From positions 26,056,144 through 26,120,143 of the forward strand of contig OX485809.1 of the NCBI GenBank assembly GCA_950295325.1: a DNA stretch of 64,000 nucleotides. The letters are read 5' to 3'. The stretch comes from Polytrichum commune. Its lineage: Eukaryota > Streptophyta > Polytrichopsida > Polytrichales > Polytrichaceae. This document shows, piece by piece, positions 1-64,000 of the stretch. The number at the start of each line of letters is the position of its first letter. Within the stretch, counting starts at the first letter, position 1. Below the pieces are notes generated by a model. It was given only the letters and a program-made list of their open reading frames with translations, had not been told where the DNA came from and made no database searches. The position numbers and the translations under genes were made by a program.

Positions 1-2
1 CG

Positions 3-1545
3 GTGTACATACCAGAGCATACCTATCCACCCCCCGCCTTGTATGTCCCGCCCTCTCCCCAGGTTGCCGACACCCCAGAGCCCTCCTCTCATAGCGTACA
101 AGAGGAGGAGAGACCTGCACGTTATACGGCAGGTGCTCACGAGAAAGGCGCCATTGAAGACATCACAACCATTGGCAGCCAAGAAGATGAAGATATGCGG
201 GGCAGCCAAGAGGATGAACATATGCGGGGCAGCCAAGAAGATGAACATATGCGGGGCAGCCAAGACACCACAGATGAAGATCAACCTCATGTCGATACCC
301 AGGGGTCGCAAGCGGCTGGAGGCGCCTTGGTGGTGGAGGATAGCATGCACAATTTTGCGGACGCGCGTCCGGAACCTGTGCCCACGATGGGGCCTGGTGA
401 GGGAGGCACTGCTGGCGAGGGCCTCTCCGCTGAAGAGGTAATCCACCTTTGAGCTTGCCTCCCACGTTACGGACGCGCGTCCGAAACTTCCTTGTCTGCC
501 AACTTCGTGGCGTGTGCATATTGTCGAGTTCGATGCTCGGCTTCGCCCGGCGGGTGGATGCAATTTTGCCAGCATAGATTCAATTAGTTTTAGGGGAGAC
601 CTTTTGTGACAATGTAAATTATTCGCGAAATGTATTAAACCAATCACATTAATACAAATTTTTTGAACTACGTATTAGTATTCTTTTTGCCTTATATTTG
701 TTTGTTGAGTTTGTGCATGCTTGTCAATTGGTTTTCATGGGTAGTACCATTCACCTAGATAGTATTTTCCATCACAGGGTCCGTCGGAGATATGTCGCAA
801 CCCCGCTGAAAGACCAAGCCGGCCCATGAGGAAACCGTTCATAATATTTGACCTCAATGGGGTGCTTTGTCATTCCATGCATATCTCCAATAGTGCGTCG
901 AAGGGTCCCTTCCGTAGTCCACAAGACATGGATTACGGCGAACAGTTCGATACTCTCATTAACAAGAAGGTTGTACGGGCCCGGCCGGGGTTGAGGTGCT
1001 TCCTTCGTGATGTCCTTGGCTTGGCCCATGTCATCATCTGGAGCTCTATGCTTATGGACAACACGAAGGCCATCGTCGGTTTCCTTTTCCGAGAACTCGC
1101 AATGCCATGCTTGCTTCTCGGTCAAGAACACTGCGATGACCTTTATGACCGTAATGGCAACATTGTACCCAAGGTCGGAGGAGGCCGAGGGCCTCAATTC
1201 CTAAAGGTACTGAGGAAGAACCTTTGGGTGGGCGTCCCTATGTTGGAGGGGGTGCCCCACGGTTGTTGGCCCACCCCGGAGAACACGCTCCTCATTGACG
1301 ACAGCCCGGCAAAGAGTATTCTCAATCCCCTGGGCAGTTGCATATTCCCGGATCCTTGGGAGAGTGATAGAAATGACAACTTTCTAGAGAATGAACTAGG
1401 ACCCTACATTAGGAGGCTTGCCTATCACCCCGGAAGTGTCCCGGATTTTGTCCTCTCCAACCCCATTGGCAATAGGCCTCTAGGCCCAAGAGATGAGGAA
1501 TTTAGGAGGTTGTACGGCTATGCCAAACTCAATAAATTAATATGA
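3..1545 (+). CDS. FCP1/NIF-like HAD-superfamily phosphatase, gene A (two exons, 5' end outside window)
   Basis: Exon 1 is open from the window edge to 437 and exon 2 runs 778-1545; the intron 438-777 has GT/AG ends (GAG^GTAATC, CACAG^GGTCCG) and is phase 0 on both sides. Exon 1 is acidic and low complexity, with three 9-residue repeats of the GSQEDEHMR type. Exon 2 holds the phosphatase fold: motif I IFDLNGVL, motif II IWSSM, and the late acidic motif LIDDSPAK. The family normally removes phosphate from phosphoserine through an aspartyl intermediate. Here the second Asp of DxDxT is Asn (DLNGV); I recall this as common in a plant subgroup, and gene B shares it. The protein ends in KLNKLI. A paralogue on the opposite strand at 10004-10816 ends the same way, which supports the stop. 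Substrate unknown. The join of exon 1 to exon 2 is predicted from phase only. Confidence 0.75.
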
Positions 1546-1633
1546 TAACTGCTTTTTGGGTTTGTACTTGGACTCTCCATGTTTATATCTAACATTTCTC
1601 CCCGTATTTTGTAAATGTATTTTTGTGTCTTAG

Positions 1634-2068
1634 TTGCCTCACCAAGGATCCCAAAGTCTCGTCCATGGCATGTGTGCATCTAAACCGGGCCCCAGCTCCC
1701 CTTCCATCGGTGTGACCGACATTTCAATGCCTTCACTATTTCAATTTTCTGCCGTCGATGCCGCCTCTGCTGTTGATTACTCCAAAGACTCGGGGTTTGA
1801 AGACGGAGTTGTCGATAGCCCTCCTCCAAAGGTTGCAAAACTCAATTACGCTCCATCTCCATCTCCATCTCCCCTCCGCAATGAGAAGCACGTTCGAAAC
1901 CCGCGGTCGACCAGACGCCTTTGTATGGATGAACCCCAAATTGGTGTCCCGGCGTTTACGAGCGTCCCTGTTGTGCTTGTGGCCCCCCTCGATGTCGCAG
2001 AAGCTCAAACCACCGCCCCGCAGGCCAAGGTGCCCAATTATTGGCATTCTCAAGTTTTTTCTTCATGA
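1634..2068 (+). CDS. Conserved ORF downstream of phosphatase gene A (exon-like)
   Basis: This is an open stretch after a possible acceptor (TGTCTTAG at about 1633). It has a recognisable counterpart at 9508-9893 on the minus strand behind phosphatase gene B: both carry DAAS-x2-DYSK, then GVVDSPPPK, then a SPSPL run. No known domain is recognised; the product would be Ser/Pro-rich and probably disordered. Because both phosphatase genes stop at NKLI before this block, it is either a separate small gene or an alternatively spliced tail that was duplicated together with the phosphatase. The right-hand boundary is uncertain. Confidence 0.45.
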   Translation: MPHQGSQSLVHGMCASKPGPSSPSIGVTDISMPSLFQFSAVDAASAVDYSKDSGFEDGVVDSPPPKVAKLNYAPSPSPSPLRNEKHVRNPRSTRRLCMDEPQIGVPAFTSVPVVLVAPLDVAEAQTTAPQAKVPNYWHSQVFSS

Positions 2069-2146
2069 TTTCCGTGGATTAGTGCATTTTATATTATTGG
2101 GTTTTTCGGACTTCCATCCGTAACTTATACTAACCCACATCATTAT

Positions 2147-2518
2147 ATGTATTTATGGTCATTGTTTCAAACCCCAATACACATGAATGTGGGCCGTTCA
2201 TCCTCGACTTCGTCATTGGATAGGCGAACACTGAAGACTGCTTCTTGCGAGTCTGATCGTTGTTTGGCCCTACGGAAGAGTGAAAGACGTTCGTTTTCCC
2301 AATCGCATTCGTATTCCACTTATTCGGTAGGGGGTCGGCAAATATGGGCAAATGGCACATATTCGGGGTCGACAAATACACAAGGTTTTAGCCGCGGACC
2401 CGAGATCTTTAGAGCCATGGAGGCCATGAAAGCAAAAGAACGTGAAACGGCCATAAATGCTAATAATAGTATTGCAAAAGCAAAAGTAGTGAGTCGTAAT
2501 CATGATCCGAACGTATAG
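2147..2518 (+). CDS. Conserved Ser/Lys-rich ORF, second downstream block of gene A
   Basis: The last part matches the minus-strand block at 9090-9371: SRGPEIFRAMEAMKAKE here against SRGAEIFRNVEAMRAKE there, preceded in both by a Ser/Tyr/Gly-rich stretch. This copy ends soon after the match (stop at 2516-2518), whereas the B copy continues into a Lys/Glu-rich tail. It is probably the terminal exon of the same transcript as 1634-2068; the exact splice sites were not resolved. An AATAAA-type polyadenylation signal occurs at about 2615. Function unknown. Confidence 0.45.
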   Translation: MYLWSLFQTPIHMNVGRSSSTSSLDRRTLKTASCESDRCLALRKSERRSFSQSHSYSTYSVGGRQIWANGTYSGSTNTQGFSRGPEIFRAMEAMKAKERETAINANNSIAKAKVVSRNHDPNV

Positions 2519-5292
2519 GCTATATTAACATACATGTAGTTGTGGAATTATGTTTCTAGGACTTTCGCCTAATATTGGATATTCCACTTGTATTTTGTAC
2601 TTCAACCCCTATTCAATAAATATGATATTGATTTTCCATATGCAAATGTTTTCATATATCCCATTTTCTTATTTTTATGTGTGGTTCCATGCATTTGAGT
2701 CTCTTATTTGTTTCCAAAATTGGGAACATAGCATATTTTTAGTGTTTTCCTTCCTACAAATGTGAAAGCCACGTCCTTAAATAGTCTCAAAATCAACAAA
2801 AAGTCTCCAATTACCGAATATAGTGTTACATGTTTAATATGTGGGAGTCGTCCAATGTCGTCCAATGTTTAATAGTCCACGGGTGTTCACCCATGGAGTG
2901 TAGGCACAATCCTTTTGTCTTCCTTGATGGGATCCTCCATATTACAATTGATTGTTTGCCCGGTTTCATTGGAACACTTGGTTTGTGGAGGCTAAAACCT
3001 CTACGGGTATTCTCTCGTACAAAAAAATCAATCATTGCGTTCCCATCACGTTCCCCACATTAAAATGAGCGGACCATTTGTCTCATTTTAGTTAATATCC
3101 CCATGGTATGTAAAATAAAGGTACTTTGTAGAATATATCGGGATACTTATTACATAAAATGCCCTTAAATTTTTCTCACTTTCCATCCCAAGAAAGAATC
3201 TAAAGTTGATATCTTGCTCCAATGACCAAGTCCTTCAGCATATGCCAATGTTCTATTTTATTTTTCTTTGCTATTATCAAGGATCCATTGGATTTGATAT
3301 GTCCATGATTAGAAATGACAAATTGGACGGCATTATTGTCAAAGTTATTATGCAAACACTCATGAAGCATATGGTCCTATTTATTGTTGGCCTTTAGGTT
3401 TTTATTGTTGGATATTTGCATCTTCTTAAGCCAATTTTGGGTAGTTGCATTGAAAATGATTGTCCACTTGGTTTTGTTGACTGCGTGCTTCCTCTTGAAT
3501 GAGGTCTACATTCAAGGATATCATTCTCCCAATATGGATTGTGTGGAGCTCTACTTGCAAGCTCGCAAATTAAGATGTTATACCATTTTCGCTACATACA
3601 CTTGCTACTTAAAATCATAATGGTATCAACTTTAGAAGGTTTCCAAATCAAGACCTTGGGAAGGCCATCCTCTAGTTGCTCCTCCTTAGGGTATTTAAGA
3701 CTTGGAAATGTTTTCTTCATTCTTAAGTATTTTTCTTTGTCATGCTCAGTTTTGAAGTTGTTTCATACATTCAAGCATTGCGTGTATTCTTATGCAACTA
3801 CTTCCATGCAACCACCTCCATCAAACCCAATTTAACAACACTTGCCCTGACCTTAAATGGTCTATTCAATTCCACCCGACTCTTTTTGCAAATTAGAATT
3901 TGATATACCTAGGTGGTGACAAACGAGTTGAACTGGATGTTCTTTTTCAATTTCATTGAGACGTTCATTGTACATCAAGGTTCCGTACATGTAAACAATG
4001 TGACAAAGCCATGTCCTAAACATATTGTGAATAATTTGGTATATGTAAGAATGGTTAACAATCTCCATGGCAGTAGCAACAATGTGTTGCCAATGCACAA
4101 TGACAAAGGTTTTTTCCTTGATGTGCTCCTAGTTATATGGCTCTTTCCAAATTTCTTTATTCTCAAGAATCGACACCACAAAAAATTTATACTACTGCCA
4201 ATTGGGCTCAACTTGTGCTAGTCAATTCTTCATGTGGCTTACGCTCTTGAGATCAAGATTTTTAACCACCTTCTTGCAATTATATCTCTTCAACCTACTT
4301 ATTAGGATGTTGGCAACAAAATTCACACCTAGCTTGTACAAGTAAGTATAATTCTCCTTAAACAATTATGTCATTTGCAACTTGCTTAAGGTCGGTATCG
4401 GTCCTTGGCATCAAGACCCTACCTTTCTCTACCATTGTTAGCTGCATGGGCATATCATCGACAACCTCAGTTTGCTTATGTTTCTTTTGGAGGGCAATAC
4501 TTTTAACTTTGCCTCTTTACCTTTCATTATGCACTTAAGATCTCCATCTTTCATTCACCTCTTCTTTTATTTTTTGGCATCATATGAAGCTCTTGACATT
4601 TTCCATTTTAATCTTCTATATTCCTCTTGACCAAATCAAGATCCCTTGTCTTATTCAGTGCACAAAAGTTTCTATCTCCGTCATTTCTCTCTTTTACTAT
4701 CTCGCAAGCTATGTCTTTCATTTTCTTGAAAATAATCTCCTTGTCATTTTTCTTTTTCTTTTTCCTTCTCATTCATATCCCCCATGATATCCAAGATAAG
4801 ACTAAACACCATCTTGTTTGCGCCCCTCCGGTTCATAGGCATCAAATCCTCCCTACTTTGTTTAGACAAGAGATTGAGGCTCTCTTTGAAAGATTTTAGC
4901 ACACATTTATGTTTTGCCAAGTCAATGGAGAGGAGTTTCTCCTCCCCCCCCCTTCCAACAAGATGAAGTCTAGGACACCGTCTCTCACTCCTTGTGTCAC
5001 CTTAATATTTTGCTTAGTGCTAACTCTATCCAATCCCCTCCGACTTTTTGACAAAATTGTAGCTCAAAGGGGTTTTTGTCCATTTTCTTCTTCACAATAG
5101 TGTCCAGTCTTTCATGATGGCCTTTGGCTTCCAATAAGTCTCTTTCCATTTCCTTGTGTGTTTCTTTGCGACCATGTCTATCTTATACACCATTTGTTGT
5201 TTTGTAGGCATCTCATGTGAGCAAAGGAAACACACAAGATAGAATATTTCCCAAAATTATACAATTGGGTGGTTTCTCTTTACTGTGAGAAT
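2519..5292. other. Gene-poor stretch with decayed coding-like sequence on the minus strand
   Basis: No intact gene is seen. Read on the minus strand, parts of 3850-5250 look like an old, stop-riddled polyprotein (for example MPMQLTMVEKGRVLMPRTD near 4400-4460), suggesting a degraded retroelement. The family could not be assigned. Confidence 0.3.
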
Positions 5293-5778
5293 TGTCATGC
5301 ATGAAAATTGAACATGTAGTAGATCACTAGTAGATCGGTTGAGTCCCAAGAAGCCATGACGTAATGCCCATGCTATACACTTGATCAAGCAATGGTTCAT
5401 TAGTGGTTAGGTTAGTGTGTAGTGTGTAGTGTGAGTGAGTAGTCATCTTGAAACGCTCCTTGCTCTTTGACCTCATGCACCTGAGCCGGTTCTTGGAAGT
5501 GAGATGACTAAAGGGGGAGAGGGCGAGTTCATTGGGGAGGTGAGAGTTGAGTGAGAGACGTGAACATGATGTAGTGTGAACTATGTTTAGCATAATAAAG
5601 TTAGTGAAGAGATTTTGAGAATGGTATATTGTTCAATATTGGCCCAAGTATGTAAATAATTTCTATGGAAAGGTCAAGAGTTGAGAATGATAATGAAGGG
5701 TGTTTGAATTTCTATAAAATCCTTAGTGTCATTGCACTTAATGCATAAGTAATCCCGGTGAAATCTTCCAGTGTTTCA
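5293..5778 (+). mobile_element. LTR-like repeat, copy 1
   Basis: A 486-bp block starts TGTCATGCATG and ends GTTTCA (TG...CA). It matches 25292-25760 over its whole length with moderate divergence. A TATA-like TCTATAAAATCC lies near 5713. Retroelement coding debris follows downstream, so this may be the 5' LTR of a ruined element. No clean primer-binding site follows the CA end. Confidence 0.6.
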
Positions 5779-6234
5779 TATGGTTCTGTTGCCAAGACCC
5801 AAATTTGTTGTTCTCCAGAGTAAAGACTGAAAATAGCTAAAGAAACATTTGTTGAGAAAAGAACCTTGACAACCCCAAACTTAATGGAAATGTTGGATCT
5901 ATTGATAGCTCAGCATATTGATGTTAAAACAACCTTTTTGGCAAGTGTCTTGTATTGAATTGATTCAAGTTGAAGAAGAACTCATGCAAAAACCTACAAG
6001 ATATGAGTTTATCATGAGTTTATTAGACTTAGAAGAGGGGAGTTATGACGGTGACGAAGCTTCGTCTGAGTCATAGAGACAAGGCATAATTCTGTAGTTT
6101 TTTGTCCTGCATCGGAGAACTAAAAAGAATTTATAACAAGTTGAGAAACAATAGTAGTATTAATATGAACTTGAGTCACCTACTAACCTTCTTAAGAGTG
6201 AGGTCTGGACATCTTAAGTTTTGAATTCATATGG
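5779..6234. other. Retroelement-derived spacer, no gene seen
   Basis: AT-rich sequence between the LTR-like repeat and the RNase H remnant. There is no open frame of note. It is probably decayed internal retroelement sequence. Confidence 0.3.
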
Positions 6235-6620
6235 TTGTTACAATTTGATGAAACTTGTAATTCGACAATAGGATTTGGGGCTGGAGTCGTGTTGGACAAT
6301 TTAGTAGGTGAGTGTTATTATCTACAAAAAGATTTGGGGCATAAAATCACTTGCAGCCAAGCCGAGTATGTTGCTTTACGTTGTGGACATGAAACAACTA
6401 TTTGTCTAGGAATAAAGAAAGTCCGGGATCTAGGGAATTCATAGTTAATTTGTAGTCAAGTCATTTAAGAATGGAGAGTACAAAGTGAAAAGTTACAAAA
6501 ATTTCATAGCTAAAACTCAAAGAACAATTTCAATATTTTTCTATTGAACATGTTTCTTGTGTTAAGAACATTTAAGCTGATTGTTTAACAAAATCAACAT
6601 GTATAGGTAAGGTTTAATCT
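6235..6620 (+). pseudogene. Decayed retroelement RNase H fragment
   Basis: The 69-codon open stretch reads as a plant LTR-retroelement RNase H: GFGAGVVLDNLVGE, then SQAEYVALRCGHE, then ICLGIKKVRDLG. Past its stop the similarity continues in broken form (GEYKVKSYK, then a piece like FFSIEHVSCVKN-x-ADCLTKST) to about 6620. Stops and frameshifts rule out function. It lies upstream of gag-like sequence at 6930-7260, the wrong order for one element, so at least two fragments or a rearrangement are involved. Confidence 0.6.
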
Positions 6621-6929
6621 ACATAGTTCAAAGGATACTTGCAAACTCACCCTTAAATTAAAAAAATTATCCATAAAAAAAAATCAGTCAAGCTAGGTGG
6701 ATTTGGAATAATAGAAATTGAAGGTTTGTCTTCATCAAAGCAGGGTGAGATGGTTGCGATTCTTGTTTCTCATGGGCAGGACAAAGGTGATCCCGAAGCT
6801 TATCTAAGAGAGTTTCAAAGGGCTTGCATGGCAAATGGGGATAAAGATGGGGCCATTTGGCTTCAATTTTTTTCCTAATTTCCTTGAAGTAGCCACTAGC
6901 CGTTGGTATGAGTGACAATCACCAAGTGT

Positions 6930-8520
6930 CAAGTCTAGTTGTGAAGTTTTAATAAAAGCATTTGTAGCCGAGTTTCAATCCAAGCTACTTAACCCTACTA
7001 GGCTCCTTAGGCAATGTCTGTCAATCACCCGGAGAGAGTGTGCGCTCATATAGTGAAAGGGTACGAAAACTACAATCCAACATCGAAAAGAATGTCTCAA
7101 GAGGACCTGTAGGCAACGCTGTTGGGAATTGGTAGCTTTGTTTTGAAGAATTTTGTCTACAACTTACTGCCAACATTGCAAGAAATGGTCACGTTCACAG
7201 ATCCCTCAACATTTGACGAAGCTTTGACTGTTGCTCGACGCAAAGAGGACAACCTATTGTGCATGTCACCTATCAACCACCTATATATCAACTTACTTCA
7301 TTCAGATGGACCATCAACCACTGCTCCACCCATCCATCCACAACACAGAGTTATGACGCCGTATGCCTATGGTCGCAGGAACAATGCCCATACAACCCAC
7401 ACAGTATTGAGACCCATTTCCCCCATAGGTGCATTCGAGAAATGGGGAGTGGATTTTGTTGGTCCACTTCCAACCTCATCAAAGTGCAACAAGCACATCA
7501 TCGTTGCTGCTATTGACTACATGACAAATTGGGTTGGAGGCGGCCACTGTAGTGAAAAGAGGCACCCAGGAGGCAACTTCTGATATCATGTCCTCGCACA
7601 TCGTGTGGAGGAATGGTTGCCAATATGGAGAGATCGAGACAGATATGGGCTCACATCCTCGGGGGGGGGGGGGGGCAGTGTGTTAAAATGTTAATGATAT
7701 AGGTGCGAACAACCACTATTTTATAGGGGGGTATTACTTTCGATTCTCTTCTTTTTTTCACATGCTATCATAATTATGTAATTTTCTACTTTGGGTTAAT
7801 AGAAAAATGGCTTGCATTACTTACAATTCCAAATTACCTATTACTGCATACCCTATAGTACTTTAAAGATGTCCAGTGCCATTTTTGATACCCTATATTA
7901 CTCTTAAGTCCATTTATAAATTTTTGCCCCCATGTTTTTAAAACACCCTATCATTTGGCCGCACGTATATTGCTACTCCATCCAATGACTACCCCCCCCC
8001 CCCCGAGCTCACACTTTGTCAACAGGCTCGTATCAGCTTTGCTCCAACGAATGTCAGTGAAACACACGCAAGCGGGTGCTTATTACTTGCAAGCAAATGG
8101 GCTGGTGGAACGATCAAATGGAACAATGTGCAATATCTTGACGAAAATAGTCCAAGGTGACCGTCATGCATGGGATGAACACTTAAACGAAGCATTTTGG
8201 GCATACCAGACAGCTCTCAAAACCACTACAGTTTCACCCCTTTTCATTTAGCTTATGGTTTTGAAGTTGTTATTCCAATTGAGTTAGAGACTCCGTCTCT
8301 GAGAGTTGCTGTGGAGTATAACCTCATAGACGTGTCATTCCTGGAAGCTTGCTTGACCTTGCTGGAGGAATCAGACAAGGACCAGAGAAATGAAGTGATG
8401 CAAATACGGAGGAAAGTTGCACACGACAAATTGAGGAGGTGCATTGAGTTTCATGAAGGGGACTCGGTCATGTTGCGAGACAATTGGCTCATAAAGCAGA
8501 AGGAACATTATATTCGTTAA
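6930..8520 (+). pseudogene. Ty3/gypsy-type gag-integrase remnant, interrupted by a MITE
   Basis: Gag-like sequence at about 6950-7260 (AEFQSKLLNP, then a segment with FDEALTVARRKEDNL) passes directly into integrase-core sequence near 7430 (FEKWGVDFVGPLPTSSKCNK, then DYMTNW). Protease, RT and RNase H are therefore missing, pointing to an internal deletion. The integrase is cut at 7657 by a 350-bp MITE and resumes at about 8008 with HFVNRL, QANGLVERSNGT, AFWAYQTALKTT and, one frame over, FHLAYG. The order fits Ty3/gypsy integrase (central D, then E within the LVERSNGT neighbourhood). The copy is dead. Confidence 0.75.
7658..8007. mobile_element. Poly-G-ended MITE, copy 1
   Basis: This 350-bp element begins CTC followed by a run of G and GGCAGTGTGTTAA, and ends with ACTACC, a run of C and GAG. 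The ends are inverted (CTCGGGG.../...CCCCGAG). It interrupts the integrase remnant; the flanks CTCACATC and CTCACACT (7650-7657, 8008-8015) look like an 8-bp target duplication with two changes. The interior is nearly identical to 50971-51325. It has no coding capacity. The 8-bp duplication suggests hAT-type mobilisation. Confidence 0.8.
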
Positions 8521-8649
8521 ATTGAGACTTTTTGGGCATTTTGAGACATTCACATAAATAAGAACAAGGATAAATGGAACACATATTGGAGAAAGTTGTA
8601 AGATGCGAACACTTTGAAGCAGGTGTTTAGACCAAGAACCCCATAAATA

Positions 8650-8945
8650 ACTCATATTTGTGATGGTTTAGGGTGGGCAATCCAAATCTTAGACCACATT
8701 TAAGGGGAAACCTTAAAACATTCATATTATTGCACACAAAATATTAGAGCTTGTATGAATATGGTTTAGGTAGGGCAATCCAAACCATAGATCTTATTGA
8801 AGGGTTAATATGTTAACCAATATAATATTGCATACAAAATATTCCAAACTCATATTTGTGATGGTTTAGGTAGGGCAATCCAAACCTTAGACCATATGGA
8901 AGGGGAAATCATGTCTAACTTGTATTATTGCAAAAAAAAAACATA
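8650..8945 (+). repeat. Short tandem repeat, three units of about 100 bp
   Basis: Three diverged units each carry ATATTTGTGATGGTTTAGG (or a variant) and GGGCAATCCAAACC, followed by a run resembling TTATTGCACACAAAATATT. They start near 8654, 8752 and 8851. No gene is seen. Confidence 0.7.
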
Positions 8946-9089
8946 CAAAGTGTGGCATGTAAAATGCATATCATGCTAACACCACACATGCATTGGATAG
9001 TGCGACCCAAAATGTTCTTGCCTATGGCCCAAAACCCTACGCCTACTATGGCCTATCTAGCCTCGGATACTACCTCTTTTTCTTTTGCT

Positions 9090-9371
9090 TCATTTTCTTT
9101 TGCTTTTTTTTTCTTTTGCCTCTTTTTCTTTTGCTGCAGCTTCTTTTGCTCGCATTGCTTCAACATTCCTGAAAATCTCCGCCCCGCGACTATAGCCATT
9201 CTTGGGGTGAACGCCATCAATAACACATTTTGTATTCCGTCGGCCGCCCGAATTATACGACGAAGAATTCGAATACGATGAAGTGGACTGTCTTGCATTT
9301 CTGGTCATGGAGTAGAAACGCTCCAACTCGATGGACGCACTAGACCGCATAGGTTTACGGGTGGGAGCAAC
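9090..9371 (-). CDS. Terminal Lys/Glu-rich block downstream of phosphatase gene B
   Basis: It opens after a good acceptor (GCGTTGCAG^GTTGCTCC, exon start 9371) and ends at a stop at 9090. It has a Ser/Tyr/Asn-rich part, then SRGAEIFRNVEAMRAKE, then an AAAKEKEAKEKKSKRK charged tail that could form a helix. It is the counterpart of 2147-2518. Function unknown. The preceding exon could not be joined in phase with certainty: the obvious donor at 9508 is phase 2, while this reading frame needs phase 0. Confidence 0.5.
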   Translation of the reverse strand, partial: VAPTRKPMRSSASIELERFYSMTRNARQSTSSYSNSSSYNSGGRRNTKCVIDGVHPKNGYSRGAEIFRNVEAMRAKEAAAKEKEAKEKKSKRK

Positions 9372-9507
9372 CTGCAACGCGTCAACGCACGAACACATGT
9401 GTTAGTTTAGGGAGGAAGACCCAAACGTGTCACACATTCATTTTTTAAGTGCAAAATGATTGTAATGCGCGGATAACCATGTTTTTTTGGGGGGGGGGGG
9501 GGTTCAC

Positions 9508-9893
9508 CTTGTCACCGGGGGCGTTCCCGTCGGAGTTGGCGAGGAGGGGCAAGGCATCCCGCAAAGGAATAGGAAGGGTTCCACTCTTCGTAGGCCGAGC
9601 GTCCATCCGCAGCCGCCGTTGAGGTGTACTACTGCCGCCGGGCCGAGAGGGGGATGTCCGGACGCATTTGCGATTATGCCTTTGAGCGGTGACGGGGACG
9701 CAGATCGCCGGAAGATTTGCTTGGGTGGGGGGCTATCGACGACGCCGGCGTCAAGAGGCTCCTTGGAGTAGTCGATGGTTGACGCGGCGTCGTAAACGGT
9801 CTCGTAGAAGAAGCTCCCCAAGTCTGACTCGCTGACGACGTCAATCGAGGGCTCCAAACGCTGGAGCCAAAATTGGAACAAAACAAAACCCAA
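9508..9893 (-). CDS. Conserved Ser/Pro-rich block downstream of phosphatase gene B
   Basis: It is the counterpart of 1634-2068, sharing DAAS-x2-DYSK, AGVVDSPPPK and SASPSPLK. A possible acceptor lies at GGCTCCAG near 9861 and a possible donor AAG^GTGAAC at 9508. A run of 15 or more G (9489-9502) sits just downstream in the presumed intron. No known domain. It is either an alternative 3' exon of the phosphatase or a co-duplicated neighbour gene. Confidence 0.45.
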
Positions 9894-10003
9894 GGAAAAG
9901 GGGGGAGATAGAGCGCGTGAAAATCAAGATACATATGAAGCGTAAATTACACAAAATGGGTAGGCGCATATACACACACACACATACAAACACACGTACT
10001 GTC

Positions 10004-10816
10004 TCAAATGAGCTTGTTAAATTTCGCGTGAGATAACAACTCTCTGTACAAATGGTCTCGTGGATCCAAGTATCTCTCGCCTATGGGATTATTCCTAACA
10101 AAATTGTTTACGGGAAGTCCGCTTCCCCAGAGCGCCTGGAGGTATTTACTAAGGTCTAACAAAAATCGGTCCCGGACCTTCTCGACCGTCCACGTAGGGC
10201 ACACTATGAAGTTGGCCGTCGGGTTCAACATGTTCTTTGCGGCGCTGTCGTCCACCATGAGCGTGTTCTCGCGGGTGGGGCGGACGTCGTAGGGGACGCC
10301 TATCAAGGACGGTCGCTGGTCCCAAAAAATGGGCTTCAAGACCTTGAGGTATTGGGGGGAAGCGGGGTTGTTTGGTTTTTTGACGACTTTGCCGTCCTGT
10401 GTGTACAATATTCTACAGGCTTCCTGTGCTAGGACCATGCAGGGGGGCTCGATGCCCTTGAAGATGAACTCCACGACCGCATTGGTGTTCTCGGCCGTCA
10501 TGGAGCTCCACACGACCACCCACCATCGTTGTTGGGCGATCTGGAGGAAGGTCCGAAGCCACGGGCGGAGGTGAACTAGTTTGGTCTTTATGAACGTGGG
10601 CGGCCCGTCGTAATTAGCGTCCTCGGGCTTGCAAAAGGGCACCGTGGGGGTCCTAGGGCAATGAACGCATTGGACGAGGACCCCGTTCAGGTCTAACACC
10701 AGGAATCGTTTCTTCGGCAGCGGGGGCGGGGCGGGTAAAACCGGGGGCGCCGCCGCGCTGCCCTCTCCGCTCCTTGGGGAAGAGCGTCGGGGAGCCGCTA
10801 CGCTATGCTCCGAGCC
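10004..10816 (-). CDS. FCP1/NIF-like HAD phosphatase, gene B (main exon)
   Basis: The exon starts at 10816 after TATCCGCAG^GGCTCG; frame 0 is open from there, although no ATG begins the conserved part, so an upstream exon is expected as in gene A. After a Pro/Ala/Ser-rich linker comes motif I (FLVLDLNGVLV), then VVVWSSM and LMVDDSAAKNMLNP. The protein ends with HAKFNKLI and TGA, like gene A. Asn again replaces the second catalytic Asp of DxDxT, and the downstream blocks are also shared. It is transcribed towards gene A, giving a tail-to-tail pair about 8.5 kb apart. It is much more GC-rich than gene A. Likely a protein phosphatase; substrate unknown. Confidence 0.75.
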   Translation of the reverse strand, partial: GSEHSVAAPRRSSPRSGEGSAAAPPVLPAPPPLPKKRFLVLDLNGVLVQCVHCPRTPTVPFCKPEDANYDGPPTFIKTKLVHLRPWLRTFLQIAQQRWWVVVWSSMTAENTNAVVEFIFKGIEPPCMVLAQEACRILYTQDGKVVKKPNNPASPQYLKVLKPIFWDQRPSLIGVPYDVRPTRENTLMVDDSAAKNMLNPTANFIVCPTWTVEKVRDRFLLDLSKYLQALWGSGLPVNNFVRNNPIGERYLDPRDHLYRELLSHAKFNKLI

Positions 10817-11276
10817 CTGCGGATACGAGCGAGAGAAAACGGGGGCGACTTATGTCATGCTATGTCCAAACGAAGCATTAAGGAAACGAGCGTTCTCGGT
10901 GCAAACACAAAAGCATTTGATTCATTTTGGAGGGGGTGCAACAAGGGATACAAGGGATACAAGAGCATACAAAATACATTCAAACACAATATACAAGTAT
11001 ATAGGAGTCAAAAATGGTGATTATATTATATACAATGCTCTATGTACATCTTGATTGGGGGAGCCGCGTTGAACGATGCGTTCAAACTAGCCTACTTCTA
11101 CATCTAGAAAAAATTGAAGAGACGGGCCGCCGTGATGAAGACTTCGTTGCAAAGCCGGGGGTAGGTGGACGAACGAATGGTCGCTGGGGGTGACGAAGGG
11201 CGCGAGTGCCGGGGGGGGCCTAAGTTCGTCCTAGCTAGGGGACACGACCAAGGCAAGAAGTCAAAGACCCAGGAAG
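10817..11276. other. Upstream region of phosphatase gene B, no exon resolved
   Basis: This should hold the intron and first exon of gene B if it resembles gene A. No acidic GSQEDE-type exon was found. Contains a small ACAAGGGATACAAGGGATAC duplication near 10942. Confidence 0.3.
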
Positions 11277-11296
11277 TTTGGGTCGGCCGACCCAAA
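11277..11296. repeat. 20-bp palindrome TTTGGGTCGNNCGACCCAAA, centre GC
   Basis: A perfect copy of the family described at 16098-16981 and 20161-21273. It lies just beyond the 3' end of the ParB/methyltransferase-like gene. Confidence 0.95.
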
Positions 11297-11539
11297 CTGA
11301 GTGGGGTCAGTGCATTACCTCGCCTTGGTCGTGCCTTGATGACGTTGATGCCGGCATCGCGTGCGCTGCCCCACCTCTGTCACCGCCGCCTCCGACGACG
11401 CCGTCAGCCGCAACCTGCTCCTGCAAAGGCTGACTGTCAGGCCTTTGTCCCAACCCAACCTCCGCATGCGCATCATGCATTGGTTCATCGACTGGGTTAG
11501 GAGTAGAGGTATCACCAGGCCCTTGCGGGCCTTCAACAT

Positions 11540-14500
11540 CTAGCATAGGCTCGTCGACCGGGGTCTGATGGGGGACGGGGTTTGGGTCGGCCGACCCAAA
11601 CCCTGCTGCTTGGCGAGGGTCGCTCTGCGACGCTGCAACGTCGGCACTGTTTGGGTCGGACGACCCAAACATGTGGGGGTCGTCCCGCTGGTGGTGTGGG
11701 GGCAAGAGGATGGGAGGCCGGAGCGGGGGGGGGGTGCCAACGAGCTGGACGCTCCGGGGACGCGCCAAAGGTTTGGATCATCCACCTGCTGCACAGGCGC
11801 GTAAGGACGGGCGTGTGGCTGCAGCAAATCCGCGAAGCTGAAGGAATGCTCCAACGCCGGCCGCGGGCGGATATCCTGTGGAGGGAAGCCTGCGGGCAAG
11901 TGAGGGAATGAACTCGGGGGAGCCATCACCAATCCCTGCGCCAGCATGCCCTGGATCACTTGCGTGATGAGGTCCGCTTGGGACGGAGTTTGGGACATCG
12001 CCCTTTGCCGCTCCTGCTCCAACAGGAGAGCCCTCAACTCCGCGACTTCGTTGCGGACAGAGGGTTCCTCGGCGGCAGCCCTCTGCAGTCGCACACGCTG
12101 CTCCTCGTCTCGGAGCATTTTTGCGTTCGCCTCCTCCACGGTGAGGACCTCCGGTTTCACCCTCACATTCCCGGCGAACGCTCTGGGGGAGGCAGGATCA
12201 GACCTCAGCTTCTTGGCGAGTTCCATGTCGTCCTCGTCCTCGGAGCTTATTGCGATCGTCTCCTCCACCGCATAGTCCCCGTACAGCTTCTTCCCCTTCA
12301 TCCTTCTACGCTCCCTGAAGGTGGCCGTCGCGTCCCTCGAGTACATATCCTTGGCGTCGTCCACCGTCAACGCGGGCACCAGCCTGCTCTGCGGCGTGGC
12401 AGGCCGCATGGCCTTCTTCCGCTGAGGGGCCTCGGATTCTTGAGTGAATCCTGTTGCCCCTTCCTCCACCTCCCCCTCCACTTTCTCTGCTTCCTCCTCC
12501 GCCTCCTCCTCGTCTTCCTCCCCCTCCTCCCCAACCCTGCCACCTGCTCCCATAGACGGATTGCCCGGATGCAACCCGATGAGCGGCTCTGGCAATTGAA
12601 CGGGGGCCCGCATGGCGAATTCACCCGGGTTGATTCGCCTCGCAATATCCAAAGGATTCTCGCCCCCCTCGACGATCTCTTCGACGTAGGATCCGGGTAT
12701 CCAGTCGAGGATGTCCATTCTCTTGGCCAGCGCCTTTTGGGTCCTGTAGAATTGAACATCGGCATCCTCTACATAGGAGTAGATGTTCAACCCAGACATC
12801 TGCACAATCAAAATCAATACTATTAGTAACACCAAATGAACATATAATGGAAAATGACTTCCAAACAAAATAAGAATAGTTAGTTTGGGTCGCTCGACCC
12901 AAACTATGCATGGCCCTAGTTTGGGTCGAGCGACCCAAACTGTGCATGCCCCTAGTTTGGGTCGTTCGACCCAAACCGAACGTATAGGGACTTCTGGGTT
13001 TTCTGCTTACCATGGCTGCAAAAATCGGTTTGGACCCCCCGAAAACGTTGAAGATGCAGTCCCCTCTCTTCGTGAGGGTCCTCATCATCCGCAGGTAGAA
13101 CTCCATGCGCAGCTCATCCGCGGGGTAGTTGGCGTACTTCGCCTCGTCATATAAGCTCCTGCTGGTACCCAACCCTTCTTGGACTTGGAAGAGCTTTTCC
13201 ATCCTGGCTATGGGATGGTTTGGCACCTTAAGCAGCTCAGCTTTGTACACGAAGTACAAACACAGCACGTTGACGATCTTCGTCTTCTTGTCTTTCAGCG
13301 TGCTGTACGCCCCCTCCGCCGGTGCAGCAACGTAGTGAGATTTCGAGACGGCATACTCCGGCTGCAATTTGCGCACGATCTCGTAAACCTGCTCTGCCCT
13401 TCTGTCCTCGACAATCCAGAGCCAGACGTCGACCTCCCTGAATTTGGGGCTGGCGTAGTCCACGAACTTCGACAAGAAAGGATCGTAAAAAGGGGTGCTC
13501 ATAGTCCCCTCGAATGAGGCTCCAGGGATGTTCCTGAAGTCTATCATTCCGAAGGGGAAGCGGTCCCCGGCTCTAGTCCTGATCGCCTTCCTTGACTCAG
13601 AACCCGGCCAACCCTGGATCCTGAGAGGTTCGACAGTGACCATGTTGAATTGCGCATCGCCTTCGAAACTGACGATCTTCTTCTCCTTTATGAAGTTGGA
13701 GAAGGCCCGCACTGAGTGTTCGGGAAGCGCCCGGTTCCTCCCCCCCTTCACGAGCTTGGATCTGAGGAAGTCGTCTCCCGCCTCCCTCATGAGTGCCGCC
13801 ATGGACGCACTGGTAAACTTATATTCGGCTTTGAAGGCCCTCCAGTGCGCCTCGTCGACCTCTCCGTCCACGATGAGCTTCTTCTCTGGCACAAGCTTGT
13901 GCAGCTCCTGGACGATGGTCGTCTTCTTCTTCCTGTTCTCCGTCCATTCCTTCATTGTGTAGCATGAAGGGACGAAGATCTTGGGTTTGGTGAAGACGAT
14001 CTTAGGGTGGACCCAGCATCTCTTCGCCGTCGTCTCCACGTGTAGGATGTGGGACGCCGCTTTTCCCATCTCTGTCTCGGAGAGACCTTGAAGCGCTCTG
14101 AAGAACTCCCTCACCAGAGGCTTCATTTGCTTGAAGCGCGTAGTCTGGTTGAAGAGCATGCCGGTGTCGGGGTCCATGAGGTCCCCCGTCTCGTGTTTTT
14201 CAAAAACACTCTTCCATCTTGCCCATACGGAATCGGACGCTGTGATCAAATAGATTTCTCCTCTCAGCTCGTTATACTTTTTCTGCTTGTGGCTAGCATT
14301 GTCGATCGAGGAGAATTTATTGATCATTTGATATTTGAAGTCCTGCACAGGAAGACATTAGCACATGTTAGACAACACATAATGGAAAAACAAATGCAAC
14401 AGCAGTTTGGGTCGAACGACCCAAACTATGAACCTGGCGAAAACATCTTAACAATTTCAGAGTTTGGGTCGACCGACCCAAACTATGAACCTGGGGACAA

Positions 14501-15931
14501 TATCAAAATAATTTCAGAGTTTGGGTCGACCGACCCAAACTATCAACCTGGCGATGACAACAAAACAATGTAGGAGTTTGGGTCGATCGACCCAAACATA
14601 CTCACCTCCCATTTGGGGTTCTTGTCTTTAGCATTCTCCCTTTCCTTGGGAGGCCTTCCATAAAACTCCCACACCTCCCTCGAGGCCATGATGTTTCTGA
14701 TCCACGATGCCTGATAGGCCCTCTTTTTGTTCCCCATGTTGAAGAACCTGGAGATGTCGCTGAGGACCGTCTCGTTGTCCGACCAAACCACCAAAGCCTT
14801 CCAAACTTTTAGCTTCTCCTTCTGGTTGTTCGGGTCGTCCCACTCGGTCATCAGCTGGATTTTTTTCGAGGCCTCCACACTGTGCTGCCCGTCAATCAGC
14901 CAGAAGTCTCCTTTAGAGATTGCCGGCCACATCTCAGGCGTCGGCATTCTTTTCAGCCCTTGTGGCATGACAACAATTGTCTGCCTGTCGTCCTTGAACT
15001 GCCCGCCCAAGATTTGAGCGACCATCCAGTCGACGTAGGCGTCCTCCTTGGCTCGGACGCACTTCTCTGGTGGCGCAAGGTGGCACTGCGCAATGTTGAC
15101 CTCGAATTTGAAGTCCCTGCCCATGAAGAAGCAGTGCAGGCATTTTGTCTCGAAGTTGTTGTTTATTTTTTGTATTTCGCCTGCATCCACCTCTTGGCCA
15201 GGCTTCGGCATCCGGAGCTCCGGGGAAACAGGCTCGTCAGTCATCCCCGATGACTCTCTTCCCCTCTTGGAAGGGGTCGTCTGACGGCTTCCTGATGGCG
15301 TTGGCGTCTCGCTGTCAGCCGGCGTTGTTGTAGTGCTCGTCCGTCTCGAGTCTGCAGGGACCGCCCGCGGTTTCCTCACAGTTTGTGGTCTTGAGGACCC
15401 TGCGCCTTCTTCCGTCGTTGCCTTCCGCCTCACAGGCTGCTGCGTCTTGGGTTTGCTTTGCAGCGCCTTGTTGAGAACCGTGATAGCCTGTTTTAACTTC
15501 GTGAACCTGCTCGCAACCTTCGTGTTCGTTACACTACCATCTATGAATATGGCCTCCGGTTTTATGGTTTCAGGGTCGACGCAAGTCTCCTTGGCGTACA
15601 GGGGGTCGAAGGGCTCGGAGAACTGGTGCATGAACATGTGGACGTTCTGCACGGCGGAGTTCTCCAGTATCACGTCTACGTAGTCCCCGAGAGACTGGAC
15701 GGACGCAACCTCCCATCCCGTCAGCGTTGCCCAGGTGTGCTGCTCGTGGGTCCCCACCTTCACCACGAATAGCAGCTTGAACATGGATGCCTTCACCACC
15801 TGAACGGACCATGCCAAAACGACGCCATCTTTTGGGACGTAAGAATCGTCCTGTGGAGTTTCATACTCCTGCCAAAGGTGGTCTGGCGCGAGCATGAACC
15901 ACCTTTCACCTGGTCTCTTTTTAGGGGCCAT
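11540..15931 (-). CDS. ParB/sulfiredoxin-like plus DNA-methyltransferase-like fusion protein (three exons)
   Basis: Exons 15931-14606, 14342-13011 and 12799-11540 join in phase 0 at each junction (donors GAG^GTGAGT and ATG^GTAAGC; acceptors TGTGCAG^GAC and TGTGCAG^ATG), giving about 1305 aa. Start ATG (MAPKKRPGER) follows TTGCAG directly, so a 5' leader intron is likely. Around residues 340-365 FWLIDGQHSVEASKK resembles the ParB/Srx nuclease-fold motif. The end of exon 2 and start of exon 3 resemble methyltransferase motif I in its C-terminal (beta-class) position: RGDCIFNVFGGSKPIFAAM, then NIYSYVEDADVQFY in place of the usual IGIE-x-D-x-x-Y. I see no DPPY/NPPY/SPPY catalytic motif, so activity is doubtful. 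Exon 3 continues with a Glu-rich stretch and a Pro-rich tail. ParB-methylase fusions are known to me from phages and bacteria. Both introns are built from 20-bp-palindrome repeats. Confidence 0.6.
11581..11600. repeat. 20-bp palindrome, centre GC, inside coding sequence
   Basis: A perfect copy within exon 3 of the ParB/methyltransferase-like gene; it reads LGRPTQT in frame. Confidence 0.95.
11650..11669. repeat. 20-bp palindrome, centre GA, inside coding sequence
   Basis: A second copy within exon 3, again reading LGRPTQT in frame. Arms are perfect; only the central dinucleotide differs from the copy at 11581. Confidence 0.95.
12884..12975. repeat. Palindrome array in intron 2: three copies, 36-bp period
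   Basis: Perfect 20-bp palindromes at 12884, 12920 and 12956 have centres CT, AG and TT and are separated by 16-bp spacers (first two spacers similar, TATGCATGGCCCTAG-like). The array fills much of the 211-bp intron (12800-13010) of the ParB/methyltransferase-like gene. Confidence 0.95.
14406..14596. repeat. Palindrome array in intron 1: four copies, 57-bp period
   Basis: Perfect palindromes start at 14406, 14463, 14520 and 14577 (centres AA, AC, AC, AT), exactly 57 bp apart, with spacers of the type CTATGAACCTGGCGA...TTTCAGAG. They make up most of the 263-bp intron 14343-14605. The last copy lies only 8 bp inside the splice donor. Confidence 0.95.
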
Positions 15932-16097
15932 CTGCAATCCAAGAAATCGAAACTGTGAGTTTCGGTCGATCGACCCAAAGTATTGCAATGTGCATTTAAC
16001 ATTTGGAGGATTGACCCAAACATTTACTTAATTTTCAAAGTCGTTTTAAAAGATCTTTTAGATTTTAAAGTGTGGTTTAGGTGGTCACCCTGTAATG

Positions 16098-16981
16098 TTT
16101 GGGTCGAGCGACCCAAACATGATGAGGCTGCAAATTTAGGTATCTCAACACATTCATTTCAGACTGCAATGTTTGGGTCGAACGACCCAAACAATTACTT
16201 AATTTTGGAAGTTCTTTTATATTTTACAATGTGGTTTAGTTCTTCTCCCTGTAATGTTTGGGTCGAGCGACCCAAATATGTTAGGCTGCAAATTTAGGTA
16301 GCTCAACCCATTCATTTCAGACTGCAATGTTTGGGTCGAACGACCCAAACATTCACTTAATTTTCAAAGTTCTTTTATATTTTACAATGTGGTTTAGTTC
16401 TTCTCCCTGTAATGTTTGGGTCGAGCGACCCAAATATGTTAGGCTGCAAATTTAGGTAGCTCAACCCATTCATTTCAGACTGCAATGTTTGGGTCGAACG
16501 ACCCAAACAATTACTTAATTTTCAAATTTCTCTTTTATTTTACAATGTGCTTTAGTTCTTCTCCCTGTAATGTTTGGGTCGACCGACCGAAACATGTTAG
16601 GTTGCAAATTTAGGTAGCTCAACCCAATCATTTCAGACTGCAATGTTTGGGTCGAACGACCCAAACATTCACTTAATTTTCAAAGTTCTTTTATATTTTA
16701 CAATGTGGTTTAGTTCTTCTCCCTGTAATGTTTGGGTCGAGCGACCCAAACATGTTAGGCTGCAAATTTAGGTACCTCAACCCAGTCATTTCAGTCTGCA
16801 ATGTTTGGGTCGAACGACCCAAACATTTACTTAATTTTTGAAGTTCTTTTATATTTTACAATGTGGTTTAGTTCTTCTCCCTGTAATGTTTGGGTCGAGC
16901 GACCCAAACATAATGAGGCTCCAATGTTTGGGTCGCTCGACCCAAACAAGAGGCTGCAATGTTTGGGTCGAACGACCCAAA
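16098..16981. repeat. Palindrome array upstream of the ParB/methyltransferase-like gene, 158-bp period
   Basis: Thirteen palindromes. Eleven form a regular two-palindrome unit of 158-159 bp with spacings of about 74 and 85 bp: starts 16098, 16172, 16257, 16330, 16415, 16488, 16573, 16646, 16731, 16804 and 16889. Centres alternate AG and AA, with one AC at 16573, which also has an arm mismatch. Two further copies follow at 16927 (CT) and 16962 (AA). Decayed relatives flank the array at 15960 and 17036 and a half-site at about 16012. The array lies in the presumed 5' intron of the gene. Confidence 0.95.
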
Positions 16982-17175
16982 CATTTAGTTCATTTTAGGC
17001 TGCAATTCAAATATTTATTATATTTTAATATGAGTTTGGGTCGTCTCCCCAAACTACTGTGTTTCCAGATGCATGTTTAATGCTTGGGCAACATATACAA
17101 TGCTTATGCATTGTATATGTAACAGGAACCTAAAGGGAATGATGCAAATTGTGTGCACTGATGCAAATTGCTTAC

Positions 17176-17800
17176 CTTGTCTTTCAAACTCTTGAAAGCT
17201 GCTCTCACAATCTGCTTCTTACAACCAGACTCAGAAACTCTGTTGTGGCACTAAAGAACAACTCTCACAAAGATCTCAGAAACACAATGAATCTCTCAAG
17301 CACCCTAAAACTTTCTCACAAACCCCCTGATTCTTGCAAACTCAGGCCTAATTTGAAAGACCTCTACCTTTCTATCACACTCGACCGTGCTCACTTCTAC
17401 TCAACCTAAAATCACTCCATGCATGAATTTTACAAAACAAGTAAGGAGTTCAACACAATAAACCGCTCCGAACTCACTCAAAGCTAACACTCTGGACCAA
17501 GAAGAGAGAATAAGAAGAGGAAGACAATAACACGAGGAATAGAATGAGAGAAGAGGAGGAGAAGCATCAGAGAGGAGGAGAGGAATGAAGGAGAAAGAAG
17601 AATGAAGGGAAGCGGCGCGACCAAGACAAAAGCAAAAGGTGCGAGAGGAAGCGCTTGGCGCGGCGCTATGGAAAGCGGCGGCGGCGTTTCCAAGAGCGGC
17701 GCTTGGCGCGGAGGAAGAGAGGAAGAAAAAGAGAGAAAGAAAAAAGAGGAGGGGAGAGAAGGAGAGAGCGGAAGGGGTCACCCTAAACCCTCGAATCCGG
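17176..17800 (-). promoter_or_regulatory. Possible 5' leader exon and promoter of the ParB/methyltransferase-like gene
   Basis: On the minus strand 17770-17500 is strongly pyrimidine-rich (CTCTC/TTCTTCC), typical of plant 5' leaders. A good donor, GACAAG^GTAAGC, ends a candidate leader exon at 17176. It could pair with the TTGCAG acceptor just before the ATG at 15931, making an intron of about 1.2 kb that contains the 158-bp array. No start codon or long frame is obvious in it. Confidence 0.35.
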
Positions 17801-17835
17801 GCCATTAGATTGCGCCGGGCCCATCAACGGCTCAG

Positions 17836-17904
17836 AAGCCTCGCGGGCCAACACCTTGCCAGGTGTCGACACCTCCTTGGTTTAGGTGGTTGCCCGCGAG
17901 GCTT
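17836..17904. repeat. GC-rich hairpin with an inner palindrome
   Basis: AAGCCTCGCGGGC (17836-17848) is perfectly inverted at 17892-17904. The loop contains the 14-bp palindrome AGGTGTCGACACCT (17861-17874). It lies at the presumed promoter end of the ParB/methyltransferase-like gene. It could form a cruciform or be the end of a small transposon. Confidence 0.8.
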
Positions 17905-19440
17905 GTGGTGTTGACACCTGCCACCCTAGGGAGATTGCCTTCCTGGTTGTCCTTGCCCCTAGGTGCGGGACATAGGAGGGCCGGCGCCTCTCTTGGCCGC
18001 CCGGCCCCGGCCTTCTAACCCGCTATTCATTAGCGGCAATTCAATACCAGTCAAAAACCTACGTGGACTAAGGTATTCCACAAAATTAACACCATCACCA
18101 ACTCATATTTTAATGGTGTTCAATTGAATGATCACCCGTTGGAATTGATAACATCGTTGAATGTAGCCATTATCGTTTTGGTGTATGAATAATGTAATTT
18201 ATGGAATCATATGAGAGTGTTACAAAGTCTAAGAGGAGTAAGTCATAATTATATTGCAATCCACAAAGGCAATTACACGGTGCAATAATATAAATATGGT
18301 AACCATTCACATGGTTAACAGTTTAGGATTATGTATTGTAATTTATATGATGGTTGTTGGTAGAGGACAATGCTCTAGTCTATAATGGATACCCTAACAA
18401 GTAGCATTAGAGTGAACATTAATATATGTACTTAGAAGTTCACATTTGAAGTACATGGGAGAAACAAATGATTACAAATGTATCTACTGCAACCCCATGG
18501 AGTTCACATATCATATGAAGTCATTTAAACATTCAGTTTGATGTTTGATGATGCCTGAACCCTAAACCCTAAACCCTAAACCCTAAACCTTAAACAACAC
18601 AAACCATAACTGGATGGCACATAGGTCAAATGACATGGGCCTTGGTGCTTGTAGTTTCCAATACAAATGTATATTGTCATCACAACATCCTAATTCACAA
18701 ACGTGAAAGATGGATGTGTGGTTTTTCACGAATGAACGCACTAAAGGAAATAAACGATATTGTGCTCACAAGTAGGTGATACAATATTAACCTATAACCT
18801 TGTCACCTGGTAAGAAAAGCATAAGAACTAGATTATAATGGATAGGATGTTGTTCATGTTAACATGTTATTTGGAATAGTGAAATATTATATATTAATTT
18901 AAAGTAGATTTCATGTTGTGAATGATATGAGGACATACCTTTTGAACTTTGCATGTTTTGCTCACACACATTGGTAGAGTTCAAGGGACTTCACGATAGG
19001 TTCAAACATCCTTGGAAGATTGAACGTGCCAAATGTCATTTGTGGTTTAGGGTTCCATTAATGACTTCCACATAGGTACTAGGTTATTGTCACACTTGGA
19101 GTCTTGAGGATGAAGCAATATTGGGTGCACACATTACAACACAACATATGTTCTTTTAATTAGCAGAAATTGAAAGTTGGCCAAATTATTCAAGTTTGTC
19201 ATGGCATTAATTATTTGTTTTCAAAATATAAGTCCTCATGTGAGAGTCTAAATAATAGCATTAACTATTATATTTAGTGACTTTTAGTATATGAAGTTTT
19301 ATAATACATGCACATCTTTTGTCAATATATTGTTTGAAATATACCATAATGTTTGACTACAAGTAGAGTAAAACCCCTTAATAGATATAATCTTACATAT
19401 TGTCATAGGGTTATTGGTATTCAGTGTATGCGTTCATATG
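17905..19440. other. Intergenic, AT-rich; no gene seen
   Basis: A GC-rich shoulder (17905-18020) is followed by AT-rich sequence without convincing open frames. The only marked feature is the telomere-like tract at 18558. Confidence 0.5.
18558..18594. repeat. Interstitial telomere-type repeat (CCCTAAA)n
   Basis: Four perfect CCCTAAA units plus degenerate flanks. It is the Arabidopsis-type plant telomere motif and supports a plant-lineage origin. A tract this short is common inside chromosomes and near plant promoters (telo-box). Confidence 0.9.
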
Positions 19441-19790
19441 TAGTGTATCAAAACCTTTATATCCTTTTTAGTTATATGATAGTTAGTGTTTGATACACTT
19501 AAAACGAACGCATACACTTCCCATTACTAACCCTATGAGAGTAAGTAACATTAAATGTAAACTCAAACACTAAATATCCACTATGGTGATATATGGAAGT
19601 TACATATAGGGATTTAGTATTAGTAAGGATGTGAGAAAAATATACAACAATGATAAAAGGAGAAAGGAGATGGCAATAGGGAAGGTGGTGGTGTATTCAT
19701 GTATAAAACTAATTATGAAAGAGTTGAAGAATAGTGTTGACCAAGTTAGGGTGGTAACAACTTTAAATATATGTTGAATTATTCATTTGG
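19420..19790. mobile_element. Foldback plus MITE related to 63602-63862
   Basis: About 50 bp at 19405-19457 (CATAGGGTTA...GTGTATGCGTTC...GTGTATCAAA) recur inverted at 19490-19545, making a foldback. From about 19493 the sequence matches the MITE at 63602-63862 in direct orientation (AGTAAGTAACATTAAATGTA and the segment following). Boundaries are approximate. Confidence 0.55.
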
Positions 19791-19938
19791 TGGTTGGGGC
19801 AACGAAGAGCCAAGCTAAATATACATTCTCTATTATTGACAAGAAGCGGGAAATTGAGTCAGAAGGTTTGAATTAACATCCAAAGGAGACCAGGTGGGAA
19901 AGGCATCCAAAGAGGATGCCCAAAGCGGAGGCGGGTAG

Positions 19939-19945
19939 TATAAAG
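19939..19945 (+). promoter_or_regulatory. Candidate TATA box
   Basis: TATAAAG in a GC-richer setting upstream of the 78-bp array and the DUF7869-like gene. No transcription start is known, so the link to that gene is a guess. Confidence 0.2.
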
Positions 19946-20160
19946 AGCCCAACCCCCCCAAATGCTGGTTCTTTCTTTCATGTCCCAATCCTGAGATTGC
20001 TGCAAGCTCTCTAAGTTGGAGCTGTAATACACGGTTTGTATACGCTTCCATTCATGAGCAGCTAATTACAACAAGCATCTATGAGTTCAGTTGTCCCAAA
20101 TAGGTTATAAATAGATTAATAGAGCATCACCCGAATAAATAGGCGGATTTTGCGGAATTG

Positions 20161-21273
20161 TTTGGGTCGGTCGACCCAAACCCAGCCTTACAGTGTGGGT
20201 GCTCTCTGTATTGAGCCAGAACCCATCCTGCCTCAAGGTTTGGGTCGATCGACCCAAACCCAGCCCTACAGTGTAGGTGCTCACTGTTGTGAGCCTGAAC
20301 CCATCCTGCCTCATGGTTTGGGTCGATCGACCCAAACCCAGCCCTACAGTGTGGGTGCTCACTGTTGTGAGCCTGAACCCATCCTGCCTCATGGTTTGGG
20401 TCGGTCGACCCAAACCCAGCCTTACAGTGTGGGTGCTCTCTGTTGTGAGCCTGAACCCATCCTGCCTCATGGTTTGGGTCGATCGACCCAAACCCAGCCC
20501 TACAGTGTGGGTGCTCTCTGTTGTGAGCCTGAACCCATCCTGCCTCATGGTTTGGGTCGATCGACCCAAACCCAGCCCTACAGTGTGGGTGCTCTCTGTT
20601 GTGAGCCTGAACCCATCCTGCCTCATGGTTTGGGTCGATCGACCCAAACCCAGCCCTACAGTGTGGGTGCTCACTGTTGTGAGCCTGAACTCATCCTGCC
20701 TCATGGTTTGGGTCGATCGACCCAAACCCAGCCCTACAGTGTGGGTGCTCACTGTTGTGAGCCTGAACCCATCCTGCCTCATGGTTTGGGTCGGTCGACC
20801 CAAACCCAGCCTTACAGTGTGGGTGCTCTTTGTTGTGAGCCTGAACCCATCCTGCCTCAAGGTTTGGGTCGATCGACCCAAACCCAGCCCTACAGTGTGG
20901 GTGCTCATTGTTGTGAGCCTGAACCCATCCTGCCTCATGGTTTGGGTCGATCGACCCAAACCTAGCCCTACACTGTGGGTGCTCACTGTTGTGAGCCTGA
21001 ACCCATCCTGCAAAAAGGTTTGGGTCGCTCGACCCAAACCCAGCCCTCTAAGTGTGGGTGCTCCCTGTCGTGACCCAAAACCCATTCTGCCAAAAGGTTT
21101 GGGTCGCTCGACCCAAACCCAGCCCCTAAGTGTGGATGCTGTCTGTAGTGAGCCTAAACCCATCCTGCCAGAAGGTTTGGGTCGCTCGACCCAAATCCAG
21201 CGCCTAAGTGTGGGTGCTCTCTGTATTGAGCCTGAACCCATCCTCCCAAAAGGTTTGGGTCGCTCGACCCAAA
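20161..21273. repeat. Fifteen-unit, 78-bp tandem array of the 20-bp palindrome
   Basis: Palindromes start at 20161, 20239, 20317, 20395, 20473, 20551, 20629, 20707, 20785, 20863, 20941, 21019, 21098, 21176 and 21254. Centres in the first eleven are AT or GT; in the last four they are all CT, and spacer sequence changes with them (CTCATGG/CTCAAGG spacer versus CAAAAGG-type). Each unit is palindrome plus about 58 bp (CCAGCCCTACAGTGTGGGTG...). Because 78 is a multiple of three and the unit lacks stops in several frames, long repetitive open frames arise on both strands; these are not taken as genes. The array ends about 200 bp before the DUF7869-like coding region. Confidence 0.95.
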
Positions 21274-21487
21274 CCCAGCCTCTAAGTGTGGTTGGGATCT
21301 GGGTGCCGGTGTGGCCACTGGCCTTCCGAAACCTTTACAAGCCCAATGGCATAGCAGTCATATGAACTTGTATGAGCACTGAGTATTTGCAATTTTGTTT
21401 ATATATGATGGTTTTTTTGTTCTTCGATTTGAACCTACAATTTTTGTGATTTTAAGACAATGTTCAATGTTCATGTGTGTAGGCAGA

Positions 21488-24400
21488 ATGGATGGGTTTA
21501 GTGAAATAGGGGATTGGTCATCTGATGACATGGCCACTTGGCCATCTGCATCTGATGATGACCTAGACATTGTCGGGGAGGCTACTATGGCTGACAGTGC
21601 GGATGAAGATCATTTGGATTTACCTTCGTCTTCCGTACCGCAGTGTCCCATTGTTGAATGTACGGGACTTTCAAGGGCTTCGTGGGTGAATTTGGAGGTG
21701 ATACTTCTTAACGATAGTGGAGTTGTTGTGGCGGAGGGGATTTGCCGTAACACCCATCCGCAAGATTGCATTGATGAAAACCCGCTTGGCACTGAGGACG
21801 TTGGGGTTGTCATATTGGAGTCGGTCGTTCATTCCGAGGTGGATCCCACTCATAGGTTCTCCCTCCGCAGGTGGCCATTGAGGAATGTCACAATTGATGG
21901 AGTTAGCTTGCGTGAACATGAGCAACGACACATGCAAATCGAAAAGGAGGTGCAATCAAACATGCGGCCGCGCAAGGGTCAAAGAAAGTACGATACATTG
22001 GCACGTCCTGCTCCGTCTGCAACTGATTGTAAACGTCAAAGGTTGCTCGGGGAGGAGTCCATTAGAGAAGTTGCCACAAAGGATTGTTGTGTGCATCGTT
22101 GTTGCCAATTGTTTCCAAGGGATAAATTGAAGGTCATCTGCGAAGAAATGTGGCTTGGAGATTTCCGTCTAAGATCCACAAGAAAACTTGATGTCCATAG
22201 GGCGATACATGTGAATGGGACGGGTCGCAAGGTCATCACCATTGAAAGCATAGACGTGTGTTGTAAGGCATGGTACACCATTCACGGTGTGTCGAAATCG
22301 GACTTTTATAGACAAGCTGCTTATGCCAAGGAAGGCCGCCGGTCCCGTCACCATGGTAACGTGGGTTTAAAGAAGCCTAGGGAAGCAACAAGGCAAGCAA
22401 CGGCCACTCTAGCAACCATCATTGTCCCTCTTGCCGATGCAATGCCGCACAAAACACGCACACTCACAACCGGTGAAAAGGTTGTGGAGAAAGTTCTTCC
22501 CACAGGCACAAAATGGAAAGACATATTGTTGGACGTTAATGCAGTTGGCGAGAAGATTGGGTTGGAGCCAATTTCATTGTCAAAATTGAGTGCAATCAAG
22601 AAACAAAACTTTAGCGAATACATTACAAAAAGACGAGGGGACAAATTTGCCAGGTGCTCTAATTGCGAGAAGTTGAAGCGCCTCCGGGATGCACACACGA
22701 TGGGCACCGAGTCATATGCAGCGCATCAATTGAACTATTTCAAGCACGTAAACATGCAAGAGGCACACCGTAATGATTACTACACAAATAGAGCTTTGTC
22801 CATCTCCAGGCCCTTGGAGGTTCTTACGGTCATCCATGACAAAATGGACCATGCCAAAACAGCCTCCCCATGTTTTGCAAATCGAATCAAGGCCACGGAT
22901 GGGTTTTTCAAGTTGCCTGTATCGGTTACAGGTGAACTTCGAAACAATGTCATGACATACCCTAAATGTTGTTGTATTTTATTCCGTGATGTACTGGAGA
23001 ACATGGATTCCTTCATAATGGTTTATTCATACATAGATGCTAATCACGTTGGGTTGGCATTGCAGGAATGATTGCACATGGACACGGTGATGTCAAATTT
23101 GCTCATTATGCTCTTGATTTGTATCCAGCGGATTCAAACCACACGATAGGATCATTTGCAAGGCTTTTACGTGATTTAGAGAAACCACCAGCCTATTCTT
23201 CAGGATTGTTATTTGAGAACACGGGTTCAACACCTTTATATGAAGCGGTGTTGGATGGAAAAGATGTATGCTTGCATTCGTTGCCCGAGCCACCCAATGA
23301 ACCCGTGATTGCCAAGAAGTTGCCTCCAACTTTGCGTGTCCAATTGGACAATTGTGCCAAGGACAATAAAAGCAGATATGTATTTGCATATTGGTCGTTG
23401 TTGGTTGCGAAAGGCATTTTCAAGGAGGTTTTTGTGTCCTTCCTATTGGTAGGCCACACGCACGATGATATTGATGCATCTTTTGGGCGGTGGAGCATGA
23501 AGTTGCGGGAGGAGGATTTCCCTACAATTCCATTATTGATGAAGTCGTACATGGATTTGGAGAACGTTCCCGTCATCCCCCATATGATTGAGGAGGTGCC
23601 AGACTTCAAGGCATTTATAGAACCTTATATTCGAAGTGGAGCTCACCGATTGATCGGGCATACGAAGGCACAACAATTCCGCTTCTATATGCGTGACGAT
23701 GGTGTCCCGGCCATGCAATACAAGTTGTTGTGCACGTCACAAGACTGGAGCCCGCCGGAGGGTCTTCTTGTGTGGCGCGTGGATGCGGATGGAAAGACCA
23801 TGTTACCGGATGGGGAGCCTAGGCCTTGTAAGCCAATAGCCATGAAGAATTTGGAGGATATTTTGAAAGGTATATCAGGCTTCATACAATATTGGGAGAG
23901 TTTGAAAATAGCGGATGTTGGCGGATCATGTTGGCATCGTTATGGGAGTTGGATACATTATTGGACACGTGTTCGTGCCGCCTTGGCAGACCTCCACCAA
24001 GATAGCCCTCATACTTTGAGGCATGGATTTTGGCCACAAACACGAGTCGATGTACAAGCTTCAGAGCCTAGTCTTTTGGGAAATGGAGAGGTTCGAGAGG
24101 AGTTTGATGTGGACGACCATTACGTGGGGCCTGCTAGTAGTCGTCCCCCACCATCTTTCCGCATTGCAGTGGATTGTCATGAAGGTTATATGCTCATTTT
24201 GCGTCCTGGAGACGAGACATATGCGAAGCCAGTGTGGGTGGCAAGAGCTTTGTCCAATCCCAATTTTGTAACTTCCAGCCCTCATTTTCGACAAATACAA
24301 GTGGAGTACTATCGACCGACAGTAAGGAATGAAGATGTGATTCGGCATTATACAGGCTGGGATACAAACCCTAACTTTCGGTGGAAGGTGGATTCTGAGC

Positions 24401-24552
24401 ACGGTCCATCTTGGGTAGATACAGATTCCATATTCATAGCATGGAAACCACGGAAACACCATAGTGGATCAGTGTCCATCCCTCAAAAGTACATAACTTT
24501 TGCAAAAGACAACCTTGCTCGGATTGCAGAAGAAGCAACCCACGTTGAATGA
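21488..24552 (+). CDS. DUF7869-like, transposase-like protein (two exons)
   Basis: Exon 1 21488-22931 and exon 2 23066-24552 join in phase 1 across a 134-bp intron (GTTACAG^GTGAAC, TTGCAG^GAATG), restoring an uninterrupted 976-aa frame. Without splicing the first frame ends at 23071. The start at 21488 (MDGFSEIGDW) was chosen because an acidic N-terminus begins there; an upstream exon is possible since TGTGTGTAG lies just before. Features: Cys-x2-Cys in RCSNCEKLKRLRDAH, then LDNCAKDNKSRY and FLLVGHTHDDIDASFGRWS. I recall the latter pattern from DUF7869 proteins, which are repeated in algae, oomycetes, cnidarians and early plants and resemble RNase H-fold transposases. A DDE role is inference. 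The intact frame suggests a recent or expressed copy. No terminal inverted repeats were found around it. Confidence 0.7.
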
Positions 24553-25291
24553 GAAGTTGGTAGGATTGTGTTAGCATGATTATAGTTTAATACGTAATTA
24601 TAGCAATATAAATTACACATATGTGTGCTCTTCAAAATTGGGGCAGAGTTTGGGTAGAACTTACGAATACTATATTGTTTGGAGTTGGATGAATATCCAT
24701 TTACTATATTTCAAGCTGCAATTGAAGTTCATCTTATTATTATGCTTGGGACTATATTCTCGAATGAAGAAACATGCATTTATTACATGCACTTTGTATG
24801 TTGCAATGTCTATATTCTATTGAACATGCTAATAATAGAAATCATTTTATATATATTTTTGGGTGAAACTTGTTTGAAGTGCTCTACCCAATGTGTTTTT
24901 GTTGATGAAGTTGGTGTCGAGTGCTCTACCATATGTGCTTATGTCCGCACATCATAGATTTGGGATATTAGAACATATAATATAATTGAGATTGTTGACA
25001 ATATAGTTTCGGGCCTCTTCAAGTTCTTTGATCCATATATTAATTTGAGACTAGAGAAAGTCTCAATTTAACGAATATAGTGTTAAGGGGCAGAAGTTTT
25101 GACCCCGTTGGGAAGGTCCCTTTCAAGTTGCAGAGAAGTATGATAATGGGTTGTATAAATTGTCTACTATGGAGGGAGAATTGACAGACCGTCACGTGAA
25201 TGGGACCAAACTGAAGATCTATTCTATCCGTGTGTGACATTTGGATGCCGAATAGGTTGTTTTCAATGATCAATATCAGTCCTTGAGGTGA
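24553..25291. other. Intergenic, no gene seen
   Basis: AT-rich 3' flank of the DUF7869-like gene with only short frames. A GTGCTCTACC motif occurs twice near 24880-24930 (about 45 bp apart). Confidence 0.5.
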
Positions 25292-25760
25292 TGTCATGCA
25301 TGAAAATTGAACAGGTTGTAGATTACTAGTAGATCGACTAAGTCCCAAGAAGCCATGGCGAAATGCCCATGATCAAGCAATGGTTCATTGGTGGTTAGGT
25401 TAGTGATGGTGTGAATGAGTAGTCTTCTTGAAATGCTCCTTGCTCTTCGACCCCATGCACGTGAGCTGGTTCTTGGAGGCGAGATGAATAAAGGGGGAGA
25501 GAGCGAGTTCATTGGAAAGGTGAGAGTTTGGTGAGAGACGCAAACATAAATGTAGTGTGGACTACGTTTAGCGTAATAAAGTTAGTGAAGAGATTATGAT
25601 TATGGTATTTTTGTTCAATATTGGCCCAAGTATGTAAATGATTTCTATGGAAAGGTCAAGAGTTGAGGATGACAGTAAAGGATGTTTGAATTTATATATA
25701 ATCCTTAGTGTTATTGCGCTTAGTGGATAAATAATACCGGCAAAATCTTCCGGTATTTCA
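25292..25760 (+). mobile_element. LTR-like repeat, copy 2 (possibly a solo LTR)
   Basis: A 469-bp block from TGTCATGCATG to GGTATTTCA matches 5293-5778 along its whole length. No retroelement coding sequence adjoins it, so it may be a solo LTR. No convincing 5-bp target duplication is seen (flanks GGTGA and GAACC). Confidence 0.6.
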
Positions 25761-25851
25761 GAACCCGTCACCTTTGGATTTAGGAGGCACCACCCACTAT
25801 AGTTTTCTTCCCAATGATTGTCTTGTCTAAACCTTCACCCTTCTAACCTAA

Positions 25852-26277
25852 GGGCATGCCCAGGAGAGATAGTAAGCAACCCGCCAAAAATAATGTATTA
25901 TATGGTGTTTAGGGTGTTTGGGGAGCCCTCCATCTTGGGCGGGGCAGCTCATCTTGAGTAAGAGCCCACCAAAGCCTAGGCATACCCCCGGTATAATTAG
26001 GAAGCAATCAATAAGACAACGACACCTATTATCTGACATGGGATAAAGTAGGATATCGGAGTATCTGATATTAAAGTAATCTCTTGGCGGGCCGGAGGAG
26101 GGTCGCCATATGAACCATTTATGGCGTTGGAAGGCCTTTACTATACCCGGGCCGGTTCTAAATTATGCCGGACCGGACATTGGTGGGGCTCAATTTATGC
26201 CGGTACCGCCACTAAGAACCCGGGATGCCCCATTTTTGGCGTTGGCATGCCCCATGGCGAGGCTGCTGGGGACGCCC
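25852..26277. mobile_element. PIF/Harbinger-like MITE flanked by TAA
   Basis: A 426-bp element starting GGGCATGCCCAGGAG and ending CTGCTGGGGACGCCC. The ends are imperfect inverted repeats and both flanks are TAA (25849-25851, 26278-26280), the duplication expected for PIF/Harbinger. It is GC-rich with repeated CGCC/GGCG motifs. No coding capacity. Confidence 0.7.
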
Positions 26278-26280
26278 TAA

Positions 26281-27837
26281 GGGGGTGACTTAGAAAAAAT
26301 TAGATGGAATAGTGTAACCAAAGATACGACATAGTTTATTATTTGTACCTAATATGAATTTTTTTTAAAGGTAGTATATGATGGATAAAATATGCCATAT
26401 TAAACTAATATAAGGTCCTATACAACATATTCAATTAAGTTCTTAAGATATAATATATCGTGTGGGATAAACTATCTTCATGTTGGTAATGGAGCATTTG
26501 AGTGTTGTTTGTACCATTGACTGTGTAATGGCAACAACTCTGAAACCTAAGTTTATTAGAGTGTAGAATTTATGGTCGTCAATACAAAAGCTTGTGTCAC
26601 CAAGAACTCAATGTTTCTTGGTGCCATTTCTTGATAACTTAGTTTTGGCACTCAAACTATTAGAAAAATCTTTGGCTTTGATCTTTGGATTTCATTTTTC
26701 TAAAATACTTCAATTCGTTATAATAGATTGAGGGGCTGAAAAAATATCCCCCTTCGTAATTTGTAAGTGATTATATGAACCCTTAAAACACCATGAATTA
26801 GATAATTAGATAATTGAATGATCCATTTATTTAGTATGGGCCATCAAAAATATCCCCTACAGTAATACCCGTCGGCCGCACGTGACATACAACCCTCCCC
26901 AAGGAGTCAACCCCCCCCCCCCCCCCCTCAATCCCATCTAACTCTTGGATGGTGAAAAGAATAGGGGTAAGAGGTCCCCCTAGATCTAAAGAAACCTCCC
27001 ACCTCTCTCTGATTCTTGTGTGGAGAAATAAAGAGGTGTGGGAAGTTTCTCTGAATCAAGAAAAACCTCCCTAATCGTTGTGAATAGTGAGAAACCTCCC
27101 TAAAGGAGGTGTTGGTTGCACAGGTATAGGTTTCTTTGATGTGTAAATGAAATATTCATGCAAACATGCTTCATTCAATCAAGCAAAGCAAACTGCTATC
27201 GTTAACAAATGTACATCGGAATGGGAAATACGACTAACCTAAATCCAATATCATAGATTCCTACACACTAAAGTATGGTGATAAAAAGACAAATTCACTT
27301 GCACAGGACGAAGGTTAGCAAGATCTATGTTGTAAGTGCATGGCCAACACAAGTAACATACATGGCCTTATTGTGATACTTTCAACTCCACAAATAACTC
27401 CAAATTCAAACCAAGAATATTCTAATGCAGTTAGCAGCCGTTAATCACACAGATTGCCATGCACTTGAATTAGACTTGATGCAAAACATATGCACGTTCT
27501 CTTTCTCTTCAAGTGACGATCTCTTTCTCTTCAAGTGATCACATACAAGAACCTCCTAATTGCGTCAGGAAAATTCTATACTTCAGGAAAATCACCGATC
27601 CATTTAGATGTTTTTATAGAATCTCCCTCAATCTCATAAAGAGACCGAAAGATGTCAAACTGTGAATGGTTGGTCTTGGAAACACTAGGATCTCGCCTAA
27701 TTATGCTCAAAAATCTCCCTGGACACTGTCTCAAAGGTCTTCCACATCAACGCCTCTCGAATTCCATACTTTGCCAACTTGTGATCAATCATAACATCCC
27801 AAAGCACCACGACAGAAAGCTAAATGTTGCACTAGTG
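26281..27837. other. Intergenic with decayed repeat sequence
   Basis: AT-rich, with a run of about 20 C near 26911. From about 27460 to 27800 there is a diverged single copy of the 341-bp satellite unit (CCGAAAGATGTCAAAC...GGTTGG-x-TTGGAAACACTAGGATCTC). No gene seen. Confidence 0.45.
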
Positions 27838-28207
27838 CAGTACACTACGTATTTAGTGTCGTATGGTATTTTATGGTAAACTTTCGGATGACACTTCTTA
27901 TGAATAAGTAAACAAATATTGTCATGAATGATGGATGAGTTTTCCATTGGCCAAAACCCTACCTTCTCTTGTTACTAACTTGTAATGAAATATTGTCATG
28001 GATGATTGAATTTTGGATGAAAGATCACTTGGTAAGTGATAGTAATTGCAACACAGTAAATCTATAATCCCCCAATTTTTTTATCAAGGAATGACGAATA
28101 ATTTTGGGTTAACATTCAGTGTTGGTGACACTGTACTGCGATTTACAATTAGTACTGCGCAAGACAATTAGAATTGGTGACACGAAATATCATATTTAGT
28201 GTAGTGC
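27838..28207. mobile_element. MITE of the TACACTAAATATGA family
   Basis: The left end is TACACTACGTATTTAGTGTC and the right end CATATTTAGTGTA with subterminal ACACGAAATATCAT. The interior shares GTCATGGATGATTGAATTTTG and other blocks with 41647-42047, 61060-61350 and 62211-62530. Non-coding. Confidence 0.65.
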
Positions 28208-31200
28208 TCCAACATTATTCATTAGGGTGTCAGATCATACTCATAAGAGACTACGTAGTAGCCTTGCCAAGCTCTAGAAATCACAAGTTGTGTAAGTAGA
28301 GTTATCCAACCTTTGAAAATTTTCTCCCAAACAAGAGAAATCGGACCTAAAATGAGTGCCTGGAGCAAGATTTCTGGGAAGAAGCTTGATATTCTTACAA
28401 TGACTTGGCTTAGCATTGAATAACACTAGTACGACCTATTTTCAAGAACAAAAAGAATCCAAGACACATTGCACCTGCAGACATAGACTTGGCTTGAACA
28501 TTCTTGGCAGAAAAGAATACAGAATAGAGAGCTTCTACTTACAATTCTTACATTCTTAAATTCTTACAACCGATCTCTTCTTGTGGGCTCCTCAACGACA
28601 AGGATACAAATTATTGACTATAGAATTGAGTTCGAAATACTCCTCGAGAACACGAGAGGAGTCCAGGAAAATCTTTCAGTCACCAAAATAGTTCACAAAT
28701 CAGAGATTTAAGCTTCAATGGCCTTTGATCAAAGTGTTCTGATAGAATCAAAAAGGTTTGACCCTTTACCTCATAAGGCTTACTAAAAACACTTACGTCG
28801 TGAGCAGGGTATCTGCAAAAGACATATCTATCAACGTTGACTCAAAAATCGCCACAAATTACTCCAGGCTCCCGGGGGAATATGCATACATATCGATATT
28901 GCACCTGGTTCAATTCAAGCTAGTCATTCTTGGCGACAAAAAATGGCCACAAGAACAGAAAGCCTCTCCATTAATTATTTAATCCTTAAAACTGCTCTCT
29001 ACTTATGGCCTTCTAAACATATAATAATACAGGTTACTCACTCCTCAAGAACATGAAAGGATCAGTCCACTCACAAGAACAATTTACTCCTCAGGTTTCC
29101 AAGGACCAAGGTCCAGGACTTTCCCTGGCCAAATTCCTCAATAGATGCAAAGTCTCAAAAAAAAATCTACACAAGTTACATTCACATTGACTCAGATATC
29201 GTCACAAATTCCAGACTTCTTGGGTTCTATAGGGCACAAAAAATAAAGAAGAACAAGGAGCCTCTCAGTGTGCGAGAAGATTTTTGGGCATAATCGGTTG
29301 AGATTCCTAATGTTTCCAAGTCAAACCAGTTACATGTTTGACATCTTTCAGGTTTTTTTATATAAAAAAAAAGTGAAATATATTCTCTAAATTCCTCTAC
29401 AATGTTCAGTAATTTTCTTGAAGTCTTGAACTATAACCAGTTATTTCTCAATCTCAACTGGTTCATCTATAACTAGAGGTCGGTCCTCCCAGTTCATTTG
29501 GAGCCTCTCCTTAAGAGCATGAGAAGGATCAATCCATGAAAGGCTCCACTCACCACAACAATTTGCTCCTCAAGTTTCCAAGATTCAAGGCTGGTCCAAA
29601 GATAATTTCCAATTAAAGTAGAGTCTGACCCTACTACAAGTTCGTGGACCTTACAAGGATAACTGACAAAGTACTTAACTCATGCCAGGAGCAGGAATAT
29701 ATCTTGTGCAAGATGCATCGACACACTTCAGAAAATGTCACAAATTCCAGAGTGAGAAAAGAGAGCCTCTCCAATGATCGTTAATCCCAACAGCCGTTCT
29801 CGTCTGATGGTATTCTCATTAACAACAATGATACAGATTATTTCCTGCATAGTATTATATGTTGGAAGCAATTCACTTCTGAAGAACACGAGAAGGATGA
29901 GTCCACAAAAAGCTTCACTTATCAGAAGGAACAAGTTTTGAATTAATATGAAAACCAAAATCAAAATTAAAAGATAAAATCAATATTAAAATCAAAATTA
30001 AAATCGGAATCGGAACCCAAAACCTAGGAGGAGGAGAAGGCCCGGGGGTGACTCATCAAACAATATCAAACAATCTGCGGTCAAAGCTATTATGTGCTTT
30101 ATTCATCGGACTAAAATACTTGAAATATCTTGGAGGCAAGTTATTCTCTAAAATACATGGAATTTCCATTTTCAATAATGAATTGTTCTGCATAATATGG
30201 TCGTTTCTATTTTCTTAGATCTAATATATGCTTCATAATAAAGAATGTACTGTGCACTTTGTAGTATGGATGGATGGAAAATGGATATTATGTGAATACA
30301 TGTTAATATGCATGAGTTGCTCCGTAGTGATTCTCTGTTGTTTGGGTGAAGTTATCTTTGTCACTTGTGATGATTGGTCGTTTGAGTAGTATTATATCTA
30401 TCATGATGATTGGTGCAACTGGTGATCGTAGATGAATTTATCCCTAACTGAAAAGTTATTTATATTGTACTAAAGAATGGTATAAAGTATATATGTCCTC
30501 CCTCAATTCTAAGTAAGGGTATAGTATAATAAAACATCACTAATTAGAATACTAGGTACAATGCAATTGTCTATTTATATCACCTACACATCAAAATACC
30601 CCCTAAAAAAAGTTGCCCTTGTTCACATCCACTCAGTAAATAAGCAGTTCTTGCTCCCCCATCATCCACTTCCACTTAGTAAATCAGCAATTATTTGGAA
30701 TTTCATTCTTGAAGTGAAACCATCAATAAAGTATGTAATCAACTTGCAAGTTAAGAATATGAAAAACCTCATTAGCAATGAGGTGATAATTCTGTGATAT
30801 ATTATTTTAAAGTAAATTTCTCCAAGTATTCATACGCTCTCAAAATAATTAAGAAAAATTGAATATAAGTAAACCTAATGAAAGCCTAAGCATTTCAATG
30901 AGATTAGTTGAAGGTCACAATTAGATAAACATTCAATATGAACAAGTTAGCATTGATTTGGTTTGTTAAGTGCTTGATGGGTGTCAAAAGATGAGGTAGT
31001 TTTATATATCTAAATCATTATTTCAGTCTACACCATCGTAGTCATCAAAATCATAATGCTAATACTAACCTACCAATTTCATGAATTGCCACTAGAAGGT
31101 CTTGGAATTGTTCTTAAAATCCGATGAATAACCATCATAGCATGGACATTTATTAGTGTTATTGTTTTTGAAACCATTCGACTATAGATATCATGCCATA

Positions 31201-31329
31201 CCCTTGATACCTTGATCATACCAGTAATTTCACTTTGTTTGAAACAAAGATACTCATATGAGTTGCAAAATTTTGAGCCAAATAGTTGTAAGATACATCT
31301 TCATGATACACTATAATTATCAGGCAATA
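28208..31329. other. Decayed repeat field, no gene
   Basis: 28400-29950 contains several diverged copies of a unit of some 400 bp (AAGAACATGARAGGATCARTCC, ACAATTTRCTCCTCARGTTTCCAAG near 29045-29100, 29515-29590 and 29880-29930). At 29280-29345 there is an inverted piece related to the 341-bp satellite. 29950-31330 is AT-rich without visible genes. Confidence 0.45.
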
Positions 31330-34300
31330 AACAGGGAGAACCGACCGCTAGTTACAGATGTACCTGCTGAGTTTGAGAAATAGCCAGTTCAAGTTAAGAC
31401 TTCAGAAAAATATTCGATCACTTCACAGGAATTTCAAGAATATAATTCAAATCAATAAAGGAAAACCGAAACATGTCAACATGCAACCGGTTGGACTGGG
31501 AAACATTAGGATCTCAACCCATTATACCCAAAATTTTGTGACTAAACCGATACCAAGTGCGAAGGAAATGTTCAGAGAATCCAACCATTCATCACATGGT
31601 CTCTGGCTTTCACATTGCCGAGGTTTACGTTTTGAAAGCAAGGGGCTGGCTAGGGTTCTAAGCGATAAAGGCACCTTCAGAGTAGCCTTCAGAGTAGCCT
31701 TCAGAGTAGGAGGCAATGAACAGGGAGAACCGACCGCTAGTTTCAGATGAACCTGTTGATTTTGAGAAATAACCAGTTCAAGTTTCAAGACTTCAGAAAA
31801 ACTATCGATCACTTCACAGGAATTTAGAGAATATACCTCAAATCAATGTAGGAAACCCGATACATGTCAACATGTAACCGGTTGGACTTGGAAACATTAG
31901 GATCTCAACCCATTATGCCCCAAATTTAGTGACAAAACCGATACCAAGTGCGAAGGAAATGTTCAGAGAATCCAACCATTCATCACATGGTCTCTGGCTT
32001 TCACACTGCCGAAGTTTACGTCTGAAAGGAAGGGGCTGGCTAGAGTACTAAATAATGTACGCACCTTCAGAGTAGGAGGCAATGAACAGGGAGAACCACG
32101 GCTGAACCGGTTGAGTTTGAGAAATAACCAGTTCAAGTTCCAAGACTTCAGAAAAACTATCGATCACTTCACATGAATTTATACCTCAAATCAATGTAGG
32201 AAAACCGAAACATGTCAACATGTAACCGGTTGGACTTGGAAAAATTAGGATCTCAACCCATTATGCCCCAAATTTTGTGATAAAACCGATACCAAGTGCG
32301 AAGGAAATGTTCAGAGAATCCAACCATTCATCACATGGTCTCTCACTTTCACACTGCCGAAGTTTACGTTTTGAAAGCAAGGGGCTGGCTAGGGTACTAA
32401 GTTATATAGGCACCTTCAGAGTAGGAGGCAATGAACAGGGAGAACCTCCGCTAGTTATAGATGAACCGGTTGAGTTTGAGAAATAACCAGTTCAAGTTTC
32501 GAGACTTCAGAAGAACTATCGATCACTTCACATGAATTTAGAGAATATACCTCAAATCGATAATGGAAAACCGAAACATGTCAACATGTAACCGGTTGGA
32601 CTTGGAAACATTAGGATTTTGTGACAAAACCAATACCAAGTGCGAAGGAAATCTTCAGAGAATCCAACCATTCATCGCATGGTCTCTCACTTCCACACTG
32701 CCGAAGTTTACGTTTGAAAGCAATGGGCTGGCTAGGGTTCTAAGTGATACAGGCACCTTCAGAGTAGCAGGCAATGAAGAGGGAGAACCTCCGCTAGTTA
32801 CAGATGAACCGGTTGAGTTTGAGAAATAACCAGTTCAAGTTTCGAGACTTCAGAAGAACTATCGATCACTTCACATAAATCTAGAGAATATACCTCAAAT
32901 CGATAAAGGAAAACCGAAGCATGTCAACATGTAACCGGTTGGACATGGAAGCATTAGGATTTTGTGACAAAACCGATACCAAGTGCGAAGGAAATCTTCA
33001 GAGAATCCAACCATTCATCGCATGGTCTCTCACTTTCACACTGCCGAAGTTTACGTTTGAAAGGAAGGGGCTGGCTAGGTTACTAAGTGATGTACACACC
33101 TTCAGAGTAGGAGGCGATGAACAGGGAGAACCACGGCTAGTTACAGATGAACCGGTTGAGTTTGAGAAACAACCAGTTCAAGTTTCAAGATTTCAGAAAA
33201 ACTATCGATCACTTCACATGAATTTAGAGAATATACCTCAAATCGATAAAGGGAAACCGAAACATGTCAACATGTAACCGGATGGACATGGAAACATTAG
33301 GAATTTGTGACAAAACTGATACCAAGTGCGAAGGAAATCTTCAGAGAATCCAACCATTCATCACATGGTCTCTCACGTTCTCACTGCTGAAGTTAACGTC
33401 TGAATGTAATGGGCTGGCTAGGGTACTAAGTGATATAGGCACCTTCAGAGTAGCAGGTAATGACAGGGAGAACCGACCGCTAGTTACAGATGAACCTGTT
33501 GAGTTTGAGAAATAACCAGTTCAAGTTAGGACTTCAGAAAAACTATCGATCACTTCACGTGAATTTAGAGAATATACCTCAAATCAATGTAGGAAAACCG
33601 AAACATGTCAACATGTAACCGGATGGACATGGAAACATTAGGAATTTGTGACAAAACTGATACCAAGTGCGAAGGAAATCTTCAGAGAATCCAACCATTC
33701 ATCACATGGTCTCTCACGTTCTCACTGCCGAAGTTAACGTTTGAAAGCAATGGGCTGGCTAGGGTACTAAGTGATATAGGCACCTTCAGAGTAGCAGGGA
33801 ATGACAGGGAGAACCGACCGCTAGTTACAGTTGAACCTGTTGAGTTTGAGAAATAACCAGTTCAAGTTAGGACTTCAGAAAAACTATCGATCACTTCACG
33901 TGAATTTAGAGAATATACCTCAAATCAATGTAGGAAAACCGAAACATGTCAACATGTAACCGGTTGGACTTGGAAACATTAGGATCTCAACCAATTATGC
34001 CCAAAATTTCTGTGGCTAAACCGATACCATATGCGAAGAGAATCTTCAGAGAATCCAACCATTCATCGCATGGTCTCTGGCTTTCACACTGCCGAAATTT
34101 AAGTTTGAAAGCAAAGGGCTGGCTAGGGTACTGTGTGATACAAGCACCTTCAGTGTAGGAGGCAACGAACAGGGAGAACCAGCGCTAGTTACAGATGAAC
34201 CGGTTGTTTTTGGCAAATAACCGGTTCAAGTTCCAAGACTTCAGAGAAACTATCGATTACTTCACAGGAATTTAAAGAATATACCTCAAATCAATGTAGG

Positions 34301-34505
34301 AGAACCGAAACATGTCAACATGTAACCGGTTGGACTTGGATACATTAGGATCTCACCCAATTATGCCCACAATTCTGTGACAAAACAGATACCAAATGCG
34401 AAGGAAATGTTCAGAGAATCCAACCATTCATCTTATGGTCTCTCACTTTCACACTGCCGAAGTTTACGTTTGAAAGCAATGGGCTGGCTAGGGTACAAAG
34501 TGACA
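31330..34505 (+). repeat. ORF-bearing satellite, nine units of 341-391 bp
   Basis: CATGTCAACATG marks units near 31472, 31863, 32211, 32577, 32920, 33263, 33604, 33945 and 34312. Later units settle to 341-343 bp. Each contains ACCGGTT-type motifs and GAATCCAACCATTCATC. At least four units keep an 83-88-codon frame starting MSTCNR or MENRNMSTCN and ending EPVEFEK. The peptide has no recognised domain and the frame is broken in other units, so translation is doubtful. Single related copies occur at 27460-27800, about 44160-44360 and 63005-63140, suggesting that a dispersed transposon seeded the array. Confidence 0.85.
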
Positions 34506-35740
34506 CCACACCTAACCACATGACACTCAAACATAGATGTATGATTAAGTTAAATAACCACATCAGGCACCTCTACTTTAGAGTAGTCAACTACTACCAC
34601 CAATTGACTTCAATGAAAACCCAAAAAAGTATAAAATATCAGAAGTTCTCAAAAAATGAACCATTAGATGTTGTTAGCTCCAAGATGTAACGGTTTTGAG
34701 ATTTTGAAAAATATTAAACCTTTAAGTTGTTGGTTCTAGAAGCCAACTAATAATAGAAATCAACCCAAAAGTTTTAAAATCTACTATATTCATTACTACA
34801 ATCAAAATCACCTTGCTAGAGGGCGTCACGTCTTGATATTATACAATTTGACAGCCAAGGGCTGCATCACATCCATTTCGTGCATCCTTGAGTGTACCAT
34901 ATATTGTACATATGTATTTGCATTAGTATGTGCAATTAGGTGGTCTCACACTAATTTATCAACATTTCATAATATTTTAAAAAACATTTCAATACCAAAA
35001 TACATGAAAGAATTTTTTTCATAGTTGCCATGTGATAAATAAACCAAAGTATAAGCTTTTGAAATCTGGTTTTGTCAAAAGATAAGATGCATGGTCAACA
35101 AGGCAACCTATCCCCAACCTATTTGCGAAAGCAACATAATGATAATTGCACACAATCTTAAGTATATGTGTCTTATGTGATCTACCATCTACATTTTTCA
35201 TTTATGTGATCTACCATTTTTAAAGAATTAATTTTTTGCTAATATATATTGTAGGCCACAAAATTGAGCTTATATCTACACCCAAGAAAATATATAAAAC
35301 AAAAATATAACTTTGTGGGTGCAAAGTATTTACCAAGCCATTATTAACATCATTATTTAGTCCACATTAAATTGTAGATGACAATATATATTATTTCTAA
35401 TTCATTGACAATAGCACTAGGGTTGCACATTGCGGGATGGTGTTACATAATGTACTAAACTATAGGTTGCCCATGGTTAGTCACACTATACATTGGCCCA
35501 TAATATTTCCCAAAATCAACACACACAACATATTCTTCTCCAAACCATATTGATTCAAAAGTCATGTTCATGGGCCAAAGTTAGGGTGGGGTTGAGAGGG
35601 AAAGATAATTAGAAACAAAAAAATGTTCATTCAACTAGTTCTTATGCATGGGTGCAACAAGTTGGTGGTTCATGGATGGCCTGGACACTGAGGAATCTAC
35701 TATGTTATTTCATATACATGAGTGCAATGGGTCAAGATGA
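34506..35740. other. AT-rich intergenic sequence, no gene seen
   Basis: Only short frames and no repeated structure recognised. Confidence 0.5.
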
Positions 35741-35752
35741 CATGTGCCCAAG

Positions 35753-36548
35753 CAGGGTTGTCTATCCCGCCGTTATGACGGTGTCGTGCCGTCATGACGT
35801 GTCGTGTCGTGACGGACCCCTCCGTCACGACACAATAGGGTCTACGTAGGGTCAACCTAGGGGGAAGCTAGTAGGGTGGGTAAAATACTTACCTTCTTGC
35901 CAAGGTGGCGTCCTATGTGGCAAAAAAGGCCGACGTGGACGTGGATATGCCTAGCGCCAGGTAAACCATTTTGCCATTATGTTTATCATTCTGTTAAAAT
36001 CAAAGTAGTAAAATATGACTAAGGAGGGTGTGGGACGGGAACGGGGGCGGACGGGGCGGGAACGGAGCGGACGGGGGCGGGAACGGGGGCGGACGGGTCG
36101 GGAACAGTTTTAATTTTTTTAATTTTTTTAATTTTTTTTTGCGGACGGGGGTTGGGAACGGGGGCGGACGGGGGTCGGGAACCTTTTTCTTTTTCCTTTT
36201 TTTTGCGGACGGGGGTTGGGAACGGGGGCAGACGGGGGGGAACGGAGCAGACGGGGGAGGGAACAGGGCGGACAGGGTAGGGAACGGGGCGGACGGGGGC
36301 GGGAACGGGGGCGGACGGGCGCTAGTAATTTTTTCCCCACTTTACCTCTACTTTGCTGACATGTCATCACACGTGGACATCTTACATCCTACGTGTCCGA
36401 AATGGGGTAATGTAATTACACACAGAATTCGGTAAAATTCAAGTCCGTCAGGATAAAGACAGCATCCGGCATAATGTCGTGACGGATACGTGTCGTGACA
36501 GCACGACATTATGCCGAGATTAGCCTCCGTCACAACACAATAGACAAC
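35753..36548. mobile_element. 0.8-kb inverted-repeat element with 12-bp target duplication and G-rich core
   Basis: CATGTGCCCAAG flanks both sides (35741-35752, 36549-36560). The ends GGTTGTCTAT (35757) and ATAGACAACC (36539-36548) are inverted, and inner GTCGTGACGG/TCCGTCACGAC blocks extend the symmetry. The core 36028-36330 is a minisatellite of GGGCGGACGGG/GGGAACGGGG modules with runs of T; it gives a Gly-rich open frame that is not considered a gene. The long duplication (9 to 12 bp depending on where the end is placed) fits a Mutator-type non-autonomous element. Confidence 0.75.
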
Positions 36549-36679
36549 CATGTGCCCAAGTGTCACATACATTATTTGCAAAGGGCCTAAACTAGATGCC
36601 TAGAGGCCTCAAAGTGTCGCGTCCGCTAATCATCAAAATAATATTATTCATAAAATTGATAAGTAACTTCTTGAAGTGC

Positions 36680-37025
36680 AAAATTATATACATCATGACA
36701 TTTAGCGTAGCACATTGCAATACTTGAGATGATAGTTTTGTGATTTAGTAAGCATAGGGAAGATATTATTGAGCATATTGATGGCAAGTGGCATGCATTT
36801 ACATTTTTGTATGCAAGAGGAAGATATCCTTGAACATACTAATGTCAAGTGTTATTTGTGTACACTTTTAGTCAGTTCGTAAACCATTGTGTAACATAAG
36901 CATACACCTCATAGCACTATTGAACACACCCATGCCAAAATATTAGTAAGTGCACTTGAATGTCAAGTGTCATGAGGTGATACTAATGATGAAGTCGTTA
37001 TCATTAGTGTAACCTAGCATACACA
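36680..37025. repeat. Dispersed repeat, inverted copy at about 62560-62900
   Basis: It shares, in opposite orientation, blocks such as AGCATACACCTCATA, CACTTGACATT-like and ATGATAGTTTTGTG with 62560-62900. Ends not defined. It is probably a MITE. Confidence 0.6.
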
Positions 37026-37635
37026 TGTAATATAGGGTAAGTGACATTATTACACATGTGTCTCTAAATACCATAAATGGTGTAGTACAAAACAACCAAG
37101 TGAATTAGAACAAACAAAAAAAACATGCACACTTAAATTATTCTATTATGAGATTAAGAAGGAACTCATGGAGTGGAATAGAATCAAATGAAATTGATTT
37201 ATAGTCCCGGAAGCCGAAAAGGCTAAATTTGAAGAATAAAGAGTACTAAAGTGCAAGGTATCCTTGAAAGGAAACTTGTGAGCGTCTCTAACAACAGCCG
37301 GGTGCATCACATCCTTAGTCATTGAGAGTTTCTAATTTCAAACAAAAACTCCCAAGGTGGAAGGTCTCACCACTGTGCTGGAAACAAGCCTGCAGACATC
37401 ACAGGGCCGCTACTAATTCTGTGGTAGTCCAGGTACTTCTCAAATGCTTCTAAGTCTCAATGGGGATCAAAAAATTCATCTACAATTAAGTTACTGTTTG
37501 ACAGAGCTGCTGCAGCTGATTCGTTTCACAGCAGTTCAGTTGTCTTTTGAAATGGGGTTGTTTCCGGGAGGTTAATCTCTGTATTAGGAAGGATTCGCCT
37601 TTGATCTGGCGTTTTGGAGTATGCCTACTCCAAAT
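37026..37635. other. 3' flank of the ALMT gene
   Basis: No gene seen. It should contain the 3' UTR of the minus-strand ALMT gene. An imperfect duplication of the CACAATGTG/CACATTGTG type brackets the stop codon. Confidence 0.4.
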
Positions 37636-40348
37636 TCACACAATGTCCACAAAGGGCACATTGTGTGAATTTGCCTCGAATGTTGCCTTCTCACCCAATT
37701 CATGCACCATGTCGACCACATCATCCAATCCACGGACGAGCTCATCGAGTAGCGATGAGAAGGCGGCCAGGGATATGCATGCTTGCCTCTCTTGCACTGT
37801 GGTACTAGGTTGAAGAAGTGCAACCTTATCGTTGATGAGCTTTCTGCACATGAAAAAGATCTTGCAGGGTGGTCTGGAAGAACTTCTGGCTTGCAACTTT
37901 AAGCTTGGGCTTCGGATTGTCGGCAGTGACGTTGCACTTCTGAGCGAGGAACACGAATTCGCACGTCGAAGCGACCAATTTTCCAAGCCGGCCCCAGGTT
38001 TGGCAGAAGTCGTGGAAAACGAACTGCGAATGTTGGAATTTACGTTTCTTTGCTCAGAAAGCTTTTTTGTGAAGACCGACTGCACGTGCTCGGCGATTGA
38101 TGTTTGAAGACTCCAGACGGAAAACTCTACGGCTTTCATTATCACCTTCTTCTCACCGCATTTGTGGAACCTGCGGATGCTTGCTCCTAACTCCTTCATC
38201 ACCTTCGATATCTCCGCAATTGCATACACCATTTCCATTTTCATGGCTGCAGGAATGGAGCGAGGTGTCATCTGCAACACAATGTCGCGAATGAGATTCT
38301 ATACGTTAATGGCAGGCGCCAGCAAAGATGGACTCTGTAAAAACGTGGTTGATATTCTTTCAAATATCTGCGTAAAACTACCGATTGCATGCTTTCTGGT
38401 ACTCAAGAAGGAGAAATTGAACTCACTTGCACTGTTGAATTGATGCACCCATCCATAGCCAGAAGAATATGAGTTAATCTCCGCAATTTCTTCCCAACCT
38501 TCACATAGTCCTCCCATGGATGGCGCATTCTGACCTTTCCATGGAATGGTTCCCAAAATGCTTGCTTTTCCTGGATAGACAGTCATACACAAAATATTTG
38601 AGACAAGATCACACGCCACATACTGTCAACTCAAACAGAGGAAAACCATGTATAGATATGTATATAGATATATCCTGGAATTAATACAGTTGGAAGCACT
38701 GAACAAGGGGTGAAACGTACCAAGCTATCCATAGAGGACCCAGACCCAAGTATGGCATGAAGCTTCGTCATAATGACATCCTTGGTTGTATATTCGATAT
38801 AGTCAGTTCTATAAAGGTCCAGCTTGCTCAGAGATCCTCTCGTATACTCATTCGCACAAACTGCAGAAAATCGTTTGCCAGGATTAGACACCGTATGAGC
38901 CTCAGCTGCTTTTGAAGTATTTCTTCCCAATCAAGCAGACAAGAGAATTTCCAAGGATTGAAATATAATCAACATGAACAGAAAATTTGCTACATGTCGA
39001 CTCCCAAACAAATTAGTGTCTTGATAGTTCGATTTGTAGTGCTTTATACCTTCAACTGCTAAGGAGAGATCGTCAAAAGTGGACGCGATCAAATTGTGGA
39101 GATCCGTTCCTGCCCATGCAGGAAATATGCCGATGCAGATGACTAAACATATGATGGAAGCCATGAGGATGACAAGCAGCCGCTCCCACGCCAATCGCGT
39201 ATCCTCGCTTAAGGAAATCTTATAACCGGAGACCAAGATGAGAGCGTATGTGAGCATAAAGATGACAAGCCCGTAGTCGAACTTGGCCTTCACGATTGGG
39301 TTGAACCGCAGCGATGTACATATTATACCTGTTGCAGATTTTTTGAAAGCCCACAATTAGTAGAGTCCCTATTAACATAATGGAGTTAATTAGGTAAACT
39401 ATAATCGCACCACGAATTTGACAAATGAAGTCACAATTCAATTAGTCTTGTTGTAATTACTTTGAGTAAGTATGACCTGAGGAACTCACCCACAACCATG
39501 ACTGACAAGCCGATAACCACTGCTTCGTAACCCTCGTCAAATTCATCGGCTATCATCTCTATACCGAGAGCAAGAAACCCAGCTACAGCAGTTGCCATAC
39601 CACGGTTGATCACCTTGCTTATTGTTGCCCCTGTCACAGATTCAGTACAATCAATCATGTCAGCATCAATCTTGTATGTTATATTCCGTGCCATGCATAT
39701 GCGGTGAAAGACATGTCAACGTCCTTTGTAGGTACACGAGTACGAGTTCACGGTCCAAAGTACAGTAGATTGACGAAGTAATGTGCCGGTGTAACAATTT
39801 TGTGTTAGAAAAGTACAACGGCCTTACTTACACAAGAGCCGAGAACATCTGCCTCAAACCTTCTGTTTTGAGATTCTGATATAGAAGTTTATATGATCCA
39901 TGAATATTGGAATCTGACCAGAAACGATGTCTTAGGAAATCATGTGCTTACCCACGGAGGACTCGAAGACGACGACCACTGTCATCACCGCCCATATTGC
40001 ATTGCTGCCCAGAAAGTCATCTGGAGCATCAAGAATCATCAGAAGCGATGCAATACTGAGAGCCACACCCACTTTCAGTGGATGCACAATCCTCTGTCGC
40101 TGGTCCCTGTTAGTGACACGCTCCCACGCTTCCTCCCATACTGTCTGTACAACCTTCATACCTCGACGCCAGATTTTTCCACGGGACGGTCTTGTCTTTA
40201 TGCCAGGACCCTCACTTTCGTTCTCACATATTACACTTGGATAACCTATGACGACCACCTGGACATCCTCCTCCGCCGCTGTCAATGCTGCTGAAGACTC
40301 CACCACCACCGGCTCTCCAACTGCAGCAGTCACACGGTTCATAGCCAT
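37636..40348 (-). CDS. Aluminium-activated malate transporter (ALMT) family anion channel, six exons
   Basis: Predicted exons: 40348-39952, 39630-39490, 39328-39050, 38860-38721, 38570-38427 and 38271-37636. Phases agree at every junction (1,1,1,0,0), and total 1737 bp, 578 aa plus stop, with six exons as in typical plant ALMTs. ALMT signatures appear in order: HPLKVGVALSIASLL and AIWAVMTVVVVFE (membrane helices), GATISKVINRGMATAVAGF, YEAVVIGLSVMVVG, FDYGLVIFMLTYALILVSGY, FPAWAGTDLHN, then the hallmark WEPFHGKVRMRHPW in exon 5 and an LVRGLDDVVDMVHELGEKA helix near the C-terminus. Family members are plasma-membrane or vacuolar anion channels for malate and other anions. The N-terminal 60 residues are hydrophilic. 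The exon 4/5 and 5/6 joins are less certain than the others. The gene appears intact. Confidence 0.9.
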
Positions 40349-41646
40349 TGTCTTGGGTATGGACCGACCTAAATAATGCACATTACTGTGAATCTCTGAT
40401 GGAGGAAGTTATCGAAACCAAACTATTTCATCAGACTAGACTCTCACAGTATGTGCGGACACATAATTTGCGACTCCCAAAACTGCTCTGAGATTTGAAA
40501 AAAAACGTTAATGTGTGCACTGATGTCCAATGCAATTAGCAAAGAGGTCGAGCTGTATGTGCAGATTCAGTGTAATCGACAAAATAGACTTACGAGTACC
40601 CAAAGCCAAAACTTCTTCGGCTGGAAGAGGATAAACTTGAAGCTACAGATGGAATGTTTGCTAGCTTGTTGAAGTACTCAATCGCCTGCGACAATCATCT
40701 AACTCCTGTAGTCACAGTTGTGCTAGTTACACTGTATCTATGTACCTACCCTTCACAGCACAGCTCGGAGGATGGGCAGTGAGGAGGAGCTGGCTGGAGA
40801 GTACTAGAGCAGCAACGGATGTTGCTGTCTGTTGTCAAGAAGGAAACTCAAGTGTTGCCAATGAGGCAGGCATCGGGTTAAGTAGACGATGGCGGAGCAG
40901 GAACTGCAGCAGCCATGAGCGTGCACGACGACTGAGTCTATCGCACATAGCAGTGGCACATCTGAGTGAAACATTTTACAGTTGTGGAAAAGCTTCACCT
41001 TCTCCGTGAATCTCGAGGATCCGTAAAATTTTAGGTTCAAACTCACAGAGTGCAGGGTCAGGTAAATCGTAACAAAGTGCATCAGGAGTCCAGGCTGTGC
41101 CATTTGAGCCACAAGCTTCGGTCCATCTGATGCGCGGTTGATGGGCTTGTGATTCAAGTACGTGCATGGGCTCCAGCAACATTACATGTCAGGCAAGGTG
41201 AAGGCAGGGTAGGGCAGGGCAGGGCAGCAGGGGCAGGCTCAGGTTTACCCACATCGGCGCTATTCCGGTAACCCAGTTACCATGATGTGGCTGGTTGGGA
41301 TCCCGGTGCTATGCTGTGAAGGGTCAATGCAATACATGCATTCAGTGGTGCAACCACAATTGATCGCCCTGATTTTGATTCCTGAGTGCTTACAAGAGAT
41401 TGCAATGATTTTCCTTGATCCTGCCACAGTACTGTACCTGTACTCACAACTGAAGCCCCGAAAAGGTCGGATGCAACCGGCCCGGCCGCTTCTGTATCTC
41501 CGACCTTGCAATCAGCAGGCTGCAGGTGTATGCTTCTCCAAACTGCCTGACACCCGTCTCGCCCGATCAGTACGGCCACCTCCCTCCGAGCCTTTCTCCA
41601 TCCCCCTCCGACCGGCCCTGACATACGACATCGCCCCAACCTAGCT
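40349..41646 (-). promoter_or_regulatory. Upstream region of the ALMT gene
   Basis: Presumed promoter and 5' UTR. It includes a GGGCA/AGGGC microsatellite-like tract at 41203-41237. No unambiguous TATA box chosen. Open frames at 41277-41644 on both strands look fortuitous. Confidence 0.3.
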
Positions 41647-42047
41647 AACTACGCTAAATATGATATTTCGTGTCACCGATTCCAATTCTCTTGCTTAATA
41701 CTGATTGGAAACCGCAGTGTGGTGTCACCAACACTTAATGTTAAGTTAACAGTATTTGTCAGTCCTTGTAAAAAAAAATGGGTATTATAGATTTACAATT
41801 ACTGGAAGAATTGTCACTTACTAAGCGATTCATCATCCAAATTTCAGTCATCCATGACAATAATTCATCAAGAATTTTTTTGGATGCAAATTATATCAAA
41901 CTTTTGTTTCAATAATTGGCAATTGAATGAACTGAAACTAAGTTGACATGACAGTATTTGTAAACTTATTCATAGAATGTGTCACTAAAAAAGTTACTGC
42001 AGTGACATTACATGCCATCTGACACTAAATATCATAATTAGTGTACT
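41647..42047. mobile_element. MITE of the TACACTAAATATGA family
   Basis: The left end is CTACGCTAAATATGATATTT and the right end CATAATTAGTGTA preceded by GACACTAAATAT; the two ends are inverted over about 26 bp. Flanks CTAGCTAA and CTAGCTCC may be an 8-bp target duplication with two changes. The interior shares ATTTACAATTACT, CATCCATGACAATAATTCAT-type and GGCAATTGAATGAACTGAAA-type blocks with 61060-61350. Confidence 0.7.
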
Positions 42048-42279
42048 AGCTCCACGGGTACACATGGAATAACTACACACACGTGTCACAACTCTGTGCA
42101 CCTACATCACAAATTACAGTTTCATTTGTCTCAAAAGTAAAAAATTATTTATCAATTACAAGGCTGCCAGGCAGCCTTGCATTTGCGCAGCAATTGAACC
42201 TCCCTGCTTGTCTTGTGTGAATTAGCCTGATGAAGACTCTGCGTCCCTGCTCCCTTACGTACCTCCCGGCGAGAACTTC

Positions 42280-43310
42280 GGAAATACAACCCCCCTGGCC
42301 AGAGTCTTACATTGCTAATAAATGTGTTTTGCATCCGCTTAGGAGCACATTGCCGGTGCAGCACACGAAAATAGGAACACGTTGCCGCTTTGGAGTAACC
42401 CCATCCTGTTCTTTCTGTCGCCTTTACTGCAGCTTTAACGCTAGGCTTGTGCTGAATGGTGATCAGGCTAACCAACATAATCAGACAGCTTTCGAAGTGG
42501 AGGCCCTAATCTCCCTCGCGGTGATCGCAAGTTTTATTAGGAGCACATTGCAATCGACACAGCTGGAGCTCAACGTTAATAGGATCACGTTGCGGTTATG
42601 GATGGAGCTAAACCCCTTCCTGTTCTCACTGTCACCTTCACTGTGCAGCTTAGGCTTGTGTGGAATGGTGATCAGGCTAACTAACATAATCAGACAGCTT
42701 TCGAAGTGGAGGCCCTAATCTCCCTTGCGGTGATCACAAGTTTTATTAGGAGCACATTGCAATTGACACAGCTGGAGCTCAACGTTAATAGGATCACGTT
42801 ACGGTTATGGATGGAGCCAAACCCCTTCCTGTTCTCACTGTCACCTTTACTGTGCAGCTTAGTCTTGTGCTGAATGTTGATCAGGCTAACTAACATAATC
42901 AGCCCTGCTTTCGAAGAAGGGGCCCTAATCTCCCTTGCGATGCTCACAACTTTTTTGAGGGGCACATTGCGATTGAAATTTGACACAGCTGGAGCTCGAC
43001 GATGATAGGATCACGTTGCGGTTATGGATGCAGTTAACCCCCTTCCTGTTCTCACTGTCACCTTAACTGCAGCTTAGGCTTGTGCTGAATGATGCTAAGG
43101 CTAACTAGCATAGTTGGATTTGTTTCGAAGATGAGGCCCTATTAATCTCCCTCGCGGTGCTCACAAGTTTCATTAGCAGGACATTGCGATTGACACAGCT
43201 GGAGCTCAACGGTAATAGGATCAAATTGCGGCTATGGATGGAGTAACCCCTTCCTGTTCTCACTGTCACCTGACTGCAGCTTTTGCTTGTGGTGAATGGT
43301 GATCAGCCTA
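42280..43310 (+). repeat. 210-bp tandem repeat, about five units
   Basis: TTCGAAG...GAGGCCCTA recurs at 42490, 42699, 42909 and 43123 (intervals 209-214 bp). Each unit has AGGAGCACATTGCAATTGACA, GGATCACGTTGCGGTTATGG and a CCTTCCTGTTCTCACTGTC block. The first unit is more diverged. Open frames in it are a by-product of the repeat. A remnant follows at 43795-43910. Confidence 0.85.
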
Positions 43311-43314
43311 AAGA

Positions 43315-43775
43315 GCAAGCCCACAGGTTGTTGTATCCATATCCACAAACCTCCCATAGCCATCCAAATTTTTCTTTCTTGATGCGGATGCGGGCGCATT
43401 CTCCCGCTGGTTGCCGTATCCATATCCACATTCTGGGAATCGGGTTTGGAATTGACTTTGTCTTGCTAGAAGACATAATAACCAGCTCATCAATTCAAAT
43501 ACCTGAAATAATTTCAGGTACATCAATCATATTTAGGTGGGAACCTGAGAGGATACAAGGTCATTGATTACTCGACTCATTGTGTTTATTGAGAGTTTGC
43601 GAAAAATGAGCTCCATTTTCTTGAAAAAAGTGGAAGGCCGCATCCACGTCTCGCATTCAAAATGTGGAAATAAGGATGGATTGGGAGAAATCTCATATTT
43701 CTCAACATACCATCCACTTTTCATCCATATTGAATTTTATGGATGCGGATACGGCAAGCGGTGTGCTTGCCCTGG
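43315..43775. mobile_element. Inverted-repeat element nested in the 210-bp satellite
   Basis: The left end AGCAAGCCCACAGGTTGTTG is followed by TATCCATATCCAC. Its inverted partner at about 43735-43775 reads GGATGCGGATACGGCAAGCG and ends TGTGCTTGCC. Internal copies of GGATGCGG and TATCCATATCC repeat. Satellite sequence resumes on the far side, so the element inserted after array formation. Confidence 0.6.
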
Positions 43776-46624
43776 AACTAAGTAAATCAGACGGTTAGCT
43801 TTAGAAGACAAGACCTTAATCTCCCTCGCAGTGCTCACAAGTTTTATTTAGGAGCATATTCCAATTGACACAACTGTGGCTCAGAGATAATAAAATCACG
43901 TTGCACCTTTTCTCTCGTAATCACTTTTGGTGAATCCACATATACAAAGAGATGGACAACGAATATTTTAGAAGTCCCTAAACACTTAGGAGCAGAGTGC
44001 ATGCACCTAATTAAAACCACTGATACTTTAAAACCATGCTAACACAGTTCAAACTTTTACAATGAAACTCTAGACTGGTGGATTCAAGGCTGGAGATGAC
44101 ATCATTGTTGAAGACTACATACCGGGTCTGCATTTGGTGAACACTTTGAGCCAGTGAACGGGGAGAACCGACTGCTAGTTGCAGATGAACCGGTTGAGTC
44201 TGAGAAATAACCGATTGAAATTCACAACTTCAAGATAATTACCGATCATTTTAGAAGAATCTATGGAATACCTCTAGTTAATAAAGAAAAACCGAAAGAT
44301 CACAGCATGTAACCGGCTGGACTTAGAAAACAGTAGGATTTTGACCGATTATGCCCAAAAATCTCCCCAGACACTGCTCCCAAAAGTTCATGCAAGGAAT
44401 TATGAATTGTCCGGAGCTCATGGAATGATGGGATGCAGAAAGGAGACTCCATAGATATTGGCGGTTGATGAAGTGAGCCAGAGAGGCCATTCTGACAAGC
44501 AGATTGCTTGGTGGTGCTGCTGCTGGATGAGAATGATGAGGAACTTTCATACAGGGCTTGTCAGTGTTCAATATTGAAGTCTTCAACACCTGTCAAATGC
44601 CATTCTGGCCATCAAAAAAGTTTTTTTCTTTTGGGGCACTTCACATAAATGTGCCCTGCAAAGTTTCCACCTGTCACGGTGAAGGAATCTCCAGAAATTT
44701 ATGTCACAAAATATAATAGCTGCAATTTGCAAATAAAAACAAATTTGGACGTTAATCTTGGCATTCTCGCAGACACTTCCAAGTTCCAATAAGTCCTGCA
44801 ATTTCGACTCTACAACTTCAGCTCGGCGCTGACTGCAACTTCAGCTTGGCAAGCACAGCTATATGTGAACGTAGATTTTCCAAACAAAATTGGGTGAAGA
44901 GTGATCGCAAAAGTCGATTGAAACTTGAAACTTGAATGCATTGATGCGAGTGTCATTATGTGGTCTTCCGATGGAAAATATGGATTGGGCTAGAATTTTT
45001 GGCATTTGGAAATCAACCAAAAACCGGAGGGCTATGCCTTTGGAGTTGGATGATGATTAAGTGCATTATGTTTAGTGTGAATGGTTGACAATTTTTTATT
45101 GGACGTTCAAATTCAAATCCAAAATGTCATGTGATGTTTTCAAAAACAAAAATGAATATCAATTGACATCTACATTTTATTTTAAAATGTCACCTCAATG
45201 TCTCATGCCTAGTAGGACGTGTCGTTTCAAATTCTAACGTGTCAATTGACATGTGGTTTTTTTCTTCGCAAGCCACACTACATGTCAAATTATAAATTGT
45301 GCGTGTCAATTGACGTGCATTTTATTTTTGCAAGTTTTTGTATGTCAAATGTCAAAACTTGTAAAACTTTTTGAAAAATACACATTGGATGTGTTCCATT
45401 CTATATTTAGCATCTGACATGGGCCTCCACTATCTTACCTTCATGGGAAGAAACTTAGAAAATAAGAAGAAATTGATGCCAATATGGATAATAAGAAAAT
45501 TATGAACAATGATTCATGTGATAGTGCCGGGAGTACAACTTTGCCCCAATTGGGAATAATGAATGAATATTCTTACTTTGTTCAAGGGGCCAACATAAAA
45601 TAATTGACATATTGCAAGGCGGTTGTGTGTAAATATTGCATTTCACGTCCCTCATGGAAATTCTTAAATGCAATCCAAACTTCCAAACCCTAGTTCACAC
45701 AGGTTCATGGTGGTTAATGTAGCTATGATGTACCCTCCCAATGTGCTCGATGTAGGGGAAGGGTAAGCGAGTTTGCTTTTGCATTTAAACCTGGGGTTAT
45801 AAGGTTAATGCTACATTTATTACATGATCCTTCAACTTTTAAATTAGATATGGGAATGAACTCTCAAGCTATCTTGATTTGTAGCATTTCAGAAGAAATT
45901 GTATTCCCAAGTGCACGTCGAACTACATGGTCCTTAATCATCCACTTGCCACATATTTAGTTGCCAAGCAACACTTTAAGAAACTTGCTAACATCGCAGT
46001 GGGCATCATCTTAATGTGACTGTCCAAAACCCATGATTTTTATATATGCAAGTTACTTGAACATATTTGTGTGGGAAATTTACTTGAGAGGTGTTTAATT
46101 ATCATGAAGAATTTTATTGAAGGCATGCATTGACATGACATCAAAAAGCAAGGGGCAACCATGCCATGTAGGATTCCATACAAGAGCCAGTCTTTTGAGA
46201 CAGAACACTAGAAGGTGTGACCGGACACAACAATAGTTGAAATACCCTATCGTAGGTCCCTATGCAACATGCCAAGACCATAATGACATTCTTATTTTGT
46301 TGCCTACTCTAAATTCATCACTAGGTTGTTTGAAAGATCTTGATACCTCGTCACTGTATTGAAATTAGTTCAAACAATAAACTTTTATGGTGCTTGCATC
46401 ACGCAAACTTGTGGGTGGGTTTAATGGGATCGAAGGACAATATCTTCAGAAGATCAAGGAATGTTCACGGATATTCATGTCCCACCATTCATATATTAAT
46501 AAGTTAAAAAAAATGCCTTATGCAATGAAAATTTGATCAATCATATTGTTCTACATTTGTAAACCGATTATCCTGTCATTCTGCAAAATTTTGAAGGAAA
46601 GAAAAAAAAAAAAAAAAAAAAAAA

Positions 46625-46659
<35 letters not shown>

Positions 46660-47255
46660 AGAAAAAAAAGAAAAAAAATGTATCAAGAATTTTTATGAAA
46701 AAGATTAAAGAAACTTTGATTGGTCAAGTCGACCTAGTCAGACAAAGTGACTAGCGAAGTCAAAATAGATTTCTAAGGAGACAAGTCAATCGCATTACTC
46801 CAAATGAGCTTGATTCGTCAACCTTCCACTCTCTTAGTTAACCAATTACCTAGTAAATTTAGCATAATCAACCAATCGGCTCAATAAAAAATTAAAAAAC
46901 AAATTGGTCCCAATGCCATCCACCCACACACATCACCTAGTATGATGGTTGCCCAATCATGTCATGCCCAATGTCCAAACCTTCGGAATATCAAACAAAA
47001 AAATTCAAATTCAAATCATGAAATTTGTGTTTGGAATCAAATATAGCCATTTTTTATAGACATCATTACAATAACATATCATTACAATATTGTACAAGTG
47101 AGTATTTGTAACAACATATAGAGCTCTATGAAAAATACCAATTTTTGAAACATTTTGGTATTAGTTTATAGCCCTTCACCAAGAGTCTTATGATTTTCAC
47201 AAACCTAACCAATTTTGCAATTAGTTTATAGCATGTTTGCATCCCCTAGGGTTCT
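43776..47255. other. Intergenic, repeat remnants and no gene
   Basis: 44160-44360 is a single diverged unit of the 341-bp satellite family (GATGAACCGGTTGAG, CATGTAACCGGCTGGAC). The rest is AT-rich, with several TGTCAATTGACA-like motifs at 45150-45330. A poly-A and (CTAA)n tract lies at 46601-46680. Confidence 0.5.
46601..46680. repeat. Poly-A followed by (CTAA)n microsatellite
   Basis: About 27 A, then eight or so CTAA units, then A-rich sequence. Confidence 0.95.
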
Positions 47256-47258
47256 TAG

Positions 47259-47636
47259 GGTGAGTTTCCATGTAGGCTACTCGCCCAGTAGATTCTAGAT
47301 AATGGTTGTTTGGAGGTGTCCGCATGTAGGTAAGCACAAGCCACCAACCAACCACACTATGATGGCCTACTAGAATGTGGAGGGTAGTGGACACAAGCCA
47401 CTAGATTTTCATGCACAAACTGAAGCACTTTTTAACTTACAAGTGCCGGTCGCCGAAGGATTGAACACTGGTGTTAGGAGGAGGAGGTTTGTACGTAGGT
47501 GGACCCAGATTTGAGAAGATGAGAATAGATAGTTAACGCATACAAATCCTACCCCACTAGATTCCATCCACATTTGGACGGGTTTGTCCTTTGTCCTAGA
47601 ATTTAGTGGACGAGTGGCCTACATGGAAACTCACCC
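47259..47636. mobile_element. PIF/Harbinger-like MITE flanked by TTA
   Basis: A 378-bp element beginning GGGTGAGTTTCCATGTAGGC, with the same sequence inverted at its right end (GTAGGCC there); similarity of the ends extends about 40 bp to TTCTAG. Flanks are TTA on both sides (47256-47258, 47637-47639), as expected for Tourist/Harbinger elements. Non-coding. Confidence 0.85.
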
Positions 47637-47639
47637 TTA

Positions 47640-48479
47640 AACTAATATGGGCAATGTACATATAAGTATCATCCACATGCAAGTTCTCATCCTTTGTTGG
47701 CTCTGTCTATAGGACAGAGTCTATGCATCAACTTCTATGTTTCAAGAGCAAATTTCCTAACCACTTTGTGTTCACACTTGGACATTACTTGTTCATGTTT
47801 TTTTGGTCCAATTTATTTAACGTGGATAGTGAAAGCTTGCAACCTTGGACAACTAACCAGCTAATTCAACTAATAATTAACTAGTTGCCTTTCATAACTG
47901 TAGTTGTTCACGATGTGACCTGCCAAAAAATGTAGTCAACTATAGTTGTTCTAAAATCCAATTAATTGTAGTTTATATATATATATATAGTTAACTTTAG
48001 TTGTTCCCTAAAATGTATTGAAGAAAATCTAATTGACTATAGTTGGTTATAAGTATAATAAATAGTCATGAACTGGCATGAGCAAAGTGTACAACTATAA
48101 TTATAGTTTTTCATAAGAAAGGACAGAGCCTCACGGTTCTACCGTTTTCTTGTTGTCCATATGCCAAACATCCATTCACTACTCTTATGTCCATGTTGTC
48201 CCTCCCTTATTAGGGATCACTTTCATATAGTACGTGAGGGATCAAGCACGTTGTCACTACCTCCATGGCCCATCAAAAGCTTCAACCCTCATGAATTTGA
48301 AGGACATCCCTACTTCAGACTTTATGGGAACTTTTCCAACCTTTAACTTTTTTTTGTGACAGCTATGGTTTTGTAAGATTCGAGGGCGGCCATTGTAAAA
48401 TGATGTGGCCTTGGGTGGCCATGTCACATCAATAACATTGTGATAAGGTCATGTCATATCCAAAATCAATGTGATGCAC
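47640..48479. other. Intergenic, no gene seen
   Basis: AT-rich, with a short (TA)n at 47978-47989 and repeated TATAGTTGTTC-like motifs at 47900-48010. Confidence 0.5.
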
Positions 48480-48635
48480 CATAACATTATTCAGATCCAT
48501 AACGATGTTTTGTGGGACTGATAGTGGTTCACATAATATTCCCCATATTCAGACTGAATGTGGAAATATCTAGGAATATTTCGTGGAATATTGTCGGTCC
48601 CACATAATGTTGTTATGGATCTGAATAATGTTATG
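48480..48635. mobile_element. 156-bp foldback element
   Basis: The 24-bp arm 48480-48503, starting CATAACATTATTCAGATCC, is perfectly inverted at 48612-48635. Pairing continues inward with mismatches (TGTGGGACTGAT against GTCGGTCCCACA) and ends in a loop around AATATTCC. It is either a foldback MITE or a hairpin RNA precursor. Confidence 0.8.
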
Positions 48636-49299
48636 ACTTTGACATTATTGCAGTATCTAATTTTTTTCATTACATCGACGATTAGGCTTGACGATAGTTA
48701 TTTTCTTTCTTTTACTACAATGCAATTTTTTTTTTAAATGCAATACTATCAGTGGTCCAAATTTAGTAGCAAATTGGATTTAACAATCCGATCTTTCTTT
48801 TCCAGTTAGTTGTATCGAATGTTGACCCATTTTTGTCCAAAATAAAAGAGTCCACTACTATCAATGGTCCAAATGCAACAATCAAGAAAATCTGAAGGCC
48901 TTGGTTCTTTTAGATTTTGGGATCTTTGTTGCATGTGATTTAATAAAAAAATTGTTGACCCATTTTCTATCATTGGTCCAAATGTGAGGCCAAACCGCCC
49001 ACCCTTAAGCGTCCTAGTCCGGGTGAGGGTATGGTGATCACATTCTTATTCATCCTAGTTTACCCTTCCTCCGTCATTCATCCCCATGACATTACACATA
49101 CATTGGATCACACCAATTTATTCCATATTATGAGTACAAGCGTTGATCAATGCTTTTATCCATTGGTACTATCTTCACCTCCTCTATCAACTTCCCACAC
49201 AATCGCACCCCCGATTACACGGAGAGCTAACTACCTAGTTAACCCATCCATTTTAACTTAGGGTACTAGACCTAACTAACCCCTCCTTCTAACTGCCCT
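48636..49299. other. Intergenic, no gene seen
   Basis: AT-rich. The short frame at 49031-49261 has no recognisable similarity. TCAATGGTCCAAATG-like phrases recur three times between 48745 and 48985. Confidence 0.5.
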
Positions 49300-49862
49300 T
49301 AATCCAGCTGCCCCTTAGTAAGCTGGTCGCAGCTAACCTTACCAGGCTGGCCTTAGTCCCCTTAGTAGTCTGTCGCAGCTAACCTTACTAGGCTGGCCTC
49401 AGTCCCCTTAGTAGTTTGTCGCAGCTAACCTTACTAGGCTGGCCTCAGTCCCCTTAGTAATTTGTCGCAGCTCCTTAGTAGTCTGTCGCAGCTAACCTTA
49501 CTAGGTTGGCCTCAGTCCCCTTAGTAATTTGTCGCAGCTCCTTAGTAATCCCTGTTGTCGCATCTAACCTTACTAGGCTGGCCTCAGTCCCCTTAGTAAT
49601 TTGTCGTAGCCCTTAGTAATCTCTGCTGTCGCAACTCCTTAGTAATCTGTCGCAGCTAACCTTACTAGGCTGGCCTCAGTCCCCTTAGTAATCTGTCGTA
49701 GCCTTTAGTAATCTTTATTGTCGCAGCTAACCTTACTAGGTTGGCCTCAGTCCCCTTAGTAATCTGTCGTAGCCCTTAGTAATCTCTGTTGTCGCAGCTA
49801 ACCTTACTAGGCTGGCCTCAGTCCCCTAAGTAATTTGTCGCAGCTCCTTAGTCAGCTAATTT
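49300..49862 (+). repeat. Minisatellite: alternating CTTAGTAATCTGTCGCAG and GGCTGGCCTCAGTCCC modules
   Basis: Units contain CAGCTAACCTTACTAGG, CTGGCCTCAGTCCCC and TTAGTAATTTGTCGCAG. Spacing between GGCTGGCC (or GGTTGGCC) copies varies from about 45 to 90 bp because the CTTAGTAATCTGTCG module is present once or twice. At least eight units. Confidence 0.9.
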
Positions 49863-49928
49863 TCTAAGCTCCCCCTAATCAACTCTATTCTCTAAGTTCC
49901 CTCTAATCAACTCTATTCTCTACCACAC

Positions 49929-49953
49929 TACACAACACACACACACCCACACA

Positions 49954-50002
<49 letters not shown>
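49929..50002 (+). repeat. (CA)n then (GA)n microsatellite
   Basis: Interrupted CA repeats to 49956, then about 23 GA units. Confidence 0.95.
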
Positions 50003-50005
<3 letters not shown>

Positions 50006-50970
50006 TGAGAGAGGGCATCCCACAACCACGACCTCCTTAACCTTTTCCTACTTAGTAGGACCTTATCCTATCCACTAACTCCTCACCCCCTAAACCAACA
50101 AGAACATGTTCTAATTCAAACATTTAAACCCAAGGCCCTTCCCCTTGCGTCATCAAACACTACTCCTCTAATCAAAACACTCCCTAATGCCACTAATCCT
50201 CTACTTAACCACACAAAATGGCTTAAGGCCTAAACATAAATCCACACCAAGCCTCACTCTTTTTATACTTTTAATTGTTTCAATAACACTCCAAATGCAA
50301 TTCTAAGTAGATCCTAAACATAAAACAAATATGAGCAACCATTTTGGGCTCATACCAAATCTAGGAGTGAACTTGTAGATCTAACATCCCATTTTTTAAT
50401 AAGAAATATTGGTTAACAATTATTTTGGTTTTCTTTAGTGGTAGATTGTTCTCAACACTCTAGATCTTTCACTATATGACTAGGATTTGTTAGATGCCTT
50501 GGGAGGAAGTAAATTGGTTTGTTACTACACTTTACAAAATTTAACACTGGTGGCTTCGTGTAACCTTTGTAAATAACAGGGAGGATTGCTATGGAGAAGC
50601 AATGACAACTATGTGATTAGAGAGGTTAGTTTTGAGTGAAAGGGAGTATTGATAATCATGATTTAGCCGCCTTGTAATCTAAGATGCACCTAACCAAGAG
50701 TACACACATGAATATGGTCATAATAAATCCTATTGTCCCACATGATCGCGTTTAGAACGTTAGTTAATGTACTTGATTGTTAAAATTATTGAGAACACAT
50801 CCAGAAATATATCTAAAAAAACCACTCAATAGCGTTTCGATTTGCAAGTAATGTAGACTTCCAATGGATATTTACTCAGAGTGCGTACAACTCCAACTTC
50901 TTATTACCACATGTCATATTTCAAAGATAATTGTTTTGAAAGAAATTGGACTATGTGGTTAAGAAGAAAG
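50003..50970. other. Intergenic, no gene seen
   Basis: AT-rich with no open frame of note. Confidence 0.5.
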
Positions 50971-51325
50971 CTCGGGGGGGGGGGGGGGGGGGCAGTGTGT
51001 TAAAAAGTTAAGGATATAGGTGCGAACAACCACTATTTTATAGGGGGGTATTACTTTCAATTCTCTTCTTTTTTTCACATGCTATCATTATGTAAAATTC
51101 TACTTTGGGTTCATAGAAAAATGGCTTGCATTACTTATAATTCCAAATTACCTATTATTCCATACCCTATAGTACTTTAAAGATGTCTAGTGCCATTTTT
51201 GATACCCTATATTATTCTTAAGTCCATTTATAATTTTTAGCCCCCATGTTTTTAAAATACCCTATCATTTGTTCGCACGTATGTTGCTACTCCAACCAAT
51301 GACTACCCCCCCCCCCCCCCCCGAG
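50971..51325. mobile_element. Poly-G-ended MITE, copy 2, with perfect 8-bp target duplication
   Basis: A 355-bp element CTCGGGG...CCCCGAG flanked by GAAGAAAG on both sides (50963-50970, 51326-51333). Apart from the length of the G and C runs, it is almost identical to 7658-8007 and in the same orientation. This copy defines the family ends precisely. Confidence 0.9.
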
Positions 51326-51728
51326 GAAGAAAGGAATGCACCCAAGAATGCCATGTTAAAGCCCCCCCAAAAAATGCCTTTGACCAATCAAATTCAGACA
51401 TATAATAAATAGCAAAATGTTTGTGTGAAATATTAGTTGTGAACAACTCAAAAGTTGATCACCTCCACCAATTCTTCCCACAAAATGTGTATATCTCAAT
51501 AGGACTTAGGCTAGTCACCTTAAGTTTGGAGTATGCAAACTGCCCCATTTTAAGGACTAGTACACATATGCAAAGAATGAATCCTACAAAATCATAGAGT
51601 GTCCAAAAGTTAAACTAAACAATAGATGTGAGCACAAAGGCCATTTTTACATGAACATAAAAAAAAACCGCTTCTACCAAAATAACCCTCGTTGATGTTC
51701 ATGCACAAATGGGCATACACTAGTGGTA
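51326..51728. other. Spacer between MITE and nested LINE, no gene
   Basis: AT-rich; nothing recognised. Confidence 0.5.
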
Positions 51729-51846
51729 CAGTAAACTCTCTCTAAACTAATATCCTTGGGACCGGCCGGAAGATATTAGTTTATGGAGGATATTAGTTCA
51801 CACAAATTATATGGGGGGTAACAAATTATATGGGCATGTGCCCACA

Positions 51847-51900
51847 AAATAATAATAATAATAATAATAACAACTTCGGTCTCCGAAGGAGACCGACGTG
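51847..51900 (-). repeat. LINE 3' end: hairpin and (TTA)n tail
   Basis: CGGTCTCC-GAA-GGAGACCG (about 51879-51897) is a perfect 8-bp stem with a 3-nt loop. It is followed on the minus strand by seven to eight TTA units, ending at the target duplication. A 3' hairpin with a short microsatellite tail is characteristic of LINEs whose RT recognises the 3' UTR structure, rather than poly-A-tailed LINEs. Confidence 0.85.
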
Positions 51901-52073
51901 AATTAAGTGTCTGTTCGATCTACCTTCAATCCCAAGCCCACAGGACAGAGGCATGAAGGAGAAGATCTACTCCCCCCTTTCGAGAGTAGACACTGTAGTC
52001 ACAAGAAACCATTAATGTAAACTACGCCTAATATAATACCCCTTGCCCCTTACCCTAACTTTTAAGTTCTGAG

Positions 52074-53747
52074 TTATGGGGGGTCTGGATTTTGGGGGAG
52101 TGGTTGGTGGTTTTCAATTCTCCTTTTATGGAGGAGAATAGACATAGCATATTGTATTGCAATGGTGATAATATTTTTGAAAGTATTTTTGATGGTGGCC
52201 TTAGGTATTTTGAAGTTGGTCTCTAGTGCTTTCATAGATGGGATGTGGGCAGTCGCTCTGGCACCAGCAGTGATGACAATAAGTGGTTCGATTTTCCATC
52301 CTTTGGAAGCAATGCTAGCAATTAGTGGGCTGTATTTGTTATTTTTTGCTTCAATTGCTTTTGGGGAGAATCTGTCATTGCAGTATGTGAATTCAATGAA
52401 TTGTATGGTAAGGTTAGGGTCGACATCGCTGGGAGGGGCATTTTGATAGGGGAGTCCTTTAACACAGAGGATATCAGGTCTAAATCTTGCGTTGCAGTGA
52501 CATCTTTGTGTACTACATGTGCAGGGGAGTAGCCAATTGGGGACTGTGTTTTCTTGGGGGTTGTTATTGAAGGTGCCAACATTCATGAGAGTAAAGCATC
52601 GGGATTTTTCTGATGAGATTAGGAGCTTCCTAATTTCTTCGACTGTTTTGTTATGTCTTTTAACTCTAAGTGAGTGTATATGTTGGTGTTTACATGTAAG
52701 TAATACATGTATCCATGTATCTGGTTCATTTGAGTTGCATATGGGGCACGTGATAGTGGGAAATCTTTGGTGGCCAAAAAACATTTGTTTTCTCGCATTA
52801 CCCATGTAGGTTCCTGTGCGGAATTTGATGAGGCATGATTTTTGTTTGTCGGTGATAGCGGGATTTGTCCAGAATTCGTTCGACAACTCGTTGTCTATAT
52901 GTATGTTTTCTGTCCATTTACAAGTGTTGGGGGTTTGTGTGGCCATGATTGCTAGGTTCGTTTCCCTATCATATTTTTTAATTTGTTTTTCTAAGAATCT
53001 AACTGGGCCTTTGTCCGGAACGTCTTCCATCGAGGCCCATACGTCTTTTTGGTAATAGTAAGGGGTGGCGTGGGCATGTTCGTATGGGTGGGCGGCAATT
53101 CTGTGCTCTAATTCTAATCCTTCTTTTGCTAGTTTGTCTGCTTTTTCATTGCCGTCAATGTTGACGTGTGCTCTAACTTTGTATAGTGTAATTGGTTGTG
53201 TCCTTTTTTGAAGAATTTTTACCATGGAGGCTAGTGTGGTTTGGTCTAGGTGACTATTATGAAGTGTGGGGTGTTTAATTTGAGTGTTAAGTAGGTATAA
53301 TACATTTAGACTGTCTGTGAATATGAATGCGGGTTCGTTGGGATATTGTGTGTTGATGATGCTTAGTGTTTCGTGTATAGCAATCATTTCTGCTCGTAAT
53401 ATGTTTTGATGTCCATGTAATCTATTGGCGATGTTTAGCCCTTTGGGGCTATAGATACCGTATCCAGCTATTTCTCTTCTCCATTCCCCAGGGGCTATTT
53501 CTGTGGGTTTCATAAAGGAGCCATCAGTGTAGTAGCTGAATTGGGGGTGGAATTTTAGTGGTAAGTTCGTTTGGTAGTTTGGGAGTTGTGGGGTGAGGGT
53601 GTTATTGTTTGGGGGTATCTTTAGGTAGTTTGATTTAGACCATTTTTTACTAGAGTTCACTATGATGTTTGAAGGGGTGGGTGGTGCAATTTGGATGTGG
53701 CTTTGTAATATTTGGAGATTGTCTGCTATGTCCTTTAGTAATTTCAT
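52074..53747 (-). pseudogene. LINE C-terminal segment: RNase H, zinc knuckle, restriction-like endonuclease
   Basis: This is a 557-codon intact frame. RNase H residues: Asp75 (YYTDGS), Glu120 (RAEM), Asp145 (FTDSL), His194 and Asp204 (GNEKAD), a full catalytic set. The zinc knuckle is Cys334, Cys337, His347, Cys352 (CPICNSNEPDTWIHVLLTC). The C-terminal nuclease-like motif is RPDIL (Asp425), then FIEFTY (Glu452), then EAKNNKY (Lys468). This matches the PD-(D/E)-A-x3-K-x2-KY arrangement of R2- and Dualen-type endonucleases, which nick the target DNA. It is cut off from upstream parts by frameshifts, hence pseudogene, but the segment itself looks well preserved. Confidence 0.8.
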
Positions 53748-53911
53748 TTGTTCATAGGTGCCTATGTTATTGTTTTGGTGGTGGATACAAAATATTTGTA
53801 GGGTAGACGGTTCTTTACTTGTAATATTGAGTTCGGGGGGTATTGTGGGTTCTTTATATGCAAACGTATCGGCTGCAAACTGGGCAATGATATGTGTGTC
53901 CAGGAATGGAC

Positions 53912-55225
53912 CTATGTGTGGGTTTGGGTTTTTGTACTAGTCAGTATCCGGAGATATAAGTATAGTGATTGTATATGGATCATTTGGGCCACCATGCGAG
54001 CCCAGTGAATGGCTTGTTGTAAGTCTATTGCGTTGTGGGGGTGAGCGTATCCTATTCCTTGCCATTTGTGGTCAAATGCTTTCCCTAAGGATCCAAATAT
54101 TATGTCACGCGAGAATGGCGAGTAGAATTGGGTGAGTTGCGTGGGGCATGTCACTGGGGATGAGAAGTATGACTGGTTGATATTGAATGTGGTTATTAGG
54201 AGATCTAATATTGGGATTGGTATTGTGTATTGTGCACGTTTGAGTGGGTCATTTTTCGGGATTCGGTATTTGTATCTTTGATATAACCAAACCATTTCGG
54301 TTTCGAAAGATTGGGTGGGCGGTTCTAGACCATGTGTGGTATTTTTTGCCAATTGGTATTGTTTCCATAACCACATTAGTCTGGTTTTCGGGATGGTGAT
54401 GAGGTGCCTACCATTATCTTCGTATATGTGAGCGATGTCAAATTGTATTTGGATAGTATCGGAGTTGGTTTCAATGTCATTTTCTGGGTTACATTTATTA
54501 ATAGAGATATGTGCTAGTGGAATTATTGTGGTAGGTATGACATATCTCGTGTCTCTTTGTTGTTCGGTGGAGAAGTAGACATTAATAATGTTTGAGAAGT
54601 GTTTGTGTTGTCTTTCCATGTAGTAGTGGGTAAGTAAGATGGTGTTGTGGTTGCATGTGTTGGCATCGCAATAGGGGTATAGGTCCCTTGGAGTTTGTCA
54701 TTTGTTGTATGTGTGGTTATTTGTTGTAGTCCATTGACATAGGTATGACGTGACTGTTCTTTTTATTCCATTATGGTCGGTAGATTGTTTTTGTTTGTGA
54801 TCAAGTATTTTGTATATGGGATATTGTCGGGGGTCCTTAAGTATGTTGTTGGGGGGAGGGGGTAGAGGGGGGATGGGAGGGTTTGGGGGGTGTATGGGGG
54901 GAGTCGGTAGGTGAGGTAGAATGTTGTGGTGTCTTAGTATATATTTGTCTTTGAGGGATCTGGGTGGATGGTGTCGTTGGCATGGTAGGGGGCATTCGAG
55001 ATTACAGAGAGGTTGGCAAAATAGTTGATTAGCAATGTTAAGTGCACTTTGGATGAGTTTGGAAGGGGTGGAGTGGTAGATTTTGAATTCATCTAGGTTC
55101 ATTAGTGTGGTGCCATTAGGCATGGTAATTTGATCTAGTGTTGTTATATTATGTATGAGCAATTTATGTAATAGTTTAAGTGAGGTGTTGGGATTTAGAC
55201 CCTGTAGCATTTGTGCTTCTTGCAT
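53912..55225 (-). pseudogene. LINE linker region between RT thumb and RNase H
   Basis: Two open pieces (55225-54698 and 54619-53912) in the same frame, separated by a short gap with stops. The first is Pro-rich (PPIHPPNPPIPPLPPPP) and includes LLHKLLIHNITTLDQITMPN; the second has no recognised domain. Equivalent spacers occur in long RNase H-bearing LINEs. Confidence 0.6.
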
Positions 55226-55398
55226 CCACGCGTTTTCGAGTGGGGATGGGTGTAGGAGGAAGTTGTTTATTGTACTTTTAAGGTGGACTCCGGCTTCATG
55301 CTTGAGCAGAATAATGTTCTAGTGATAGGTGATCTAACACAGTGGTGGTATTTAATACGGGTAATTTCTTTAGAACCTCCGTATTTGACAAGTATAAA

Positions 55399-55960
55399 TT
55401 ACATTAGGCCGGTATAAATTTTGCCAATTCGGCCTTTATCGTTAAGGGCGTTTTGTAGTGAAAATGCTTCAATTCCAAATAGGTTGTGGGGGAGTTGTGT
55501 AGTAATATTAGATGTGCATTTGGGTATTCCGCATATTGTTTTATGGAGTGCGATGATCTTTTTGTCAAGTTTTTTTATGGCTGGTATGGAGTATGGTACT
55601 GCATAAAAGCTATATGCTATTCCAACGCGTATGACTGTATCAGCCATGTTGATTTTTTGTTTCATAGTAGCTGGGCATGCTACGAGGGCTTGACATTGTT
55701 TGATTACTTTAGCTGTAGTGGTATTTATTTGTGTTTTCCACTTGAGTGATGGTGCAAGATTTATTCCTAGGTATGTGTAGGGTTCGTGTTGGTTTAGGAC
55801 TGGTATAGGTTGGTTTCTATAGTTTATGTTGGTGGATTGGATTAGGGCCTTGAAGGTTTTTGGGGTTAAGTTTAGATTTGTTTGGGCATCCAGTTACTGC
55901 GCATTTTGGTATTCCTAGGTCCATTCCTGCCCATTCGCAGAATTTGTCTAGTTTATTTAA
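55399..55960 (-). pseudogene. LINE RT thumb region, frameshifted
   Basis: After the nonsense codon at 55961 the palm-to-thumb sequence continues as LDKFCEWAGMDLG and KCAVTGC, then shifts frame near an A run at 55860. It resumes as INYRNQPIPVLNQHEPYTYL-type sequence and finally ADTVIRVGIAYSFYAVPYS to 55399, typical of the LINE region after the RT palm. Confidence 0.65.
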
Positions 55961-57160
55961 TTATGTTTGTAGTGTCTCTAGTTTGTTGGCGATTGCTGCA
56001 AGGTCGTCTGCATATGCTGCTGATGAGATTTTAATTCTGGACGTACCGAAAATATATCCATTGTTTCCTTGTTGTAGCCATCTAAGTAGGGGTTCTAGAA
56101 ATATGATGAATAAGTATGGGCTAAGGGTATCGCCTTGTATTGTACCTCTTTGAATGTGGATTGGTAGGGTTTTTCCGAAGTGTTCGCCAGTGAATATGGT
56201 TGAAGATTGTGAGTATATATTTCCTATGAGGTTTATTGAGTCATTGGGGTAACCCAAGTCTTTCATTATGGCTAAGAGTCTGGCGTGGTCAATGGAGCCA
56301 AAGGCGTTTTTGAAGTCAATGTAAAGAATGTATATATCTTGGTTTGTGAGTCTTGCGTCTTCAAATGCTGCAATTAGTATTTGGATTTGTCTGGAGGTGC
56401 TTCTTTCTGCTCTAAACCCTTCTTGGCTATCATGTAGTATTTGGTATTTTTCTCCGTATGCTGATAGGATAGAGGTTAGTGTACTTGTGTAAAATTTATA
56501 TATGGTGTTAGCTAGTGCAATAGGTCTGTGATTTGTTAGTTGTGATGGGTTACCTTTTTTATATAATAAAACTGTTAGGCTAGTTTTCCATGATGCGGGA
56601 ATTTGTTTTTGTTTATAGTAATACTTAAATAATAGGAAAAACAATTTGTGAAAGCGCGGAGGCATATTTTTTAGAATTGAGTTGGGAATTTTGTCTGGGC
56701 CTGGGGTTTTGTTATTACTTAGGTTTTTAAAACAGAAGTCGTAGGTTTCTTGATCAAAGTATGTGTGTAAGGGGATTTGGGGTTCTTCTCGTTTGTCAAT
56801 TGTGTATCCTTCTAAGTCGTGCCATGGGTATTGTCTGACTCCACATGTATAGTGTAGTGGATGTGTATTTTGATGGTGGCATGTGGGGATTGTTGGGCGG
56901 TTACTGATGGATTGTTGTGCGTAAATCTCTGATGCAATGTCTTCAGGGTTGGTTAATATGTTGTTTTGTCTATCAATGATGGAGTCAAGAGGTGAGGTTT
57001 CAGTGTTTTTGAAGACTTTTCGGTTTATTTTCTTGGGGTTTTTTTCATACATTTGGCGGTATTTCGATACGGCTTTTAGAATGCAGTTTCTAGTATATTT
57101 TGTGGTGATTTTTCTGGCTTCTTTATTTGGAGTTTTTGCGATGGCCGCTATTGTATTAAT
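55961..57160 (-). pseudogene. LINE reverse transcriptase
   Basis: RT motifs in order: NNKTPGPDKIPNSILK, WKTSLTVLLYKKG, NHRPIALANTIYK, LHDSQEGFRAERST, YILYIDFKNAFGSIDH (first catalytic Asp), RGTIQGDTLSPYLF and AAYADDLA (YADD box). The frame is intact from the TGA at 57161 to the TAA at 55961 and is in register with the endonuclease segment upstream. A functional enzyme would need both nonsense codons to be absent. Confidence 0.9.
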
Positions 57161-58756
57161 TCATTCATTCGGGGATGCTGCTGTAGCAGGTGGGTGCGGA
57201 ATGCTGACGTGTTGGTGGTTTCGAATATCGTTTAGAATGGGGTGCACTTGCCAGTATGGGTCATGTTGTACTATGTAAATGGCTTTCCTGATGAGGTGAT
57301 ATGTGTTGAGGTGTCTTTTCCATTCTCTAGCTAGTTTGCGTGGTAGAAAACCACCTTGTTGTGATGTTATGGTTGTAAGGTTGGGTAGTGGGTCTGCTTT
57401 GCAGGTTTTTTCAATTGTTTCTGAGATTTTGTTTATAATGTAGTCCAATGATGTGCATACAACTTGCCATTGATCAGATGTTAAGTGTTGGTGGTTTTCT
57501 AGTAGTGTGGTAAGTACTTTAAGTTGGATGGAGTTTTCTTCAAAGAATGTTATGTTAAATTTTTCTAGGTTTTCAGGTGGTATCATGTTCAGTATTCTAG
57601 TTGGTGAGGTGTTTGTAGGGGGTGGGGGTCTGGCTATAAGTGTGTTGTGGGGGATGTGTAATGTGACTGGATAGTGATCTGAATTTAGATTCATGTTTGT
57701 GTTTGTAGTAGAGGTAAATTTGCTGTTGTCTGGGGAGTGAATGTAGAAACCATCTATTAGGCTTGTTGATGTGTAGTTGTATCCACCTTGTCTGGAGATA
57801 CTAGTGTTGGTTTGAATATATTCTAAGTTGAGAGATGTGGTGAAGTTTTTCCATTGGAAGTCTTCTTCTTGTAGGGGGGTGTTAGTGTTGTTATTTTGTC
57901 TGCCCCTGAGTGCAATATCTTTGTTAAAGTCACCGCATAGTGTGTATATGTGATTAAGGAGTATAGTGATTTGGTTAGTGATTTTGTCCTTAAGGTGTGG
58001 GATAAGACATATGTCTTCTAAGTGCGTGGGCATATACATGTGTATGATTAGCCAAGGTATTAGTGGGTGGTTGTTTATTTTTATTATTTGTAGATATGGG
58101 GAGATGTTTGCTGGTGTGGGGATTTTGGTGACATTCCCCGGGAATGCATATTTATGATGGATAAGTGTAAGTAGGCCGCCTCTTCCGGGGGTATAAGGCA
58201 TCATTTGTTGGATGCACCTTGTGAGTGCGTGTGTGTTGTTGAAAATGAGTTTGAATTCCGGGAATAGGTTTTGGATATATTTCGTAGATTTGTTTGCAGT
58301 AAGTTTGGTTTCTTGGATATGTATGATTGCTGTGTTGTTTAGAGAGTTGTTTATTAAGCTTTGTAAGTTGGGTAATGATGTGTTGAGTGATGACGCATTC
58401 CAAGTTATTATGATTGTTTCATGTTCGGTGTTGGTGTTTATTCTTGTGATTGGTGTGGGAGCGGTTGGGAGTGGGGGTGAGGGTGAGTATTCGCTGATGT
58501 TTTCTAAACATCTAAGTGTTTCGGTTATCAACTGGTTTGGGAGGAAAGGGAATTCTTTCTTGAGGGTGGTTGATGTGGGTGTGATGAATTCGTATATTTT
58601 TGTGTGTATTGAGTTTTGAGGGAGTATTATATGTTGATTGTTTTCTATGAATGTTGTGTAGGGGTGCGGTGTCAGTATGTGTCGCTTGGGGGGATTGGTG
58701 AGGTTAGCTAGTCTAATGATTAACGTGTTGGTCCATATGTTATTAAAGTGGTAGTT
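57161..58756 (-). pseudogene. LINE apurinic/apyrimidinic-type (APE) endonuclease
   Basis: APE motifs: IIITWNASSLN, IIHIQETKL (catalytic Glu), RGGLLTLIHH, LIIHMYMP, LCGDFNKDI, then NSDHYPVTLHI (catalytic His/Asp). The frame is open from just after TAA 58757 to TGA 57161 and is the same frame as the 2A-bearing part upstream, so one polyprotein is the likely ancestral form. The first ATG in it is near 58531. Confidence 0.85.
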
Positions 58757-60175
58757 TTAGGGTTGGGCTAGCATATTATTGCATATGTCTATTGCGGGGT
58801 GGATGGTAATAATTAGGGCGTATAGCATATGGGTTGGTGGCGACTGGTTTTGTGTTTGGGTATAATGGTGTAGATGTGGGTATGGGGTGATTGCTTGGAG
58901 GTGTAGTGGGTGTGTGTGTTTTAGGATAGGGGCGAATGTATTTGCTAGGTGTTGGTATTCAGGTTGTAGTTTTATAGTATTTGGAATAAAATACGTGTTG
59001 GCTTTTTTTTTTTGTGTAATAGGGTGTGTTCGTAGAATATCAGGCATTGGTCCCGGGTTAAGTTCGATGTCCCCACATTTTAGTAGATCTAGTATGTCAA
59101 TGAAGTAATATCCGTAGAATTGAAGTGTTTTTGGTTTTCTCATATTTATTTTAAGATATTTCAAACATGTGAATTTGGTTGTGGTAAAGAGGTTACGCAT
59201 AGCGGGTGTGGTTTTTTCTACTAGTTTGGGTGAGAAGTGTGACGTTGCATTGTTTGTAGGTAGTGGGTTTGTTACTGAGTTAGGTTTCCAATTTTTTATG
59301 AAGTGGTATGTGTTATTTATGTGGCGAGGCCAGTAGGCTGAGGCCATTTTGTTATTTGGGTAGGGATTGTATTTTGAATATGGGTGTTTATGTTTTTGGT
59401 AGGGTTTGTATTTAGGGTGGAGGTGGTATTTGGAGTGGGGGTAAGGTGTGGGGTTTAGGTACAAGTTGTATGTAGGGTGAGGCTTGTGAGATTTTGAGTT
59501 AGATTGGGTTTCTTGTTTTGGTTGGTACTTATACGCTTGTTGGTATTTGTGTTTTGGGTATATTTTGGTTTTTGGATGAAGTTTATGTTTTAGGTGGACT
59601 CTATGATTTGGATGAAGCTTATCCCTTGGATGAAGATTTTGCTTTAGGTGGGGGCTATATCTTGGATGAGAATAGTATTGTGGGTGGGACCGGGGTATTT
59701 TTGTTTTAGGTAGGAATCTTGTTGTGGGGGGGGGGGGGTGTTATATTTCCTAATTGATTGGGTAAAGGGCGTGTTTTGTTTGTTTTTAGGTTTTTCATGC
59801 TTATGGTTTTAATTATGGTAATCGGGTTGGGCGGGGTGTGTGTGATGTTACTAGGTTGTTTAGGTGCGAGGGAAGGTTTAGGTTTTGGTTGTGTATTGTG
59901 TTTAGGGTGTAAACTATGCTTTGGATGTGATTTGAGTTTAGGGTGGAATCTATTTCTTGATGAGTACTTGTATTGTGAGAGAGGCCGTTGTATTTTTTGT
60001 TTTGGATGGGCGGTAAAATTTGGATGCGTAGTGTGTTGTGTTCGGGGGTTGTATTTTGTGTAGTTGTTAGTGTAATTTGGTACATTTATAAGTTTTATAT
60101 TTGATGTACTTGAGATCGTAGGGAAGTATCTATATAGGTTAGTTGTTTTTGGTTGTGTCTTACTTGGTTTTTGAT
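58757..60175 (-). pseudogene. LINE N-terminal region with 2A ribosome-skipping motif
   Basis: The region is His/Pro/Lys/Tyr-rich, with many HPK units. The frame breaks at a run of 13 C (minus strand) at 59731-59743; a one-base difference in that run would make the frame continuous from the 5' end to 58757. At 59089-59048 lies DLLKCGDIELNPGP followed directly by MPDILRTH. This fits the D-(V/I)-E-x-NPG^P consensus at which ribosomes release one peptide and go on with the next. About 90 residues follow before the TAA at 58759-58757. Confidence 0.8.
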
Positions 60176-60245
60176 CATGTGCCCACATATTAGTTTAGAG
60201 AGAATATTAGTTTACACAGTATTAGTTTAGAGAGAGTTTACAGTA

Positions 60246-60320
60246 TGTGGTTAGGTGCAGAATGAAGAATGACACGTGTCTAAAGTTGTTGGACTCAAAC
60301 ATGACACATGTTTAAAGAGA
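60246..60320. other. Spacer with ACACGTGTCTAAAG duplication
   Basis: Short sequence between the pogo-like MITE and the next element; GACACGTGTCTAAAG and GACACATGTTTAAAG repeat within 32 bp. Confidence 0.6.
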
Positions 60321-60993
60321 CTCAGGGGGGGAGGGGGGGGGGGGGGAGCGGTGCGGGAGGTGGGGGGTCACTGGCGAAAATCATAAAAACAACGTGCGAT
60401 AAAAAAATAAGGTCTAATATATTCATTGTAGATAAATTTTGCAAAAAAAATGTAGATATAATATAGGGGTTTTTTAAATAGTGAAACATGTTTACATGTA
60501 AAATATCATCACATATAATGGCCTCTTTTATCTAGTTAGTACATGTAAAATAGCGTGGAAACAATTACAAGAGGTAGCGGGTCTAGGGTAGGGTCTGTGC
60601 TAGTGGATGAAAAGAGGTAAATTCTGTTAAAAAGGCTTGGATGAATGACTTTGCAGGTTGGTTGGCTTGAACGTTAGTAAACCAAGATATCCAATGTGGA
60701 GTTAATGTTCTCTACCTACGTGCTGGGAGGGAAAATTTCAGCGCATTGTTTGGGTTGCAATCTTCTTTCCAATTTTCTTTGGCAATATAATTAAAATAAT
60801 TTATTTTTAAACAATTCCTCAAAAAAATTATAATTATGGATAGGGTGTATTAAAATACAAGCATATACCTATATTTTGAAGAAAAAACCATACCTTGTAA
60901 TCTTTTTGCAAGGTAAATAGCCCCCGGATAAATAGGTCTTGAGTGCATGTGTATACATTAATATAAGAGGGAGTGAAACCCCCCCCCCCCGAG
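60321..60993. mobile_element. Poly-G-ended element, larger relative (673 bp)
   Basis: The left end is CTCAGGGGGGGAGGG and the right end a run of C followed by GAG. Flanks TAAAGAGA and TGAAGAGA (60313-60320, 60994-61001) agree at seven of eight positions. The ends and duplication length match the 350-bp copies, but the interior is different. No open frame of note. Confidence 0.6.
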
Positions 60994-61059
60994 TGAAGAG
61001 ATTAGATTAGGGCTCAAAATATGCAGAACATAGCGAGAATCATAAAGTCAACATGATAG

Positions 61060-61350
61060 CATGGACTAAATGTAACCCTAAAGCTTATTTGTCATTCCTT
61101 GTAAAAGTTTTGGACATTATAGACTTACAAAATGTTACAATTACTATCTTTTACAAAAATGATTTTTCATCCAATTTTTAACCATCCATGAAAATAATGC
61201 ATTGTATAAATGTTAGGATGCATAATTTACCAGACTTTGTTTTAACTTTTGGCATTTGGACAAACTAAAAGTAAGCATAAGAAGTATCATTAGAAAAGGT
61301 ATCACAACGACATGAAATACCTTATGACACTAAATACAACATTTAGTGTA
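61060..61350. mobile_element. MITE of the TACACTAAATATGA family
   Basis: The right end GACACTAAATACAACATTTAGTGTAG and interior blocks (TTACAATTACT, CATCCATGAAAATAATGCAT, TTTGGCATTTGGACAAACT) match 41647-42047 and, inverted, 62211-62530. Confidence 0.6.
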
Positions 61351-62210
61351 GTGTAACTTAACTTAAGTGGATTCACATTAGGAACCAAGACCAAAGTCAA
61401 GCAATCTTATTGCTCAAGAGCAGGTTTTTTGTTTTACTCAAAGGGTTCACATGTGGGTCCAGATGTAAGGAATGAAAAAAATGTAGAGCTAATGTAACAG
61501 AACTTTTTAACCTAATCTCGACATTGGCATCCCCAAATAATTATTCCTCTTAGGGTGGGTAATTCTATTAGAGTCTTGGATTCATAAAACTTGGTGTCCA
61601 AAATGGACCTCTCATTTGGACTCAAGATTGGACCAAGCTTGAAAATTGGTTTCTCAATTTTAGGCAAAGTATTTTCTTGAGTGAATACTGAAGAGATTTG
61701 GTTGGAAAGTGATGTTGCAATAGTAACACTCCATCTTTTTAGACCTTGGACCCAACCCTCATGTAAACTCCTTCAGTCCAATATTTTTCTCTCAACCAAT
61801 AGGATCGCTTGATTTTGGGATTTATTCGGTCTTGTGCCCAAGTGTAAACCCTTCCTTAGTTTAAGAAACCACTCGTTGGGTCCAATTTAAAGTTAGTAAA
61901 TTTTTTTGAATCATTTTCAATTAAACATGTGCAAAGATCAAGAGTTGCCCACTTTACCGTGCTTGCACCCTCATGTTGTGGTATATGTTGTTATTGTTGA
62001 AAAAATGTTGTAGTAACTACAATATAGGACCAATCCCAAACCCATAACCCATAACCCCAACCCCAAACTCTAAACCCTCTACTGAATGTTGTTTGTGGAG
62101 TTGACTGATTCAGTGCCCACAAAGGGCATGTGACCAACTACAATTTCATAACAATTTATGAAGCACCCTAAACAACAAAAGAAACCAATTTCATTTCATT
62201 ATTCAATGAA
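61351..62210. other. Intergenic, no gene seen
   Basis: Contains CCCATAACCC/CCAACCCCAAA telomere-like degenerate sequence at 62030-62080. Confidence 0.4.
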
Positions 62211-62530
62211 TGTTATGACGTTGGAAGGTGGTGAAATGAATCATAATGCGGCACTTAAACTTGTGTTCATTGTCATATGGTATTTTATAGCACTCTGGTT
62301 TAGGGTTTAGGGTTTAGGTTTTAGGAATGACACATCTTATGAATAAGGTTACGATTACTAATATCTTGACTAACTATTAGTTTATCCAAATGCCAATTAT
62401 TAAAACAAAGTTTGATGTATTCTATATCCTAACATTTATGTCATGGAATATTGTCATGGATGGTTGAAATTGGGATGAAAATTACTTGGTAAGTGACCAT
62501 ACTTGCAACATTGTAAATCTCTAGTGCCAA
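62211..62530. mobile_element. MITE of the TACACTAAATATGA family, opposite orientation, carrying a telomere-type tract
   Basis: It is the inverted relative of 61060-61350 (AATATTGTCATGGATGGTTG, CAAATGCCAATTATTAAAAC blocks). Near one end, 62297-62325 reads GGTTTAGGGTTTAGGGTTTA, the plant telomere repeat. Confidence 0.55.
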
Positions 62531-62559
62531 TTTGAGGCGTATGCAAGGTTACACAAATG

Positions 62560-62990
62560 AAGAATAACTTTGCCATTAATGTAACCTCATAATACTTGGC
62601 ATTCAACTGTGCTTACTAATTTCTTGGCATGAGTATGTTGATAGTGTTATGAGGTGTATGCTTATGTCACACAATGGTCTACCAATTGACTTAAGTGTAC
62701 ACAAATGACACTTGGCAATAGTGTGCTCAAGAAAATCTTCCTCTTGCTTACTAGAACCTAAACACATGACTTGCCATTAGTATGATTAATAAAAACTTCT
62801 CCAAGCATACCAAAACACAAAACTATCATCTCAAGTTCCCAATGTGCTATGCTAAATATCATAATGTAAATAATTTTCCATGCAAAAAAGTTATTTATGT
62901 TGATGAATAGTATCATATTGACAATTAGCAAACATGATGCTTTGAAACCTCTAGGCATCTAGTAGGCATGCACAAATAGCGTATGTTACA
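62560..62990. repeat. Inverted copy of the repeat at 36680-37025
   Basis: See 36680-37025. Shared blocks include TGAGGTGTATGCTTATG and CAAAACACAAAACTATCATC. Confidence 0.6.
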
Positions 62991-63601
62991 CCAAATACCA
63001 TAAAACGATGCAGTTAAGTTTGAGAAATAATTGGTTCTCGTTCAAAACTTTGGAAAATTTACTAATCGTTCTAAGAGGTATCTATCTAATACATCGAGAG
63101 ATCACAATGCCTAACCAGTTGGACTTGGAAACTTGTAGTTATTTTTTCAATGGCATATCACATTCTTGTAGTGTCACAATAACGAAGAATATTGTATTAG
63201 GGCTGTATTAATTGCAACTGTGGACCAAAATTACTTGAGAAAATCAATTATCTGCCTCAATTAAACAAGAAGACACACACACAAAACCTCACACGTCAAT
63301 AAGTGAAGTAGACTCTATCTCAGTAACTTGGAACCTATTCCAATACGAAAAGATGATTGTTCACGAAAGATTTTTCGAGTCAAGAATGAACCAACTTATC
63401 CCCTTTGTTGATACATTTTTATACATATAAACTTCATAAAAAAACTGGACTCTAGAGTGTATATTTATTCTTAATATAGCTTTGCAAGTTTTGGACTACA
63501 AATTTATTGCATATATTTATCATAGTTTCTTGAAGTTTAATTCTTGAATTTTCTTTTTACAGGAAATAACTAAGTTTCTCCTATCAGTATAAGACTTTCA
63601 C
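62991..63601. other. AT-rich sequence with one diverged 341-bp-satellite unit, no gene
   Basis: 63005-63140 resembles the satellite unit (GTTTGAGAAATAATTGGTTC, CCTAACCAGTTGGACTTGG). Confidence 0.45.
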
Positions 63602-63862
63602 TACACTAAATATGAATGCATACACTAAATTTCAATAACCGTATGAAAGTAAGTAACATTAAATGTAAACTCAAACACTAAATATCAACCATAGTAATAT
63701 GTGGAAGTTACATGTTTGAATTTAGTGTTAGTAAGAATATGAAAAAGAAACTATCAATGATAAGAGAGGAATTCCAACATATCATGTAGCATATCGTCTA
63801 GCTTGTCAAGGAATTAATTAGTTTTGAGCAAGGTAACAACATTGAATATCATATTTAGTGTA
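63602..63862. mobile_element. 261-bp MITE with perfect 14-bp terminal inverted repeats
   Basis: TACACTAAATATGA at 63602-63615 and its exact inverse at 63849-63862. The interior matches about 19493-19790. If the element proper starts at CACTAAAT, both flanks are TA, so a TA duplication is possible. Non-coding. Confidence 0.85.
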
Positions 63863-64000
63863 CTTTTAGGTTTTTGAGAAAAAAAGAACTTGACTAAATT
63901 ATCTCTTCTGACTTTGCTCATTCAATGAACAACTTCTCTACAACATATTGTTTGCCCAGATTTCTCAAACTATTGACCTCTCTTTCAGATTATGGTTCAA

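Follow-up and report, generated by a model that had tools for sequence, protein, structure and literature searches.

The question raised by this locus is to which element a short palindrome, repeated many times in one part of the analysed Polytrichum commune DNA, belongs and which function it may have. The whole stretch analysed (64,000 nucleotides, hereafter the window) contains 37 exact matches of the palindrome TTTGGGTCG-NN-CGACCCAAA at 11277-21273, against 0 in 100 shuffles, and two further copies, at 15960 and 16573, that each have one mismatch, in agreement with the about 38 copies at 11.3-21.3 kb given in the preliminary description. The near-absence claimed there for the rest of the window is likewise confirmed, since no copy with up to 2 mismatches (10-bp-arm form) lies at 26-64 kb and only a single match with 3 mismatches is found in the window, at 8992. 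The usual unit is 22 bp, the arms being flanked by G...C in 35 of the 39 window copies. Adjacent copies differ in their centre, and all nine centre values listed earlier are present.

The palindromes are contained in a DNA transposon, designated family A, whose ends and flanks are directly seen in the comparison with other copies (Table 1). This membership had been missed in the preliminary description. Family A is a highly multiplied transposon in the genome of P. commune, and the 4-bp target duplication is present in 9 of the 10 copies having both ends read. Sola-type DNA transposons also make 4-bp target duplications, a likeness in duplication length; Mutator-like elements have 9-bp target duplications, and unlike the Mutator-like VANDAL elements the window element combines 4-bp duplications with a DUF7869 gene. 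The first ORF of this putative transposase gene had no family match, and nothing on DUF7869 was found in the literature searched. Among the element ORFs searched neither a recombinase family nor a dioxygenase was recognised. The three-exon gene had no match in Pfam. Predicted introns or upstream regions hold 36 of the 39 window palindromes, and the nearest palindromes are 2,773 bp and 3,811 bp distant from the left and the right element end, respectively.

Table 1. Features of the family A transposon and of its palindrome clusters (window coordinates)
Feature	Position	Strand	Remarks
DNA transposon, family A	8504..25084		16.58 kb; contains all window palindromes; blastn alignments to 3 other copies end at 8504 and 25083-25087
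Target duplication AAGG, 4 bp	8500..8503 (left copy); 25085-25088 (right copy)		
Left terminal inverted repeat	8504..8531	+	28 bp; window copy 1 base off other copies
Right terminal inverted repeat	25057..25084	-	28 bp
NIF-type phosphatase-like ORF	10004..10849	-	PF03031, E 2.7e-15
Three-exon gene, exon 3 (predicted)	11540..12799	-	frame departs from sister L009 before end
Three-exon gene, exon 2 (predicted)	13011..14342	-	no family match; ends in methyltransferase-like motif, by eye only
Three-exon gene, exon 1 (predicted)	14606..15931	-	DGQH motif; candidate family A binder gene; phrog_1033 ParB-like, E 0.23, not significant
DUF7869 gene (putative transposase)	21383..24552	+	ORF 21383-23071 and ORF 23044-24552; PF25273, E 1.1e-42 on 23044-24552
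Palindrome cluster 1	11277..11669		3 copies; 3' end of three-exon gene
Palindrome cluster 2	12884..12975		3 copies; 36-bp units; predicted intron 2
Palindrome cluster 3	14406..14596		4 copies; 57-bp units; predicted intron 1
Palindrome cluster 4	15960..16981		14 copies (2 with one mismatch); 158-bp double units; upstream of three-exon gene
Palindrome cluster 5	20161..21273		15 copies; 78-bp units; upstream of DUF7869 gene

The search of the whole genome with the NN centre, proposed in the preliminary description, gave 9,731 exact copies (0 for the control pattern), hence the palindrome is not local. With up to one mismatch the number of matches rises to 12,519, which means 2,788 one-mismatch copies, so that the earlier impression of arms almost never mutated is to be corrected: some arms decay, in a minority of copies, while gap and arms are otherwise nearly fixed. 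When gaps of 0-12 were allowed, 9,731 of 9,905 matches (98%) had the 2-bp gap. The centre is not free as had been supposed, because the pyrimidine-purine steps CA, TG, CG, and TA together account for just 38 of the 9,731 exact copies, all of them CA or TG. The copies form tandem arrays with a variable number of units, and across sister families the arms are constant and the spacers and unit lengths vary. Restriction to one recent segmental duplication, named before as a possible objection, does not apply, since the palindrome occurs in the sister families and also in a second element, B.

Element B carries the palindrome of family A, and translated similarity (family A ORFs against M1) is confined to the arrays; its putative transposase differs from that of family A. 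Its gene, which codes for a putative ParB-like segment, finishes with an N4/N6-methyltransferase-like part resembling DNA methyltransferases (phrog_67, E 2.8e-7; PF01555, E 4.6e-4, under the cut-off of that family), and the element has a weak SWIM match (E 0.076). The ParB likeness is weak in family A (Table 1) and likewise in B to D, where the best phrog_1033 value is E 0.098, reached by 2 of 9 members, with no relevant match in Pfam, matches far below cut-off in NCBIfam, and neither a ParB nor a methyltransferase match among solved structures in the PDB; Pfam applied to 9 ORFs of loci L007 and L011 gave one insignificant match, and no relative was confirmed in the viral contigs and the bacterial and archaeal genomes scanned. 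The family A gene may be tied to the protein family of B to E at the motif level only: hhalign of the family A gene against the B-D gene gave a probability of 1.2%. Single-sequence structure prediction of the putative ParB-like segment in the window reached a pLDDT of 33.

A palindrome was found near the gene in 27 of 33 sampled loci of this putative ParB-like gene family, the other 6 being without one by the criteria applied. The palindrome type follows the protein clade: the tree accounts for the 8 types, whose labels were set by hand, with 8 changes, where 300 shuffles need 16.7 on average; thinning to 20 rows leaves 8 changes, compared with 11.5 in shuffles, and none of the 300 came out as low. 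At least 9 palindrome types possess a common CG core; the CG beside the short centre persists across types and the outer arms change fast between related clades. The palindrome of A is present in 6 of 11 B loci, and C2 and E2, distant on the tree, have another one in common. The evidence for family D comes from near-identical copies with a single palindrome at each locus. In C4 the centre is TA in 13 of 23 copies, thus the avoidance of pyrimidine-purine steps is not a general rule.

The explanation considered here as the best, with a probability of roughly 0.5, is that the palindromes are docking sites of transposon-encoded DNA-binding proteins that would act like the VANC anti-silencing of VANDAL elements. 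A symmetric protein, probably a dimer, would dock sequence-specifically on the palindromes in transposon introns and upstream regions, so that these would stay open despite silencing by the host, the role that VANC has in VANDAL elements. The binder would most likely be encoded by the transposon itself, in families B to E by the putative ParB-like gene and in family A by the three-exon gene. Each family would evolve its own outer arms, the CG next to the short centre being retained, and some B elements with the sites of A may use the factor of A. Protein binding, the identity of the binder, and anti-silencing are the parts of this explanation that we infer. The explanation draws on the constrained centre, on the position of the sites in predicted introns and upstream regions, on the agreement of palindrome type and gene clade, on the methyltransferase-like end in B, and on the similar behaviour of VANC motifs. 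Against it stand the low hhalign probability, the weak ParB likeness, the 6 loci lacking a palindrome, the palindromes common to C2 and E2 and to A and some B loci, the near-identical D copies, the TA centres in C4, and the hand-set motif labels. The preliminary description had proposed a recombinase or binding-protein target, and its second half is well supported by the exact 2-bp gap, by arms that stay constant among varied spacers and unit lengths, and by the same palindrome in element B.

According to two Arabidopsis studies, the VANC motifs (YAGTATTAY; AGTTGTCC/AGTTGTAC) are short and non-palindromic, are repeated in tandem within introns and within non-coding sequence upstream, with differences between families (PMC5735166, PMC10398659), and occur also in the unrelated element AT9TSD1 (PMC5735166). 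The arrays described here, known from sequence alone, are similar in their location in introns and upstream non-coding regions, in their difference between families, and in the presence of one motif in an unrelated element, and unlike VANC motifs they consist of palindromes of about 20 bp with an exact centre. No VANC-related family was matched by the window genes in the Pfam family search. Fungal DNA transposons encoding TET/JBP dioxygenases, as described in another study, likewise bring along a gene to which an action on methylation silencing is ascribed (PMC12730594), unlike the present element, in which no such enzyme was encountered among the ORFs searched.

The main rival, unlikely in our estimation, is that a host DNA-binding protein (activator or insulator) recognises the palindromes and that its sites were copied by several transposons, so that the motif-by-clade pattern reflects whole regulatory regions inherited together. 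A and B share one palindrome in the absence of detectable common genes, C2 and E2 share another, and the linkage of motif and gene on the same DNA alone predicts some clustering by common descent; against this, at least 9 types sharing the CG core could be served only by many host factors or by a very lax one, and the arms change fast between related clades with the core kept. Still less probable is binding by the element's own transposase for transposition. Short motifs repeated within an element are known targets of its transposase, CACTA elements use subterminal repeats in transposition, and one array does lie upstream of the DUF7869 gene, but terminal sites of this kind were rejected due to the internal position of the palindromes and their presence in element B with another putative transposase. 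A neutral satellite or an RNA-hairpin by-product of slippage, which the tandem arrays with varying unit number could suggest, is very improbable and was rejected, because compensated arm changes would be acceptable in a hairpin, whose loop would also have to be longer than 2, whereas arms and gap are nearly fixed here among changing spacers and unit lengths. The recombinase half of the earlier proposal, i.e., site-specific targets with a 2-bp crossover as symmetric arms around a 2-bp centre might indicate, has hardly any probability left and was rejected, since neighbouring sites differ in their centres and would mismatch as partners, pyrimidine-purine centres are nearly absent, no recombinase family was found in the element ORFs searched, and the sites form internal arrays.

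Within the docking-site explanation a more far-reaching version may be proposed tentatively. A ParB-like, methyltransferase-ended family resembling a captured partition module might have turned into a modular system by which eukaryotic transposons recognise sites, with family-specific parS-like arrays of constant CG core, proteins loading and spreading to keep the element open, and transposons of unrelated type taking over arrays from one another so as to profit from the factor. Bacterial ParB-parS is a partition system of a ParB protein and a palindromic site, and the loci described here are similar in having a palindrome with a putative ParB-like protein encoded nearby; they differ in the weak ParB likeness, the many-site arrays, the methyltransferase-like end in family B, and the eukaryotic element itself, which is integrated and is not known to take part in partition.

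To our knowledge, VANDAL elements are the only case detailed so far in which transposons encode a sequence-specific anti-silencing and motif arrays co-evolve with it, and no description of the present system was found in the literature searched, mostly outside subscription journals. If the docking-site explanation is true, a second anti-silencing system, based on palindromes and on proteins that are apparently different, would point to a repeated strategy. Arrays common to unrelated elements would allow a test of whether one genomic parasite uses the factor of another, and a single genome with nine palindrome types would offer a natural protein-site series for learning recognition rules. As a minor observation, a telomere-like CCTAAAC is located at 18554 and is distinct in sequence from the palindrome.

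A pattern search of the window recovered 37 exact copies of the palindrome TTTGGGTCG-NN-CGACCCAAA and two more with one mismatch, all between 11277 and 21273, close to the about 38 copies between 11.3 and 21.3 kb of the preliminary description, and in 35 of the 39 the arms reach 10 bp. Its near-absence elsewhere in the window was likewise borne out: with two or fewer mismatches allowed in the 10-bp arms, the final 38 kb holds none, and dinucleotide-preserving shuffles of the window gave no exact copy. Genome-wide (408 Mb, 64 contigs) 9,731 exact palindromes were found, while a control pattern in the same search gave 0 copies; TTTAGGG-type repeats, together with the preliminary description, point to a plant host. 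When gaps of 0 to 12 were permitted 9,905 matches were obtained, 174 of them (1.8%) with a gap other than 2.

The arms had been described as almost never mutated; however, the 12,519 palindromes with up to one mismatch include 2,788 one-mismatch copies, so decay exists. Inner-CpG transitions account for 734 of these (359 and 375 on the two strands, a few of which may be double changes), that is 26% against 4 of the 54 possible changes; the decaying copies thus show an excess of CpG transitions, the pattern expected of methylated DNA. The central dinucleotide, previously considered free, is constrained: pyrimidine-purine steps occupy only 38 of the 9,731 centres, every one CA/TG. Direct reading of 153 exact copies, near-identical ones counted too, gave the centres AC/GT (57), AG/CT (37), AA/TT (27), AT (19), GC (8), GA/TC (4), and CC/GG (1), and the three missing classes are exactly the pyrimidine-purine ones. 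Such a constraint suggests a symmetric protein that reads the shape of the DNA.

The palindromes belong to a DNA transposon, designated family A. Its termini are 28-bp inverted repeats, and in three other copies (94.7–99.9% identity over aligned pieces) the match ends at window 8504 and 25083-25087. Fourteen copies were inspected, ten with both ends within the fetched pieces, and nine of the ten are bordered on both sides by the same 4 bp (AAGG in the window, ATTT, AAAT, CTAA, CTTA, ATTG, TAAA, ACTT, and TATA), the exception being C6:9.46M. Between the left end and the first palindrome are 2.77 kb, and between the last palindrome and the right end 3.81 kb. Family A encodes a DUF7869 protein (PF25273, E 1.1e-42), which is a putative transposase, a NIF-type phosphatase-like ORF (PF03031, E 2.7e-15) kept in the sister locus L009 at 76% identity, and a predicted three-exon gene modelled from splice sites in the sequence and reading frame. 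Protein searches of the genome scored 87 matches to exon 1 out of 1,118 candidates and 85 to the DUF7869 ORF out of 1,867; about 30 of the scored matches for each have 99–100% identity, indicating that family A was recently active. The insertion splits an apparent gypsy-like pol fragment, whose family matches are insignificant.

Location of the features described, and palindrome motifs by gene clade
Feature	Position	Sites, motif or detail
Cluster 1	3' end of three-exon gene	3 sites
Cluster 2	predicted intron 2 of three-exon gene	3 sites
Cluster 3	predicted intron 1 of three-exon gene	4 sites
Cluster 4	upstream of three-exon gene	14 sites
Cluster 5	upstream of DUF7869 gene	15 sites
NIF-type phosphatase-like ORF	window 10004-10849	
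Gypsy-like pol fragment, left half	window 7113-8503	
Gypsy-like pol fragment, right half	window 25085-25240	stop in the frame continuing the sequence
Degenerate palindrome relatives (by eye)	window 8649-8908, 9404, 17033	e.g. GGTTTAGGTAGGGCAATCCAAACC
Tandem array	window 31923-34503	343-bp units
Tandem array	window 42442-43311	209-bp units
Tandem array	window 49311-49852	46-163-bp units
Strand-asymmetric region	window 52001-62000	GC skew +0.19 to +0.63, AT skew down to -0.36
Dense E1 runs (5-7 kb)	C1:16459012-16465963; C1:24591148-24595686	mostly AA/TT centres
Clade B		CCCTGTGCG-TTAA-CGCACAGGG
Clade C1		GGTTTCGG-GA-CCGAAACC
Clade C2		GCCTCGG-AT-CCGAGGC
Clade C3		TGTGTTTCGG-TC-CCGAAACACA
Clade C4		GTGTCTCGG-NN-CCGAGACAC
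Clade D		AATCCCACGG-AT-CCGTGGGATT
Clade E1		CACCCTCTCGG-NN-CCGAGAGGGTG
Clade E2		GAGGCCTCGG-AT-CCGAGGCCTC

The proteins of two sister families, L008 and L009+L010, match those of family A at 66–92% identity (44 and 54% in two short pieces), and the palindrome recurs in the equivalent regions. In the array before the DUF7869 gene their steps are mostly 56–66 bp versus 78 in the window, and blast of the window against them gave no match longer than 150 bp on this array; judged from such comparison, the sisters keep the family A site but not its spacers. Subfamilies L066 and L067 also retain the palindrome. In L009 two 3' sites, arms exact, translate as FGSxDPN within one 499-aa ORF; in the window the exon-3 frame diverges from the sister's, which leaves this frame as an ORF of its own. 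The degenerate relatives near the left end of family A form three 98–100-bp units.

The same palindrome accompanies other genes. Arrays of ~32-bp units are present in L007 (C1:470-480 kb) and L011 (C1:2.153-2.163 Mb), and in a translated search of family A ORFs against M1, the 24-kb piece L012+L011+L013, every match lay on palindrome arrays. The putative transposase of M1 differs from that of family A (SWIM-like Pfam match, E 0.076, under the cut-off). M1 also has a gene in which a DGNH segment precedes a methyltransferase-like end (phrog_67, E 2.8e-7; PF01555, E 4.6e-4, under the cut-off). The arrays of M1 lie upstream of this gene and between two transposase ORFs, the second location probably being an intron. 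The family A palindrome is also present in 6 of 11 family B loci. At L017 the family B gene has the B palindrome only, and the ORFs upstream of it (L017:3-1948) resemble, by eye, a CACTA-type transposase. At C1:462001-480000 (L014+L007) 27 C4 palindromes (up to two mismatches) lie beside A and B palindromes, which suggests nested elements of several families.

Relatives of the exon of M1's DGNH-segment gene were sampled across their diversity in 33 loci (L007, L011, L015-L034, L055-L065), with ~2.4 kb of upstream DNA for most. A palindrome motif was found in 27, against a background, averaged over 5 shuffles of the bases, of 0–1 perfect palindromes with arms of at least 8 for each locus, and all clade motifs from B to E2 have CG near a short centre. 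By the same criteria six loci gave no motif (L019, L024, L028, L032, L061, and L063), among which L061 carries a shorter palindrome, TTCAAATTGATTTGAA, eight times, and L028 one C1-like site at two mismatches. Several other palindromes, including GCCATGAGCT...AGCTCATGGC and GCTGTCCCGGGACAGC, are common to L061:95-340 and L066:2915-3160, which belong to different families, in opposite order.

In a tree of the proteins built from 33 rows and 157 columns, the eight motif types, assigned by hand, need 8 changes, the minimum possible being 7, versus a mean of 16.7 and a smallest value of 13 in 300 label shuffles; with the tree thinned to 20 rows it was 8 versus a mean of 11.5, and 0 of 300 shuffles were as low. 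The motif thus appears to follow the gene clade, and part of this clustering is attributable to common descent since motif and gene are on the same DNA. Against a one-to-one picture stand the B loci with the A palindrome, one palindrome common to C2 and E2, the grouping of L062 (labelled E2) with E1 loci, and clade D, where a single palindrome per locus occurs in near-identical copies. TA centres in 13 of 23 C4 copies and a CA centre at one of the listed E1 sites also count against it, so the centre rule of family A is not general. The E1 core occurs 2,064 times without mismatch in the genome.

Symmetric sites, the exact gap, and clade-wise changes of the arms led us to propose that the elements encode a DNA-binding protein which would recognize the palindromes as a dimer. 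The probability that the palindrome is bound by a protein is estimated at about 0.85; that the elements encode this binder is likely. In families B to E the best candidate would be the gene tracking the motif, and in family A the role would fall to the three-exon gene because of its position, DGQH motif, and weak ParB-like match; the assignment to the ParB-like/methyltransferase-like gene, or in A to the three-exon gene, is somewhat favoured. Matches to phrog_1033 (ParB-like) had E 0.23 in A and at best 0.098 in two of nine B–D members, neither significant, and a ParB fold in the candidate has an even chance. Profile comparison of the A gene with the B–D gene detected no relationship, and we infer their link from the features named.

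According to PMC5735166, motifs of the VANC anti-silencing proteins of Arabidopsis VANDAL elements lie in introns and upstream regions, grow in tandem, are family-specific, and also occur in the unrelated element AT9TSD1. The palindromes resemble them in these respects, and by this analogy anti-silencing is tentatively proposed as their function.

Outside the palindrome element the window contains the three tandem arrays and a region of strong strand asymmetry, with a G+T-rich strand over ~8–10 kb.
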